IMG/VR virus record: IMGVR_UViG_3300017917_001604
Location: 1 to 43,972 of that record
DNA length: 43,972 nt
Direction: 5' to 3' (one strand)
Origin: a virus
Part shown: in pieces, positions 1 through 43,972 of the stretch
How positions within the stretch are numbered: position 1 is the stretch's first letter
Layout of the letters: each line of letters opens with the position of its first letter
Notes under the pieces: model-generated
The model's input: the letters and a program-made list of their open reading frames with translations, nothing else
Told to the model about the DNA's origin: nothing
Databases searched by the model: none
Made by a program: the position numbers and the translations under genes

Positions 1-1
1 G

Positions 2-748
<747 letters not shown>

Positions 749-766
749 ATAAATCTTTGATTTTTT

Positions 767-797
767 AGCATCCTTAGTATAAAATATTAAGGATGCT
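767..797 (+). promoter_or_regulatory. Hairpin covering the primase ribosome binding site and start codon
   Basis: AGCATCCTTA (767-776) is the exact reverse complement of TAAGGATGCT (788-797). The 3' arm contains the AAGG Shine-Dalgarno sequence (789-792) and the ATG (793-795) of the primase gene. On any transcript that includes the 5' arm, initiation would be masked, and a shorter transcript would be open. It may also act as a weak terminator after the fibre gene, although the T-run lies on its 5' side. Confidence 0.6.
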
Positions 798-1812
798 AAC
801 GTCTATACAAGATACTGTACTTCAAATACTTCCTGCTCGTCGAAAACGATCCCCGTCGGGCTGGATCAGTTTTAACGCCCCTTGCTGTGTGCATAATGGT
901 GAAAGCACCGATACTCGTGGACGTGGCGGTATAATGCCCAATCCAAACGGTGGAGTTAGCTACCATTGTTTCAATTGTAATTTTAAGGCTAGTTACAGTC
1001 CAGGCTATCATTTAAATTACAAGTTTCGAAAACTGTTATCTTGGCTAGGTGTTGACGAAAATACTGTTAGACGTTTAGTAATCGAAGCTATTCGAATCAA
1101 GGATATTATTTCTCCAGAAGTAATAGAAAAAGAACCCAAACAAGAAGTAGCGTTTAAAACAAGACAACTGCCGTCTGATGCAGTTAATCTATTAGAGTCA
1201 AAGGATCTACCGGCATTAGAATATCTACTCCCAAGGAAAATTGATCCAGAAGTTTATCCATTCTATACAAGCCAAAGTTTAGACCATAACCTAAATAGGC
1301 GATTAATTATTCCTTGTTATTGGAATAACGACGTCATTGGGTACACTGCAAGAGCATGGGACGAGTCAGTTAAACCAAAATATTATTCTCACTACGAGTC
1401 GAACTATGTCTTTAATGTTAATAGACAACATAAAGATTGGAAGTTTGTATTGGTGTCAGAAGGCCCATTTGATGCAATGAGCATCGACGGGGTAGCTGTT
1501 TTAAGTAACGAATGCAGTGAAGTCCAAACAGATATAATAGATAGCCTGGGTAAAGAAGTTATTGTAATTCCAGACTTTGACATGCACTACAATGAAAAGA
1601 CAAAAAGAACAAAGTGGCCTGGTGCAACGTTAATAGATCAAGCTGTTGAATTTGGGTGGACTGTTAGTTTTCCTGTGTGGAGCGAAACCTGCAAGGATGT
1701 AAATGAAGCGGTTGTAAAGTATGGCAAGTTATTTGTACTTAAATCCATACTCGAAGGTAGAGAAACAAATCGTCTTAAAATTGAGCTGAGAAAAAGAAGA
1801 CTATATAATTAA
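793..1812 (+). CDS. DNA primase (T4 gp61-like, zinc finger plus TOPRIM)
   Basis: A 339-residue protein that should synthesise RNA primers for lagging-strand replication with the helicase encoded next to it. The N-terminus has a zinc-binding pattern, CCVH at 31-34 and CFNC at 59-62. A TOPRIM-like core follows, with the conserved glutamate in VSEGPFDAMS and the acidic motif VIPDFD. The length suits the T4 gp61 group. The start lies in a hairpin with SD AAGG four bases upstream. The helicase gene begins three bases after the stop, so the pair is probably co-translated as a primosome unit. Confidence 0.88.
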   Translation: MLTSIQDTVLQILPARRKRSPSGWISFNAPCCVHNGESTDTRGRGGIMPNPNGGVSYHCFNCNFKASYSPGYHLNYKFRKLLSWLGVDENTVRRLVIEAIRIKDIISPEVIEKEPKQEVAFKTRQLPSDAVNLLESKDLPALEYLLPRKIDPEVYPFYTSQSLDHNLNRRLIIPCYWNNDVIGYTARAWDESVKPKYYSHYESNYVFNVNRQHKDWKFVLVSEGPFDAMSIDGVAVLSNECSEVQTDIIDSLGKEVIVIPDFDMHYNEKTKRTKWPGATLIDQAVEFGWTVSFPVWSETCKDVNEAVVKYGKLFVLKSILEGRETNRLKIELRKRRLYN

Positions 1813-1815
1813 GTT

Positions 1816-3228
1816 ATGGCAATAAAAGAATATTCAGTAGACCTACAAAAACTTTTTCTAGAAATTATGTTAACCGACGCACAAAGTTTTGTGCGTGTTC
1901 AGAACATTTATAACGCAGATAACTTTGATCGTAGTCTGCGTGAGTGCGCCAAGTTTCTTGTTGAGCATTCCAATCAATACAAGGCACTACCCACTTACGA
2001 TCAAGTTCGAGCAGTCACAGGTGTTGATTTAAAACCTGTGCCCGATATAGGTGAGAGCCACCTAGATTGGTTCATGACTGAGTTTGAAAGTTTTACCAAA
2101 CGACAAGAACTTGAACGGGCTATTTTAAAAGCTGCTGACATGATCGAAAAAGGTGAATTTGATCCTGTAGAAAAATTAATCAAAGATGCAGTACAGATAA
2201 GTCTAACCAAGGACATGGGCACAGACTATTGGGCTAGCCCTAGCGAGCGTATTAACAAATACTTTAACAGTGGAGGCCAAGTTAGCACAGGCTGGCCACA
2301 AATGGATAGACTTTTGTATGGTGGGTTTAGTCGTGGCGAACTAAACATCTTTGCTGGTGGTTCTGGGTCAGGTAAATCCTTGGTTATGATGAATATTGCT
2401 CTTAACTGGCTACAGCAAGGACTCAGCGGAGTTTATATTACATTAGAACTTAGTGAAGAACTAACGTCATTACGTACTGATGCTATGTTAACAGGTATGA
2501 GCACAAAAGACATCCGCAAGGACATAGAAACCACTGAATTGAAGGTTAAAATGGTAGGAAAACGTGCAGGACAGTACCGCGTGAAAGGTCTTCCTGCACA
2601 AAGTAATATCAATGACATACGAAGCTATTTGAAAGAAGTGCAAATTCAAACTGGTATTCGTGTTGATTTTGTTATGGTTGACTACTTGGACTTGCTTATG
2701 CCAGTTAGTACCAAGGTTAGTCCTAGTGACTTGTTTGTCAAGGACAAATATGTTTCTGAAGAGTTGCGTAACTTGGCCAAAGAGCTAGGTGTGTTAATGG
2801 TTACAGCAAGTCAGTTAAACCGTAGTGCTGTGGAGGAAGTTGAATTTGACCACAGTCATATTTCAGGTGGTATCAGTAAGATTAACACAGCAGATAACGT
2901 GTTTGGTATTTTTACCAGCAGAGCTATGCGTGAACGTGGCAAGTATCAAATTCAGTGTATGAAATCTCGTAGCAGTACCGGTGTTGGACAAAAGATCGAC
3001 CTAGACTATAACATGGACAATATGCGTATCACTGATCCGGGCGAAAGTCCAGAAGCAGAATCTGGATATCGCAGTACTGCAAGTAGTATGCTAGAGAAGA
3101 TTAAAACAACATCCACAATTAACAAAGACACAGGCGAAATTATGGAAGCTGGTCCAATGAAAAAAGTTGGTGCAGAGTCTACCATGCTCAAACAAATGTT
3201 AGGTAATTTCAAGTCGTCTCAAAACTAA
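1816..3228 (+). CDS. Replicative DNA helicase (T4 gp41/DnaB-like)
   Basis: A 470-residue protein with a RecA-type DnaB C-terminal domain. The Walker A motif GGSGSGKS is at residues 181-188, a Walker B-like strand reads VDFVMVDYLDLL, and VTASQLNRS supplies the Q/N-rich sensor motif. Residues 1-135 form a helical N-terminal domain of the kind that contacts primase. It should form a hexamer that unwinds the fork 5' to 3'. It follows the primase gene directly. The C-terminal 60 residues are polar and look disordered. Confidence 0.9.
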   Translation: MAIKEYSVDLQKLFLEIMLTDAQSFVRVQNIYNADNFDRSLRECAKFLVEHSNQYKALPTYDQVRAVTGVDLKPVPDIGESHLDWFMTEFESFTKRQELERAILKAADMIEKGEFDPVEKLIKDAVQISLTKDMGTDYWASPSERINKYFNSGGQVSTGWPQMDRLLYGGFSRGELNIFAGGSGSGKSLVMMNIALNWLQQGLSGVYITLELSEELTSLRTDAMLTGMSTKDIRKDIETTELKVKMVGKRAGQYRVKGLPAQSNINDIRSYLKEVQIQTGIRVDFVMVDYLDLLMPVSTKVSPSDLFVKDKYVSEELRNLAKELGVLMVTASQLNRSAVEEVEFDHSHISGGISKINTADNVFGIFTSRAMRERGKYQIQCMKSRSSTGVGQKIDLDYNMDNMRITDPGESPEAESGYRSTASSMLEKIKTTSTINKDTGEIMEAGPMKKVGAESTMLKQMLGNFKSSQN

Positions 3229-3244
3229 TTCCTTAAACCAATAG

Positions 3245-3252
3245 TATAAATA
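3245..3252 (+). promoter_or_regulatory. T4-type late promoter box TATAAATA
   Basis: Exact match to the T4 late promoter consensus, 20 bases upstream of the TTG start at 3273, in the short gap after the helicase gene. It would separate late transcription of the next genes from the replication pair. Confidence 0.6.
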
Positions 3253-3272
3253 ACTATACGGAGGCGTATTCG

Positions 3273-3524
3273 TTGCAAAAGAAAACTAGAAGTCTACTGG
3301 CTGAGTTAGACAGTATAGCCACACAAAGGGACCGTGAAAACTTTGTGGAGAGTCGCGCGACTAACGTAATACAAAGTGCCATTAATCTGATGAGTTATAT
3401 CAAAGAGCACTACGATCTGGAAACCGCAGGAGAGCTTGAGCGTCGTTTACTAAACAGTATACGCAGCGGAGATAGTTCTAAATTTGTGCGCGGTATAAGG
3501 AAATTAAAAAATGAAAATTCGTGA
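3273..3524 (+). CDS. Small hypothetical protein with TTG start
   Basis: An 83-residue, charged, helix-rich protein that I do not recognise. The TTG start is set by a strong GGAGG at 3260-3264, eight bases upstream, and by a TATAAATA late box just before it. No in-frame ATG gives a better start. Its last 14 bases overlap the start of the next gene, which suggests translational coupling. Confidence 0.7.
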   Translation: MQKKTRSLLAELDSIATQRDRENFVESRATNVIQSAINLMSYIKEHYDLETAGELERRLLNSIRSGDSSKFVRGIRKLKNENS

Positions 3525-5001
3525 TGTAACACAAGAATTAAATGAAGCCGGCGTACTTGGAAAAGTATGGTCTGGCATTAAGAATATAGGTCAAGGTATA
3601 AAGACTAGTCGTGACCAGAGATCCAGCGATCAATTTATAAAAGGAATCTATGATAGAGTATTGAGCACATGGAACCAGTATGCTAGAACTCTAATGCCCG
3701 GCGACGAAATTGATCAGGCATTAGTAAATTTTGTAAACACACAATTTCACGAAGTTGATGGATCTAGTAAAGTGCCGTCACCAATAAGATTAACTAGTGT
3801 TACTGATCCAAGAATTAAAAATTACATTCTGCAACGGACAACAGAATATGTTGGTAGACGCATGGTAAAACAACCAGAACCTGCTGCACCATCACAATCG
3901 CAACTACCAGTTGGCTTTGCTTTTCCTAAAGTTCAAGCTGACGTTGAGATTAACGGTCACGAATACGGTTTTGATTTATATGGCCCGGGTGGCCCAGCTT
4001 GGCACAGTAACGAAACTGGCCAGAAGATTACCAATCCTACTGACATACAAACTCTAAACAAACGATATTACGAGTTAAAACGTCTAGCAGCAGCCGGACA
4101 AGTTAAAGATCCTGATCAAATTGAAAAAGATCCCAACGAGCCAAAGCAGGCAGAATTAGAGCTTGGACCAAATGTAAAACCATTTCCTAGTCCAAAGAAG
4201 CCTGTCACTGAATCGCGTCGTCTTAAAGAAGGCGGAAACGAGATACCCGATGCGAAACCCGTGGCACGAGACGATGTCGCTGGTGTAGTTGAAATGGCCA
4301 AGCGAGCATTGCCTAATCAACTTGTAAAAAATGTACAGTCAAATATTGGATCTGCTGGCTATAAAGTTGAGTCTGGTGATATTGATATTATGGTTGAAGC
4401 AGACGATGTTGTTAATTTGTTTGACACTGCTAACTTACCTGACCCTGTCAAGGCTGCAAAAGTCATGCTCAAGAAGCATTTTGAGTCACAGGGCATTGTG
4501 GCCAGCATTAACGGCAGAAATGTTTCCATTGGTATTGATTACCAACAAGGTGCAACAGGACAAAAGCGCAGAGCACAAGTTGATGTGATGGTTATTAAGG
4601 AAGCAGGTCTAGTTGCTCCTTGGCACCAACACGGTCCTAGAGGCATGTACGACGAGCCAGGATTTAAGGCTAGTGAGTTGTTTATTCTTTTAAGTAGTAT
4701 TGCCAAGCATTTAAATCTAAAACTAGATCCTTTTGCAGCTAAACTAGTTAATAGAGATACCGGTGACGTTGTTGGTCGTACAAGAAAAGAAGTAGCTAAG
4801 ATACTGTTAAATCCTCGTGCTAAAGAATCTGATCTTAACAGTGTAGGTTCAGTTTTAAAAGCATTAGAGTTCGATGCCGATAGAGAAGGTAAACTTGCAC
4901 AAGCAAGGCAGGATGCAGCCAAAGGTCTACTAAAATTACCCGAAGCAGCACCAGCTAACACAGCAGCATACTTTAGAAAAATAAGTGACGTTGTAAAATG
5001 A
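3511..5001 (+). CDS. Putative nucleotidyltransferase-fold protein
   Basis: A 496-residue protein. The C-terminal half carries a pol-beta-type nucleotidyltransferase signature: GS at 280-281, GDIDIMVE with acidic residues D290 and D292, and a possible third acid in AQVDVMV near residue 358. The N-terminal half (1-240) has an amphipathic beginning and a Pro/Glu-rich linker and matches nothing I know. The next gene overlaps by four bases (ATGA) and has its own nucleotidyl-transfer-like motif. The substrate is unknown. It could be a virion-packaged protein rather than a replication enzyme. Confidence 0.6.
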   Translation: MKIRDVTQELNEAGVLGKVWSGIKNIGQGIKTSRDQRSSDQFIKGIYDRVLSTWNQYARTLMPGDEIDQALVNFVNTQFHEVDGSSKVPSPIRLTSVTDPRIKNYILQRTTEYVGRRMVKQPEPAAPSQSQLPVGFAFPKVQADVEINGHEYGFDLYGPGGPAWHSNETGQKITNPTDIQTLNKRYYELKRLAAAGQVKDPDQIEKDPNEPKQAELELGPNVKPFPSPKKPVTESRRLKEGGNEIPDAKPVARDDVAGVVEMAKRALPNQLVKNVQSNIGSAGYKVESGDIDIMVEADDVVNLFDTANLPDPVKAAKVMLKKHFESQGIVASINGRNVSIGIDYQQGATGQKRRAQVDVMVIKEAGLVAPWHQHGPRGMYDEPGFKASELFILLSSIAKHLNLKLDPFAAKLVNRDTGDVVGRTRKEVAKILLNPRAKESDLNSVGSVLKALEFDADREGKLAQARQDAAKGLLKLPEAAPANTAAYFRKISDVVK

Positions 5002-6098
5002 TCAAGACCTACCGAGATTACCTTGCAGAGGCAATAGGTGATGGTCCACGTATACCACATCCTGAAGATAGCGTTCTGCAAGGCGCAGAAACTGCTGGGA
5101 AATTCTTAACAGCCTTTGACGAAATTGTAAACAAACCTCAGAACTTTACTATTAAGTGGGACGGCGGCATTGCTTTGTACTTTGGTCGCAACCAACAAGG
5201 TCAGTTTTTTATGACCGACAAATACATGCCAGCCAAAGGTGTGTACCCAACAAGCCCAGATGGTTGGCGTGAATATGATGCTAATCGTGGTGCTAATCGT
5301 GCTGACTTGTATGCTAAAATTGATGCAATTTGGCCAGGACTTGAGCGTAGTGTTACAGCTAAGACAGGTGTGTTCAAAGGCGACTTAATGGCAATCGGGC
5401 AGCAAGACATGACACCAGTTAACGGCGCATATAATTTTGGTACAGTAACTGTAAAATATTCTGTACCAGATAATAGCTATCTAGGCGCATTAATGAAGGA
5501 TAAGGTAGCTTTGATTGTTGTACATGAATATGCAGATCGTCCTTGGGACGGTCGCACTGGATTGTCTAACGTTAGCAATGTGGCAGTTGTTCCGCCTAAC
5601 TTAAACTTACGTTTCGGTCTTAGTAATAAGCCTGCAATAATTGCAGCTATCAATGAAGCTAAAACAAAACTAGCCAGTCAAGGTAATTCAATTGATCAGT
5701 TTTTAGCAGGATTAGACAATGCAGCCAAGGTCTTAATTGGCAAGTACTTAAATCAACTAAGAACACAGCAAACCAAAGACGAAATTGCTGTCTGGCTAGA
5801 AAAAAACGCTAACAAAAAGCAGTTTACTAATCTAGTAGGTGATGGCAAGTCGGGATACCTAGCTAGAAACAAAGCAGGACTAGATGCACTTTACGATGTT
5901 TGGAACAGTATGTTTACAGCCAAGGTAGCTATAGTGCAGTCCTTAGAATCTCAAATACAAGGCTTTAGTCAAACAACCAGCGTAGGTCCTGGCGGCGAAG
6001 GTTTTGTTTTTCCAAGCAGCGTAGGCCTAATTAAGCTAATTAACCCAAACTTTGGAAGAGCGCATTTCGGCGCAGGTGGCTTCACAAAACCGCAATAA
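4998..6098 (+). CDS. Protein with ligase-like KxDG motif, unknown function
   Basis: A 366-residue protein coupled by ATGA overlap to the upstream gene. Residues 53-57 read KWDGG between beta-strand-like segments, resembling motif I (KxDG) of covalent nucleotidyltransferases such as DNA and RNA ligases. FKGDLM near residue 127 could correspond to a downstream acidic motif, but I cannot place motifs IV and V with certainty. Similar proteins occur in T4-like cyanophages, to my recollection as a DUF family. A nucleic-acid end-processing role is only inference. Confidence 0.5.
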   Translation: MIKTYRDYLAEAIGDGPRIPHPEDSVLQGAETAGKFLTAFDEIVNKPQNFTIKWDGGIALYFGRNQQGQFFMTDKYMPAKGVYPTSPDGWREYDANRGANRADLYAKIDAIWPGLERSVTAKTGVFKGDLMAIGQQDMTPVNGAYNFGTVTVKYSVPDNSYLGALMKDKVALIVVHEYADRPWDGRTGLSNVSNVAVVPPNLNLRFGLSNKPAIIAAINEAKTKLASQGNSIDQFLAGLDNAAKVLIGKYLNQLRTQQTKDEIAVWLEKNANKKQFTNLVGDGKSGYLARNKAGLDALYDVWNSMFTAKVAIVQSLESQIQGFSQTTSVGPGGEGFVFPSSVGLIKLINPNFGRAHFGAGGFTKPQ

Positions 6099-6110
6099 TT
6101 TTATCACTTT

Positions 6111-6118
6111 GATAAATA
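6111..6118 (+). promoter_or_regulatory. Late promoter box GATAAATA
   Basis: One mismatch from TATAAATA, placed 43 bases before the start of the small virion-like gene at 6162. The leader between them contains the hairpin ACGCGAAAGCGT and an AAAAGGA ribosome binding site. Confidence 0.55.
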
Positions 6119-6161
6119 ATTACATACGCGAAAGCGTTAACTAATAGAAAAGGAAAATATC

Positions 6162-6497
6162 ATGGCTGTATTTACAAGAGTTAATGGCACCGCACAACCA
6201 GGTGCATTTTATGGCTTACAACCACGCTTCTTCAACGTTGCACTAACTGGTGTTCACACTAACTATGGTGATGTTGAGAGCACATTTGAGAAGGCAGTTC
6301 GCGGAATCAATTCCGTTGCTAGCATTGTTGTTCTAGGAACACCAGCTAGCGGTAACTTTGTTGTTGCACTAGACAACAGCTTTGGCGGACGTGGTAGCGA
6401 TTCTGCTACAACTACTCTAGCTGCTGCTATTGATGCTGCAACTGGTGGTTCTTCCACAGTTACAGAAGTTGCTCTAAGCGGTAACGGTCTAGCTTAA
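6162..6497 (+). CDS. Small Gly/Ala/Thr-rich virion-like protein
   Basis: A 111-residue protein rich in small residues and predicted beta strands, without charged low-complexity stretches. It has its own late box, a good ribosome binding site (aaaagga) and a strong intrinsic terminator immediately downstream, so it is a monocistronic late unit. That layout is typical of an abundant structural protein such as a head decoration or fibre accessory protein. The function is inferred from context only. Confidence 0.6.
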   Translation: MAVFTRVNGTAQPGAFYGLQPRFFNVALTGVHTNYGDVESTFEKAVRGINSVASIVVLGTPASGNFVVALDNSFGGRGSDSATTTLAAAIDAATGGSSTVTEVALSGNGLA

Positions 6498-6513
6498 TTT
6501 TAAGCAACCCCTT

Positions 6514-6542
6514 AAAAGCCCTGCTTCGGTAGGGCTTTTTTA
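6514..6542 (+). terminator. Strong intrinsic terminator with UUCG loop
   Basis: AAAAGCCCT (6514-6522) pairs with AGGGCTTTT (6531-6539) around a C(UUCG)G tetraloop, followed by more T residues. A textbook rho-independent terminator after the gene at 6162. Confidence 0.92.
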
Positions 6543-6559
6543 TGGCCGCAGTTATGTCA

Positions 6560-6567
6560 AATAAATA
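6560..6567 (+). promoter_or_regulatory. Late box AATAAATA abutting the start codon
   Basis: It ends only six bases before the ATG at 6574 and no Shine-Dalgarno sequence intervenes, so initiation at the usual distance would give a leaderless message. Confidence 0.5.
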
Positions 6568-6573
6568 CCTTGT

Positions 6574-6987
6574 ATGAATATTGCAGGCTATACATTAATT
6601 GACATTACTGAAACTGGAGTTTACAGACAAGGTTCTGAGAATAGTCTAGAAAGAAATCAACAACGTAACTGGGAAACTGTCCTGCAGATTATTGGTCTAC
6701 GTACTCAACCTGTTAATATAAAACCTCCTAGGAATCCTCAACTAGTTTCTTTAGCTAACCACCAATTTGGATCTTTGTACAAAGGGTCTCAAATGTGTTG
6801 GAAGTTTATGTTTCAGGTTGAGAATCCAGATGTGCTAGGGCCAGAAGAGAATCCTTTACTATTCCTAGAACAAGACTTTAACGAAATACCCATTATTACA
6901 AATCTTATGGAAACAATTGGTTTACCCGATTCAGTTTTTTACACTGACGGCATTCTAAAAAACATCTATTTTCGTATTTCGGATTAA
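6574..6987 (+). CDS. Hypothetical phage protein, possibly virion-associated
   Basis: A 137-residue soluble protein that I cannot assign to a named family. Its composition is ordinary, with an aromatic central part (CWKFMFQVEN) and a C-terminal LPDSVFYTDG segment. It sits alone between a strong terminator and the next late box, and its start lies directly behind a late promoter box, so it is probably expressed late and without a leader. Confidence 0.6.
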   Translation: MNIAGYTLIDITETGVYRQGSENSLERNQQRNWETVLQIIGLRTQPVNIKPPRNPQLVSLANHQFGSLYKGSQMCWKFMFQVENPDVLGPEENPLLFLEQDFNEIPIITNLMETIGLPDSVFYTDGILKNIYFRISD

Positions 6988-6990
6988 ATA
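6983..6990 (+). promoter_or_regulatory. Possible late box ATTAAATA
   Basis: It overlaps the TAA stop of the preceding gene and lies 31 bases before the ATG at 7022. The stop codon supplies three of its bases, so chance is a real alternative. Confidence 0.4.
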
Positions 6991-7021
6991 GTAATAAGAT
7001 CTTTATTAAGAAAGAATAACT

Positions 7022-7279
7022 ATGGCCTTTGGTGACATTGAAAAAAAGAACCTTGAAGCGCATGTTGAATTATGCGCCGAGCGTTATGTAACGCTAAATT
7101 CAAAGCTCGACACTCTTGCTGCTAAGGTTGCTGCTTTAGAAAGTCATGTATTGTTTATTCGAGAAGCCCTTGCAGGAACTCCAGAAAAAAGTACTAAGAT
7201 GCTAATTGCAATCGGCACCACAGTAATTGGCGCATTAATTGCTGGACTAATTACTACTATAGTGGCACTAACTAAATGA
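7022..7279 (+). CDS. Small membrane protein with N-terminal coiled coil
   Basis: An 85-residue protein. Residues 5-55 form a heptad-patterned helix, and residues 60-83 form one hydrophobic membrane helix (IGTTVIGALIAGLITTIVAL) near the C-terminus. The layout resembles XhlA-type holin-associated or other phage tail-anchored proteins, but no motif is decisive. The stop overlaps the next ATG (ATGA). Confidence 0.6.
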   Translation: MAFGDIEKKNLEAHVELCAERYVTLNSKLDTLAAKVAALESHVLFIREALAGTPEKSTKMLIAIGTTVIGALIAGLITTIVALTK

Positions 7280-7488
7280 AAATCGTAGAACTAGTTAATC
7301 ACCTACAGCTTCCTATTTCTAATGAGGAAGCTGATCTATTATCAAAATTTCGTAACGATGCGCCTATTACTAAATCCGAATTAGAACTCAGAGAGCAAGT
7401 AATAGCATCGCAGCTAGTCAATAAGGGTGTTTTAATTAGGAAAAACAACAATGGAAAAATCGAGTACTTTAAACACATCAATGGTTGA
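7276..7488 (+). CDS. Hypothetical small protein, possibly winged-helix
   Basis: A 70-residue charged protein with helices and a terminal KKNNNGKIEYF hairpin-like end, which could be a small winged helix. It overlaps the previous gene by four bases and the next by 38, so the three genes probably form one translational unit. No known family recognised. Confidence 0.55.
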   Translation: MKIVELVNHLQLPISNEEADLLSKFRNDAPITKSELELREQVIASQLVNKGVLIRKNNNGKIEYFKHING

Positions 7489-7975
7489 ATCGGTAGTAGA
7501 CCAAGCAGTTGTATATCTACAAACATGGACTAAAAAAGAGTTAATGTCTCTTATGAACAGTAACTCATCGACAGGAAAAGTTCCATTGGTTGCTAAACTT
7601 GGAAATCGTGGATACTTAATCGGTAATTATGCTGTGCAACCTACAGACAACCATTGGTGGCAAGTATCATATAGATACAATGAAAGCGATGTACAATTGT
7701 TTTCAAGTAAGTCCGCAGCATTTATCTATATCCTTTATAGACACAATAATAACTTTAACCGAGCAGACCAAATACTCACAGAGGACAGCGATGTCCGTCG
7801 TTGGACTGTAAAATCTGAACAATACTATTATAGATACAAACAGGCTGTAAAGAAGAAAAATACTTTAAAAAGTGATTTATTCTATATAAGATACCAAGAA
7901 ACGCAGGTACGTTTAAAACAAGCCAAGTCTCTATTAGAGAAAAGTTTGAAATCGACTAAATACTTTAAACTGTAG
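7451..7975 (+). CDS. Hypothetical protein
   Basis: A 174-residue protein, basic toward the C-terminus (many Lys/Arg/Tyr from residue 110), with no membrane segment. The ATG at 7451 is chosen because AGGA lies about nine bases upstream. A later in-frame ATG (7481) lacks such a site. Function unknown; the alternating Tyr/Lys pattern could fit a helical nucleic-acid or core-binding segment. Confidence 0.6.
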   Translation: MEKSSTLNTSMVESVVDQAVVYLQTWTKKELMSLMNSNSSTGKVPLVAKLGNRGYLIGNYAVQPTDNHWWQVSYRYNESDVQLFSSKSAAFIYILYRHNNNFNRADQILTEDSDVRRWTVKSEQYYYRYKQAVKKKNTLKSDLFYIRYQETQVRLKQAKSLLEKSLKSTKYFKL

Positions 7976-7986
7976 GAACTACACAA

Positions 7987-8664
7987 ATGAATCTTTCAGA
8001 CATTAACCCAAAACCAACCGCCAAAAAAATGAACAACCTTATGAGTTCTCGATTTGGCTTTAGCATTGATTACAACCGTTTAAGCTACGGCAAGGCTGTA
8101 CATCTAAGCAACTCTATTACTGAGAACATTAATAGAATTCGTCGCAGCTATGGCTCACACACTGCCGAGAAGAATCCTAAGTATATGGAACTTCTAATGG
8201 TACGTGAAAGCCTAAATCGCTGGATCGGAGAAAATCGTCATCTAGTAGAAGGCGAACTAGGCAAGAGCGAAGCTATCCTTGCTGCTAAAGACATGGTTGA
8301 CAGCATTCAAGACATGCTAGAAAAAATCAGCAAAATGCAAGTTGAACAACTACCTGCACTAGTTGACACCATCCGTGATCAAATGGACCCAGGTACAGCT
8401 GATCAGTTTAAAAATGCTATGACACAACTACTTGCCGATCTAACTAGCACACTAGGACAAGCCCGCGAAACCGCTGACAACTCTGCTCGCCAACTTGCCG
8501 GCGAACAAGTCGGTGGTGCTATGCCGATGCCTGGCGGCATGCCTGGTGCTGACATGGGCGCAGGCGCTATTCCTGACGAGATGGGAATGGAAGAGCCCGA
8601 CGCTTTTGGCGCTCAAGACGCTGCTGCCGGTGGTGCAGAACCCGTTGGTAGAGAAAAACGTTAA
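7987..8664 (+). CDS. Helical phage protein, possible prohead core or virion protein
   Basis: A 225-residue protein. Residues 35-160 are strongly helical (SEAILAAKDMVDSIQDMLEK and similar), and residues 165-225 are a Gly/Met/Ala/Glu-rich flexible tail. I recall related proteins in T4-like cyanophages, annotated only as hypothetical or structural. A scaffold or core role is a guess based on the helical, acidic, low-complexity makeup. The TAA stop overlaps the next ATG. Confidence 0.6.
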   Translation: MNLSDINPKPTAKKMNNLMSSRFGFSIDYNRLSYGKAVHLSNSITENINRIRRSYGSHTAEKNPKYMELLMVRESLNRWIGENRHLVEGELGKSEAILAAKDMVDSIQDMLEKISKMQVEQLPALVDTIRDQMDPGTADQFKNAMTQLLADLTSTLGQARETADNSARQLAGEQVGGAMPMPGGMPGADMGAGAIPDEMGMEEPDAFGAQDAAAGGAEPVGREKR

Positions 8665-9089
8665 TGCGAGCTAGAGAGTTTATTGTTGAAAATCACGGTA
8701 AGGTATCGATCACTAATTTAATTGGTGTACTTGATACCTTACGTAATCGTTTTGGCGATCTTGGCCAAGAACCTCGTGTACGTGTTGACAGCTTGGTAAA
8801 CATGGTACGTGAAATTCCAGGATCAGAAATGTTTAACGTTGATACTCTCAAAGACCTTTACGACAACGACGCAACTGTTAAAAACTTAATATCCAGTATT
8901 AAGAAAGATGATTCAGGAAGTAGATATATCTATCTGAGTCCTGCAATCGGTCAAGCCAGTGATCTCGAAACTGGCTTAGACAGTGAGGAAAATGGCGAGC
9001 CGGTTGGCGACGGTGATGTCGAAGCAGGGCCCGGCCCAGAGGCAACTGTGAGTAAGATGTCTAAACGAGCATTAAACCGACGCAGTTAA
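8664..9089 (+). CDS. Hypothetical protein
   Basis: A 141-residue protein beginning MRAREFI, with an acidic Glu/Gly-rich tail and a short basic end (SKRALNRRS). Many small T4-like virion proteins start this way, but I do not recognise the family. It is coupled to the upstream helical protein by a one-base stop/start overlap and ends just before a hairpin at 9111. Confidence 0.55.
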   Translation: MRAREFIVENHGKVSITNLIGVLDTLRNRFGDLGQEPRVRVDSLVNMVREIPGSEMFNVDTLKDLYDNDATVKNLISSIKKDDSGSRYIYLSPAIGQASDLETGLDSEENGEPVGDGDVEAGPGPEATVSKMSKRALNRRS

Positions 9090-9092
9090 ATA
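9085..9092 (+). promoter_or_regulatory. Possible late box GTTAAATA
   Basis: It overlaps the stop codon of the preceding gene and lies 58 bases before the nuclease gene. A hairpin sits between them, so its role is uncertain. Confidence 0.3.
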
Positions 9093-9110
9093 CCGGTTGC
9101 ATTTTAATAG

Positions 9111-9137
9111 AGAGGTATGCTAATATTGCATACCTCT
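9111..9137 (+). terminator. Hairpin, probable terminator
   Basis: AGAGGTATGC (9111-9120) and GCATACCTCT (9128-9137) form a perfect 10-bp stem with a seven-base loop, followed by the moderately T-rich aattatttg. It separates the virion-like genes from the nuclease gene. Confidence 0.55.
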
Positions 9138-9150
9138 AATTATTTGTATT

Positions 9151-9858
9151 ATGCTAATTCAACGATTCAACTATCCAACCATTAACCGAGAAGTATTCGG
9201 CGGTAAACGACACTATGTAACACCACTAGGAGATCGCGTTCCTAGTGTTACAACAATACTAGACAAAACCAAACCAGAGGAAGCTCGACAAGCACTAGCC
9301 AATTGGAAAAAAGCAGTTGGTGAGAAAAAAGCCCAAGAGATTACGTCAGAAGCTGCTGGCCGCGGCACAAGGATGCACAAATATCTAGAAGACTATATCA
9401 AAGGTGAAACACTCAAAGAAAGTGTAAGTAATCCTTATGCCAATCAAAGTCTGCTAATGGCCAAAAAGGTTATTGCCGAAGGCTTTGGTAATATATCAGA
9501 AGTTTGGGGCAGCGAAGTTTCTTTATATTTTCCTGAGCTCTATGCCGGTACCACAGACTGTGTGGGCATACATCAAGGCGATGAAGCAATTCTAGATTTT
9601 AAACAATCTAACAAACCAAAGAAAATTGAACACATCGAAGACTATTTCTTACAGTTAACCGCTTATGCCTTGGCACACAATGAAGTGCATGGTACAAATA
9701 TTCGCAAAGGTGTTATTTTAATGTGTGTTCGTCCCCCAGAGGTTGCACCAGGTCAATGGGGAGAGCCCACATATCAAGAATTTATACTTGAATCTAAGGA
9801 CTTTGATTACTGGACTAATCGCTGGTGTGATAGAGTTTCTCAGTACTACCGTATCTAA
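9151..9858 (+). CDS. PD-(D/E)XK superfamily exonuclease (RecB/Cas4-like fold)
   Basis: A 235-residue protein with the nuclease core in its second half. An acidic residue in the TTDCVGI strand is followed by ILDFKQSNKP, matching D-x(n)-(D/E)-x-K, with the helix YFLQLTAYALAH supplying the Q/Y motif typical of RecB-like nucleases. It probably degrades or processes DNA in phage recombination or host DNA breakdown. The N-terminus (VPSVTTILDKTKP) is also usual for phage members. It is transcribed alone between a hairpin and a late box. Confidence 0.78.
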   Translation: MLIQRFNYPTINREVFGGKRHYVTPLGDRVPSVTTILDKTKPEEARQALANWKKAVGEKKAQEITSEAAGRGTRMHKYLEDYIKGETLKESVSNPYANQSLLMAKKVIAEGFGNISEVWGSEVSLYFPELYAGTTDCVGIHQGDEAILDFKQSNKPKKIEHIEDYFLQLTAYALAHNEVHGTNIRKGVILMCVRPPEVAPGQWGEPTYQEFILESKDFDYWTNRWCDRVSQYYRI

Positions 9859-9865
9859 ATAAATA
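9854..9865 (+). promoter_or_regulatory. Two overlapping late boxes before the fibre gene
   Basis: TCTAAATA (9854-9861) and AATAAATA (9858-9865) overlap. The second ends four bases before the ATG at 9870 and there is no Shine-Dalgarno sequence, so the message is probably leaderless or nearly so. Confidence 0.55.
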
Positions 9866-9869
9866 CTGT

Positions 9870-11450
9870 ATGGCAGTTATACAAATCTCTCAAATTCAAG
9901 TCCGTCGCGGCCTTCTGGAAGAACTCGGGCAACTAGGTTCTGGTGAATTTGGGTGGGCTGTTGATAGGCTAAGACTGTTCATTGGTAATGGCTTAGTGTC
10001 TGAAGGTGCACCCTACGAAGGTAATACTGAAATTTTAACACAGTACACTGACATATTGTCAATGCTTTCAAATTATCACTATCGTGGTAATCTCGGTGGT
10101 TATGAAGTTATCACAGGCGCATCCTTTGCTACGCCAACACTAAGAAAATTCCAAGATAAAATTGATGATATTATTAACATCTTGGACTTTGGCGCTGTAG
10201 GTGATGGCACAGTTGATGATACTATTGCAATTCAAAGAGCTATTGATGAATTATACGGCCGTGGTTATTCATATGTACCAGTTAATGACAGACGTATCAT
10301 AAGATTCCATCCGGGTGTGTATAGAATTTCTGCAGACCTTCTTATACCACCATATTGTGTTTTTGAGAACACAGGCAAAGACAGTGTTATTATTAAACAA
10401 GTAAACACCGCTGCCAATTGCGTACTGAAAACAACCACTGCCACAGGCGCATCTTCTGACCAAGAAGGCAATACTTTAAATCCTAATAGCCAACTTGGGC
10501 CCGTTGAGATGCGAGGTATTACATTTAAAAATCAAGTTCCGGACAAACCTATTGCAATCATTGACTCTGCAAAAAATGTAAGTTTTTTCAGGTGCAAATT
10601 TGAAGGCTCCGAGTCTGCATTTGTAACTCAAGCAAATAGCTCTGGAGTTAAAATTAGTTCGTTGACCGGCAAAACCAAGTCGGTGTTCTTTAGCGAATGC
10701 GATTTTATATCAACATCAACGGCTGCGTCGATTACGTCAACGCAAGGAACATCGGACATTGCATTTGATCGTTGTGTGTTTTATAACCTGTACCAGGGAA
10801 TCACAGCAAACAGTGTTGTGTCTGAAAATGTTGCATTGCGTGTAACTAGCTCGGTGTTTGACCAAGTGTCGCAGCAGGCTATACTAACGCAAGCAAATGT
10901 ACACGGAGTTACCAGTTCTACCAACACCTACTTAAATGTAGGCAACAATCAACAAACCACGCCAGTAACGCCAGTAATCGAATTTGGTGGTAATATTAGC
11001 TATTCTATAGCCGACGTATTCAATCGCTCGTTGAATGACGATCATGTACAACTTACCGTCAGGGCAGTAACCGGCGATATAATCAGTACAAATATTACTT
11101 CCGGGATGAGATTCGGAAACACCTATCAAACAATTGGTCGAAGTGTGATTGTGAGTAACAACAGCGTAAGCTACATTCCAATTTCAACTCGATACAAAAG
11201 CGGCATCATCGATTACAGTATTGAAAGACACAATACTGTTCGAAGTGGAACTCTTAAATTTTCATTAGATAAAGATGTTACAAAATTCGACTATTACGAT
11301 TCATACACAGAAACAGATCCTATTGGAGTAGACATTAGCGTTGAATACAATCCACTGCCAAGTGCCAACGCTAAACCTTATATCATATGTATTGCTGACA
11401 CTCGAGGGTATCCTTCGGTGGTAACATATGATATCAAATCTCTATTCTAA
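9870..11450 (+). CDS. Tail fibre or tailspike with pectate-lyase-like beta-helix
   Basis: A 526-residue protein. The N-terminal segment IQVRRGLLEELGQLGSGEFG with the following LFIGNG resembles the virion-attachment domain of Mtd-like phage receptor-binding proteins. From about residue 105, FGAVGDGTVDDTIAIQRAID is the usual start of the pectate-lyase-3 right-handed beta-helix, followed by a long Ser/Thr/Asn-rich beta region. Such proteins bind, and sometimes cleave, surface polysaccharide. Catalytic residues cannot be assigned from sequence alone. Confidence 0.8.
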   Translation: MAVIQISQIQVRRGLLEELGQLGSGEFGWAVDRLRLFIGNGLVSEGAPYEGNTEILTQYTDILSMLSNYHYRGNLGGYEVITGASFATPTLRKFQDKIDDIINILDFGAVGDGTVDDTIAIQRAIDELYGRGYSYVPVNDRRIIRFHPGVYRISADLLIPPYCVFENTGKDSVIIKQVNTAANCVLKTTTATGASSDQEGNTLNPNSQLGPVEMRGITFKNQVPDKPIAIIDSAKNVSFFRCKFEGSESAFVTQANSSGVKISSLTGKTKSVFFSECDFISTSTAASITSTQGTSDIAFDRCVFYNLYQGITANSVVSENVALRVTSSVFDQVSQQAILTQANVHGVTSSTNTYLNVGNNQQTTPVTPVIEFGGNISYSIADVFNRSLNDDHVQLTVRAVTGDIISTNITSGMRFGNTYQTIGRSVIVSNNSVSYIPISTRYKSGIIDYSIERHNTVRSGTLKFSLDKDVTKFDYYDSYTETDPIGVDISVEYNPLPSANAKPYIICIADTRGYPSVVTYDIKSLF

Positions 11451-11466
11451 TTAGGATCATATATCA

Positions 11467-11922
11467 ATGTGGAATCTAAATCCTAACGAACGACTGCACG
11501 AATGGAAAGAATTTCGAATTCAAATTGGTGACCTCAGCCTCGAAGAAGCAGTAACAAAAACAAACCATCTATGGTCATATGCACCATATGTAACACACTA
11601 CCTAGATCCTAACCAAAAAGAAAATTGGCCAGATCCCTGGACTTTATTGCATGAGAACTATTACTGTGACCTTGCAAAAAGTTTAGGTATGTTGTATACT
11701 TTATATCTTTCTAATCACTACAATAACAGTATAGAATCTCTTGAGTTGAAGATCTATAAAAACCCAATAAATCAGGATGTTGCTAACACTGTTTGGGTTA
11801 ACCAGGGAAAATATATACTTAATTTGGAGTTTGATACTGTAGTAAATAACACTCTAGTCGACGAAAATTTAGTTCTAACTCACAACATATCAATCGAAGA
11901 TCTACAACTCAATCTATACTAA
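11467..11922 (+). CDS. Hypothetical phage protein
   Basis: A 151-residue, aromatic-rich soluble protein (WNLNPNERLHEWKEFR at the start, ENWPDPWTLLHENYYCDLAK in the middle). I recall similar uncharacterised proteins in T4-like cyanophages. A good AGGA site lies before the ATG. It stands between the fibre gene and nrdA, so it could be a virion accessory protein or the first gene of the nrd operon. Confidence 0.6.
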   Translation: MWNLNPNERLHEWKEFRIQIGDLSLEEAVTKTNHLWSYAPYVTHYLDPNQKENWPDPWTLLHENYYCDLAKSLGMLYTLYLSNHYNNSIESLELKIYKNPINQDVANTVWVNQGKYILNLEFDTVVNNTLVDENLVLTHNISIEDLQLNLY

Positions 11923-11937
11923 TATTAAGGAAAATCA

Positions 11938-14277
11938 ATGACGCAAATACAAGTAATAAAAAGAAACGGTCATCGTGTTCCGCTAGACATTTCAAAAATT
12001 CAAAGACAAGTAGCATTTGGATGCCGAGGCATTGATGGAGTTAGTCCATCTATGATCGAAATCCGTGCTCAGCTTGAATTCCATGATGGCATGACTACCG
12101 AAACCATTGACCAACTGTTGCTACAGTCTATGGTAAGTCTAATCGACGAAAACGAAAATCCAGAAATCAATAATGTAAACTATCAATATGTTGCCGGGCG
12201 CCAGCGCCTAAGTATGTTGCGAAAAGAAGTTTACGGAGCTTACGAGCCTCCTAAGCTATATTCGATTGTAAAGAAGAACGTTGAACTAGGAATGTACACA
12301 CCTGAATTGTTAGAGTGGTACACCGAAGACGAATGGAACATCATTGACTTGTTCCTAGATCATACCAAAGACGAAAATTATACCTTCAGTGCCATTGCAC
12401 AGTTATGCGAAAAATATTTGGTTCAGAATCGCGCCACTGGTAAAATTTACGAAACGCCACAGGTTAGATATGCCATTGCTGCGGCCACGGCGTTCCATGC
12501 TGAACCAAAAGATCAAAGATTAAAATATGTAAAGGAATATTATGAATGTGCCAGTGATGGTCACTTTACTTTGGCAACTCCTGTGCTTGCTGGGCTGGGT
12601 ACTACTACCAAGCAATTTAGCTCCTGCGTTCTTATTTCTAGTGACGATACTTTGGATTCAATTTTTGCCGCCGGCGAAATGATGGCCAAGTATGCTAGCA
12701 AACGTGCCGGCATTGGATTAGAAATCGGTCGTATTAGACCCCTAGGGGCTCCTATTCGTAATGGCGAAATCAAACACACAGGCATGATTCCCTTCTTGAA
12801 GAAGTGGTTTGCTGATCTGCGTAGTTGCAGCCAAGGCGGAATTCGTAATGCAAGTTGTACAGTTACATTTCCTATCTGGCACGCTCAGTTTGAAGATCTC
12901 ATTGTCTTAAAGAATAACCAAGGCACCGAAGAAACTCGTGTACGTCAAATGGACTACAGTGTTGTAGTTAATGCTATGTTCTGGCGTCGTTATAAGAACG
13001 GTGAAAACATTACTCTGTTTGATCCACATGAAGTACCGGACCTCTATGAAGCATACTATAGAGATTCCAAAGAGTTTGAAAGGTTATACTTACAATATGA
13101 GCAGGACAAGACAAAGAAAAAGAAGAGTATACCAGCAGATGAAATATTCAAAAATGGAATACTTAAGGAACGCACTGATACTGGTAGAATATATCTTGTC
13201 AACATCGACAACGTTATTAACCAAGGGCCCTTTGATACGAGAGTTGACCCAATATATCAATCAAACTTGTGCCAAGAGATACTTTTACCCACCCGCCCTT
13301 TCCAAAGAATTGAAGACCCAGACGGACGTATTGCTCTTTGCACTCTTGGCAGCATAAATTGGGGTAGCTTCCGCAATCCTCAAGACATGCGTAAGTGCTG
13401 CCGCATCTTAGTGCGTAGTTTGAGCAATCTGCTTAACTATCAAGACTTCTTGAGCGTACAGAGCAAGATGGCCAATGAAGACTTTGAGCCACTAGGTGTC
13501 GGCGTTACTAACCTGGCCTACTGGCACGCCAAGCGTCATCTTAAGTATGGCACCGCTGAGGCACTAGCCGAAGTTAAGCGTTGGATGGAACACCAGGCAT
13601 ATTATCTAACTGAAACCAGTGTAGACCTAGCACAAGAGCGCGGTGCATGTAAGCGCAGTGAGCACACGTGGTATGGAAAGGGAATATTTCCTTGGGAACG
13701 TAGAGCTGCTGGCGTTAACGAACTTGCAGACTTTACACCTAGCATGGACTGGGAGCCTCTAAGAGAACGCCTTAAGAAGCATGGTATTCGCAATGCTACA
13801 TTAATGGCAGTAGCTCCAGTTGAATCAAGTTCGGTAGTACTAAATTCTACCAATGGCATTGAAATGCCCATGGAACTTATTAGCGTTAAGGAAAGCAAGG
13901 CAGGATCGTTTGTGCAGGTTGTACCAGAATACAAGCGTCTAAAAAATCGTTATCAACTAATGTGGGATCAGACTGATTGCGTTGATTATCTTAAGACATC
14001 GGCTGTATTAGCAGCTTACATTGACCAGAGTTTGAGTACCAATACATTCTACAACCCTGCACATTTTAAAGATGGCAAGGTACCTGCAACACTAGTGGCT
14101 AAAAATTTAATGTTGGCCTACAAGTGGGGACTGAAGACAATCTACTACAGTCTGATCAATAAAGTTGGAGCTAAGATCAGTGTAGCTAACACAGAAGTTA
14201 AACTGGCCGAAACAATTACAATCGACAACAGCATGTATGCCGAAATCGAAGACGATTGTGAAGCATGTAAGTTATAA
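11938..14277 (+). CDS. nrdA: Ribonucleoside-diphosphate reductase class Ia, large subunit
   Basis: A 779-residue catalytic subunit reducing ribonucleotides to deoxyribonucleotides. An ATP-cone (from VIKRNGHRVPLD) occupies roughly residues 1-95. The catalytic cysteines appear in FSSCVLI, SNLCQEI and IALCTLGS, and the C-terminal tail CEACKL provides the redox-active pair reloaded by glutaredoxin. No intein or intron interrupts it. SD AAGGA precedes the ATG. It heads the nrdA-aceA-nrdB-grx run with very short gaps, so phage dNTP supply is controlled as one unit. Confidence 0.96.
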   Translation: MTQIQVIKRNGHRVPLDISKIQRQVAFGCRGIDGVSPSMIEIRAQLEFHDGMTTETIDQLLLQSMVSLIDENENPEINNVNYQYVAGRQRLSMLRKEVYGAYEPPKLYSIVKKNVELGMYTPELLEWYTEDEWNIIDLFLDHTKDENYTFSAIAQLCEKYLVQNRATGKIYETPQVRYAIAAATAFHAEPKDQRLKYVKEYYECASDGHFTLATPVLAGLGTTTKQFSSCVLISSDDTLDSIFAAGEMMAKYASKRAGIGLEIGRIRPLGAPIRNGEIKHTGMIPFLKKWFADLRSCSQGGIRNASCTVTFPIWHAQFEDLIVLKNNQGTEETRVRQMDYSVVVNAMFWRRYKNGENITLFDPHEVPDLYEAYYRDSKEFERLYLQYEQDKTKKKKSIPADEIFKNGILKERTDTGRIYLVNIDNVINQGPFDTRVDPIYQSNLCQEILLPTRPFQRIEDPDGRIALCTLGSINWGSFRNPQDMRKCCRILVRSLSNLLNYQDFLSVQSKMANEDFEPLGVGVTNLAYWHAKRHLKYGTAEALAEVKRWMEHQAYYLTETSVDLAQERGACKRSEHTWYGKGIFPWERRAAGVNELADFTPSMDWEPLRERLKKHGIRNATLMAVAPVESSSVVLNSTNGIEMPMELISVKESKAGSFVQVVPEYKRLKNRYQLMWDQTDCVDYLKTSAVLAAYIDQSLSTNTFYNPAHFKDGKVPATLVAKNLMLAYKWGLKTIYYSLINKVGAKISVANTEVKLAETITIDNSMYAEIEDDCEACKL

Positions 14278-14295
14278 TAATATCAAGGGAATTAA

Positions 14296-15501
14296 ATGAA
14301 AAAACGTAATTACACACAAGAAACAGTCCGTCGCCTACAAGGTAGTGTACAGATTGAACACACACTAGCACGTCGTGGAGCAGCTAAACTACGTGAGCTA
14401 TTAGCAACAGAACCTTATGTTAATACACTGGGCGCATACAACGGCCAAATGGCTGTACAACATGCCAAGGCTGGTCTCAAGGCAATTTATCTAAGTGGCT
14501 GGCAGGTAGCTGGTGCTAACAATACAGCAAACCAGACCTACCCTGACCAAAGTCTATATCCAGTAGACTCAGTACCTCGTGTGGTTAAGGGCATTAACAA
14601 TGCTTTCCGTCGTGCTGATCAAATTGAACACAGCGAAGGTCAAGCAACCACTGACTATTTCTTGCCAATCGTTGCTGATGCAGAAGCAGGGTTCGGCGGT
14701 GCGCTAAACGCCTATGAGTTAATGAGTGCTATGATCGAAGCTGGCGCAGCAGGCGTACACTTTGAAGACCAGTTAGCCAGTGAAAAGAAGTGCGGCCACC
14801 TTGGTGGCAAGGTGCTTGTGCCTACAAGCCAGATGATTCGCACACTAAATGCCGCACGACTAGCAGCAGATGTTGCTGGTGTTGACACAGTTATTATGGC
14901 ACGTACTGATGCCGAAGCTGCTACACTGATCACCAGTGACCACGACCCATTAGATAAGGATTTTGTTATCAATGAACGTACTGAAGAAGGCTTTTACAAA
15001 TTTAAAAACGGTATTGATGCTTGTATTAGCAGAGGTCTTGCTTATGCCCCTTACGCTGATCTCCTTTGGTTCGAAACTAGTACGCCTGACATCGCACAAG
15101 CTAGAAAGTTTGCTGACGCCATCCATGCACAGTATCCTGATCAAATGCTTGCCTATAATTGTAGTCCTAGTTTTAATTGGCGTAAGTTTTTAAGCGAAGA
15201 CGAATGTGAAACATTCCAACGAGAACTAGGCGAACTTGGTTACAAATTCCAGTTCATTACACTAGCAGGTTTCCACAGTGTAAACTTAGCAACATTTGAG
15301 TTGGCAGAAGCATACAAGGCACGTGGCATGGCTGGATACTCAGAAATGCAACAGCGTGAGTTTGCCGCACAAGAACGCGGCTTTACAACAGTAAAACATC
15401 AACGTGAAGTTGGCGTCGGTTACTTTGACTTGATTAGTGAAGCGGTTGGTGCTAAGAGCACAGTGGCTAACACACACTCCACTGAAGCGGAGCAATTTTA
15501 A
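14296..15501 (+). CDS. aceA: Isocitrate lyase
   Basis: A 401-residue enzyme that should cleave isocitrate to succinate and glyoxylate, the first step of the glyoxylate shunt. The isocitrate lyase signature KKCGH is at residues 164-168 (catalytic Cys166). [25 protein letters not shown] and YNCSPSFNW, which supply Mg and substrate contacts, are all intact, and the C-terminus ends EAEQF like the E. coli enzyme. Compared from memory with the 434-residue E. coli protein, about 33 N-terminal residues are missing, while the catalytic barrel is complete. It lies 18 bases after nrdA with SD AAGGGA, inside the nucleotide reduction operon. No malate synthase gene is present in the window. Confidence 0.95.
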
Positions 15502-15503
15502 TC

Positions 15504-15587
15504 ATGATACCAATTTGTCCTAAATGTGGTACTAGACATTTACCTGAAGAACCTTGCCCAGAGCATTATGGAGACGGCGAACAATGA
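15504..15587 (+). CDS. 27-residue zinc-knuckle microprotein between aceA and nrdB
   Basis: It starts two bases after the aceA stop and overlaps the nrdB ATG by four bases (ATGA). The peptide has CPKCG followed by a second cluster ending in CPEHY, giving a C-x2-C...C-x2-H pattern able to bind one zinc ion. The exact fit between the two flanking genes and the stop/start overlap support translation. No strong Shine-Dalgarno sequence precedes it, so it may be read by reinitiation from aceA. It could coordinate metal for, or contact, the diiron subunit; this is speculation. Confidence 0.55.
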   Translation: MIPICPKCGTRHLPEEPCPEHYGDGEQ

Positions 15588-16684
15588 GCATTGCACAATA
15601 TAATTTTTCCAAGCAAACAAACTATTTGAAAAGAAAAATGTTTCTGGATCCCGAGGGTCCAGTTACAGTTCAGCGTTTTGAAGAAGTCAAATACCCTAAA
15701 CTTCAAAAGTATGAAGAACTCGCCCGCGGGTTCTTCTGGGTCCCGGAAGAAATCAGTTTAACTAAAGACAAGATGGATCATAAAGAAGCCAGCGATGCAG
15801 TTAAACACATCTTTACCAGCAACCTACTAAGACAAACTGCATTGGATAGTATTCAAGGCCGTGCTCCTTTTCAAGTATTTGGTCCTGTGGTTAGTATTCC
15901 TGAATTAGAAGCATTAACACTGACTTGGAGTTTCTTCGAAACTAGTATTCACAGCAAGAGCTATAGTCATATCATTAGAAACATCTATGGTGTGCCCAAA
16001 GAAGAATTCAATAAGATTCATGATACCGAAGAAATTGCTAACATGGCAGCAGGTATCGGCAGATATTATGAAGCCTTGCACTTGTTGAATATTCGCAAGG
16101 AGCTAGGCGAGGATATTTCTATTCATGATCACAAACGTGCAGTATGGTTGGCATTGCATGCCAGTTATGCTTTAGAAGCTCTACGATTTATGGTTAGCTT
16201 TGCTACTAGCCTGGCAATGGTTGAGAATCGTATCTACATTGGTAATGGTAATATTATTAGCCTGATCCTACAAGACGAAATCCTTCATAGTGAATGGACT
16301 GCTTGGTTGATTAACACAGTTGTCAAAGATGATCCTGAGTTTGTTCAAATTCAGGAAGAATGCCACAACGAAGTCTATAAACTATATCTTGAGGTGATTC
16401 AAGAAGAAAAGGCCTGGGCCGATTACTTGTTCAAGAAAGGTGTTGTGATTGGTTTGAATGCTGCCATTCTCAAAGATTTTGTTGACTACACAGCCTTTAC
16501 TAAACTCAAAGAAATTGGCATTAAGTATCTCGAAGAACACCCAAAGACTAATCCTATACCTTGGTTTAACAAGCATATAAATATTAATAAGAAGCAAACA
16601 GCCTTACAAGAAAACGAAAGTACCAATTATGTTATTGGTGTAATGAGTGATTCTGTAAACAGCAATGAGCTTCCTGACATCTAA
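15584..16684 (+). CDS. nrdB: Ribonucleoside-diphosphate reductase class Ia, small subunit
   Basis: A 366-residue diiron/tyrosyl-radical subunit paired with NrdA. The ferritin-like core is seen in LTWSFFETSIHSKSYSHI (carboxylate and histidine iron ligands) and in LQDEILHSEWTAW (second ligand set). The ATG at 15584 is preferred over an upstream TTG because GGAG at 15570-15573 is correctly spaced and SIAQYNFSKQTNY begins a normal NrdB N-terminus. The stop is followed at once by the glutaredoxin gene. Confidence 0.93.
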   Translation: MSIAQYNFSKQTNYLKRKMFLDPEGPVTVQRFEEVKYPKLQKYEELARGFFWVPEEISLTKDKMDHKEASDAVKHIFTSNLLRQTALDSIQGRAPFQVFGPVVSIPELEALTLTWSFFETSIHSKSYSHIIRNIYGVPKEEFNKIHDTEEIANMAAGIGRYYEALHLLNIRKELGEDISIHDHKRAVWLALHASYALEALRFMVSFATSLAMVENRIYIGNGNIISLILQDEILHSEWTAWLINTVVKDDPEFVQIQEECHNEVYKLYLEVIQEEKAWADYLFKKGVVIGLNAAILKDFVDYTAFTKLKEIGIKYLEEHPKTNPIPWFNKHININKKQTALQENESTNYVIGVMSDSVNSNELPDI

Positions 16685-16700
16685 GGAAATTCAACAAGTT

Positions 16701-16961
16701 ATGTTAACTGTATATAGTAAATCAAATTGTCCATTTTGTGACAAAGCAAAATATCTTTTAAATCAAAAAGGTATTCAATTCAATGAGGTTCGAGTCGATC
16801 AAGACTCCGAAGCTAGAACTTTTATTGTAAACGAAGGGCACAGGACTGTTCCTCAAATCTACAAAAACGGCAAATTGTTTGTAGAAGGTGGATATCAAGG
16901 CCTAGCTAACTTGGACGAAAGTGTTTTTCAAGAACTAAAGGAAGATGTCAATGCTAATTGA
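16701..16961 (+). CDS. Glutaredoxin
   Basis: An 86-residue thioredoxin-fold protein with active site CPFC in SKSNCPFCDKAK, cis-Pro motif TVPQIY and the GGYQGL glutathione-binding loop. It should recycle the C-terminal disulfide of NrdA. The start at 16701 (MLTVYSKSNC) matches normal glutaredoxin length. An in-frame ATG at 16665 would overlap nrdB by 20 bases and add 12 residues not found in the family. Confidence 0.92.
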   Translation: MLTVYSKSNCPFCDKAKYLLNQKGIQFNEVRVDQDSEARTFIVNEGHRTVPQIYKNGKLFVEGGYQGLANLDESVFQELKEDVNAN

Positions 16962-17247
16962 AAAAGTCAAAAGCAAATACAGCACCGGCGATATTTTAGC
17001 CTTTAAAACAGTCAACGGCGACGAAGTAGTTGGACAAGTTGTTAGCATCGAAAACGAAGCCTACGAACTTAACAAGCCCTGTTTAGTTGTAACAAGCCCG
17101 GAAGGTATTGGATTAATTCAAGCGCAGTTTGCACTTGATCCAGATCTTGAAAATCTCGTAATCAGGGACCAGCATATTGTTACTATGTGTCGTGCACACG
17201 AAAAGATGCGCGAACACTACGTTGCCGTAGTTAATAACAAAATTTAA
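16945..17247 (+). CDS. Small beta-barrel-like (Sm/SH3-like) hypothetical protein
   Basis: A 100-residue protein overlapping the glutaredoxin gene by 17 bases. The N-terminal strands GDILAFKTVNGDEVVGQVVS resemble the Sm/SH3-type barrels seen in phage proteins of unknown role. Two in-frame ATGs (16945, 16951) are possible. It is the last gene of the nrd operon by spacing. RNA binding is a guess from fold impression. Confidence 0.6.
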   Translation: MSMLIEKVKSKYSTGDILAFKTVNGDEVVGQVVSIENEAYELNKPCLVVTSPEGIGLIQAQFALDPDLENLVIRDQHIVTMCRAHEKMREHYVAVVNNKI

Positions 17248-17250
17248 AAC

Positions 17251-17523
17251 ATGCCAGGTGTAGTTAGACAAGGTGATACTAATAGTAAGGGTGCCCCGGC
17301 ACAGTCTGGGGTAAATTCTGTTGTTGTTAACAATAAGCCTATAGTTGTTAACGGCACACCAGTAGCTAAACATAATCCTTGGTATAACCGCCACGGTGGC
17401 AAAAGAACGGCCAATGGTAAAAACAACGTTGTTGCCGACAACAAACCAGTAAATGTTGTAGGAAATCCGGATACTTGTGGACACGCACGAGTTAACGGCA
17501 GTAACGACGTTATCATTGGTTAA
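17251..17523 (+). CDS. PAAR-domain tail spike tip protein (T4 gp5.4-like)
   Basis: A 90-residue protein starting MPGVVRQGDTNS, with the repeated short strands and Gly/Asn turns of PAAR proteins and a C-terminal CGHARVNGSNDVIIG. Cys76 and His78, together with His residues near 41-48, could bind the single metal ion at the tip. PAAR proteins cap the central baseplate spike and help pierce the host envelope. It leads into the block of virion proteins downstream. Confidence 0.9.
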   Translation: MPGVVRQGDTNSKGAPAQSGVNSVVVNNKPIVVNGTPVAKHNPWYNRHGGKRTANGKNNVVADNKPVNVVGNPDTCGHARVNGSNDVIIG

Positions 17524-17549
17524 AGACTAATTTGGTGCTCTTAAGGGCA

Positions 17550-17557
17550 ACTAAATA
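17550..17557 (+). promoter_or_regulatory. Late box ACTAAATA abutting the start codon
   Basis: It ends five bases before the ATG at 17563 with no Shine-Dalgarno sequence between, so the 697-residue gene is predicted to be expressed late from a leaderless message. Confidence 0.55.
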
Positions 17558-17562
17558 ATTTT

Positions 17563-19656
17563 ATGACCGATAAATTTACACCAGCTATGGCTCTGGCGGC
17601 CGCCAGTTTATTAGAGAACCGAGGTATAGGTATCTCTGAAGGAATGTTATCGGCAATAACACGATTTAACGAAAGCAACATTGTTGCAGCCTGCCAGGAA
17701 AAAATTGCGTCTAGCGATACACCTGCAAATGTGGTTAGTGCTATTAGATCTTTGCCTTATTGTTTAACAGGTGCTGTACCTAGATCTATGTCTGCAGGTA
17801 TTCTAGCAGCAATCAAAGACCAATTCTTCCTTGACAATTTAATTTTAGATGTAAAAAATCAAGCAACTAAATTAATGTCATATAAAGCCATTGGCTTAGC
17901 TGGTTTTATTATCGATGTAAATCAATATTGCGTAACCTCTTATTATCTTAAAGGTTATATGGACGAACTAAAAGTAGCTAGGTTTAGAAACTTTGGTTTT
18001 AACATAAACAATTATAAAGATGAAATAACTGGCGGTATTAATAGTCAATATAGTCATGTAGTTGGCGGAGTTTCGAGTGATGCATACCATCTGCTCTTTA
18101 ATCAAATATCCAATTTTGGCACCTTATTCGATGTAAAAAATTTATACAATTTAAATGATCCAAGGGCGCTTTGTGTAAACTTAGTTGATCAGGGATTTAC
18201 TAAAATCCGTACGTACCTTGCGGATGCCGGAGTTGATTACGACGAAATTGAAACAGCAAATATTGATAAGGTAATGTCAGCGTTAAAAAATATACGCAGC
18301 ACAGACCTAAAGACAATTTTAACAGTAACAAATTTTGTACCATATTCTAAATTAGAATCTCTAGCAGAAGTTTTTCAACTTGACAAAATTTTAAGCCCCA
18401 AGGCAGTGGTAGCAGCCGGCGGCTCGCTAGAATCGTTGACTAATAAATTAGTCAATGTCGGCGGCGATTTTAGTTCCTTTGATGACTTAAAACAAACATA
18501 TCTATCTATAGAGGATAAAGAATTAAAATATCTAAACACGTTTACCGACCTAGTAGGCAATATTGAGATTAATCCTGACAATGAAAAATTGGGAGTCGGC
18601 ACAGATATATTTTCAAATCCTACTATTTTTGATTGCCTAGGATGTTTAACAGGTCAAGGGTACACAGAGGATATCGAGACTTTATTAACCGTACATACAA
18701 AACTTAATAATTCGAGCCTTGAAAGAGATCTTTTACAAGCGTTAATTAACGACGACAGTGAAAAGATTGCAGAATGTAAAAGTTATATTGACGGAAATGC
18801 TGAGTTAATTGCCTTAATGAATCAAGGCAATAGAAGTTTTAGAAATATTTTTAAACGACTATTAATTGAAAGAAAAAATTTAAACTCGTCTAACATTGAT
18901 ACAGCCGATCTAGATCAAAATATATCAACGTTGTATTCCTTTGTCGTTGCATTATCTACTGCATACGACCAATTAAAGAATTTACGTTTTATTGAATTTA
19001 TAAAAGCCATACTCACCGACGATCCTTACGGCGAGGCAGTTGGAGCAGTCATTACTGAAGGAACTAACAATTACCTGCTTTCGTTAAAAAACATACAAAG
19101 CTATGTTCAGCTAGATCCCCAGGCTTACGGACAAATTAAATTTGAATCAACACAAACTTGTATTTCTTTTGATCCAAATGATCCAAATGACCTTAACAAT
19201 CCTAACAACCCTAATAGCCCTTACAATCCTTACGGTGAAGGTGTTACAAATGAAGGCGGAACTACTGAAGAAGGCGGACTTGGTTTAAGTTCCGGTGGTG
19301 ATCCTAATGAGATCTTTACTGTAATTCCTAATTGCGCGGATTGGAATATTGAACTATCAACTGAGTCCTTTGTAGTGACCAATGAGAACTACAATTTACC
19401 AGACGATTGTGTAGTTTGGGGAGTTACATACGCAGCCAACGATTGCTTTACTGTTACACCAGAATTTGTTTACGATTCTTGGTGCGTTAAAGGAAATGTT
19501 GAAGCATATGAATGCTTTACACTATCTGAGTATCCAAGTCAAGTTAGTTCAACCTGGACTATTGACGCCACTACTAACAATGATTGTTTGACTATTGCAC
19601 CACATCCTTTAGGTCAGACTACAAGTCAATTAACTTGGACTCTTATAAAACCATAA
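17563..19656 (+). CDS. Large virion-like protein with C-terminal Cys/Trp repeats
   Basis: A 697-residue protein. Residues 1-520 are mostly helical and match no family I know. A low-complexity Asn/Pro/Asp linker (DPNDPNDLNNPNNPNSP) follows, then a C-terminal repeat region of about 110 residues with cysteine starts and STWTI / LTWTL ends. Similar short C...P...TWT repeats end the second paralogue at 20902. The position between the PAAR protein and four fibre-like proteins suggests a baseplate or tail component. Confidence 0.65.
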   Translation: MTDKFTPAMALAAASLLENRGIGISEGMLSAITRFNESNIVAACQEKIASSDTPANVVSAIRSLPYCLTGAVPRSMSAGILAAIKDQFFLDNLILDVKNQATKLMSYKAIGLAGFIIDVNQYCVTSYYLKGYMDELKVARFRNFGFNINNYKDEITGGINSQYSHVVGGVSSDAYHLLFNQISNFGTLFDVKNLYNLNDPRALCVNLVDQGFTKIRTYLADAGVDYDEIETANIDKVMSALKNIRSTDLKTILTVTNFVPYSKLESLAEVFQLDKILSPKAVVAAGGSLESLTNKLVNVGGDFSSFDDLKQTYLSIEDKELKYLNTFTDLVGNIEINPDNEKLGVGTDIFSNPTIFDCLGCLTGQGYTEDIETLLTVHTKLNNSSLERDLLQALINDDSEKIAECKSYIDGNAELIALMNQGNRSFRNIFKRLLIERKNLNSSNIDTADLDQNISTLYSFVVALSTAYDQLKNLRFIEFIKAILTDDPYGEAVGAVITEGTNNYLLSLKNIQSYVQLDPQAYGQIKFESTQTCISFDPNDPNDLNNPNNPNSPYNPYGEGVTNEGGTTEEGGLGLSSGGDPNEIFTVIPNCADWNIELSTESFVVTNENYNLPDDCVVWGVTYAANDCFTVTPEFVYDSWCVKGNVEAYECFTLSEYPSQVSSTWTIDATTNNDCLTIAPHPLGQTTSQLTWTLIKP

Positions 19657-19679
19657 GCCAAAGAGAATGAAAGAATAAC

Positions 19680-20864
19680 ATGGCAGCACAAACATTTACC
19701 GTAACTAATTTAGGAAGTACACAGTTGATCCTGGACCAGTTTGTTTTTAATACACCGGCTGGTATAAGACATGTAGCAAACTTGACAAATTTTGGAGGCC
19801 CGGGCGTTTTCACTGACAAAGAGTTTATTATAAGCAACCCTAGCTTGGCCCCAAATCAATCAAAGACTTTTACCGTAGATCATAATTATATCAGTGGGCC
19901 AGCCGGTGTTAAATATGGAAACATTGTTATTTCCTCAACATCAGGCAAAACTTTTACAATATGTACAAATATTTTTGTTGGGGTGTCAGAAACAATTAGT
20001 TCGTTGCCAACACCTGCACCAGTTCCTAGTCCAGTGCCTGCACCAATTCCTACACCAGTGCCTGTGCCTGTCCCGGTTCCGGTACCTGTTCCAACCCTAA
20101 GGCCAACTTATGTTCTAACGTCAGACGCACCAAACCTAAGAGTCAACGAAGGTGCTACTGTTAAGGTATTTTTAACTACTACCAATGTGGCGCCAGGAAC
20201 AGTTGTACCGTTCTCGATTACAAATATAAGCCCGTCGACTGGACTATCATTAAATACCTTGGATCCTAATGACTTCGATAGTCCGCTAACAGGCGAGTTT
20301 GTATTAGATTCTCAAGGAAAAGCAACGACTGAGGTAAAAATAAAAGCCGACGGTGTCGACGAAAATGGAGAGGATATCTTTTACCTAGTACTGGACGACA
20401 TACGTCCTGTAGTAAATATTCCGATTATTATTAACGATACGTCAACATCAGCAGCGCCTGCAGCCCCAATAGACATAAAAGGAAGTCTATTCGGGCAGCT
20501 TGTTCGCGGCGTAGATATTACTTGCAGAGCCTCTGCTACTGCGCCAGTGGGTACAGTACTTTATTGGAAAGTCTTAGATGAAGTTACAACTCCACCGGTA
20601 AATCAAACAGGGTCCGACAGTATAAAAGCTCAACTAAGTGAATTCGAAGGCAGTACCTCTGGTACTGTTACTCTAACTCAGTCTGACCCAAATAACTATA
20701 ACTACAATATAGGATCATTTAAAACCAAGTTAAAAGCAGTATCACAAACAACTTATTACTCAAATGGGTCAACTGGTATTATGATATGGTATGTAATTCG
20801 AATTGGAACATTACCTGGCGCAACTGGAACAACTGTTGATGTGCCTGTTTGGGTATACGGTTAA
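19680..20864 (+). CDS. Paralogue 1: shared N-domain, proline linker, Calx-beta-like domains
   Basis: A 394-residue protein. Residues 1-105 form a beta domain shared with the three following genes; landmarks are ILDQFVFNTPAGI, NLTNFGG and YISGPAGVKYGNI. A Pro-Val/Pro-Ala linker (about 110-140) leads to a Calx-beta-like module (VNEGATVKVFLTTTNVAPGT) and a further beta domain. Surface-exposed adhesive or decoration function is inferred from the architecture. No signal peptide is present, as expected for a virion protein. Confidence 0.7.
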   Translation: MAAQTFTVTNLGSTQLILDQFVFNTPAGIRHVANLTNFGGPGVFTDKEFIISNPSLAPNQSKTFTVDHNYISGPAGVKYGNIVISSTSGKTFTICTNIFVGVSETISSLPTPAPVPSPVPAPIPTPVPVPVPVPVPVPTLRPTYVLTSDAPNLRVNEGATVKVFLTTTNVAPGTVVPFSITNISPSTGLSLNTLDPNDFDSPLTGEFVLDSQGKATTEVKIKADGVDENGEDIFYLVLDDIRPVVNIPIIINDTSTSAAPAAPIDIKGSLFGQLVRGVDITCRASATAPVGTVLYWKVLDEVTTPPVNQTGSDSIKAQLSEFEGSTSGTVTLTQSDPNNYNYNIGSFKTKLKAVSQTTYYSNGSTGIMIWYVIRIGTLPGATGTTVDVPVWVYG

Positions 20865-20878
20865 AAATATAGTTCAAG

Positions 20879-20886
20879 GTTAAATA
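20879..20886 (+). promoter_or_regulatory. Late box GTTAAATA
   Basis: It lies 15 bases before the ATG at 20902, in the gap between paralogues 1 and 2. Confidence 0.45.
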
Positions 20887-20901
20887 TTTAAAGAATAAAA
20901 C

Positions 20902-21390
20902 ATGGTACCACATTCATACAGAGTTAACAATTGCGGAACAGTTGATGTAGTTCTAGACAAATTTGTGTTTAATACACCTGAGGGTATTAAACACGTTGCC
21001 AATCTGACAAATTTTGGTGGAACTGCAAACTTCTCAGGCAATGTGTTTACTGTTACAGGATCCGCAATACCACCTGAGCAGTATAAAACTTTCACTATTG
21101 ACTACGAATATGTTAGTGGTCCAAATTGTTGTAGGCACGGAAATGTTATTATATCATCCATAACAGGAAAAACTAGCACTATCTATACAACAATAGATGT
21201 CGAAAATCCTGCCGATTGTGGGCTCGATCCAATCATTGCCGGTTGCACACTGTCGCCAGGTACTGCACAATGGCTACTTAAATTTCCTACTTGTTCGTTG
21301 TTACCTGCACAAGCAACGTGGACAATGTCGTTGCCTGAGTGTTCGCTATCGCCGACTACAGCAACCTGGACACTACAGGCAACCAGTTAA
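20902..21390 (+). CDS. Paralogue 2: shared N-domain with short Cys/Trp repeat tail
   Basis: A 162-residue protein. Residues 1-105 are the shared domain (VLDKFVFNTPEGIKHVANL is almost identical to paralogue 1). The tail consists of three 16-residue repeats of the form C-S-L-x-P-x-x-A-x-W-T, for example CSLLPAQATWTMSLPE. There is no proline linker, and this is the shortest member. The tail resembles the C-terminus of the 697-residue protein, suggesting the two share a partner or assemble together. Confidence 0.7.
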   Translation: MVPHSYRVNNCGTVDVVLDKFVFNTPEGIKHVANLTNFGGTANFSGNVFTVTGSAIPPEQYKTFTIDYEYVSGPNCCRHGNVIISSITGKTSTIYTTIDVENPADCGLDPIIAGCTLSPGTAQWLLKFPTCSLLPAQATWTMSLPECSLSPTTATWTLQATS

Positions 21391-21414
21391 AATTTAATTT
21401 CGCAAATAAATTAT

Positions 21415-21422
21415 TATAAATA
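21415..21422 (+). promoter_or_regulatory. Late box TATAAATA
   Basis: An exact T4 late consensus, 22 bases before the ATG of paralogue 3, with the weak purine-rich site agagat in the leader. Confidence 0.6.
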
Positions 21423-21444
21423 TAGAATAGAGATCCAATTCAAC

Positions 21445-22347
21445 ATGGCAGCACAAACCTTTACACTTACTAACACTGGAGATTCGGCTTCGTTGCTGGA
21501 TAAAATTTCCTTTGAGACACCGACGGGTATAAATCACACTGCTGATTTAACAGCCTTTGGCGGTTCTAGTAATTTCGCTGGCCCAGAATTTACTGTTATA
21601 AACAATCGTTTAGAACCAAATCAGCCTAAGACCTTTACTGTTGATTACATTTATGTAAGTGGCGGCGCAGGAACAAAAACAGGTAACATAATTGCTCATT
21701 ATGTTGGTGGTCAGACGTGTTCAGCGCAGACAACTATTGTAGTGGAAGCGCCGCCGGCTCCCCCTCCTCCACCACCACCCCCTCCACCACCGCCGGCTCC
21801 TCCACCTCCAGCACCCGGCGAAAACTTTGTTTTTGCTGCCGACTACATTTTGATGAGAACTACGTTTACAAACGGTTCAGACTTGGACATTCGAGTCGGC
21901 GCAGTATCGCCTGCGGGAGTTGGTACACGCTATCTTGGTTGGAACGTTGGTAACACCGAAGGCGATTGGTTAACCTGGGGTGGTGATAATACAGGAACTG
22001 GTTCTGAAGCTGTGTTATTTGATACTGCTAAATTTAAAGTGGCACATCCCACTGTAACAGAAGTAAAGATTGATTTCAGATGCTTCTGGTACGGTTCAGC
22101 AGGATCTAACCCTGTGTCATTGTCGATGGTTTTATGGAAGGGCGGTACACCGCAATTAGCAAATTACACCTGGACTAATTCAACTGCAACCGATACGCAG
22201 AGTGTCGAATCGGCCGGAAAAGTTATTACTCAACAAGGCGTCAGCGCTGACCCTACTGGACAGAGACTTGCAGTGTTAACGTATAATTTTAACACTGGAT
22301 CAGGATCAATAAGCTCAACTGACACAACTGTCTTTAGTTTCCCTTGA
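21445..22347 (+). CDS. Paralogue 3: shared N-domain, polyproline linker, jelly-roll-like domain
   Basis: A 300-residue protein. The shared domain (LLDKISFETPTGINHTADL) is followed by an almost pure proline linker (about residues 103-124) and a C-terminal beta domain of about 175 residues rich in Trp and Gly (RYLGWNVGNTEGDWLTWGGD), which looks like a carbohydrate-binding jelly roll. That domain has no counterpart in the other three paralogues. Glycan binding is inferred. Confidence 0.68.
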   Translation: MAAQTFTLTNTGDSASLLDKISFETPTGINHTADLTAFGGSSNFAGPEFTVINNRLEPNQPKTFTVDYIYVSGGAGTKTGNIIAHYVGGQTCSAQTTIVVEAPPAPPPPPPPPPPPPAPPPPAPGENFVFAADYILMRTTFTNGSDLDIRVGAVSPAGVGTRYLGWNVGNTEGDWLTWGGDNTGTGSEAVLFDTAKFKVAHPTVTEVKIDFRCFWYGSAGSNPVSLSMVLWKGGTPQLANYTWTNSTATDTQSVESAGKVITQQGVSADPTGQRLAVLTYNFNTGSGSISSTDTTVFSFP

Positions 22348-22371
22348 TTGACAATTTAATAAGAACTCCCA

Positions 22372-23565
22372 ATGGCATCTAAATATTATTCAATTACAAA
22401 CTGCGGAACTACTAAAATAATTCTGGACCAGTTTACGTTTAATACACCAAGTGGAATTACTCACACTGCTGATCTAGTAAATTTTAGCGGTAGTAATGCA
22501 TTCACCGACAGTAGCTTTACTGTACCCGGTGTCACTTTAATGCCAGGCGAGTCTAAAATATTTTCAATTGACTATCAGTATGTAAGCGGCCCAGGCGGTA
22601 CCAAGTACGGAAATATTATGGTTTCATCGATGTCGGGAAAAGTGGCGTCAATTAATACAACTATTGATATTATTCAGGCTTCACCTCCTCCACCACCTCC
22701 TCCGCCACCGCCATCGATAACTTACTTGGTTACACCGAGTGCTACAACAGTAACTGAGGGCAGTACGTTTAGTTTTGACATTACAACTACAAATGTAGCC
22801 GACGGTACAGTGTTATACTGGAGCAGCGGCGGAACTGCTACAACTGCTGATCTTAATTCTCCGTACACAGGAACTGTAACAATTACAGGCAACACTGGAA
22901 GAGTGTACAGAGGAGCAACTATAGATACGTCAACTGAAAACCCCGAAACAATGATTTTTCAGTTAAGAACAGGATCTACAAGCGGACCTATTGTAGCCAC
23001 TGCTCAAGTAACTATAACTGATAGACCGACACCAACGCCGGCGCCTGCTCCAGTACCCGTTCCTGCTCCAGTACCAGCGCCTGTTCCGGCACCTGTTCCA
23101 GTACCCGTTCCTGCTCCAGTACCAGCGCCTGTTCCGGCACCTGTTCCAGTACCCGTTCCACCTCCGCCGCCACCTCCGAGCCCACCAACAACCTATTCCA
23201 TTAGCGCCGGTCAACAAGTAGGATATAACGAAGGTACCTTAATGGTTCTTAGCTTTGGCGGAAGTAATCTGCTACCAGGCGAAACACTCGAGTGGTCAAT
23301 TTCTGGAATCAGCTTAGCTGACATCGACTACATTAAATTCGATAACTCTTGGGGCATTAGACCGGCAGTTAATGTAACACCCTTGGCGTTGTCTGGTACA
23401 ACTACATGGTCAACGTCATACTTTGGTGCCGCGTTGTCGTGCACAATGCAAATAGGCTTCAAACTCGACGGCGTTGCTGAACCACGAGAAAACTTTACAG
23501 TTACGATAGGAAAAGGAACCAATAAGGTATCCGAAACCTTTAATATTCAAGACAACTTTACCTAA
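22372..23565 (+). CDS. Paralogue 4: shared N-domain, two proline linkers, Calx-beta modules
   Basis: A 397-residue protein. The shared domain (ILDQFTFNTPSGITHTADL) and a polyproline stretch lead to a Calx-beta-like module of about 100 residues (VTEGSTFSFDITTTNVADGT, then TENPETMIFQLRTG). A long Pro-Ala/Pro-Val linker, partly encoded by a perfect 48-bp tandem repeat, connects to a second related module (VGYNEGTLMVLSF, then PRENFTVTIGKG). A rigid extended fibre carrying a distal head is the natural reading. Confidence 0.7.
   Translation: MASKYYSITNCGTTKIILDQFTFNTPSGITHTADLVNFSGSNAFTDSSFTVPGVTLMPGESKIFSIDYQYVSGPGGTKYGNIMVSSMSGKVASINTTIDIIQASPPPPPPPPPPSITYLVTPSATTVTEGSTFSFDITTTNVADGTVLYWSSGGTATTADLNSPYTGTVTITGNTGRVYRGATIDTSTENPETMIFQLRTGSTSGPIVATAQVTITDRPTPTPAPAPVPVPAPVPAPVPAPVPVPVPAPVPAPVPAPVPVPVPPPPPPPSPPTTYSISAGQQVGYNEGTLMVLSFGGSNLLPGETLEWSISGISLADIDYIKFDNSWGIRPAVNVTPLALSGTTTWSTSYFGAALSCTMQIGFKLDGVAEPRENFTVTIGKGTNKVSETFNIQDNFT
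23062..23157 (+). repeat. Perfect 48-bp tandem duplication in the proline linker
   Basis: Two identical 48-bp units (23062-23109 and 23110-23157), each encoding 16 residues of Pro-Ala/Pro-Val linker. Identity at every synonymous position indicates a recent duplication. Confidence 0.9.
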
Positions 23566-23586
23566 AAACTGATAGTTCCGCTTAGG

Positions 23587-23615
23587 TTGCAAGTTCAAGA
23601 AAAACTCAGTACAAT
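23587..23615 (+). promoter_or_regulatory. Sigma70-type promoter for the lysis genes
   Basis: TTGCAA (23587-23592), a 17-base spacer and TACAAT (23610-23615), 35 bases before the hydrolase ATG, which has SD AAGGAG. Confidence 0.7.
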
Positions 23616-23650
23616 AGCAATCTGAGTTGTTTAATTTTTAAGGAGAAACT

Positions 23651-24223
23651 ATGACGTCAAAGTCAGAAGTACAACCTACCACAGAAGTAACCAAAGCATT
23701 CACATTGGTAATTGCAGCATTTCTGATGGTAGCTGGTTTGTTTCTATGCGGCTCGTTGTTAAAATGGACCATTGAAAATAAATTTGGTCAAATCATTGAT
23801 GAAGAACCTAGCCAAATTACCGCACAGATGAGAGAGAAACAATTGGCATGTTTAGCCAAAAACATTTATCACGAAGCCGGAAACGAGCCTTTTGAAGGTA
23901 AAGTAGCTGTAGCACAAGTAACACTAAATCGTGCAGCCAGCGGGCAATTTCCAGGAGACATTTGCCAAGTCATTTATCAAAAGAATGTAGTATACGACAA
24001 GGTACTGTGCCAATTTAGTTGGTACTGTGATCGTGTGTCGGCTACTAAACCAATGAACAAGGCTGTATACGCAGAATGCGAAACTGTAGCCAAAAAAGTT
24101 CTTATGGAAGGATTTAGGTTGCCCAGCCTAGAGAATGCCATGTATTATCATGCTGACTATGTCAATCCGGGATGGAATCGACAGAAGGTTGCACAAGTTG
24201 GTCGTCATATTTTTTATCGTTAA
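23651..24223 (+). CDS. SleB-family cell wall hydrolase with N-terminal membrane anchor
   Basis: A 190-residue endolysin candidate. Residues 16-38 form one hydrophobic helix (signal anchor). From about residue 65 the Hydrolase_2 domain is clear: CLAKNIYHEAGNEPFEGKVA with catalytic Glu75, then VAQVTLNR, and AMYYHADYV near the end. It should cleave peptidoglycan glycan strands. The N-terminal helix suggests membrane-tethered export, as in signal-anchor endolysins. SD AAGGAG lies seven bases before the ATG, and its own sigma70 promoter precedes it. Confidence 0.88.
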   Translation: MTSKSEVQPTTEVTKAFTLVIAAFLMVAGLFLCGSLLKWTIENKFGQIIDEEPSQITAQMREKQLACLAKNIYHEAGNEPFEGKVAVAQVTLNRAASGQFPGDICQVIYQKNVVYDKVLCQFSWYCDRVSATKPMNKAVYAECETVAKKVLMEGFRLPSLENAMYYHADYVNPGWNRQKVAQVGRHIFYR

Positions 24224-24233
24224 GGAATAAGTC

Positions 24234-24560
24234 ATGTTCGAAACTATTTTCAATTCAATTAAACAAGCCCCTGGTGTTACCTGGTATTTTATTTCTAATC
24301 ATTTAGGAAAAGTGAGTGCACATACTCTAGGTTGGATTAGCATTATCCTAATGCATTTGTCTACCATGCCATCATTAATGGCAGTATTGCTCGATAAGAG
24401 TGATAAACTACCGACTGTTGATTTAGTGCTATTTGTTTGGAGCGCATTAATTACATTATTCTTTAAATCACTTATTGAACGTAATTTCCTATATATTGCT
24501 ACCATTTGTCTAGGCTTTGTAGCTCAAACAGTAATTATGAGTTTAATTCTATTCAAATAA
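24234..24560 (+). CDS. Three-helix membrane protein, holin candidate
   Basis: A 108-residue protein with three hydrophobic helices at about 32-53, 62-80 and 86-107. It follows the hydrolase by ten bases with SD AAGGAA. Adjacency to an endolysin and the three-span topology fit a class I-like holin, but many cyanophage-type membrane proteins look the same, so this remains a proposal. Confidence 0.65.
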   Translation: MFETIFNSIKQAPGVTWYFISNHLGKVSAHTLGWISIILMHLSTMPSLMAVLLDKSDKLPTVDLVLFVWSALITLFFKSLIERNFLYIATICLGFVAQTVIMSLILFK

Positions 24561-24563
24561 ATT

Positions 24564-24585
24564 AACTGTTACGATAATAACAGTT
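24564..24585 (+). other. Hairpin after the membrane protein gene
   Basis: AACTGTTA (24564-24571) pairs with TAACAGTT (24578-24585). No T-run follows, so it is more likely an RNA-stabilising or attenuating hairpin than a full terminator. Confidence 0.4.
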
Positions 24586-24594
24586 ACGGGTGGC

Positions 24595-24602
24595 GTTAAA
24601 TA
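24595..24602 (+). promoter_or_regulatory. Late box GTTAAATA
   Basis: It lies 24 bases before the ATG at 24627, which has SD AAAGGAG. Confidence 0.4.
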
Positions 24603-24626
24603 TTATTAAAGTAAAGGAGTTAGTCT

Positions 24627-24875
24627 ATGTCAAAACGAACCGAAAATGAGGATAACTCCGAAGAGTGGACCATTGAAGATTTAGACCAAAATTCAGATTT
24701 ACGTATCGAAGATGACGATTTTGGAATACTTCTTGACAGTGAAGGTAATTTAAAAACAGTTTTTGGTACTGACGATTTATTCGAAAATCCGCCAGAAAAT
24801 GTTGTTAAAATCTTAGAGATATTCGGTATTGCTAATGCTGCATCTCTAGCCCGAGCAGGCGTTACAATTCACTAA
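24627..24875 (+). CDS. Acidic hypothetical protein common in T4-like phages
   Basis: An 82-residue, very acidic protein (Asp/Glu-rich first 35 residues) with the phrase FGILLDSEGNLKTVF and a C-terminal helix (VVKILEIFGIANAASLARAG). I recall this pattern in T4-like cyanophages without a known function. It has a strong SD AAAGGAG and is followed by a strong terminator, so it ends the late block. Confidence 0.65.
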   Translation: MSKRTENEDNSEEWTIEDLDQNSDLRIEDDDFGILLDSEGNLKTVFGTDDLFENPPENVVKILEIFGIANAASLARAGVTIH

Positions 24876-24881
24876 AAAGTT

Positions 24882-24917
24882 AAAACCTTTGTTGCGTAAA
24901 AACAACAAAGGTTTTTT
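24882..24917 (+). terminator. Strong intrinsic terminator
   Basis: AAAACCTTTGTTG (24882-24894) pairs perfectly over 13 bp with CAACAAAGGTTTT (24903-24915) around loop cgtaaaaa, ending in a run of T. Its inner 19 bases recur at 38871-38889. Confidence 0.92.
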
Positions 24918-24928
24918 CATAAAAACGG

Positions 24929-24958
24929 TTGACCGTGGGAGCCGAATTCGACTATAAT
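24929..24958 (+). promoter_or_regulatory. Sigma70-type early promoter
   Basis: TTGACC (24929-24934), an 18-base spacer and TATAAT (24953-24958), with the ACGG context upstream of the -35 box that recurs at other early promoters. It immediately follows the terminator. Confidence 0.85.
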
Positions 24959-24984
24959 TAACACATAGCAACAAGGAGCCCACT

Positions 24985-25251
24985 ATGGACTACGTCGTTT
25001 TTCACACTGCAAACCCCCATGCTGATAAGCGTTACTTCAAGTCTGCTAGCGCCGCAAAGCGTAGCACAACTTGCTCCAACCGTAATGCAGGCTACCAGGC
25101 GTATGCGTTCATGGAAGAAACCCTGTTCCTGATCAAGTATCCTGTGGGCATGAAGGTTGTCAAGAATTTGATGACTGGCCAAGACGTGCAAATTGCAGAA
25201 GACACGCCCTGGTGTTGCAACCCGGCCAGCGAAACTTACTGGTCCAATTAA
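24985..25251 (+). CDS. Early small hypothetical protein
   Basis: An 88-residue protein under a strong promoter with SD AAGGAG. The N-terminal half (HADKRYFKSASAAKRSTTC) is basic and could bind nucleic acid, while the C-terminal half is mixed. Its stop overlaps the stop of the opposite-strand endonuclease gene by two bases. Function unknown; host takeover is possible given the promoter strength. Confidence 0.65.
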   Translation: MDYVVFHTANPHADKRYFKSASAAKRSTTCSNRNAGYQAYAFMEETLFLIKYPVGMKVVKNLMTGQDVQIAEDTPWCCNPASETYWSN

Positions 25252-25856
25252 GGTCTGACCATAATAAAGGAACCATCCGGCAGATACTGCCGTTTGGTTC
25301 CTGTTTTCGATGCTGCCATTTTGGCGTTTCTCTCTCTTGAATAAGGATCAATGAGCCCTTTTTCTATTTTGTCTTTACGAGTCTGTACCATACGTTGAGC
25401 AAAATCCTCAGGCATCTTCCAACCGGTTGCTCGTCGTTGGGCTTCTCGCAGTTTAGCTGACTCTTTCATTTTGAATCTAGTTTTATCGCTCTTTTTTATA
25501 CCTTTTGTTTTTCTAGATATTTTTTGTTTTGTATTTTCAGTATGAGATACTGGCCCGCGAAACTTATTACCTCCATTATGTCTGTTTAACCAATCGTTTC
25601 TTCCTGCGGCATTGATTCGTGTAAGAAATCGATGTTCCCAAATTACTGCCGAGGTAGAATCGTTGAATGTTTTTCTTACTTGCCATTCAAACGAGTCGGC
25701 TCCGTATTGCTCGATAAGTTTTTTGACTAAAGAACTAGAACTAAAGTATTTGACCCATAACTCAGAAGGATGGCACCCTCGTCTATGTCTAATGCCATAA
25801 TAGTATTGTTTAGTTGGTCGGTGGTACAAATAATAACTAAATGGAACGGTTTTCAT
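25248..25856 (-). CDS. GIY-YIG homing endonuclease with NUMOD3 repeats, antisense
   Basis: A 202-residue protein on the minus strand. The N-terminus SYYLYHRPTKQYYYGIRHRR is a GIY-YIG-type catalytic module, with a conserved Arg and Glu further on. HTENTKQKISRKTKG and the following Lys-rich segment are NUMOD3-like DNA-binding repeats. Such genes are selfish elements that cut alleles lacking them. The start at 25856 is chosen because a minus-strand late box lies five bases upstream. Sitting antisense between two early genes marks it as an insertion. Confidence 0.85.
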   Translation of the reverse strand: MKTVPFSYYLYHRPTKQYYYGIRHRRGCHPSELWVKYFSSSSLVKKLIEQYGADSFEWQVRKTFNDSTSAVIWEHRFLTRINAAGRNDWLNRHNGGNKFRGPVSHTENTKQKISRKTKGIKKSDKTRFKMKESAKLREAQRRATGWKMPEDFAQRMVQTRKDKIEKGLIDPYSRERNAKMAASKTGTKRQYLPDGSFIMVRP

Positions 25857-25861
25857 ACATT

Positions 25862-25869
25862 TATTTATG
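25862..25869 (-). promoter_or_regulatory. Minus-strand late box CATAAATA
   Basis: On the minus strand it ends five bases before the endonuclease ATG, with no Shine-Dalgarno sequence, the same arrangement as the plus-strand endonuclease at 41499. Confidence 0.5.
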
Positions 25870-25953
25870 ATAAATGATGTTTTTGGAGCATGTAATACTA
25901 AAGTATACAAAATTTACTTTGGTATCTCCCTAAAATTTACTATGGTATTCCGG

Positions 25954-25983
25954 TTGACCAACGAGTCCGTTTTTTGTTATAAT
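25954..25983 (+). promoter_or_regulatory. Sigma70-type early promoter, leaderless start
   Basis: TTGACC (25954-25959), an 18-base spacer and TATAAT (25978-25983). The ATG at 25990 is only seven bases downstream, so transcription would begin at or near the start codon. Confidence 0.85.
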
Positions 25984-25989
25984 ATACAC

Positions 25990-26316
25990 ATGATGAAGCA
26001 AAAAGCCACTCGCAAGCGCCGCCAAGATACCAAGCACGTTGTCTACGTTATCACTAACGTTTTGACGAACGAGCAGTACGTTGGCATCACTGTTTGCGGC
26101 CAACAAGTTCGCCGGGCGCTCAAGGTTCGTATGCAGAAGCACGTTCGTCGAGCACTTACCGAAGGCAAAGACTGGGGTCTGTGCGAAAGCATTCGTACCT
26201 ACGGTGTTGATGCCTTCGAGTATGGCGTACTAGAATTCGTTCGTGGCCGCAAGCCTGCTCATGCACGTGAGCGTGAACTGATCCGTGCATACGCACCTGC
26301 TCTGAACTCTCACTAA
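25990..26316 (+). CDS. Small GIY-YIG domain protein
   Basis: A 108-residue basic protein. VVYVITNVLTNEQYVGIT is the GIY-YIG beta hairpin, RRALKVRMQKHVR follows with the catalytic-arginine region, and the C-terminal helix ARERELIRAYAPALN carries the Glu. It has only the catalytic module and no DNA-binding extension, so it may be a stand-alone nuclease acting in host DNA degradation rather than homing. The start is placed at the promoter-proximal ATG. A second ATG follows directly. Confidence 0.78.
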   Translation: MMKQKATRKRRQDTKHVVYVITNVLTNEQYVGITVCGQQVRRALKVRMQKHVRRALTEGKDWGLCESIRTYGVDAFEYGVLEFVRGRKPAHARERELIRAYAPALNSH

Positions 26317-26326
26317 GGAGATTGAT

Positions 26327-26443
26327 ATGCGTTTTATTACCGACCGCGTTCGTGTGTTTTTGTTTGGCATTGCAATTGCCATCATGGGACTTTGGAACCC
26401 TAGCAAGGCTGTCCAGGCTGCATTCGACGCACTTGACGTCTAA
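26327..26443 (+). CDS. 38-residue single-span membrane microprotein
   Basis: SD AAGGAG sits seven bases before the ATG, and the gene begins eleven bases after the upstream stop. A short basic N-terminus leads into one hydrophobic helix (VFLFGIAIAIMGLW) and a short polar tail. Size and topology suit a phage membrane effector. No family recognised. Confidence 0.6.
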   Translation: MRFITDRVRVFLFGIAIAIMGLWNPSKAVQAAFDALDV

Positions 26444-26448
26444 CAGTG

Positions 26449-26478
26449 TTGACACAGAATTGCTCATTATGCTACAAT
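26449..26478 (+). promoter_or_regulatory. Sigma70-type early promoter with extended -10
   Basis: TTGACA (26449-26454), an 18-base spacer, and TGC just before TACAAT (26473-26478). It precedes the gene at 26500. Confidence 0.85.
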
Positions 26479-26499
26479 TTCTAAAACACTGGAGAGCCT

Positions 26500-26745
26500 A
26501 TGAGCAATTCTCATCCTAAACCTGATCATGTCGTTGCCAAAGACAAGCGCCGCGGTGTCATTGATCAAAATCCTGTACACGGAAAAAAACATGTAAAAAG
26601 ACCTTATAAAATTGTTGGCTTGCTCATGGGTCACGAAATGTCTTTGGGACATTATGTTGACCGAAACGATGCTGAAAAAGCATTAACATCGTATCACAAC
26701 AAAGGTTATATCAATGCACGTATTGTAAACCCTGGTGAAGATTAA
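26500..26745 (+). CDS. Early small basic hypothetical protein
   Basis: An 81-residue protein with Lys/His/Arg-rich first half and SD GGAG. The second half (GHYVDRNDAEKALTSYHNKG) looks like a small alpha/beta unit. Possible nucleic-acid binding by charge only. It has its own promoter. Confidence 0.6.
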   Translation: MSNSHPKPDHVVAKDKRRGVIDQNPVHGKKHVKRPYKIVGLLMGHEMSLGHYVDRNDAEKALTSYHNKGYINARIVNPGED

Positions 26746-26759
26746 TTTGGAGATTTAGA

Positions 26760-26936
26760 ATGGTTCGAATGTTAGGCGTATGGCTCTTAGTTTCCTTTGC
26801 CATTGGTTTGCTCATTGTCTTTTGGCAAGAAGCAACCGGCAAAGAACGTTGGGAGTTGACAAAGACAGTGGCCTTTGCTATACTGTGTGGTCTGATCGCT
26901 TCGGTGGTCATGGGTTTTATCTACATCATCTTTTAA
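26760..26936 (+). CDS. 58-residue two-span membrane protein
   Basis: SD TGGAG precedes the ATG. Two hydrophobic helices (about residues 5-21 and 37-57) flank a short charged loop with GKERWELTK. The second half of the gene contains a good promoter for the genes downstream. It starts a series of small membrane genes that ends with the SPFH lipoprotein and its neighbours. Confidence 0.65.
   Translation: MVRMLGVWLLVSFAIGLLIVFWQEATGKERWELTKTVAFAILCGLIASVVMGFIYIIF
26856..26884 (+). promoter_or_regulatory. Promoter inside the two-span membrane gene
   Basis: TTGACA (26856-26861), a 17-base spacer ending TGC, and TATACT (26879-26884). It points to the 28-residue ORF at 26946 and the SPFH gene. Confidence 0.65.
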
Positions 26937-26945
26937 GGAACTACT

Positions 26946-27032
26946 ATGTGGATTGAAGTGTTGGGCAGAGTTGCATACTTTGCTCTGGGTTTTGTTACTT
27001 GTGTTTATCTCTTTTCGAAAGGCATCCTCTAA
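26946..27032 (+). CDS. 28-residue membrane microprotein
   Basis: SD AAGGAA lies upstream and it stops one base before the SPFH gene. The peptide is mostly one hydrophobic helix (VAYFALGFVTCVYLF). It may act on its own or couple translation of the lipoprotein gene. Confidence 0.5.
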   Translation: MWIEVLGRVAYFALGFVTCVYLFSKGIL

Positions 27033-27033
27033 A

Positions 27034-27831
27034 ATGAATCGCGTTCTTAAACTTTCCGTCCTGGCCGCCGCAGTTACGTTGACGGCCGCTTGTACTCGCA
27101 TCGAAACCGGCGAGGTAGGCCTGCGAGTAGGCTTTGACAAACAAGTTAGCAACCAAGAGCTCTTGCCGGGCAGTTTCAATCAGGTCTTAGTTGGCGATGT
27201 GCTGACCTTCCCTGTTAAGGATGTTAATGTCAAACTCGATGACATGACTCCACTTGCCAAAGATAACAGCACCATGAAGGACTTTGATGCTGTGGTCATC
27301 TACAACCTTAACCAAAGTCAAGTTGCTGAACTCTACAATACCAAAAGCAAGGCATTCCACGTGGATCACAAAGGCGATACTTACCTGATGTATAACTACA
27401 TTCAGCAAACTGCTCGCAATGCTATCTACAAGGCCGCTCGAGACTACGAAGCCTTGGATATGAACGACAACCGTGCTGCCATTGAAGTCAAAGTCAAAGA
27501 ACTCATGCAAAGCACCTTGCGTGATGAGAAACTTGATGGTGCTATCAGCATTACTCAGGTGTTAGTGCGTAACATTCTGCCTGCTGACAGCGTAGTGGCC
27601 AGCGCCAACGATCTGGTCCGTGCCAAGAACGAACTCAAGCAAAAAGAAGTTGAAGTTAAAACCGCCGAAGCAGAAGCACGCCGTATGGCTGCACTGAGCA
27701 ATCAAAGTGCTCAGAGTGTACAGTTCATGCAGGCACAAGCCATGCTGAATATCAGTGAAGGCATCAAGTCAGGCAAGGTACAAACCATTGTTGTGCCAGC
27801 TAACTTTAATGCGCTAATGATGCCTAAATGA
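27034..27831 (+). CDS. SPFH/Band-7 (prohibitin-like) lipoprotein
   Basis: A 265-residue protein. Residues 1-20 are a lipoprotein signal peptide with lipobox TAAC, so the mature protein should be lipid-anchored at Cys20. The SPFH fold follows (GEVGLRVGFDKQV, then FPVKDVNVKLDDMTPLAKDN and DFDAVVIYNLN). A long alanine/glutamate-rich coiled coil comes next (ARNELKQKEVEVKTAEAEAR-like region near 205-230). Host relatives such as HflK/HflC form membrane rings that regulate FtsH. A phage copy could protect phage proteins, block superinfection or tune lysis. Which of these applies is unknown. Confidence 0.85.
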   Translation: MNRVLKLSVLAAAVTLTAACTRIETGEVGLRVGFDKQVSNQELLPGSFNQVLVGDVLTFPVKDVNVKLDDMTPLAKDNSTMKDFDAVVIYNLNQSQVAELYNTKSKAFHVDHKGDTYLMYNYIQQTARNAIYKAARDYEALDMNDNRAAIEVKVKELMQSTLRDEKLDGAISITQVLVRNILPADSVVASANDLVRAKNELKQKEVEVKTAEAEARRMAALSNQSAQSVQFMQAQAMLNISEGIKSGKVQTIVVPANFNALMMPK

Positions 27832-28007
27832 TTCCGTATACGGACTACGAACGACTTCTTCTCCTTGACGAAATCGAAAGAGGAGAAAAAGTCGTTATTC
27901 CAATTAGCGAAGATCATGCACACTTCATGATTCGTGTAGCACAATCTTATCTTGATCAGCGTTATCAGGCAACACTTGATGCATTAGCCACCGGACACAC
28001 AAAATGA
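27828..28007 (+). CDS. 59-residue hypothetical protein
   Basis: It overlaps the SPFH gene by four bases (ATGA) and the next gene by four. The protein is helical and charged (DYERLLLLDEIERGEKVV, then a helix with YLDQRYQATLDAL). The double overlap argues that it is real and translationally coupled. Function unknown. Confidence 0.6.
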   Translation: MIPYTDYERLLLLDEIERGEKVVIPISEDHAHFMIRVAQSYLDQRYQATLDALATGHTK

Positions 28008-28159
28008 GATTGTCTTACCTAACTGGTGCAGGATTGCTCCTGCTTGGAATCATTATTGGACATTTTACCGCCAGTCTCGATGCACTCAATGACTGCGTGG
28101 TTCGAGGGCAAATTACTTTAAATGATATAGTGATCCAATGCCGAGCTTATAAGGCATAA
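28004..28159 (+). CDS. 51-residue single-span membrane protein
   Basis: It starts in the ATGA overlap with the preceding gene. One hydrophobic helix (about residues 5-20, LTGAGLLLLGIIIGHF) is followed by a polar domain with two cysteines (NDCVVRG, VIQCRAY) that could form a disulfide outside the cytoplasm. Its position after the SPFH gene suggests a membrane partner. Confidence 0.6.
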   Translation: MRLSYLTGAGLLLLGIIIGHFTASLDALNDCVVRGQITLNDIVIQCRAYKA

Positions 28160-28160
28160 C

Positions 28161-28481
28161 ATGATATATTTTAACATAAATATCCGTAATCCTTTCTGGT
28201 CGGACCGCTTTAAAACTATTAAGTATTGGTCTTGCAAAGAACCACGCAATAACAAGTCTTGGGAAATTCAAGTTATGCGTGATGAAGAACTTTTTCGAAT
28301 TGAGTTTGACTGGACTGTACGACAAGACCATGCCGGCGTCACACTTGAATTTGGCCTATTAGGTTACAAGATCAACTTTAGCTGGCACGATACTAGGCAT
28401 TGGCATACAGAAAAGGGCCGCTGGATTAATTACAACGATCCTGAAGAAATGCGTGAACTATATCCCGAACAGTTTAAATAA
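28161..28481 (+). CDS. Hypothetical phage protein
   Basis: A 106-residue, aromatic, soluble protein with the phrase DHAGVTLEFGLLGYKINF and a Trp/His-rich turn (HDTRHWHTEKGRW). I recall closely similar small proteins in other phages, all uncharacterised. It begins one base after the preceding stop. Confidence 0.65.
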   Translation: MIYFNINIRNPFWSDRFKTIKYWSCKEPRNNKSWEIQVMRDEELFRIEFDWTVRQDHAGVTLEFGLLGYKINFSWHDTRHWHTEKGRWINYNDPEEMRELYPEQFK

Positions 28482-28484
28482 ACT

Positions 28485-28907
28485 ATGGACGACAAACTCG
28501 ATCAACTTCTCTGCGAACGCTACCCAAAAATCTTTGCAAAACGCCACGGCAACATGCAAGAGACTGCAATGGTTTGGGGGTTTGAGTGTGGCAATGGTTG
28601 GTTTGATTTAATCGACCAGCTGTGCTCCGATATCCAAAATTATATTGATCAAAACCCATCAAGAAAAGTACCGCAGGTTGTAGCTGAACAAGTCAAAGAA
28701 AAATTTGGAACCTTGCGCTTCTATGTTCAAGGGGGCGATCAACTAACCACCGGTATGATTTGGTTTGCCGAAGGCATGAGTGCTCGTATTTGCGAAACTT
28801 GTGGACAGCCTGGAAAACGTCGAGGACGCGGATGGATATATACTGCATGTGATGATCACACACAAACTGATCACTTAGATAAAAATAACAATGAACGAGA
28901 AAATTAA
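28485..28907 (+). CDS. Phage zinc-ribbon hypothetical protein
   Basis: A 140-residue protein of a family I recall as widespread in phages. Landmarks are ECGNGWFDLI at residues 34-43, VKEKFGTLRFYVQGG in the middle, and a C-terminal zinc site from ICETCGQPG and TACDDH (C-x2-C ... C-x2-H). Function unknown. It overlaps the next gene by 17 bases. Confidence 0.75.
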   Translation: MDDKLDQLLCERYPKIFAKRHGNMQETAMVWGFECGNGWFDLIDQLCSDIQNYIDQNPSRKVPQVVAEQVKEKFGTLRFYVQGGDQLTTGMIWFAEGMSARICETCGQPGKRRGRGWIYTACDDHTQTDHLDKNNNEREN

Positions 28908-29106
28908 AGAACTAGCTGAACAGGCCAAAATACAAATGTGCAGTGATGCACGACTACAAGAATTTGCAGAACTGATTGTCAACAAGTGCATTGACATTGT
29001 TGACACACATAACACCAAGTGCGCCTATACTACCTACGATCAATCAATAATTGAATGTGCTCGTATGCGTTTTACTGAAGCACTAAAAAAGTATTTTAAT
29101 ACCTAA
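28891..29106 (+). CDS. Small paralogue family member 1 (MNEKIKELAEQA type)
   Basis: A 71-residue helical protein sharing MNEKIKELAEQA and FAELIVNKC with three genes at 31526, 32004 and 32183. The family layout is an N-terminal amphipathic helix, a variable middle and F-A-E-L-I-V plus a short C-terminal helix. These occur in many phages as uncharacterised copies. It ends before an early promoter. Confidence 0.65.
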   Translation: MNEKIKELAEQAKIQMCSDARLQEFAELIVNKCIDIVDTHNTKCAYTTYDQSIIECARMRFTEALKKYFNT

Positions 29107-29134
29107 GTATTACCTTTTTCTTTGCAAAAAACGG

Positions 29135-29163
29135 TTGACCTGGGGTTGCGTTTCTGCTACAAT
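29135..29163 (+). promoter_or_regulatory. Sigma70-type early promoter with extended -10
   Basis: ACGG followed by TTGACC (29135-29140), a 17-base spacer ending TGC, and TACAAT (29158-29163). It drives the 48-residue ORF and the membrane gene downstream. Confidence 0.87.
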
Positions 29164-29191
29164 ACATGTATTGAAGATAAGGAACTAGGCA

Positions 29192-29338
29192 ATGCAGTAC
29201 ACACTGGTTACAAGTAAAGGCAAAATTTACACATTCTTCATCCTGGCAGCAGCTGAAACTTTTCAGCGAGCATATGGTGGCACCATTGTCACTGAAGACG
29301 TTCTTACTAAGGAAACTCAAAATGAAACTTTCGCTTAA
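29192..29338 (+). CDS. 48-residue early protein
   Basis: SD AAGGAA sits about nine bases before the ATG and a strong promoter lies upstream. The peptide begins MQYTLVTSKGKIYTFFI, followed by a short helix (AAAETFQRAYGG). It overlaps the next start by 17 bases. The shape looks like a small alpha/beta unit. Function unknown. Confidence 0.6.
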   Translation: MQYTLVTSKGKIYTFFILAAAETFQRAYGGTIVTEDVLTKETQNETFA

Positions 29339-29561
29339 ACAAAAAGCACTGCTCATCACCATCGGTGTTATTTTCGGTGTGGTGTTTGGATCCATGGCAG
29401 TAACCTTTATTCTGGCAAATGTCAGTTACCAAACAGTCGTCAATGCCCTGGGTGTAGGGTTTGTTGCATTTTTCATCTGGATGTTTTACAGTATTACTCT
29501 TAGTCAACTTGAGTATCAAGAAAAGCTCAAAGAGCTTAAAAAAACGGTTGAATCGAAATAA
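29322..29561 (+). CDS. Two-span membrane protein with C-terminal coiled coil
   Basis: A 79-residue protein. The ATG at 29322 is chosen because AAGGAA lies upstream and it yields a normal KLSLKQK membrane-protein start. Helices at about 9-29 and 38-57 are followed by the charged helix YQEKLKELKKTVESK. A promoter lies within its last codons for the next gene. Confidence 0.65.
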   Translation: MKLSLKQKALLITIGVIFGVVFGSMAVTFILANVSYQTVVNALGVGFVAFFIWMFYSITLSQLEYQEKLKELKKTVESK

Positions 29562-29576
29562 AAAGTCTGCTATAAT
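29548..29576 (+). promoter_or_regulatory. Sigma70-type early promoter with extended -10
   Basis: ACGG, TTGAAT (29548-29553), a 17-base spacer ending TGC, and TATAAT (29571-29576), overlapping the end of the upstream gene. Confidence 0.82.
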
Positions 29577-29600
29577 AACAGCATTGTTCAACTAAACACT

Positions 29601-29807
29601 GTGTCAAAAATGGGAAATTTAGTCATCGAAATTCAGGAAGCCATAGAAGCTGGCTATTTGAGCTTTCGGGAGATTGCTCAGCGTTTTGAAGTTTCCGTGA
29701 ATGATGTTGTCATGGTTGCTGAAGAACTCAACGAGTTTTATAATTATACCCAAGCTGCTCTGCTCCTTGAGCAGGATATTGGTTGTGAATTTGACCCCAA
29801 GGTGTAA
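29601..29807 (+). CDS. Small helix-turn-helix-like protein
   Basis: A 68-residue acidic protein with GYLSFREIAQRFEVSVNDVV, which fits a helix-turn-helix (sigma region 4/Trp-repressor style) unit. It may start at GTG 29601 or ATG 29610, neither with a clear Shine-Dalgarno sequence. A transcription-modulating role is possible. DNA contacts cannot be verified. Confidence 0.6.
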   Translation: MSKMGNLVIEIQEAIEAGYLSFREIAQRFEVSVNDVVMVAEELNEFYNYTQAALLLEQDIGCEFDPKV

Positions 29808-29810
29808 TAA

Positions 29811-29972
29811 ATGACTCTACGTAACTTGATGACAGAATATATTCTGTTTGCATTTACCGAACAAGATCTGATGCGTGAGTTTCATCTAACAGAAGCAGAG
29901 TTGCGAGATATGTCCGATATTGACCTCTTGGAACTCTACGACGCATCTATTCTCAAACCCATCAGCGAGTAA
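29811..29972 (+). CDS. 53-residue hypothetical protein
   Basis: It begins three bases after the upstream stop and ends two bases before the ligase ATG. It is acidic and helical (FTEQDLMREFHLTEAELRDM), resembling the paired-helix organisation of its upstream neighbour. Tight packing supports a real gene; the function is unknown. Confidence 0.6.
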   Translation: MTLRNLMTEYILFAFTEQDLMREFHLTEAELRDMSDIDLLELYDASILKPISE

Positions 29973-29974
29973 TC

Positions 29975-31294
29975 ATGGACAAACCTTGGCAAGTTATCGC
30001 AGACCTAGAAAATCATTCTAGCCGTATCAACAAAGAACAAATTATCTTTGAACAGGCACGAGCCGGCAACCACGAGTTCTTTGAAGGTGCTCGCTTTGCG
30101 CTAGACTCCATGGTCACCTTTGGTGTGGCCAAAGTGCCCGAGCGTACCGGTGCAGATGGCCCGGGCGTAGACTGGAACAGCTTCACTCTTATCCTCACTG
30201 GCTTTGTGAATCGTGCATTCACTGGTAACCTGGCTCGTGACACACTCAACGAGCTGATGAGTCGCTGTACTAACGCACAATGGAATGGTTGGTACCGTCG
30301 CATCCTGATTAAGGACCTGCGTTGTGGTGTTAGCGAAAAGACCATTAACAAGGTTGTAGAGGAAGAGTGGCCCGAATATGTTGTACCAATTTTTTCTTGT
30401 CAGCTTGCTCACGATAGTGCTAATCATGAATCGAAAGTATCTGGAAAGAAACTTATCGAAGTTAAACTCGATGGGGTCCGTGTTATCACTGTTGTTTATC
30501 CAGATGGGCGTGTTGATCAGTATAGCCGCAACGGTAAAGAACTTGTAAACTTCCCTCATATCAAAGAGCAGTTTGCCCAGGTAGCACAAGAAGGTGGTAT
30601 CAGCGAACCTACTGTGTTCGACGGCGAGATCATGAGCTCCAGTTTCCAAGACTTGATGAAGCAGGTGCATCGCAAGAGTGATGTGAAGAGCGATGATGCT
30701 GTACTGAACTTGTTTGACATTCTTCCGCTGAGCGAATTTGAACAAGGTTGCAGTAAACTTTATCAAGTCAAGCGAAGCATGATGTTGAAAGTTTGGTATG
30801 ACATGTGGAGTGACCATCTGCCTAATGTAGAAGTCTTGGCCCAAGAACTTGTGGACTTGGATACTGAAGAAGGGCAGAAACAGTACCGAGCTATCAATGC
30901 TCGTGCCATTGCTGGCGGCTACGAAGGCATTATGATCAAAGAGCCCAATGCACGATATGAGTGCAAGCGAAGTGTAGCCTGGCTCAAGCTCAAGCCGTTT
31001 ATCGAAGTCAGCCTTGAAGTTGTGGCTGTAGAAGAAGGCACTGGTCGTAATGTAGGCAAGCTAGGCGCACTGGTTTGTGAAGGTGAGGATGATGGACGTG
31101 GAATTCGTGTTAACGTGGGTAGCGGTTTTAGCGACGCAGATCGCGATAATTTCTGGAGTAGTCGTGACGAAGTACTTGGTAATGTGGTCGAAGTCCGGGC
31201 AGACGCTATCACAAAAAATCAAGATGGAACTTATTCGCTTCGCTTTCCGCGGTTCCTCCGATTCCGCGGTTTTGTGGCTCATGAGAAAATTTAA
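29975..31294 (+). CDS. ATP-dependent DNA ligase (T4 gp30-like)
   Basis: A 439-residue ligase sealing nicks in phage replication and repair. The adenylation motif I is KLDG at 164-167 (Lys164 the nucleophile), followed by the FDGEIM, GGYEGIMIKEP and WLKLKP motifs (III, IV, V). An OB-fold C-terminus ends with VRADAITKNQDGTYSLRFPRF. Residues 1-140 match the helical N-terminal domain of T4-type ligases. It is expressed with the small early genes on both sides. Confidence 0.95.
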   Translation: MDKPWQVIADLENHSSRINKEQIIFEQARAGNHEFFEGARFALDSMVTFGVAKVPERTGADGPGVDWNSFTLILTGFVNRAFTGNLARDTLNELMSRCTNAQWNGWYRRILIKDLRCGVSEKTINKVVEEEWPEYVVPIFSCQLAHDSANHESKVSGKKLIEVKLDGVRVITVVYPDGRVDQYSRNGKELVNFPHIKEQFAQVAQEGGISEPTVFDGEIMSSSFQDLMKQVHRKSDVKSDDAVLNLFDILPLSEFEQGCSKLYQVKRSMMLKVWYDMWSDHLPNVEVLAQELVDLDTEEGQKQYRAINARAIAGGYEGIMIKEPNARYECKRSVAWLKLKPFIEVSLEVVAVEEGTGRNVGKLGALVCEGEDDGRGIRVNVGSGFSDADRDNFWSSRDEVLGNVVEVRADAITKNQDGTYSLRFPRFLRFRGFVAHEKI

Positions 31295-31295
31295 T

Positions 31296-31529
31296 ATGGA
31301 AAAACCAGCAATCAAAAGTTTAATATATGGCGGCATTAACGAGTTAATGCAAAACGAAAAATACTATCGCTACAGTAAAATCGGCAGAGAGTATTGCCGT
31401 TGGACCGACGAGGGTAAAAAGGCTCTTAACGAGTTTATGTCTGATATAGCTTACTATGTCTACGAAGCAGAGCAAGCAAGTCTGGATCAACGTAGCAAAG
31501 AAATTATGCTGAAAGAACTAAGTTCATGA
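31296..31529 (+). CDS. Hypothetical basic protein
   Basis: A 77-residue protein starting one base after the ligase stop (the longer frame upstream lies inside the ligase gene). It has helices and an aromatic patch (YYRYSKIGREYCRWTDEGKK). It is coupled to the next gene by ATGA overlap. Similar small phage proteins exist without known function. Confidence 0.65.
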   Translation: MEKPAIKSLIYGGINELMQNEKYYRYSKIGREYCRWTDEGKKALNEFMSDIAYYVYEAEQASLDQRSKEIMLKELSS

Positions 31530-31762
31530 ACGAACGAATTAAAGAACTTGCTACACAAGCTGGTGCAGAATTTTGGCAACGACTTGAAAATGATGTTGTC
31601 AAACAAGACGCATACATTACCTTTGATCCGCCGGAGAGTTTGGAAAAGTTCGCCGAGTTGATTGTTCGGGAATGTGCTCGGGTGTTCTGGAATATTGATG
31701 ACGGTGAACTACATGATGAATACGTTAAGGCGCTAAAGAAACATTTCGGAGTTGAAGAATGA
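31526..31762 (+). CDS. Small paralogue family member 2
   Basis: A 78-residue protein with MNERIKELATQAG at the start, KFAELIVRECARVFW in the middle and the tail KKHFGVEE. The last 17 bases across its stop and the next start are identical at the following two junctions. Start and stop both overlap neighbours by four bases. Confidence 0.68.
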   Translation: MNERIKELATQAGAEFWQRLENDVVKQDAYITFDPPESLEKFAELIVRECARVFWNIDDGELHDEYVKALKKHFGVEE

Positions 31763-32007
31763 AATTGAATTATGAATATGGAGAAAACTCCTTAACTATT
31801 ACCCGTTCATATGAGCCCGGTGAGAAGTATCTCCAGGCGGTTAGGTGGGATTCAAAACATGGTAAGGCAACAAAAGAAAAAGTCGAGGCCGTAGTGCCAG
31901 GCAGTCGATTTGTAGAAGTTAGACACCGTAAAAGTCTCGCTCCCACTTTAGATAATGTGACCCAAACAATGGTTATCGTTGAACTAACTGCCGGAGTTGA
32001 AGAATGA
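31759..32007 (+). CDS. Hypothetical beta-rich protein with borrowed C-terminus
   Basis: An 82-residue protein, unrelated in its body to the neighbouring paralogues (NYEYGENSLTITRSYEPGEK, beta-rich), yet ending TAGVEE like them because the junction repeat encodes its tail. This suggests recombination at the repeat. Function unknown. Confidence 0.62.
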   Translation: MKLNYEYGENSLTITRSYEPGEKYLQAVRWDSKHGKATKEKVEAVVPGSRFVEVRHRKSLAPTLDNVTQTMVIVELTAGVEE

Positions 32008-32186
32008 ACGAACGAATTCGAGAACTTTATCTACAGGCCGTTGAATATTCAAACGGTCAAATGACATTTGGCGACACTCGTGAATATTTTGCCAAAAAGT
32101 TCGCCGAGTTGATTGTTCGGGAATGTGCCACATTGGCATACGATGGACCTGGTGGTATTTTGGAACACTTCGGAGTTGAAGAATGA
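32004..32186 (+). CDS. Small paralogue family member 3
   Basis: A 60-residue protein with MNERIRELYLQAVEY, then KKFAELIVRECATL and the tail EHFGVEE. It is shortened in the variable middle relative to member 2. ATGA overlaps occur on both sides, both inside the junction repeat. Confidence 0.67.
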   Translation: MNERIRELYLQAVEYSNGQMTFGDTREYFAKKFAELIVRECATLAYDGPGGILEHFGVEE

Positions 32187-32407
32187 ACCAACAAATCTTT
32201 GATCTTGTCGAAAGAGCCAGAGAGTTAGCGGCAACAGATACCCCAGACGGTGGCAAGCGTTTTAACCTAGACGAGTTCCACGAAAAATTTGCTGAACTGA
32301 TCTTGCGTAAGGTCATTGACCGGATCGAGGATTGGGCCAAAGATGACTTTGGACTCAACGCCCTGGCCTTAGAGATCCTTGATGAATTTGACATGGAGTT
32401 AAAATGA
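32183..32407 (+). CDS. Small paralogue family member 4
   Basis: A 74-residue protein, more divergent: MNQQIFDLVERARELA, then FHEKFAELILRKVIDRIEDW and a longer acidic helical end without GVEE. Coupled by ATGA to the genes before and after. Confidence 0.65.
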   Translation: MNQQIFDLVERARELAATDTPDGGKRFNLDEFHEKFAELILRKVIDRIEDWAKDDFGLNALALEILDEFDMELK

Positions 32408-32679
32408 AAACCTTAGACCTAGTTGGTGAAACAACACAAGAACGTGGCACCTGGCTACGCAACATCTTGACAAAGAATATCTGCGACGTTACATTTACTA
32501 AAGTGAATGGCGAAACACGAACCATGCCATGCACTCTTAAACCTAGTAGCTTGCCGCCTACACCTGTAAAGGAAAGCAAGAAAGCCGCAAACCCCGATAC
32601 CTTGAGTGTTTGGTGTGTGGACAAAAAGGAGTGGCGTAGCTTTAGGGTTATGAATGTAACCGAAGTGCGAGTACTATGA
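32404..32679 (+). CDS. SH3-barrel-like phage protein (DUF2693-type)
   Basis: A 91-residue protein with DVTFTKVNGETRTMPCTL and VWCVDKKEWRSFRVMNVTEV, the pattern I recall for the SH3-like DUF2693 family in T4-like phages. The role is unknown, and its beta barrel may contact nucleic acid or protein. ATGA overlaps on both sides. Confidence 0.7.
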   Translation: MKTLDLVGETTQERGTWLRNILTKNICDVTFTKVNGETRTMPCTLKPSSLPPTPVKESKKAANPDTLSVWCVDKKEWRSFRVMNVTEVRVL

Positions 32680-32873
32680 CAGATCCAAAAATAGAAAAAA
32701 TATCCGAAACAACCTGGATAATCACACTTGAAGAAGATCCTGAAACTGGCGATCTAATCATGCCGTTGCCCGATGAACTGTTGGCTGCACAAGGTTGGGA
32801 AGTAGGTGATACTCTTGTATGGGATGTTGACACCGAAGCACAAACAGCATCTTTGACCAAGAAAAATGACTGA
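32676..32873 (+). CDS. AbrB/SpoVT-like small protein
   Basis: A 65-residue protein. LIMPLPDELLAAQGWEVGDTLVW is the swapped-hairpin AbrB-type signature (P-L-P-x-E-L-L ... G-W-x-x-G-D), which in bacteria builds small DNA-binding dimers. Phage copies of this form are common and uncharacterised. A regulatory DNA-binding role is plausible. Confidence 0.68.
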   Translation: MTDPKIEKISETTWIITLEEDPETGDLIMPLPDELLAAQGWEVGDTLVWDVDTEAQTASLTKKND

Positions 32874-33402
32874 CCTATCGCGTAGCCCACAGCGTCATAC
32901 GTTTCTACAAAAGAAACGTGACGGTCATTTGGACGATGATTTCTTTGATACAATTCGTGCCCAGGATTTGCTCAAGGAAGCCGATCCTGAGTGGCAAAAA
33001 GACAACTTAGAATACGATCTAAGAAGCACAGATTGGATTTTAGAAAAGGTGCGTAGTAGCGAAAGTTATGCACAAAATCTTTATGCCGCACTTTGTAACA
33101 ACGATTTTCAACGTGCAGATGTGTGGCCAATACTAACAGATAAGTTCTGGAGTTGTTCGTGGCGCTATGCTGGTGGTATCATTGCAAACATGCGACAGCA
33201 AGGTGATTATATTGATTGGTATTGTTCTGGTATTCGCAGTGACCTGTCTGATGACGATTATAAAGATCTAAATGCTGAAGGCCGAGCACGTTACCAATTT
33301 ATGAAAAACAATTTTGTAGGCGAAAGCGTGGTCACCGAAGAAATCGAAGCGGACCTCAAACGGTTAGGTTGGAACGTTATTCAGGACAAATCGGCAAAAT
33401 AA
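32866..33402 (+). CDS. Hypothetical phage protein
   Basis: A 178-residue protein overlapping the AbrB-like gene by eight bases. It is mostly helical with a Trp-rich centre (WPILTDKFWSCSWRYAGG) and a C-terminal DLKRLGWNVI. I recall homologues in cyanophage-like genomes, function unknown. It ends just before an early promoter. Confidence 0.65.
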   Translation: MTDLSRSPQRHTFLQKKRDGHLDDDFFDTIRAQDLLKEADPEWQKDNLEYDLRSTDWILEKVRSSESYAQNLYAALCNNDFQRADVWPILTDKFWSCSWRYAGGIIANMRQQGDYIDWYCSGIRSDLSDDDYKDLNAEGRARYQFMKNNFVGESVVTEEIEADLKRLGWNVIQDKSAK

Positions 33403-33406
33403 CATC

Positions 33407-33435
33407 TTGCAAAGTTCAAAACAGTTTGCTACAAT
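33407..33435 (+). promoter_or_regulatory. Sigma70-type promoter with extended -10
   Basis: TTGCAA (33407-33412), a 17-base spacer ending TGC, and TACAAT (33430-33435), 43 bases before the ATG at 33479. The leader contains AACTAAGTTAGTT, a small hairpin. Confidence 0.78.
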
Positions 33436-33478
33436 AGACACACTAACTAAGTTAGTTCTTACTTTTAAGGATTTAATT

Positions 33479-33727
33479 ATGTCATTTACCACTTTAACCA
33501 CTACCCAGAACCAGTTTCTTGAGTCTTATCTACGTGGCACCGGCCGCAGCCTAAGCGCTCGCCAAGCCGACAGCTTATATGGTATCAAGAACATTCGTGC
33601 TCGTATGACAGAACTGCGTCAAGCAGGTCTACGTGTCAATCGTAGCAAGAACAGCGAAGGCCGCGCTGCTTACAGCGTTTCTAGCCGTGACGTTACTGGT
33701 AGTCGTAGTCAAGTATTTGTTGCCTAA
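33479..33727 (+). CDS. Small winged-helix-like DNA-binding protein
   Basis: An 82-residue basic protein. LSARQADSLYGIKNIRARMTEL with the following RQAGLRVNRSKN resembles the recognition helix and wing of helix-turn-helix phage proteins. The start at 33479 (SD AAGG) is preferred since an upstream TTG lies within the promoter. It forms a complete single-gene unit with its own promoter and terminator, so a regulator or DNA-binding protein made in quantity is likely. Confidence 0.7.
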   Translation: MSFTTLTTTQNQFLESYLRGTGRSLSARQADSLYGIKNIRARMTELRQAGLRVNRSKNSEGRAAYSVSSRDVTGSRSQVFVA

Positions 33728-33746
33728 AAACAACGACTCGTCAAAG

Positions 33747-33773
33747 AAAAGGTCGCTTAGGCGGCCTTTTTCT
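33747..33773 (+). terminator. Intrinsic terminator
   Basis: AAAAGGTCGC (33747-33756) pairs with GCGGCCTTTT (33761-33770, one G-U pair) around a TTAG loop, ending in T residues. It closes the gene at 33479. Confidence 0.9.
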
Positions 33774-33775
33774 TT

Positions 33776-33781
33776 TATAAT
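33776..33781 (+). promoter_or_regulatory. Possible -10 box for the small-gene array
   Basis: TATAAT lies six bases before the ATG at 33788, directly after the terminator. No good -35 hexamer is visible at the usual distance, so either an activator helps or this is chance. If used, the first array message would be leaderless. Confidence 0.4.
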
Positions 33782-33787
33782 GTTAGT

Positions 33788-33976
33788 ATGCGAGTGATGA
33801 ACAAAAAGATTTGGCCGTTGCAGGTTACTTTGCCTCCATGCGAAATAGGCGTTTGGGGACAGCGTAAGAACTGGCTAAGTAAAAATGTCAATCTACAAAA
33901 TTTTTACATCAACGGCGACACCTATTGTTTTAAAAACAATCAAGATATGTTCTTGTTTACACTTACCTGGGCTTGA
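33788..33976 (+). CDS. LFxLKW array member 1
   Basis: A 62-residue protein, the first of the array, ending NNQDMFLFTLTWA. Beta strands alternate with one helix (QRKNWLSKNVN), and the last strand-helix (YCFKNNQDMFLFTLTW) carries the family tail. The start could also be ATG 33797. It is separated from the rest by the metallophosphoesterase gene. Confidence 0.65.
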   Translation: MRVMNKKIWPLQVTLPPCEIGVWGQRKNWLSKNVNLQNFYINGDTYCFKNNQDMFLFTLTWA

Positions 33977-33985
33977 AAGAAATTT

Positions 33986-34798
33986 ATGAAAATTAGCTTT
34001 ATGTCAGACCTTCACTTGGAATTTGGATATCAGCCACTGCCTGGCGGCGATGTCCTTATTCTTGCTGGCGATATGTGTGAAGCCCGCAGTTACATTAAAC
34101 AGCACCACGAAACTCGTTTGGCCGATGCCGAGCCGGGTACCTACAGATACGTGGACTTCTTTGAAAAAGAATGTGCCAAGTACAACCGTGTGTTTTATGT
34201 TATGGGCAATCACGAACACTATCATGGTCGCTTTGACAAGACCTACGAAGAACTCAAGAGTCGACTACCTGCTAATATAACTCTGCTCGAAAAGGAAGTA
34301 GTTGAGCATAATGGTGTTATATTCTTGGGTGCAACAATGTGGACTAATTGCAACAACATGGACGGTTTGACCATGTTCCATCTCAAGGGCATGATGAACG
34401 ACTACAGGCTAATTCAAAACTATTACCCTGGCCGTAACGTTTATCATAAACTCACACCTGAGCGCACTGTTGAGGAACATGTTAAAACCTTGCAATGGTT
34501 TAGGCACATGCTCAGCGAGCATCGTGACAAACCTTTTGTGGTTATCACACACCATGCACCTAGTTTCAAAAGTGTGCCGCCGCAGTTTGCCGGTGATACA
34601 CTAATGAACGGTGGTTACGCAAGTGATCTTAGCGAAGACATTCTTGATAACGAAAACATCAAGTATTGGATTCATGGTCACATGCATGATCCTGTGGATT
34701 ACGAAATTGGTTCAACAAGAATCATTAGTAACCCTAAAGGTTATGTAGGTTGGGATGGCGATCGAGACTTTGATGCAGATCGTCATATTGAACTATGA
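33986..34798 (+). CDS. Calcineurin-like metallophosphoesterase
   Basis: A 270-residue enzyme with the full two-metal motif set: SDLHLEF (D-x-H), LAGDMCE (GD), VMGNHEHYHG (GNHE), ITHHAPS (second His) and WIHGHMHD (GHxH). It may cleave phosphodiesters or nucleotides; related phage enzymes process DNA, RNA ends or cyclic nucleotides. It is embedded in the LFxLKW array and overlaps the next member by ATGA, so both are made together. Confidence 0.85.
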   Translation: MKISFMSDLHLEFGYQPLPGGDVLILAGDMCEARSYIKQHHETRLADAEPGTYRYVDFFEKECAKYNRVFYVMGNHEHYHGRFDKTYEELKSRLPANITLLEKEVVEHNGVIFLGATMWTNCNNMDGLTMFHLKGMMNDYRLIQNYYPGRNVYHKLTPERTVEEHVKTLQWFRHMLSEHRDKPFVVITHHAPSFKSVPPQFAGDTLMNGGYASDLSEDILDNENIKYWIHGHMHDPVDYEIGSTRIISNPKGYVGWDGDRDFDADRHIEL

Positions 34799-35130
34799 GT
34801 AAAAACATGTTTGTCAGGATGGATGCTCGATATACCGGGTATCCTTCTTGGCAACTTTTTATACCGCGTCCTACTAGGCAGCTAGGTCAAGTAAACTACC
34901 CAACACGCTATGAATCCATGCAAACATTTTTTCAATGGCGCCGTTGGTGTTGGAGTACTTGGGGTCCTAGCAAAGAGCTCTCAGACTGGTTAGACGACTG
35001 TATAACAAGACACAATGTTGTACCCGAAGATCAAAACCCGCATTGGTGTTGGATCAATGATAAAGTTAACACTCGCATCTATCTTCGTGGCGAACAAGAA
35101 CTAACTGCGTTTTTACTAAAATGGGCATAA
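34795..35130 (+). CDS. LFxLKW array member 2
   Basis: A 111-residue protein ending LRGEQELTAFLLKWA. It is the longest early member, rich in Trp (FFQWRRWCWSTWGPSK), with the family helix ELSDWLDDCITRHN and a W-C-W strand. It starts in the ATGA overlap with the phosphoesterase gene. Confidence 0.7.
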   Translation: MSKNMFVRMDARYTGYPSWQLFIPRPTRQLGQVNYPTRYESMQTFFQWRRWCWSTWGPSKELSDWLDDCITRHNVVPEDQNPHWCWINDKVNTRIYLRGEQELTAFLLKWA

Positions 35131-35399
35131 CGTCTAAAATGGATATAAATCGAGATGTCTTTGAAAGCTGGAAGAGTGGCAGGTTTGTTGTTGTTAACTG
35201 GACCGACGACAAAGACGATTTGTTAAACACATCGGGCCATGTTGGAAAAATAGTTGTGCTAACAGATTTTTCTTTTTGGGTCAGCGAGCTAGATAGTTTG
35301 ATACAGTGGTGCTCGGATAATAATTGTCGTCAAAAAGGTATGACCATAGAATTTGACAACGACGATCAACTGTTATTGTTTTGCTTGAGGTGGTCATGA
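35121..35399 (+). CDS. LFxLKW array member 3
   Basis: A 92-residue protein ending DDQLLLFCLRWS. The family helix reads LDSLIQWCSDNNCR. The start is uncertain: ATG 35121 overlaps the preceding gene by ten bases, while ATG 35139 (MDINRDVFE) lies eight bases after its stop. Confidence 0.68.
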   Translation: MGITSKMDINRDVFESWKSGRFVVVNWTDDKDDLLNTSGHVGKIVVLTDFSFWVSELDSLIQWCSDNNCRQKGMTIEFDNDDQLLLFCLRWS

Positions 35400-35617
35400 G
35401 CTTTGAAGTAATCATAACTGACGCTAAGTCAGGAGGATACGAGTTTAATGCAGCCTACTTTGTTAATATAGATCTTTGGGCAAAAGAATTTTGTACCAGC
35501 TATAAAGGTTTCCGAGTTCAAGATGTCAGCGATGTTAGTTACCAGTGGGACGAGATCGCCTGCTACTGGTTTGACCGAGAAGAAGATGTTTGCTTGTTTA
35601 CACTAAAATGGAAGTAA
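35396..35617 (+). CDS. LFxLKW array member 4
   Basis: A 73-residue protein ending DREEDVCLFTLKWK. The start at 35396 (MSFEVIITD) is chosen because it lies in an ATGA overlap like other members; an upstream ATG at 35381 would overlap by 19 bases. The helix is DLWAKEFCTS and the terminal strand CYWFDRE. Confidence 0.68.
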   Translation: MSFEVIITDAKSGGYEFNAAYFVNIDLWAKEFCTSYKGFRVQDVSDVSYQWDEIACYWFDREEDVCLFTLKWK

Positions 35618-35618
35618 C

Positions 35619-35879
35619 ATGGCTAAAGTTTCTGTACAACACTGGCAGTACCACGACGGTGTAACACCAATAAATCCAGGAAGTCAATGGCCTATTGTTC
35701 CCCCTCGTAGTTGGACTTGTTGGGTATACCCTGAGAATGATAACGATTTTGTAGAATGGATGAACGACAACTGCCCATCGGCAGAATGTATTCACCGTTT
35801 TAATGGCGGAGATCCTATGTACACGGTTTCTATTACCGACGAAAAAGAGTGTACAATGTTTAAATTGAAGTGGGCATGA
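35619..35879 (+). CDS. LFxLKW array member 5
   Basis: An 86-residue protein ending TDEKECTMFKLKWA. The middle has DFVEWMNDNCPSAECIHRF, the clearest version of the family W-x2-x-N/D-x-C-P helix. It begins one base after member 4. Confidence 0.7.
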   Translation: MAKVSVQHWQYHDGVTPINPGSQWPIVPPRSWTCWVYPENDNDFVEWMNDNCPSAECIHRFNGGDPMYTVSITDEKECTMFKLKWA

Positions 35880-36163
35880 AGCCCAAGGTCAAAGTAAAAT
35901 ACGTTCCTAAGAACCCAGGAACAGGAGAATATTGGACTGTGGAAGTGACTGAAAAAATTTTTACTGGACCGGACTGTTATACTTGGCGTGAAGTGTTTGC
36001 TTGGCTCCCTGTAAGAACTATTACAGGACAACTTGTCTGGGGGCAACGAGTTTATAAACAGCGTTTTTGGGCAATATGGGGTCGTGGATTTCACCTGGAA
36101 CCTGAAGTAGAATATGCAACGTTTCTTGAACTACTTTCGATCCAAGATACAGACTTGGCGTGA
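35876..36163 (+). CDS. Degenerate LFxLKW array member (6)
   Basis: A 95-residue protein in ATGA overlap with member 5. It keeps part of the tail (EPEVEYATFLELL) but then reads SIQDTDLA instead of a K/R-W ending, consistent with loss of the last residues by frameshift or fusion. It overlaps the next gene by 50 bases in another frame, exactly where the tail would have been. Confidence 0.6.
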   Translation: MKPKVKVKYVPKNPGTGEYWTVEVTEKIFTGPDCYTWREVFAWLPVRTITGQLVWGQRVYKQRFWAIWGRGFHLEPEVEYATFLELLSIQDTDLA

Positions 36164-36533
36164 TCGCCGCTTCTTAAAGAAGCACGGATGTAAAAGCTGG
36201 GACGAATATAACTACAGATTCGACCCTGATAGAAATCAACGGGCTCCAAGAGTAAAAGACTATTACTGTGGGTATCCATATTGGACGCCAATTGAGAATC
36301 GCAAGCACTTGGCATATTATTGGGACGTCCACGAAGACGGCATTTATATTTTGAGCAATTGGTGTAAGGAAAACTTATCCGGTAAGTTTAGGTTTGACTT
36401 CCTTCGCGTCATGAACGCACCAGCAACCGCTTGGCAATGGGAAATAAACGAAATTGGTGGCCGCGACTATATTTTCTTCGCTTGCAAAGACGAGCGTGAC
36501 CTGTTATTGTTTACACTAAGGTGGGGTGCATGA
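36114..36533 (+). CDS. LFxLKW array member 7 with extra N-terminal domain
   Basis: A 139-residue protein ending DERDLLLFTLRWGA. Residues 1-65 are an added basic, Trp/Tyr-rich region (RRFLKKHGCKSWDEYNYRFD, then VKDYYCGYPYW) that I recall from stand-alone T4-like phage proteins. The family unit follows from about residue 66. It is therefore a fusion of two phage small-protein types. Confidence 0.7.
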   Translation: MQRFLNYFRSKIQTWRDRRFLKKHGCKSWDEYNYRFDPDRNQRAPRVKDYYCGYPYWTPIENRKHLAYYWDVHEDGIYILSNWCKENLSGKFRFDFLRVMNAPATAWQWEINEIGGRDYIFFACKDERDLLLFTLRWGA

Positions 36534-36736
36534 AGTACTGGAACAAGGATAAAAGAATTCGGCAAGAGCATTGGATTAGGATTGAACATCAGTGGAATAT
36601 ATCTTATGCAGAACGAAAGCGTCGACTACAGCAATTGCCTGGTACAGGTAAATTCTATATGTATTTTGGCACTGGTACTATATGGTTTGAGCGTGAGCAA
36701 GATGCGATGCTATTTGCACTAACATGGATCAAATAA
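36530..36736 (+). CDS. LFxLKW array member 8
   Basis: A 68-residue basic protein ending EREQDAMLFALTWIK. It starts in an ATGA overlap (MKYWNKDKR). The helix is replaced by a longer basic one (ISYAERKRRLQQLPGTG). Confidence 0.68.
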   Translation: MKYWNKDKRIRQEHWIRIEHQWNISYAERKRRLQQLPGTGKFYMYFGTGTIWFEREQDAMLFALTWIK

Positions 36737-36981
36737 CACTTCACGTTGAAGAACACCAACACAGTGGAGTAAAATACTTCACAGTGCAACCGTATTGTCA
36801 AATCTGGAATTATGATCGTACTGTTGTACTATGGAAAGATATTGAAACTTGGTGTCATAGAACATACGGTCCTAAAGGCAATGCTTGGTATGGTGGAGCC
36901 GAACGGTGGTATGTAAACAACTCAAGAATCTGGTTTAGGGACGAAAAAGATTTAACTATGTTTGTAATGAGGTGGTCATGA
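36724..36981 (+). CDS. LFxLKW array member 9
   Basis: An 85-residue protein ending RDEKDLTMFVMRWS. The start overlaps the previous gene by 13 bases. The helix region is WKDIETWCHRTYGPKGNAWY, followed by the strand SRIWFRDE. Confidence 0.68.
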   Translation: MDQITLHVEEHQHSGVKYFTVQPYCQIWNYDRTVVLWKDIETWCHRTYGPKGNAWYGGAERWYVNNSRIWFRDEKDLTMFVMRWS

Positions 36982-37184
36982 ATTTTGAAATAACAGAACT
37001 TATTCCTAATCTAAACGCTATACATCCCTATACTCACAGGGTTAAGATAGCGAAAACTCAAGATTATGACGAGGTAGATCGTTGGATGGAAGAAAATAAA
37101 GTACGTTATTGTCCTATTAGGCTTACTAATACTTTTTACGTTAGCCATGGCGAACTAACAATGCTACTATTAAAATGGTCATGA
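36978..37184 (+). CDS. LFxLKW array member 10
   Basis: A 68-residue protein ending SHGELTMLLLKWS. It starts in an ATGA overlap. The helix is YDEVDRWMEENKVRYCP. The tail has L in place of F in the core. Confidence 0.68.
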   Translation: MNFEITELIPNLNAIHPYTHRVKIAKTQDYDEVDRWMEENKVRYCPIRLTNTFYVSHGELTMLLLKWS

Positions 37185-37402
37185 CAACCGAACACATAGT
37201 GAGAATCTATCTAAAGACTAAGAATATCTTTGACCTTGACAGTCGCCTAGTTGAAATTACTCAACTAAGGGTTTGGTTAGATGAACTAACTGAATGGCAA
37301 CCTGACAGCTACTATTTAAACTTCCATGCATCTGGTGATTATGTTACAGCTTGGTTTGCCAAAGAAGAACATGCAGTTATTTGTGGGTTGAAATGGGGAT
37401 GA
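37181..37402 (+). CDS. LFxLKW array member 11
   Basis: A 73-residue protein ending AKEEHAVICGLKWG. It starts in an ATGA overlap (MTTEHIVRIY). The helix is LRVWLDELTEW. The tail has C-G where others have F-x. Confidence 0.67.
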   Translation: MTTEHIVRIYLKTKNIFDLDSRLVEITQLRVWLDELTEWQPDSYYLNFHASGDYVTAWFAKEEHAVICGLKWG

Positions 37403-37650
37403 AAGAAGTCAACGGTCATTTATACGAAACGGTAGAGGATTGGCACACTGTAATAGTCCGTCGCAAGTCAGATTGGCGGCAAGAAATTGTCTACAAGACT
37501 GCCTGGCTGAGCGAACATTGCCCGGATGCAGACAGGGACTACGATGCCTATTGTTATCATGAAGACGATTTTAATAACTCAGAACATAGAACCATTTATT
37601 TTTTCCGTGACCCAGAAGTTGCGTTTATGTTTGCATTGAGGTGGGCATGA
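37399..37650 (+). CDS. LFxLKW array member 12
   Basis: An 83-residue protein ending RDPEVAFMFALRWA. The ATG at 37399 lies in an ATGA overlap; the longer upstream frame is inside member 11. The helix TAWLSEHCPDADRD again shows the W-L-x-E-x-C-P pattern. Confidence 0.7.
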   Translation: MKEVNGHLYETVEDWHTVIVRRKSDWRQEIVYKTAWLSEHCPDADRDYDAYCYHEDDFNNSEHRTIYFFRDPEVAFMFALRWA

Positions 37651-37847
37651 TAAAGAGACAATACCGTAGAGGTCAACACGGATATTTCAACACGTTCATC
37701 ATGTTGCATCACCCTGATGATATCATCGATGAACAATTGAAGCAATACAAGGCTACCCTAGCAAAAAGTAAAAACAAACATTATAAGTTGAATGTAAAGT
37801 GGCATGATGAAAAACTATATGCAATTTTTGTGTTGAGGTATTCGTGA
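37647..37847 (+). CDS. LFxLKW array member 13
   Basis: A 66-residue, strongly basic protein ending EKLYAIFVLRYS, with Tyr replacing the family Trp. The Lys-rich helix is LKQYKATLAKSKNKHYK. ATGA overlap at the start. Confidence 0.66.
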   Translation: MIKRQYRRGQHGYFNTFIMLHHPDDIIDEQLKQYKATLAKSKNKHYKLNVKWHDEKLYAIFVLRYS

Positions 37848-38107
37848 AGTTTGAATTTAATCAAGGTGTTCCTGACGGATGTATCAATTGGTTATGGAAA
37901 AATGTAGGACCGGGCAATGTCAAACGCTCGACTATAGAATCTAGCATTCGCCATAAACGATTAGACGGTGATGATTGGTATTACGAGCGTGTACAGTATG
38001 AAATTCCTATCACCAATCCTGAACAAGATTCAAATACAAGACATGTTCCTACAATTTTTATCGAAAACGAACAGAAAGCATTATTGTTTGCACTAAAATG
38101 GCTTTAA
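37844..38107 (+). CDS. LFxLKW array member 14, GTG start
   Basis: An 87-residue protein ending NEQKALLFALKWL. Its GTG start lies in a GTGA overlap with member 13, keeping the array's coupling with a weaker codon. The helix SRIRHKRLD-like segment and an acidic loop precede the terminal strand TIFIENE. Confidence 0.67.
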   Translation: MKFEFNQGVPDGCINWLWKNVGPGNVKRSTIESSIRHKRLDGDDWYYERVQYEIPITNPEQDSNTRHVPTIFIENEQKALLFALKWL

Positions 38108-38376
38108 GCTCACTTAAACAATTATTCAATAAAACTCCTTCCACGTGGAAGGACATAGCACCACCTGGTCAAAAAGTACATTTTATATGGAATGGGTTGA
38201 GCGTGACCAGCGATGTTCGTGATGTATGTTTGGACGGTTCAAAAGACTTTGAGGTATACCAGTGGTGTAATCAGGCAGGAATTTGTGCTACAATACACAT
38301 GAAGCTAGACGGCAACAGTGTTTGGCGAATCAAGGACGAAGGCCAAAGAGCCGTGTTTATACTCAAATGGATGTAA
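38098..38376 (+). CDS. LFxLKW array member 15
   Basis: A 92-residue protein ending DEGQRAVFILKWM. It overlaps member 14 by ten bases. The helix FEVYQWCNQAGIC replaces the usual W-L-D unit. Confidence 0.67.
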   Translation: MALSSLKQLFNKTPSTWKDIAPPGQKVHFIWNGLSVTSDVRDVCLDGSKDFEVYQWCNQAGICATIHMKLDGNSVWRIKDEGQRAVFILKWM

Positions 38377-38378
38377 GT

Positions 38379-38657
38379 ATGTTGTACTACAAAATTCGAA
38401 GCAAGAAGAATCCAGAGTTTTTTCGCAAATCGGACGGATCCTGGAACAAATCAGGCAAAGTCTATGACACCTTAGGCAAACTTCGTGCTACAATTACCAA
38501 CAAGCTCAACAGCTATTACAGCAGTGTTCGTGAAGAACTTGATGACTGGGAAATTGTAGAGTTTGAAGTTACCGTCAAGGAAGTCAAACAGCTACACGAA
38601 GTGATAACTGCCGAGCGTTTGGTTAAGCTATTGGAACGAGACTACTCGAGAGACTAA
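38379..38657 (+). CDS. Hypothetical protein inside the array
   Basis: A 92-residue protein without the LFxLKW tail: YYKIRSKKNPEFF, then KLRATITNKLNSYYSSVREE and a helical end. I recall relatives in other T4-like phages. The start at 38379 (MLYYKIRSKK) is preferred to an upstream ATG at 38367 that would overlap the preceding stop. Confidence 0.65.
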   Translation: MLYYKIRSKKNPEFFRKSDGSWNKSGKVYDTLGKLRATITNKLNSYYSSVREELDDWEIVEFEVTVKEVKQLHEVITAERLVKLLERDYSRD

Positions 38658-38869
38658 TGGTCCAGCAAGTTGTATTACACAAAGATTTGAACACTGTGCT
38701 GGCCATAGTTTACGAAATGCGGGCTATTGGCTATCAGCAAGGGGTAGACTTTGACTTCAGTTACAATCAATCTTATTGGGATGATATGACTGGTGTGGTA
38801 CCAAGCTCTACAGTGTTTGTTTTGTACAATGATCAACTGTCATCCTGGTTTGCACTGAGATTTGCCTAG
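38657..38869 (+). CDS. LFxLKW array member 16 (divergent)
   Basis: A 70-residue protein ending NDQLSSWFALRFA, with Phe in place of Trp. It starts on the stop of the previous gene (TAATG). The N-terminal helix TVLAIVYEMRAIGYQQG and the strand DFDFSYNQ give the same alpha/beta order as the rest. It closes the array. Confidence 0.66.
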   Translation: MVQQVVLHKDLNTVLAIVYEMRAIGYQQGVDFDFSYNQSYWDDMTGVVPSSTVFVLYNDQLSSWFALRFA

Positions 38870-38870
38870 T

Positions 38871-38912
38871 GTTGCGTAAAAACAACAAAAAACCCGCCAT
38901 TTGAGTAGGGTT
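38871..38912 (+). other. Double hairpin at the array end
   Basis: GTTG-loop-CAAC (38871-38886) repeats the inner 19 bases of the terminator at 24882, and AACCC (38891-38895) pairs with GGGTT (38908-38912). T-runs are poor, so termination is weak or partial, just upstream of the RNA region. Confidence 0.45.
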
Positions 38913-38913
38913 C

Positions 38914-38942
38914 TTGACAACAGGTATAAATACTCTTACAAT
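38914..38942 (+). promoter_or_regulatory. Sigma70 promoter
   Basis: TTGACA (38914-38919), a 17-base spacer and TACAAT (38937-38942). A late box is nested in the spacer. Confidence 0.8.
38925..38932 (+). promoter_or_regulatory. Late box TATAAATA nested in a sigma70 promoter
   Basis: An exact late consensus between the -35 and -10 boxes of the promoter at 38914, so the region could be read both early and late. Confidence 0.5.
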
Positions 38943-38996
38943 AGAGTTTGATTAGTTAAGTAGTCAAGCAAGACACCCAGAAGAAAATTTCAGGGG

Positions 38997-39025
38997 TTGA
39001 CAGCAGGACTAAATAACTATACAAT
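38997..39025 (+). promoter_or_regulatory. Second sigma70 promoter of the RNA region
   Basis: TTGACA (38997-39002), a 17-base spacer and TACAAT (39020-39025). The spacer contains ACTAAATA, a late-box variant. No gene is evident between the two promoters. Confidence 0.8.
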
Positions 39026-39077
39026 TAGATCATGCGTTAGAGATAGCGCAACTTTTAAGGAATAAAGAAAGCAATTT

Positions 39078-39224
39078 ATGAAAACCGCCGTAACATCGTT
39101 ACATAGACTGATAGCTAAAGCCGAGATGGTAGGCACATGCCCCGCCACCTGGTTTGCGTATCAGCCAAGTAATGATCGCGGATCAGAGATTAGCCAGGGG
39201 TCCCGGGAGGATCGTGTAGTATAA
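39078..39224 (+). CDS. 48-residue ORF in a structured leader
   Basis: SD AAGGA lies upstream but about 17 bases from the ATG, further than usual. The peptide (MKTAVTSLHRLIAKAEMVGT and a polar end) matches no family. The DNA can also fold (GTAACATCGTTAC hairpin; GGGTCC near 39198 with GGACCC near 39248), so it may be an RNA rather than a gene. Confidence 0.4.
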   Translation: MKTAVTSLHRLIAKAEMVGTCPATWFAYQPSNDRGSEISQGSREDRVV

Positions 39225-39249
39225 AAGTACACACAACTTTACCCAGAGG

Positions 39250-39279
39250 ACCCTAGGACTAAAAACCCTAGGGTTTTTT
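39250..39279 (+). terminator. Intrinsic terminator
   Basis: ACCCTAGG (39250-39257) pairs with CCTAGGGT (39267-39274), followed by TTTTT. It ends the transcript from the two promoters at 38914 and 38997. Confidence 0.85.
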
Positions 39280-39297
39280 GTTTTCTAGTTTGGAATT

Positions 39298-39459
39298 ATG
39301 ACAGACACAGATATACGACAGAAACAACAAGCCGAGTGGTTAAAGACGCATACTTTAACGCCAGCTCAACTCAAGCAATTGTTTGAGAACAAATTAAGGC
39401 GTGCGGCAGTAATGCACCAGGCTTTAAAACAGCGAGAGGTTCTCTGCGGAGACCGTTAG
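39298..39459 (+). CDS. 53-residue basic helical protein
   Basis: It starts 18 bases after the terminator with no clear ribosome binding site or promoter. The peptide is helical and charged (RQKQQAEWLKTHTLTPAQLK, then a basic helix with RRAAVMHQALKQRE). Composition looks protein-like. Moderate support only. Confidence 0.45.
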   Translation: MTDTDIRQKQQAEWLKTHTLTPAQLKQLFENKLRRAAVMHQALKQREVLCGDR

Positions 39460-39467
39460 TATCGCAA

Positions 39468-39521
39468 ACGTGCAGATTAAGTCCCGGAAGGGCCAGGAAA
39501 CGAGATCCTGACAAGGCACGT
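39468..39521 (+). ncRNA. Three-stem structured RNA candidate
   Basis: An outer stem ACGTGC (39468-39473)/GCACGT (39516-39521) encloses CCC-GGAA-GGG (39483-39492, a GNRA loop) and CAGGA/TCCTG (39494-39498/39506-39510). The nested pairing is stronger than expected by chance in this AT-rich DNA. It lies in the 264-base gap between the 53-residue ORF and tRNA-Glu. No known RNA family recognised. The rest of the gap holds a promoter. Confidence 0.45.
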
Positions 39522-39616
39522 AAAACATCTTGTAAATGGGCGGCCTACCGGATGGCTTATCCTTGTGTGGATAAAAAAATGGTAGCGTATTAAAGCATAT
39601 TAGATGAACAAGCGGC

Positions 39617-39646
39617 TTGACTTTTGACGTCCTGTACGAGTATAAT
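39617..39646 (+). promoter_or_regulatory. Sigma70 promoter for the tRNA array
   Basis: TTGACT (39617-39622), an 18-base spacer and TATAAT (39641-39646), 77 bases before the first tRNA. Confidence 0.82.
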
Positions 39647-39723
39647 CTACACTAGTATGTTTTAATACACACATTGAGCTGATATGGGCTGAAATGCCGC
39701 AGACAGTGTGTTGTAAGTTTTAT

Positions 39724-39799
39724 GCTCGGTTCGTCTATCGGTTTAGGACACCAGCCTTTCACGTTGGTAAGACGGGTTCGATTCCCGTACCGAGTACCA
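39724..39799 (+). tRNA. tRNA-Glu (TTC)
   Basis: A 76-base cloverleaf with encoded CCA. The anticodon stem ccagc/gttgg encloses loop ctTTCac, and the T-arm gggttcgattccc is normal. Confidence 0.93.
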
Positions 39800-39819
39800 A
39801 ATTAAAACTTTCTCAGGTA

Positions 39820-39849
39820 TTGCAAGTTGCATACATATTAGTGTATAAT
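39820..39849 (+). promoter_or_regulatory. Sigma70 promoter for the oxygenase gene
   Basis: TTGCAA (39820-39825), an 18-base spacer and TATAAT (39844-39849). The ATG at 39859 is nine bases downstream without a ribosome binding site. Confidence 0.75.
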
Positions 39850-39858
39850 CACTATAAC

Positions 39859-40467
39859 ATGTACGCATTTGAAAAATCATTACCTAGGCCTGAACAGCCG
39901 TTAGAAAGTTACTATAGTCAGAACTACATTCTTTGGAATGAGTGTGCAGATACTGATATGGTCAATAGGATTGACGCTCTAGGTGAAAGCCTAGACACTC
40001 ATGAGGCCATGATTGGTGGCGCTGAAAATAGCAGTATGCACATACAAACAAGAGTTAGTACTTTAAGTTGGATACACAATAATACTGAGTCGAAATTCTT
40101 GTTTGATTTTGTCATTGACAAAATTGATAGAATAAATTATCATCACTACGGTATGGATTTACGTGGAATGGAATCATTCCAGTTTACAAGATATCCAGTA
40201 GGTGGGCATTATGCATACCATAATGATGTTATTGTTAGAGACAAGTCAATGAGGAAACTCAGTGTTGTAATGGGTTTGACTGACAGTAGCGAATACTCCG
40301 GTGGTAATTTCTTATTATTGCCACATGGTAAAGATCCTGTTAAGTTACGATTTAATCGAGGCGACTTACTTGCATTTCCAAGTTGGATTCCTCACAAAGT
40401 CGAACCTGTTACAGAAGGTTACAGAAAGACGTTGGTGACTTGGGTTTATGGCCCAACACTAGTCTAA
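39859..40467 (+). CDS. 2-oxoglutarate/Fe(II)-dependent dioxygenase (P4H/PKHD-like)
   Basis: A 202-residue enzyme. Iron ligands H121 and D123 are in HYAYHND and the third, H179, is in WIPHKVEPV; R189 in EGYRKTLV binds 2-oxoglutarate. The domain matches prolyl-hydroxylase-type oxygenases common in T4-like phages of aquatic bacteria. The start at 39859 is chosen because the longer frame runs back through tRNA-Glu. The substrate (protein, nucleic acid base or tRNA) is unknown. Its location among tRNA genes makes tRNA or ribosomal protein modification worth considering. Confidence 0.88.
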   Translation: MYAFEKSLPRPEQPLESYYSQNYILWNECADTDMVNRIDALGESLDTHEAMIGGAENSSMHIQTRVSTLSWIHNNTESKFLFDFVIDKIDRINYHHYGMDLRGMESFQFTRYPVGGHYAYHNDVIVRDKSMRKLSVVMGLTDSSEYSGGNFLLLPHGKDPVKLRFNRGDLLAFPSWIPHKVEPVTEGYRKTLVTWVYGPTLV

Positions 40468-40474
40468 GGTTATT

Positions 40475-40564
40475 GGTGCGGTCCCATAATGGTATTGGAG
40501 TGGATTGCTAATCCATCGATCGGTGAAAGCCGGTTTCTGAGTTCGAGTCTCAGTCGCACCGCCA
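40475..40564 (+). tRNA. tRNA-Ser (GCT)
   Basis: A 90-base class II tRNA with encoded CCA, anticodon loop ttGCTaa, variable arm gatcggtgaaagccggt and discriminator G. Confidence 0.92.
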
Positions 40565-40572
40565 AGTTTTAT

Positions 40573-40650
40573 GCATCGGTACCAGAGTGGCTTAATGGCT
40601 CGGATTGCAAACCCGGTGATTCGTAGGTTCGAATCCTACCCGATGCTCCA
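40573..40650 (+). tRNA. tRNA-Cys (GCA)
   Basis: Acceptor gcatcgg/ccgatgc, discriminator T, encoded CCA. The anticodon loop ttGCAaa is closed by an A-C mismatch. Confidence 0.9.
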
Positions 40651-40655
40651 GTTTT

Positions 40656-40711
40656 AGGATGCTAACAGCAACTTTTAACTTTTTTTGGTATAAAAGAAAA
40701 AAACGCATCCT
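40656..40711 (+). other. Imperfect 56-base inverted repeat
   Basis: AGGATGC (40656-40662) pairs with GCATCCT (40705-40711), and inner T-rich and A-rich tracts can continue the stem. The 11 bases aggatgctaac also occur at the primase start (790-800). It lies between tRNA-Cys and a promoter, possibly a processing or termination structure. Confidence 0.4.
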
Positions 40712-40719
40712 GCAATAGG

Positions 40720-40748
40720 TTGACAGCTACCTTATAAGGCTGTACAAT
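40720..40748 (+). promoter_or_regulatory. Sigma70 promoter within the tRNA array
   Basis: TTGACA (40720-40725), a 17-base spacer and TACAAT (40743-40748), upstream of the 7-residue ORF. Confidence 0.82.
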
Positions 40749-40769
40749 TCATTTTTTTAGGAGAAAGAC

Positions 40770-40793
40770 ATGAAACGTTCAGGTAAACGTTAG
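40770..40793 (+). CDS. Seven-residue leader-like ORF
   Basis: MKRSGKR followed by stop, with SD AGGAGA about six bases upstream and a strong promoter just before. The peptide is mostly Lys/Arg, and the two tRNAs that follow are both tRNA-Lys. The coding sequence also forms the hairpin AACGTT-loop-AACGTT. It may be a leader peptide or a by-product of an RNA gene. Confidence 0.4.
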   Translation: MKRSGKR

Positions 40794-40828
40794 TGTCATC
40801 TTTGACCCCCGTATGGTCAGGGATGGCA
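40794..40828 (+). ncRNA. Hairpin RNA after the seven-residue ORF
   Basis: TGTCAT (40794-40799) pairs with ATGGCA (40823-40828), and TGACC (40803-40807) with GGTCA (40815-40819). With the upstream promoter and mini-ORF it could form an attenuator for the tRNA-Lys pair or a short RNA. There is no T-run. Confidence 0.4.
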
Positions 40829-40857
40829 CGTAAAAGACAAATCTAATACGATTCCAT

Positions 40858-40932
40858 CCCTTCGAGGTGTTATGGTAGCATAGCGGACTCTTAATCCGAC
40901 AGGCGTCAGTTCGACTCTGACCGGAGGGACCA
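40858..40932 (+). tRNA. tRNA-Lys (CTT)
   Basis: Acceptor cccttcg/cggaggg, encoded CCA, anticodon loop ctCTTaa on a four-pair stem (cgga/tccg) with a G-A mismatch below. The D-stem is short. Confidence 0.82.
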
Positions 40933-40935
40933 TAT

Positions 40936-41010
40936 GGGGGTATAACTTAACGGCTAAAGTAGTAGGCTTTTAACCTATTAATCAGAGTTCGATTCTCTGT
41001 GCCCCTACCA
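40936..41010 (+). tRNA. tRNA-Lys (TTT)
   Basis: Acceptor gggggta/tgcccct, encoded CCA, anticodon arm gtagg-ctTTTaa-cctat, T-arm cagagttcgattctctg. Confidence 0.9.
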
Positions 41011-41083
41011 TATAAAAACACATTTCACACGGTCTCAAACTCCGTTCCGAAGCATTGCGGGAGGATAGTGTGTTTCTATATGG
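41008..41083 (+). ncRNA. Compact hairpin RNA overlapping the tRNA-Lys 3' end
   Basis: 41008-41022 pairs with 41069-41083 over 14 of 15 positions (CCATATA...TATATGG and AAACACA...TGTGTTT). Inside, CTCCG pairs with CGG(G)AG. The stem includes the CCA of tRNA-Lys(TTT), so folding could compete with tRNA maturation. It could also terminate the antisense transcript of the gene at 41087. Confidence 0.5.
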
Positions 41084-41086
41084 TAG

Positions 41087-41251
41087 TTAAAGATTGTTTA
41101 TGTAGCGTAGTGCTCGATTAATGTTAGTAAAGTAACGTAGTTCAGCAGTACCATTGTAAACGTCATAAACAAGAATGCAGCATACGCCTGCATCGCTGAG
41201 GCTTAGTTGGAAGTTTAACCCCAATGGGGTGTAATTCTTATAAGTCTTCAC
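41087..41251 (-). CDS. 54-residue antisense protein within the tRNA array
   Basis: A minus-strand ORF with GTG start. The protein (MKTYKNYTPLGLNFQLSLSD at the start if GTG is read as Met, then VCCILVYDVYNGTAELRYF and the helix NINRALRYINNL) looks like a small alpha/beta domain with normal composition. An exact minus-strand TATAAATA late box ends five bases before the GTG. Together these support a real late gene in a region otherwise of plus-strand tRNAs. Function unknown. Confidence 0.6.
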   Translation of the reverse strand: MKTYKNYTPLGLNFQLSLSDAGVCCILVYDVYNGTAELRYFTNINRALRYINNL

Positions 41252-41256
41252 AGTAG

Positions 41257-41264
41257 TATTTATA
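41257..41264 (-). promoter_or_regulatory. Minus-strand late box TATAAATA
   Basis: An exact consensus on the minus strand, five bases before the GTG of the antisense ORF and immediately upstream of plus-strand tRNA-Ser(TGA). Confidence 0.55.
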
Positions 41265-41265
41265 T

Positions 41266-41353
41266 GGAAGCGTGGTCGAGTGGCCTATGGCGCTAGTCTT
41301 GAAAACTAGAGATCCGAAAGGGTCCGTGAGTTCGAATCTCACCGCTTCCGCCA
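41266..41353 (+). tRNA. tRNA-Ser (TGA)
   Basis: An 88-base class II tRNA with acceptor ggaagcg/cgcttcc, discriminator G, encoded CCA, anticodon arm ctagt-ctTGAaa-actag and variable arm gatccgaaagggtc. Confidence 0.94.
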
Positions 41354-41360
41354 AAATTTT

Positions 41361-41456
41361 GCCTGTATAGTTTAATGGTAGAACTCCGAGCTTATACCTC
41401 GGCATATGGCGCCAGATTAGCGCATGGTCTAGGTTCGAATCCTAGTGCAGGTACCA
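41361..41456 (+). tRNA. tRNA with anticodon TAT and a long variable arm
   Basis: A 96-base tRNA. Acceptor gcctgta/tgcaggt, D-arm, anticodon arm ccgag-ctTATac-ctcgg and T-arm ctaggttcgaatcctag are all good and CCA is encoded. The variable region is 26 bases and contains GCGC-cagatta-GCGC. TAT would read the Ile codon ATA, but tRNA-Ile normally has a short variable loop. Either an insertion or a tRNA of different identity. Confidence 0.8.
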
Positions 41457-41486
41457 ATTTGTTTTATTGGCAAAATGGCAGTTTTG

Positions 41487-41494
41487 TATAAATA
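41487..41494 (+). promoter_or_regulatory. Late box TATAAATA before the homing endonuclease
   Basis: Exact consensus ending four bases before the ATG at 41499, with no Shine-Dalgarno sequence. Confidence 0.55.
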
Positions 41495-41498
41495 ATGT

Positions 41499-42113
41499 AT
41501 GTATTACATAATTTACAAGACAACTAATCTCATCGACGGAAGGTATTACATCGGTTGTCACCAAACAAATGATCTTAATGACGGATATTTAGGATCGGGG
41601 AAATATTTAAAACGTGCCATAAAAAAGTACGGTAAAGAGAATTTTAAGTTTGAGATTCTCAACTTTGCATCTTCTAAAGAAGAAATGTTTTCAATAGAAA
41701 GATCTATAGTCAACGAAGATTTAGTCAATGATCCGCTGACTTACAATTTAAAATTAGGCGGCAGCGGAGGAAATCCTGGTATTGTTGGAGCTTTTTCTGG
41801 TCGAAGACATTCTGAATTAACTAAAGAAAAAATGCGACAATCAGCGTTGAAGCAAATTACAAGCGATAGCAAACGACAGAAACTTATTGCCAACAATGCA
41901 ATGCGTAACGATCCAGAAGTGAGAAAAAAGGTTTCGAGATCATTGACGGGAAGAACATGCTCTAATGAGCACCGCGCAAATGTAGCGGCAGCTAATCTTG
42001 GCAAGATTTTAGTAAATAACGGGTCTGTTGCAAAAAGAATTTCAAAAGAAAACCTAACATCATTCTTTAATGATGGTTGGGTATTAGGCGGTATGCCTAG
42101 ACGTAAAAAATAA
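41499..42113 (+). CDS. GIY-YIG homing endonuclease with NUMOD3 repeats
   Basis: A 204-residue protein. MYYIIYKTTNLIDGRYYIGC is a classic GIY-YIG module, followed by YLGSGKYLKRAIKKYGKENF and an Ile-Glu-Arg segment with the catalytic Glu. The linker TYNLKLGGSGG leads to NUMOD3-type repeats (HSELTKEKMRQSALKQ) and the DNA-binding end KRISKENLTSFFNDGWVLG. It sits between tRNA genes with its stop two bases before tRNA-Trp. Homing into tRNA arrays is known for phage endonucleases. Confidence 0.9.
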   Translation: MYYIIYKTTNLIDGRYYIGCHQTNDLNDGYLGSGKYLKRAIKKYGKENFKFEILNFASSKEEMFSIERSIVNEDLVNDPLTYNLKLGGSGGNPGIVGAFSGRRHSELTKEKMRQSALKQITSDSKRQKLIANNAMRNDPEVRKKVSRSLTGRTCSNEHRANVAAANLGKILVNNGSVAKRISKENLTSFFNDGWVLGGMPRRKK

Positions 42114-42114
42114 T

Positions 42115-42191
42115 GTATCGGTAGCTCAATTAGGCAGAGCAGGTGCCTCCAAAGCACAAGGTTGTGAGTTCGATTCTTACCCGGTACGCCA
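42115..42191 (+). tRNA. tRNA-Trp (CCA)
   Basis: Acceptor gtatcgg/ccggtac, discriminator G, encoded CCA, anticodon loop ctCCAaa on a four-pair stem. Confidence 0.9.
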
Positions 42192-42201
42192 AACAATTTA
42201 T

Positions 42202-42278
42202 ACGACCGTAGCTCATCTGGATAGAGCACTAGGCTACGAACTTAGGGGTAGGGGGTTCGAATCCCTCCGGTCGTACCA
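42202..42278 (+). tRNA. tRNA-Arg (ACG)
   Basis: Acceptor acgaccg/cggtcgt, encoded CCA, anticodon loop ctACGaa (expected to be modified to ICG), T-arm gggggttcgaatccctc. Confidence 0.93.
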
Positions 42279-42284
42279 ATCAAT

Positions 42285-42360
42285 GGTGCCATTAGTGTAG
42301 TGGCCTGCACCTCGCTCTGTGAAAGCGATAGTACCGGATCGATACCGGTATGGCACCCCA
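42285..42360 (+). tRNA. tRNA-His (GTG)
   Basis: Encoded extra 5' G opposite C73, as in bacterial tRNA-His. Acceptor gtgccat/atggcac, anticodon arm tcgct-ctGTGaa-agcga, encoded CCA. Confidence 0.93.
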
Positions 42361-42365
42361 AATAT

Positions 42366-42439
42366 GCTCTTGTAGTACAAAGGCAGTACACTACTTTGGT
42401 AAAGTAGAGACGCTGGATCGTTACCAGCCTGGAGCACCA
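42366..42439 (+). tRNA. tRNA-Thr (GGT)
   Basis: Anticodon arm ctact-ttGGTaa-agtag, encoded CCA. The acceptor gctcttg/ctggagc has one T-T mismatch. Confidence 0.9.
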
Positions 42440-42445
42440 AATTAT

Positions 42446-42520
42446 AGTGATGTAGGACAATGGTAGTCCACCACCCTCATAAGGTGTCTGTTGCAGGTTC
42501 GAGTCCCGCCATCACTACCA
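42446..42520 (+). tRNA. tRNA with anticodon CAT (Met or Ile2)
   Basis: Acceptor agtgatg/catcact, encoded CCA, anticodon loop ctCATaa. Whether it is elongator Met or lysidine-modified Ile(CAT) cannot be settled by eye. Confidence 0.88.
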
Positions 42521-42524
42521 ATAT

Positions 42525-42598
42525 ACCCGGATAGTTAAAAAGTATAACACACCCCTGATAAGGGTGAATCGAAGGAGCGTTACCTTCTCTGGGTACCA
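42525..42598 (+). tRNA. tRNA-Ile (GAT), copy 1
   Basis: Acceptor acccgga/tctgggt, anticodon arm caccc-ctGATaa-gggtg, encoded CCA. The D-arm is AT-rich and weak, and the T-arm aaggagcgttacctt lacks the normal TTCGA loop. Confidence 0.82.
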
Positions 42599-42603
42599 AT
42601 AAT

Positions 42604-42678
42604 GCCTCCGTAGCTCAGGGGTAGAGCAATGTCTTGATAAGGCATGGGTCGGTGGTTCGAAACCACCCGGCGGCACCA
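42604..42678 (+). tRNA. tRNA-Ile (GAT), copy 2
   Basis: Anticodon arm atgtc-ttGATaa-ggcat, good D- and T-arms, encoded CCA. The acceptor has one T-C mismatch. It is a second GAT tRNA six bases after copy 1 but dissimilar in sequence. Confidence 0.88.
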
Positions 42679-42686
42679 AAATTTAT

Positions 42687-42764
42687 TCCGGTAGAGGCGC
42701 CATGGTGGCAACCGCGTGACTGTTAATCACGATTAGCTAGGTTCGATCCCTAGTACCGGAGCCA
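42687..42764 (+). tRNA. tRNA-Asn (GTT)
   Basis: Acceptor tccggta/taccgga, discriminator G, encoded CCA, anticodon arm cgtga-ctGTTaa-tcacg. Confidence 0.92.
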
Positions 42765-42770
42765 AACAAT

Positions 42771-42854
42771 GTGCGTTTAGTCAAAATGTTAGGGCATCAC
42801 GACGCAGGGCCTAAAAACCTTGAGGTGCGGGTTCGAATCCCGTAACGCACGCCA
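42771..42854 (+). tRNA. Unusual tRNA with 8-base anticodon loop (anticodon AAA or TAA)
   Basis: Acceptor gtgcgtt/aacgcac, discriminator G, encoded CCA and T-arm gcgggttcgaatcccgt are sound. The anticodon stem caggg/ccttg encloses eight bases, cctaaaaa. With T at position 33 the anticodon would be AAA (Phe codon TTT); other readings give TAA (Leu). The D-region is also longer than normal (GTC...GAC enclosing 18 bases). Confidence 0.65.
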
Positions 42855-42863
42855 ACAATTTAT

Positions 42864-42986
42864 GGGGCCTTGGTGTAATGGTAGCACGTTAAACGACGGA
42901 TATCCTGCCAAGGATACAGACAGCAACACTTTTCAATTTCCACTATGAAGGGAAAGGTCCAGGTTCGAATCCTGGGGGCTCCACCA
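42864..42986 (+). tRNA. 123-base tRNA-like gene, Gly(GCC)-like
   Basis: Acceptor ggggcct/gggctcc, D-arm gtgtaatggtagcac, T-arm ccaggttcgaatcctgg and CCA are tRNA-like. The middle is about 48 bases too long. TATCC/GGATA encloses TGCCAA, which resembles a Gly GCC anticodon arm with one base missing, followed by a separate hairpin (tttcc...ggaaa). It could be an intron or insertion, a pseudo-tRNA, or another RNA with tRNA-like ends. Confidence 0.55.
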
Positions 42987-42992
42987 AATTAT

Positions 42993-43067
42993 GCTCTTGT
43001 AGTTTAGCAGGGAAAATTCCGGTTTTGTAGTCCGGCGTCGGCAGTTCAAACCTGCCCGAGAGCTCCA
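42993..43067 (+). tRNA. tRNA-Thr (TGT)
   Basis: Acceptor gctcttg/cgagagc, discriminator T (unusual for Thr), encoded CCA, anticodon loop ttTGTag closed by a T-T mismatch, T-arm ggcagttcaaacctgcc. Confidence 0.82.
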
Positions 43068-43075
43068 AGTATACT

Positions 43076-43151
43076 GCCCGCGAAGTATTAGTTGGTGGTA
43101 CACCGCCCTCGTAACGCGGAGGATTCAGTTCGAGGCTGAACGTGGGCACCA
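43076..43151 (+). tRNA. tRNA-Thr (CGT)
   Basis: Acceptor gcccgcg/cgtgggc, encoded CCA, anticodon loop ctCGTaa with a C-C mismatch next to the loop. The third Thr tRNA of the array. Confidence 0.84.
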
Positions 43152-43184
43152 AGTAGCAAACAAAAGCATTACATAACCCTTAGG

Positions 43185-43213
43185 TTGTGCGGGTTATCGA
43201 AGTTTGCTATAAT
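43185..43213 (+). promoter_or_regulatory. Promoter with extended -10 before the rrn-like leader
   Basis: TTGTGC (43185-43190), a 17-base spacer ending TGC, and TATAAT (43208-43213). The -35 is weak but the extended -10 is strong. Transcription should start near 43220, just before the boxB-like hairpin. Confidence 0.72.
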
Positions 43214-43221
43214 TGAGACAT

Positions 43222-43260
43222 GTTAAGAAATTAACAAACGTTCTTTAAAAATTTATCGCA
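43222..43260 (+). promoter_or_regulatory. rrn-like boxB/boxA antitermination leader
   Basis: GTTAA-GAAA-TTAAC (43222-43235) is a GNRA-capped hairpin, followed five bases later by TTCTTTAAAAATTTATC (43241-43257). From memory the E. coli rRNA leader boxA region reads CTCTTTAACAATTTATC, and boxB precedes boxA in rrn leaders. The promoter, boxB, boxA order is the same here. AATCTGTGTG at 43319-43328 also recalls the E. coli rrn leader. Confidence 0.6.
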
Positions 43261-43282
43261 CATATATACCGCTGGGAAGCGG

Positions 43283-43398
43283 TCACTATATGTAAACATG
43301 TTTTTCACAGCACAGCCGAATCTGTGTGTAACTCCTAGTCGTAACTTATCGTGAGAAATAAGGGAGTGTGATTCTCATAACATGTTTACATATAGTGA
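43283..43398 (+). ncRNA. Branched structured RNA closed by a perfect 20-bp stem
   Basis: 43283-43302 and 43379-43398 are perfect inverted repeats of 20 bases (core CACTATATGTAAACATG). Inside, CACAG/CTGTG forms one arm, and ACTCC/GGAGT with nested CTTAT/ATAAG forms another. ACCGCT-GGGA-AGCGGT (43268-43283) precedes it. The long closing stem would suit RNase III, as in rRNA precursors. The family is unknown to me. It sits in the 357-base gene-free stretch 43152-43508. Confidence 0.55.
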
Positions 43399-43400
43399 CA

Positions 43401-43483
43401 TTATATGTAAACGCACTAGATCCCTTTTAGTCAGACTTTCATTCAGGGCCAGACTAGATCCCTTTTAGTGTGTTTTCATATAG
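43401..43483 (+). ncRNA. Second long stem with internal direct repeats
   Basis: 43401-43418 pairs with 43466-43483 at 17 of 18 positions (three G-U). Its arms are diverged copies of the first RNA's closing stem. The interior contains the 17-base direct repeat actagatcccttttagt at 43415-43431 and 43453-43469. Confidence 0.5.
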
Positions 43484-43508
43484 TGAATAATAATAAAAAT
43501 AAATTCAT

Positions 43509-43583
43509 ATCCTGTGAGGCAGCTGGTGTGGCCGATAGTCCTTCAAACTATTGAGAGGGGATCAAAACCCCTACAGGATACCA
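43509..43583 (+). tRNA. Degenerate tRNA-Glu-like (TTC with C33)
   Basis: Acceptor atcctgt/acaggat and CCA are good. The anticodon arm atagt-ccTTCaa-actat has C instead of the near-universal T at position 33, and the T-loop is atcaaaa rather than ttcgaat. It may be nonfunctional in translation or have another role. Confidence 0.6.
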
Positions 43584-43593
43584 AATAATTCAT

Positions 43594-43682
43594 GGAGCCC
43601 TCTCCCGCTTGCGGTCTGTAAAATCGTAGCCATTAATAAGGTGGGTGGTTGGCAAGAGGTTCGATTCCTTAGGGCTCCACCA
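43594..43682 (+). tRNA. tRNA-Tyr-like (GTA) with reduced D-arm
   Basis: Acceptor ggagccc/gggctcc, encoded CCA, anticodon arm gcggt-ctGTAaa-atcgt, long variable region closed by GCCA/TGGC and T-arm gaggttcgattcctt. Only ten bases separate the acceptor from the anticodon stem, so a normal D-arm cannot form. Alternatively CCGC-TT-GCGG forms and disrupts the anticodon stem. Confidence 0.6.
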
Positions 43683-43818
43683 AGTTAGTGCTTATATGAG
43701 TAGTCGATGCTGTGGTGGCAAAGATGGAAGTATAAGTCAGTCCACTCAACGAGAGATTCGTAGGCTAGCCTTACCAGCTATCTTGGAGTGCGGTGAGATA
43801 CCGACGGTGGACGCCAAT
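43683..43818 (+). other. Unassigned stretch between two tRNAs
   Basis: 136 bases without a convincing ORF or tRNA. Small hairpins (CGAGAGATTCG, GGCTAGCC) and purine-rich single strands are seen. It could be an RNA of unknown type or a spacer. Confidence 0.3.
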
Positions 43819-43901
43819 ACAATGTATCCTGAGCTAGTGTGGTCATTCAGCGACGGTCTGAAAAATCGTAGAAGTTGGTTCGAATCCAGCATGTTGCACC
43901 A
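43819..43901 (+). tRNA. tRNA-Phe (GAA)
   Basis: Anticodon arm acggt-ctGAAaa-atcgt (close to the Tyr-like arm upstream), T-arm gttggttcgaatccagc, encoded CCA. The acceptor acaatgt/atgttgc has an A-C first pair and the D-loop is long (CTGA/TCAG enclosing 14 bases). Confidence 0.65.
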
Positions 43902-43972
43902 AGTTATTGAAAGTTGACAAGCGAAAAGCTATAAGGAAGTTACAGGTAGAACCTATCCTTGGCGAGTAGCGA

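Follow-up and report, generated by a model that had tools for sequence, protein, structure and literature searches.

T4-type phages keep accessory genes beside their tRNA clusters. Long arrays of paralogs are also known from large phages, including 121Q and G, where they have been ascribed to tandem duplication and the genes were called 'very similar' (PMC5646251), and one expansion of about 35 copies in phage G encodes a zinc ribbon (PMC7824862). The window analysed here, 43,972 nt from a large bacterial virus, carries on its + strand a row of 15 small open reading frames (ORFs) with a common C-terminal tail (33788-38869), adjoining a metallophosphoesterase gene and a tRNA cluster. The likeness to 121Q and G lies in the long row of paralogs. 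The copies in those phages are very similar, whereas the members here have diverged strongly and each orthologous group has a single copy, and the family profile A2, which matched 10 of 16 records in a separate search, had no match at E ≤ 1 in 121Q, RaK2 or G. Rows of paralogs are established in jumbo phages; this family adds a conserved protein ending that is also a ribosome-binding site and start codon. The literature held nothing on the family or the arrangement apart from the remark on 121Q and G. We suggest, with a probability of about 0.5, that old and differentiated paralogs of one undescribed phage protein family form a polycistronic array here, coupled in translation; they may serve in host takeover or counter-defence.

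Composition of the array

Just 5´ of the array are a terminator-like (intrinsic) hairpin and then TATAAT (33746-33771). Member 1 (33788-33976; 62 aa, or 59 aa if ATG 33797 is used; tail FTLTWA) is uncoupled to the next gene, the metallophosphoesterase (33986-34798; phrog_1649, E 5e-55), a non-member that interrupts the array and marks it in relatives. It is followed by member 2 (34795-35130; 111 aa, FLLKWA), with orthologs in at least 8 contigs, member 3 (35121-35399; 92 aa, or 86 aa if ATG 35139 is the start; FCLRWS, AGGTGG and ATGA), member 4 (35396-35617; 73 aa, FTLKWK) and member 5 (35619-35879; 86 aa, FKLKWA, ATGA overlap). Member 7 (36114-36533; 139 aa, FTLRWGA) has orthologs in 22 loci. 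The T-W codons of member 8 (36530-36736; 68 aa, FALTWIK) contain the ATGG start of member 9 (36724-36981; 85 aa, FVMRWS). Members 10 (36978-37184; 68 aa, LLLKWS) and 11 (37181-37402; 73 aa, CGLKWG) end in ATGA overlaps, member 12 (37399-37650; 83 aa, FALRWA) in AGGTGG and ATGA, and member 13 (37647-37847; 66 aa, FVLRYS) in GAGGT and GTGA. Member 14 (37844-38107; 87 aa, FALKWL) has a GTG start, and its K-W codons hold the ATGG start of member 15 (38098-38376; 92 aa, FILKWM). In the last member (38657-38869; 70 aa, FALRFA), which resembles an ORF in one relative (L005, end 7554), the tail arginine is AGA and no coupled gene follows. Directly 3´ of the array, also on the + strand, is a promoter-like TTGACA-17-TACAAT (38914-38942).

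The endings follow [FILVCM]-x-[LM]-[KRT]-[WFY] plus one or two residues, except that the last member has ALRFA. A loose form of the pattern finds 14 array ORFs and 1 other among 172 + strand ORFs of the window, and 1 of 258 on the - strand; for the strict form, F-x-[LM]-[KRT]-W, the counts are 11 and 0. A profile of the C-terminal module detects 10 of the 15 members at E<0.01. The remaining five were assigned by the tail pattern; for member 11, which is among them, a clear ortholog in L170 and other relatives is further support. The first-pass annotation was thus right about a shared ending, in a larger family than it saw, but its count of 16 falls to 15: ORFs 35876-36163 and 38367-38657, the latter its 'degenerate copy', have no such tail and do not belong to the family. 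Its description of ATGA or GTGA joins holds for seven ATGA junctions and one GTGA junction within the array; three or four other genes start instead at an ATG inside K/T-W codons (AAATGG, ACATGG).

Members are 12-35% identical to the first, and their pI spans 4.3-10.0, which argues against a uniform nucleic-acid-binding chemistry. No Rfam element was found within the array, and a DNA-level search of phage records matched nothing except the tRNA-Glu beside it.

The family in relatives and known phages

Membership of the family was defined as a coding-strand profile match ending at the C-terminus, and the window array has such matches. The profile, some 50 residues long and taking in the helix-1 W and an acidic turn, matched 1283 coding-strand ORFs and 0 opposite-strand ORFs at E<1 across 241 relative loci. 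At E<0.01 there were 722 distinct ORFs. Of the 241 loci, at least 197 contain the family and 94 have five or more matches; arrays grow to as many as 23 members within 12 kb. Nothing in Pfam, PHROGs, NCBIfam or the PDB matched at the curated cut-off or at E<0.001. Individual members produced chance-level matches in tblastn, and genomes of bacteria and archaea, scanned with one pattern from the member-9 orthologous group, yielded no relative. The family is previously undescribed and in none of the libraries searched.

The three largest orthologous groups are single-copy per array in 64 of 64 contigs (the member-9 group), 30 of 30 and 26 of 26, and dN/dS between related arrays is 0.12-0.20; it is also low in the N-terminal parts (0.09-0.38). 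These values show constraint, whereas proteins that directly inhibit evolving defences would be expected to show positive selection. The members are therefore old, differentiated paralogs, and a recent arms-race burst is not supported on the measurable timescale. Of the proposal of duplication with fast divergence, duplication and deep divergence are supported by the single family and its one predicted core; the arms race is not supported on that timescale, and the dN/dS comparison suggested as a check returned purifying selection.

Small numbers of relatives occur in PA5oct (gp237, gp210 and gp209) and Atu_ph07 (gp255 and gp258), all annotated 'hypothetical protein'. They have the same helix and an F-x-F...A-x-x-F-x-L type ending, and gp237 adjoins a metallophosphoesterase (gp236), as the window array adjoins its own. 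However, they are few per genome and have neither the L-R-W ending nor a coupling signal in the tail. The single proteins with similar ends that the first-pass annotation mentions for other T4-like phages were not found in T4 or KVP40. Sinorhizobium phage Phosso, with a genome of 469 kb, has 35 matches at E ≤ 0.01 that fall into several clusters; features 133, 135-137 and 172 are examples. Unlike in the family array, some N-terminal parts are transmembrane-like (176 and 178), and the F-K-L-[TS]-W endings mostly lack the AGGTGG signal. This difference indicates that coupling is a lineage-specific addition to a protein motif.

The tail as helix and as start signal

AlphaFold2 predicts a common beta-alpha-beta-beta-alpha core for members 7 and 9, which are mutually dissimilar (pLDDT 92 and 91.6; pTM 0.79), with the tail as the last helix. 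The structural check proposed earlier thus came out in favor of a common tail conformation, for two members, and the C-terminal module is predicted to be a single fold. Since the tail would be the C-terminal helix of a folded domain, the free docking tail that had been imagined is unlikely. A Foldseek search of the PDB with the predicted structure gave no significant match (best E 0.74); an SUI1/eIF1-like fold was considered and set aside (aIF1 4mo0, TM 0.45, E 1.7, not significant).

The constancy of the tail appears to come partly from its encoding the ribosome-binding site of the next gene. Where members are coupled, the stretch encoding L-R-W-S/A-stop also serves as Shine-Dalgarno sequence and start codon of that gene (UUGAGGUGGUCAUGA): the R-W codons (AGG TGG) form the Shine-Dalgarno, and TCA-TGA or A|TGG supplies the start. 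The tail arginine is AGG in 64% of cases (n=290) compared to 8% of body arginines, with 72% at ATGA and 71% at GTGA junctions but 1 of 25 (4%) where no start is nearby (Fisher p 2e-11). GAGGTG precedes 116 of 285 family ATGA junctions and at most 1 of 98 non-family junctions, and the penultimate codon is W at 210 of the 285 compared to 1 of the 98. Where there is no ATGA, the next frame starts at an A|TGG within the tail in 51 of 90 cases, compared to 7 of 581 in bodies. Read from its codons, the shared tail is part protein, part start signal for the next gene. As a caution, shared protein tails in overlapping genes may reflect more than protein function.

We suggest that the module could serve as a portable cassette, such that coding sequence placed before it would become a folded protein while the module hands ribosomes to the next gene. 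This would let the phage keep, and rearrange, an extended series of small proteins that are made together, and the array offers a concrete model for the growth and reshuffling of phage effector operons.

Variable N-termini and possible roles

In relatives, some members open with pieces of gp23, the phage's own capsid protein, or with P-loop, NrdA or endolysin motifs, and N-terminal pieces vary inside one orthologous group. Gp23 (PF07068) scores above the Pfam gathering score in four relative N-termini (L125, L105, L103 and L136), and the L125 fragment aligns to T4 gp23 residues 93-131. The gp23 pieces are partial, about 30-60 residues long, and joined to the array module. Of 615 N-terminal parts, 20 hit gp23, and no window member was among the blastp hits.

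The members may be accessory host-takeover or counter-defence proteins, each directed at a different target by its variable part, a tentative reading that we put at slightly under even odds. Small size, patchy distribution, the lack of a match in one bacterial scan, the wide pI range and the position beside the metallophosphoesterase and the tRNA cluster were considered to favor an accessory role. A more specific version, in which the cassette would turn captured fragments into stable co-expressed effectors, so that phages display the gp23 Gol region, a P-loop, the NrdA active site or an endolysin motif as decoys, or as competitors, aimed at host proteins that recognise the parent proteins, seems doubtful to us.

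That the tail is kept only as a nucleotide-level ribosome-binding and start signal, on otherwise unrelated proteins, would account for the strong bias to AGG, TTG, TCA and GCA in the tail, its link to coupling, and the fall of F-x-[LM]-[KRT]-W from 78% of ATGA/GTGA-coupled members to 38% of those with no nearby start. Yet 85% of uncoupled members still have a hydrophobic [FLM]-x-[LMI], F-x-L is kept with no such signal in PA5oct and Phosso, and the 50-residue profile, with its helix-1 W and acidic turn, and the core shared by two predicted structures go beyond a start signal; this explanation is already largely refuted and extremely improbable. It is also very unlikely that the array is a neutral by-product of recombination, made of paralogs of little function. 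The common GAGGTGGTCATGA junction does give micro-homology, and N-terminal pieces do differ within a group, but the reading is disfavoured by the dN/dS of whole members and N-terminal parts, and single-copy conservation across many phages also speaks against it.

A constant module with variable N-termini would also suit a set of adaptors, in which the module binds one common partner, be it the ribosome, a host protein or a phage complex, while each variable part brings in a different target; segments of phage core proteins at some N-termini could bind those proteins' partners. The conserved residues, however, are mostly hydrophobic or aromatic and look core-like rather than surface-exposed, and we consider adaptors unlikely. 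Some members might instead be decoys, presenting fragments of conserved phage proteins that misdirect host sensors (the gp23 Gol region for Lit, capsid for CapRel-type systems). Gol, a region of 29 residues, is the most conserved part of gp23 (PMC3014915), bacterial immunity is set off by capsid proteins (PMC9712102), and the relatives' N-termini copy capsid and enzyme motifs, which lends indirect support to the decoy idea of the first-pass annotation. But such pieces are absent from the window members, the capsid pieces are a small minority, similarity searches find conserved motifs most easily anyway, and a Gol-like piece could equally trigger Lit, so that decoys seem quite unlikely. The capsid-fragment N-termini nevertheless make phage-encoded mimics of immune triggers testable.

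An origin of the P-loop N-termini from terminase was considered and rejected, as similarity to T4 gp17 is weak (z 0.1 to 4.7). DnaB_C matches at E 0.03-0.06, with nothing better, and we term these N-termini P-loop-like, with no family assignment. Assembly artefacts do not explain the chimeric N-termini, because the same fusions recur in separate contigs (L136/L172, L125/L128 and L121/L134).

An arrayed family of small phage proteins

The small genes of the array belong to one protein family, found in arrays, with a C-terminal tail that is dual-coded and under constraint. The window, a 43,972-base virus record, derives from a T4-type myovirus whose gp41-like helicase is 47% identical to its counterpart in the Pseudomonas jumbo phage PA5oct; an ATP-dependent DNA ligase is encoded, and ribonucleotide reductase genes were read from the translations. 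The two reductase genes flank an isocitrate lyase gene (14296-15501; PF00463, E 3e-102), an unusual metabolic gene for a phage, and an SPFH/Band 7 (prohibitin-like) protein is encoded at 27022-27831 (PF01145, E 4e-19). The array is bordered upstream by a terminator-like hairpin (33746-33771) and downstream by a promoter-like site (TTGACA, 17 nt, TACAAT; 38914-38942), with a second site of the same hexamers and spacing 83 bases from the first (38997-39025). The T4 late-promoter-like sequence TATAAATA lies within the first of these two promoter-like sites. Between these borders, all on the + strand, are member 1, a metallophosphoesterase gene (33986-34798; phrog_1649, E 5e-55), 14 more members and two interspersed, unrelated small ORFs. 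The tail ending is present on 15 array ORFs; among the 258 ORFs of the window's - strand, one fits the loose ending pattern and none the strict one. Farther downstream lies a cluster of 17 tRNA genes (39724-43151); among them sit a 2OG-Fe(II) oxygenase gene (39874-40467) and a GIY-YIG ORF resembling SegE (41499-42113; score under the Pfam cut-off).

With the metallophosphoesterase as query, 80 relatives were retrieved from IMG/VR, and in many of them similar ORFs adjoin its gene. A profile built iteratively from the C-terminal 58 residues matched 141 ORFs on the coding strand and none on the opposite strand at E<1e-3. After two further scans with separate groups were added, the totals across 241 loci were 920 versus 0 at E<1e-3 and 1283 versus 0 at E<1, which are not numbers of phages, since some contigs were retrieved by more than one query; distinct members number 722. 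At least five members occur at 94 loci and at least ten at 23, the densest locus (L135) holding 23 within 12 kb, and single contigs of 320-374 kb carry up to 33 each. Among cultured phages, the profile matched 35 proteins of Sinorhizobium phage Phosso, six of Agrobacterium phage Atu_ph07 and three of PA5oct, one of which (gp237) adjoins the PA5oct metallophosphoesterase. No profile matches were found in T4, KVP40, Vibrio phage 2.275.O, 121Q, RaK2 or G, the family had no match in Pfam, PHROGs, NCBIfam or PDB, and the member-9 group, used for a single search of bacterial and archaeal genomes, returned no relatives. Array groups ending in HEELYxxLxLKWS or SEELLxxLxLRWS escape the profile (ORF ends L135 9804, L102 4124, L139 2416, L136 7701 and L106 1685), and the family is therefore wider than counted.

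A tail under two constraints

Examples of gene ends in the window are TTG AGG TGG TCA TGA (at 35399) and ATG AGG TGG TCA TGA (at 36981), where AGGTGG reads as a Shine-Dalgarno sequence and the next ATG lies in TCATGA. At 36736 and 38107 the next ATG falls inside the K/T-W codons (AAA TGG or ACA TGG). Across the family, AGG encodes 64% of the 290 tail arginines, versus 8% of the 1535 arginines in the bodies; the figure for the tail is 72% at ATGA and 71% at GTGA junctions versus 1 of 25 with no start near, a small uncoupled control (Fisher p 2e-11). GAGGTG precedes the ATGA junction in 116 of 285 family genes versus at most 1 of 98 large non-family ORFs, and tryptophan is penultimate there in 210 of 285 versus 1 of 98. 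An A-TGG start opens the next frame for at least 40 codons in 51 of 90 tails (non-ATGA cases) versus 7 of 581 bodies. The tail signal also serves non-family downstream genes (26 cases), and it probably couples translation in the cell.

The protein motif is independent of this nucleotide signal. The hydrophobic x-L pattern persists in 85% of uncoupled members, and F-x-L is retained with different codons in PA5oct and Phosso. The tail is thus subject to two overlapping constraints.

Predicted fold and evolution

Two dissimilar members were modelled with AlphaFold2 from ortholog alignments. Member 9 (36724-36981; pLDDT 91.6, pTM 0.79) has strands 4-13 and 16-25, helix 30-48, strands 62-65 and 68-71 and helix 74-84; member 7 (36114-36533; pLDDT 92.1, pTM 0.79) has N-terminal helices, strand 56-60, helix 76-87, strands 92-100 and 117-124 and helix 127-137. 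Their predicted common core is strand-helix-strand-strand-helix, with the conserved ending as its last modelled helix. Profile matches far above chance and the fold shared by the two models speak against both an ending no commoner than in random ORFs and unrelated folds without a common tail, so the first-pass annotation's observation of one shared tail stands. A fold search of solved structures gave no match (best E 0.74). Among predicted viral proteins, structural matches were to uncharacterised proteins of uncultured phages only, apart from weak matches of member 7 to Atu_ph07 proteins. Tryptophan makes up 5.8% of the domain without its tail versus 1.3% of large ORFs.

The members are old paralogs under purifying selection. 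In 19 of the 20 largest tight orthologous groups, no contig carries more than one copy (64, 30, 26, 17 and so on contigs), and dN/dS between related arrays is 0.12-0.20, with values of 0.09-0.38 in the stretches N-terminal to the module. Recent arms-race duplication is not seen in these groups and overall ratios, though single sites may be under positive selection.

Core-protein fragments and possible roles

Some relatives' members start with pieces of phage core proteins; none in the window does. An N-terminus that is a fragment of the major capsid protein, gp23, precedes the module at L125:4195-4530, L105:5480-5833, L136:7647-8060, L136:9214-9615, L103:3356-3703 and L170:6927-7274, and PF07068 (Gp23) scores exceed the gathering score of 24.4 bits in L125 (49), L105 (36), L136 (28) and L103 (30 bits). 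A capsid protein of 398-402 aa is likewise encoded on large contigs of this group, that of L136 included; over about 30 residues it shares 42-52% identity with the gp23 fragment. Blastp matched gp23 to 20 of the 615 N-terminal parts of family members. Among controls it matched 5 of 3173 remaining small ORFs on the coding strand and 5 of 5123 ORFs on the opposite strand; of the five on the coding strand, three (L135 9804, L102 4124, L139 2416) are array ORFs with LRWS or LKFS endings that the profile missed. The first gp23 piece aligns to T4 gp23 residues 93-131, and we take the Gol region to lie at about residues 93-121. A review (PMC3014915) describes this region as 29 residues long and as the best-conserved stretch of gp23. 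Other pieces are P-loop-like (GRxTGKS), NrdA-like (NLCxEI) or endolysin-like (GRGLxQxTGR); one protein may hold two or three, and they vary between phages inside one orthologous group. A preference for conserved motifs is not proven, because such motifs are the easiest to detect.

The module may act as a cassette. We tentatively favour an accessory function in host takeover or counter-defence, at a probability of roughly 0.45. That the members form a set of adaptors is unlikely, and that they are decoys in the strict sense is more doubtful still. In Phosso (L101), two - strand ORFs (24357-24800 and 25044-25526) combine transmembrane-like N-terminal parts with the family's F-K-L C-terminal ending.
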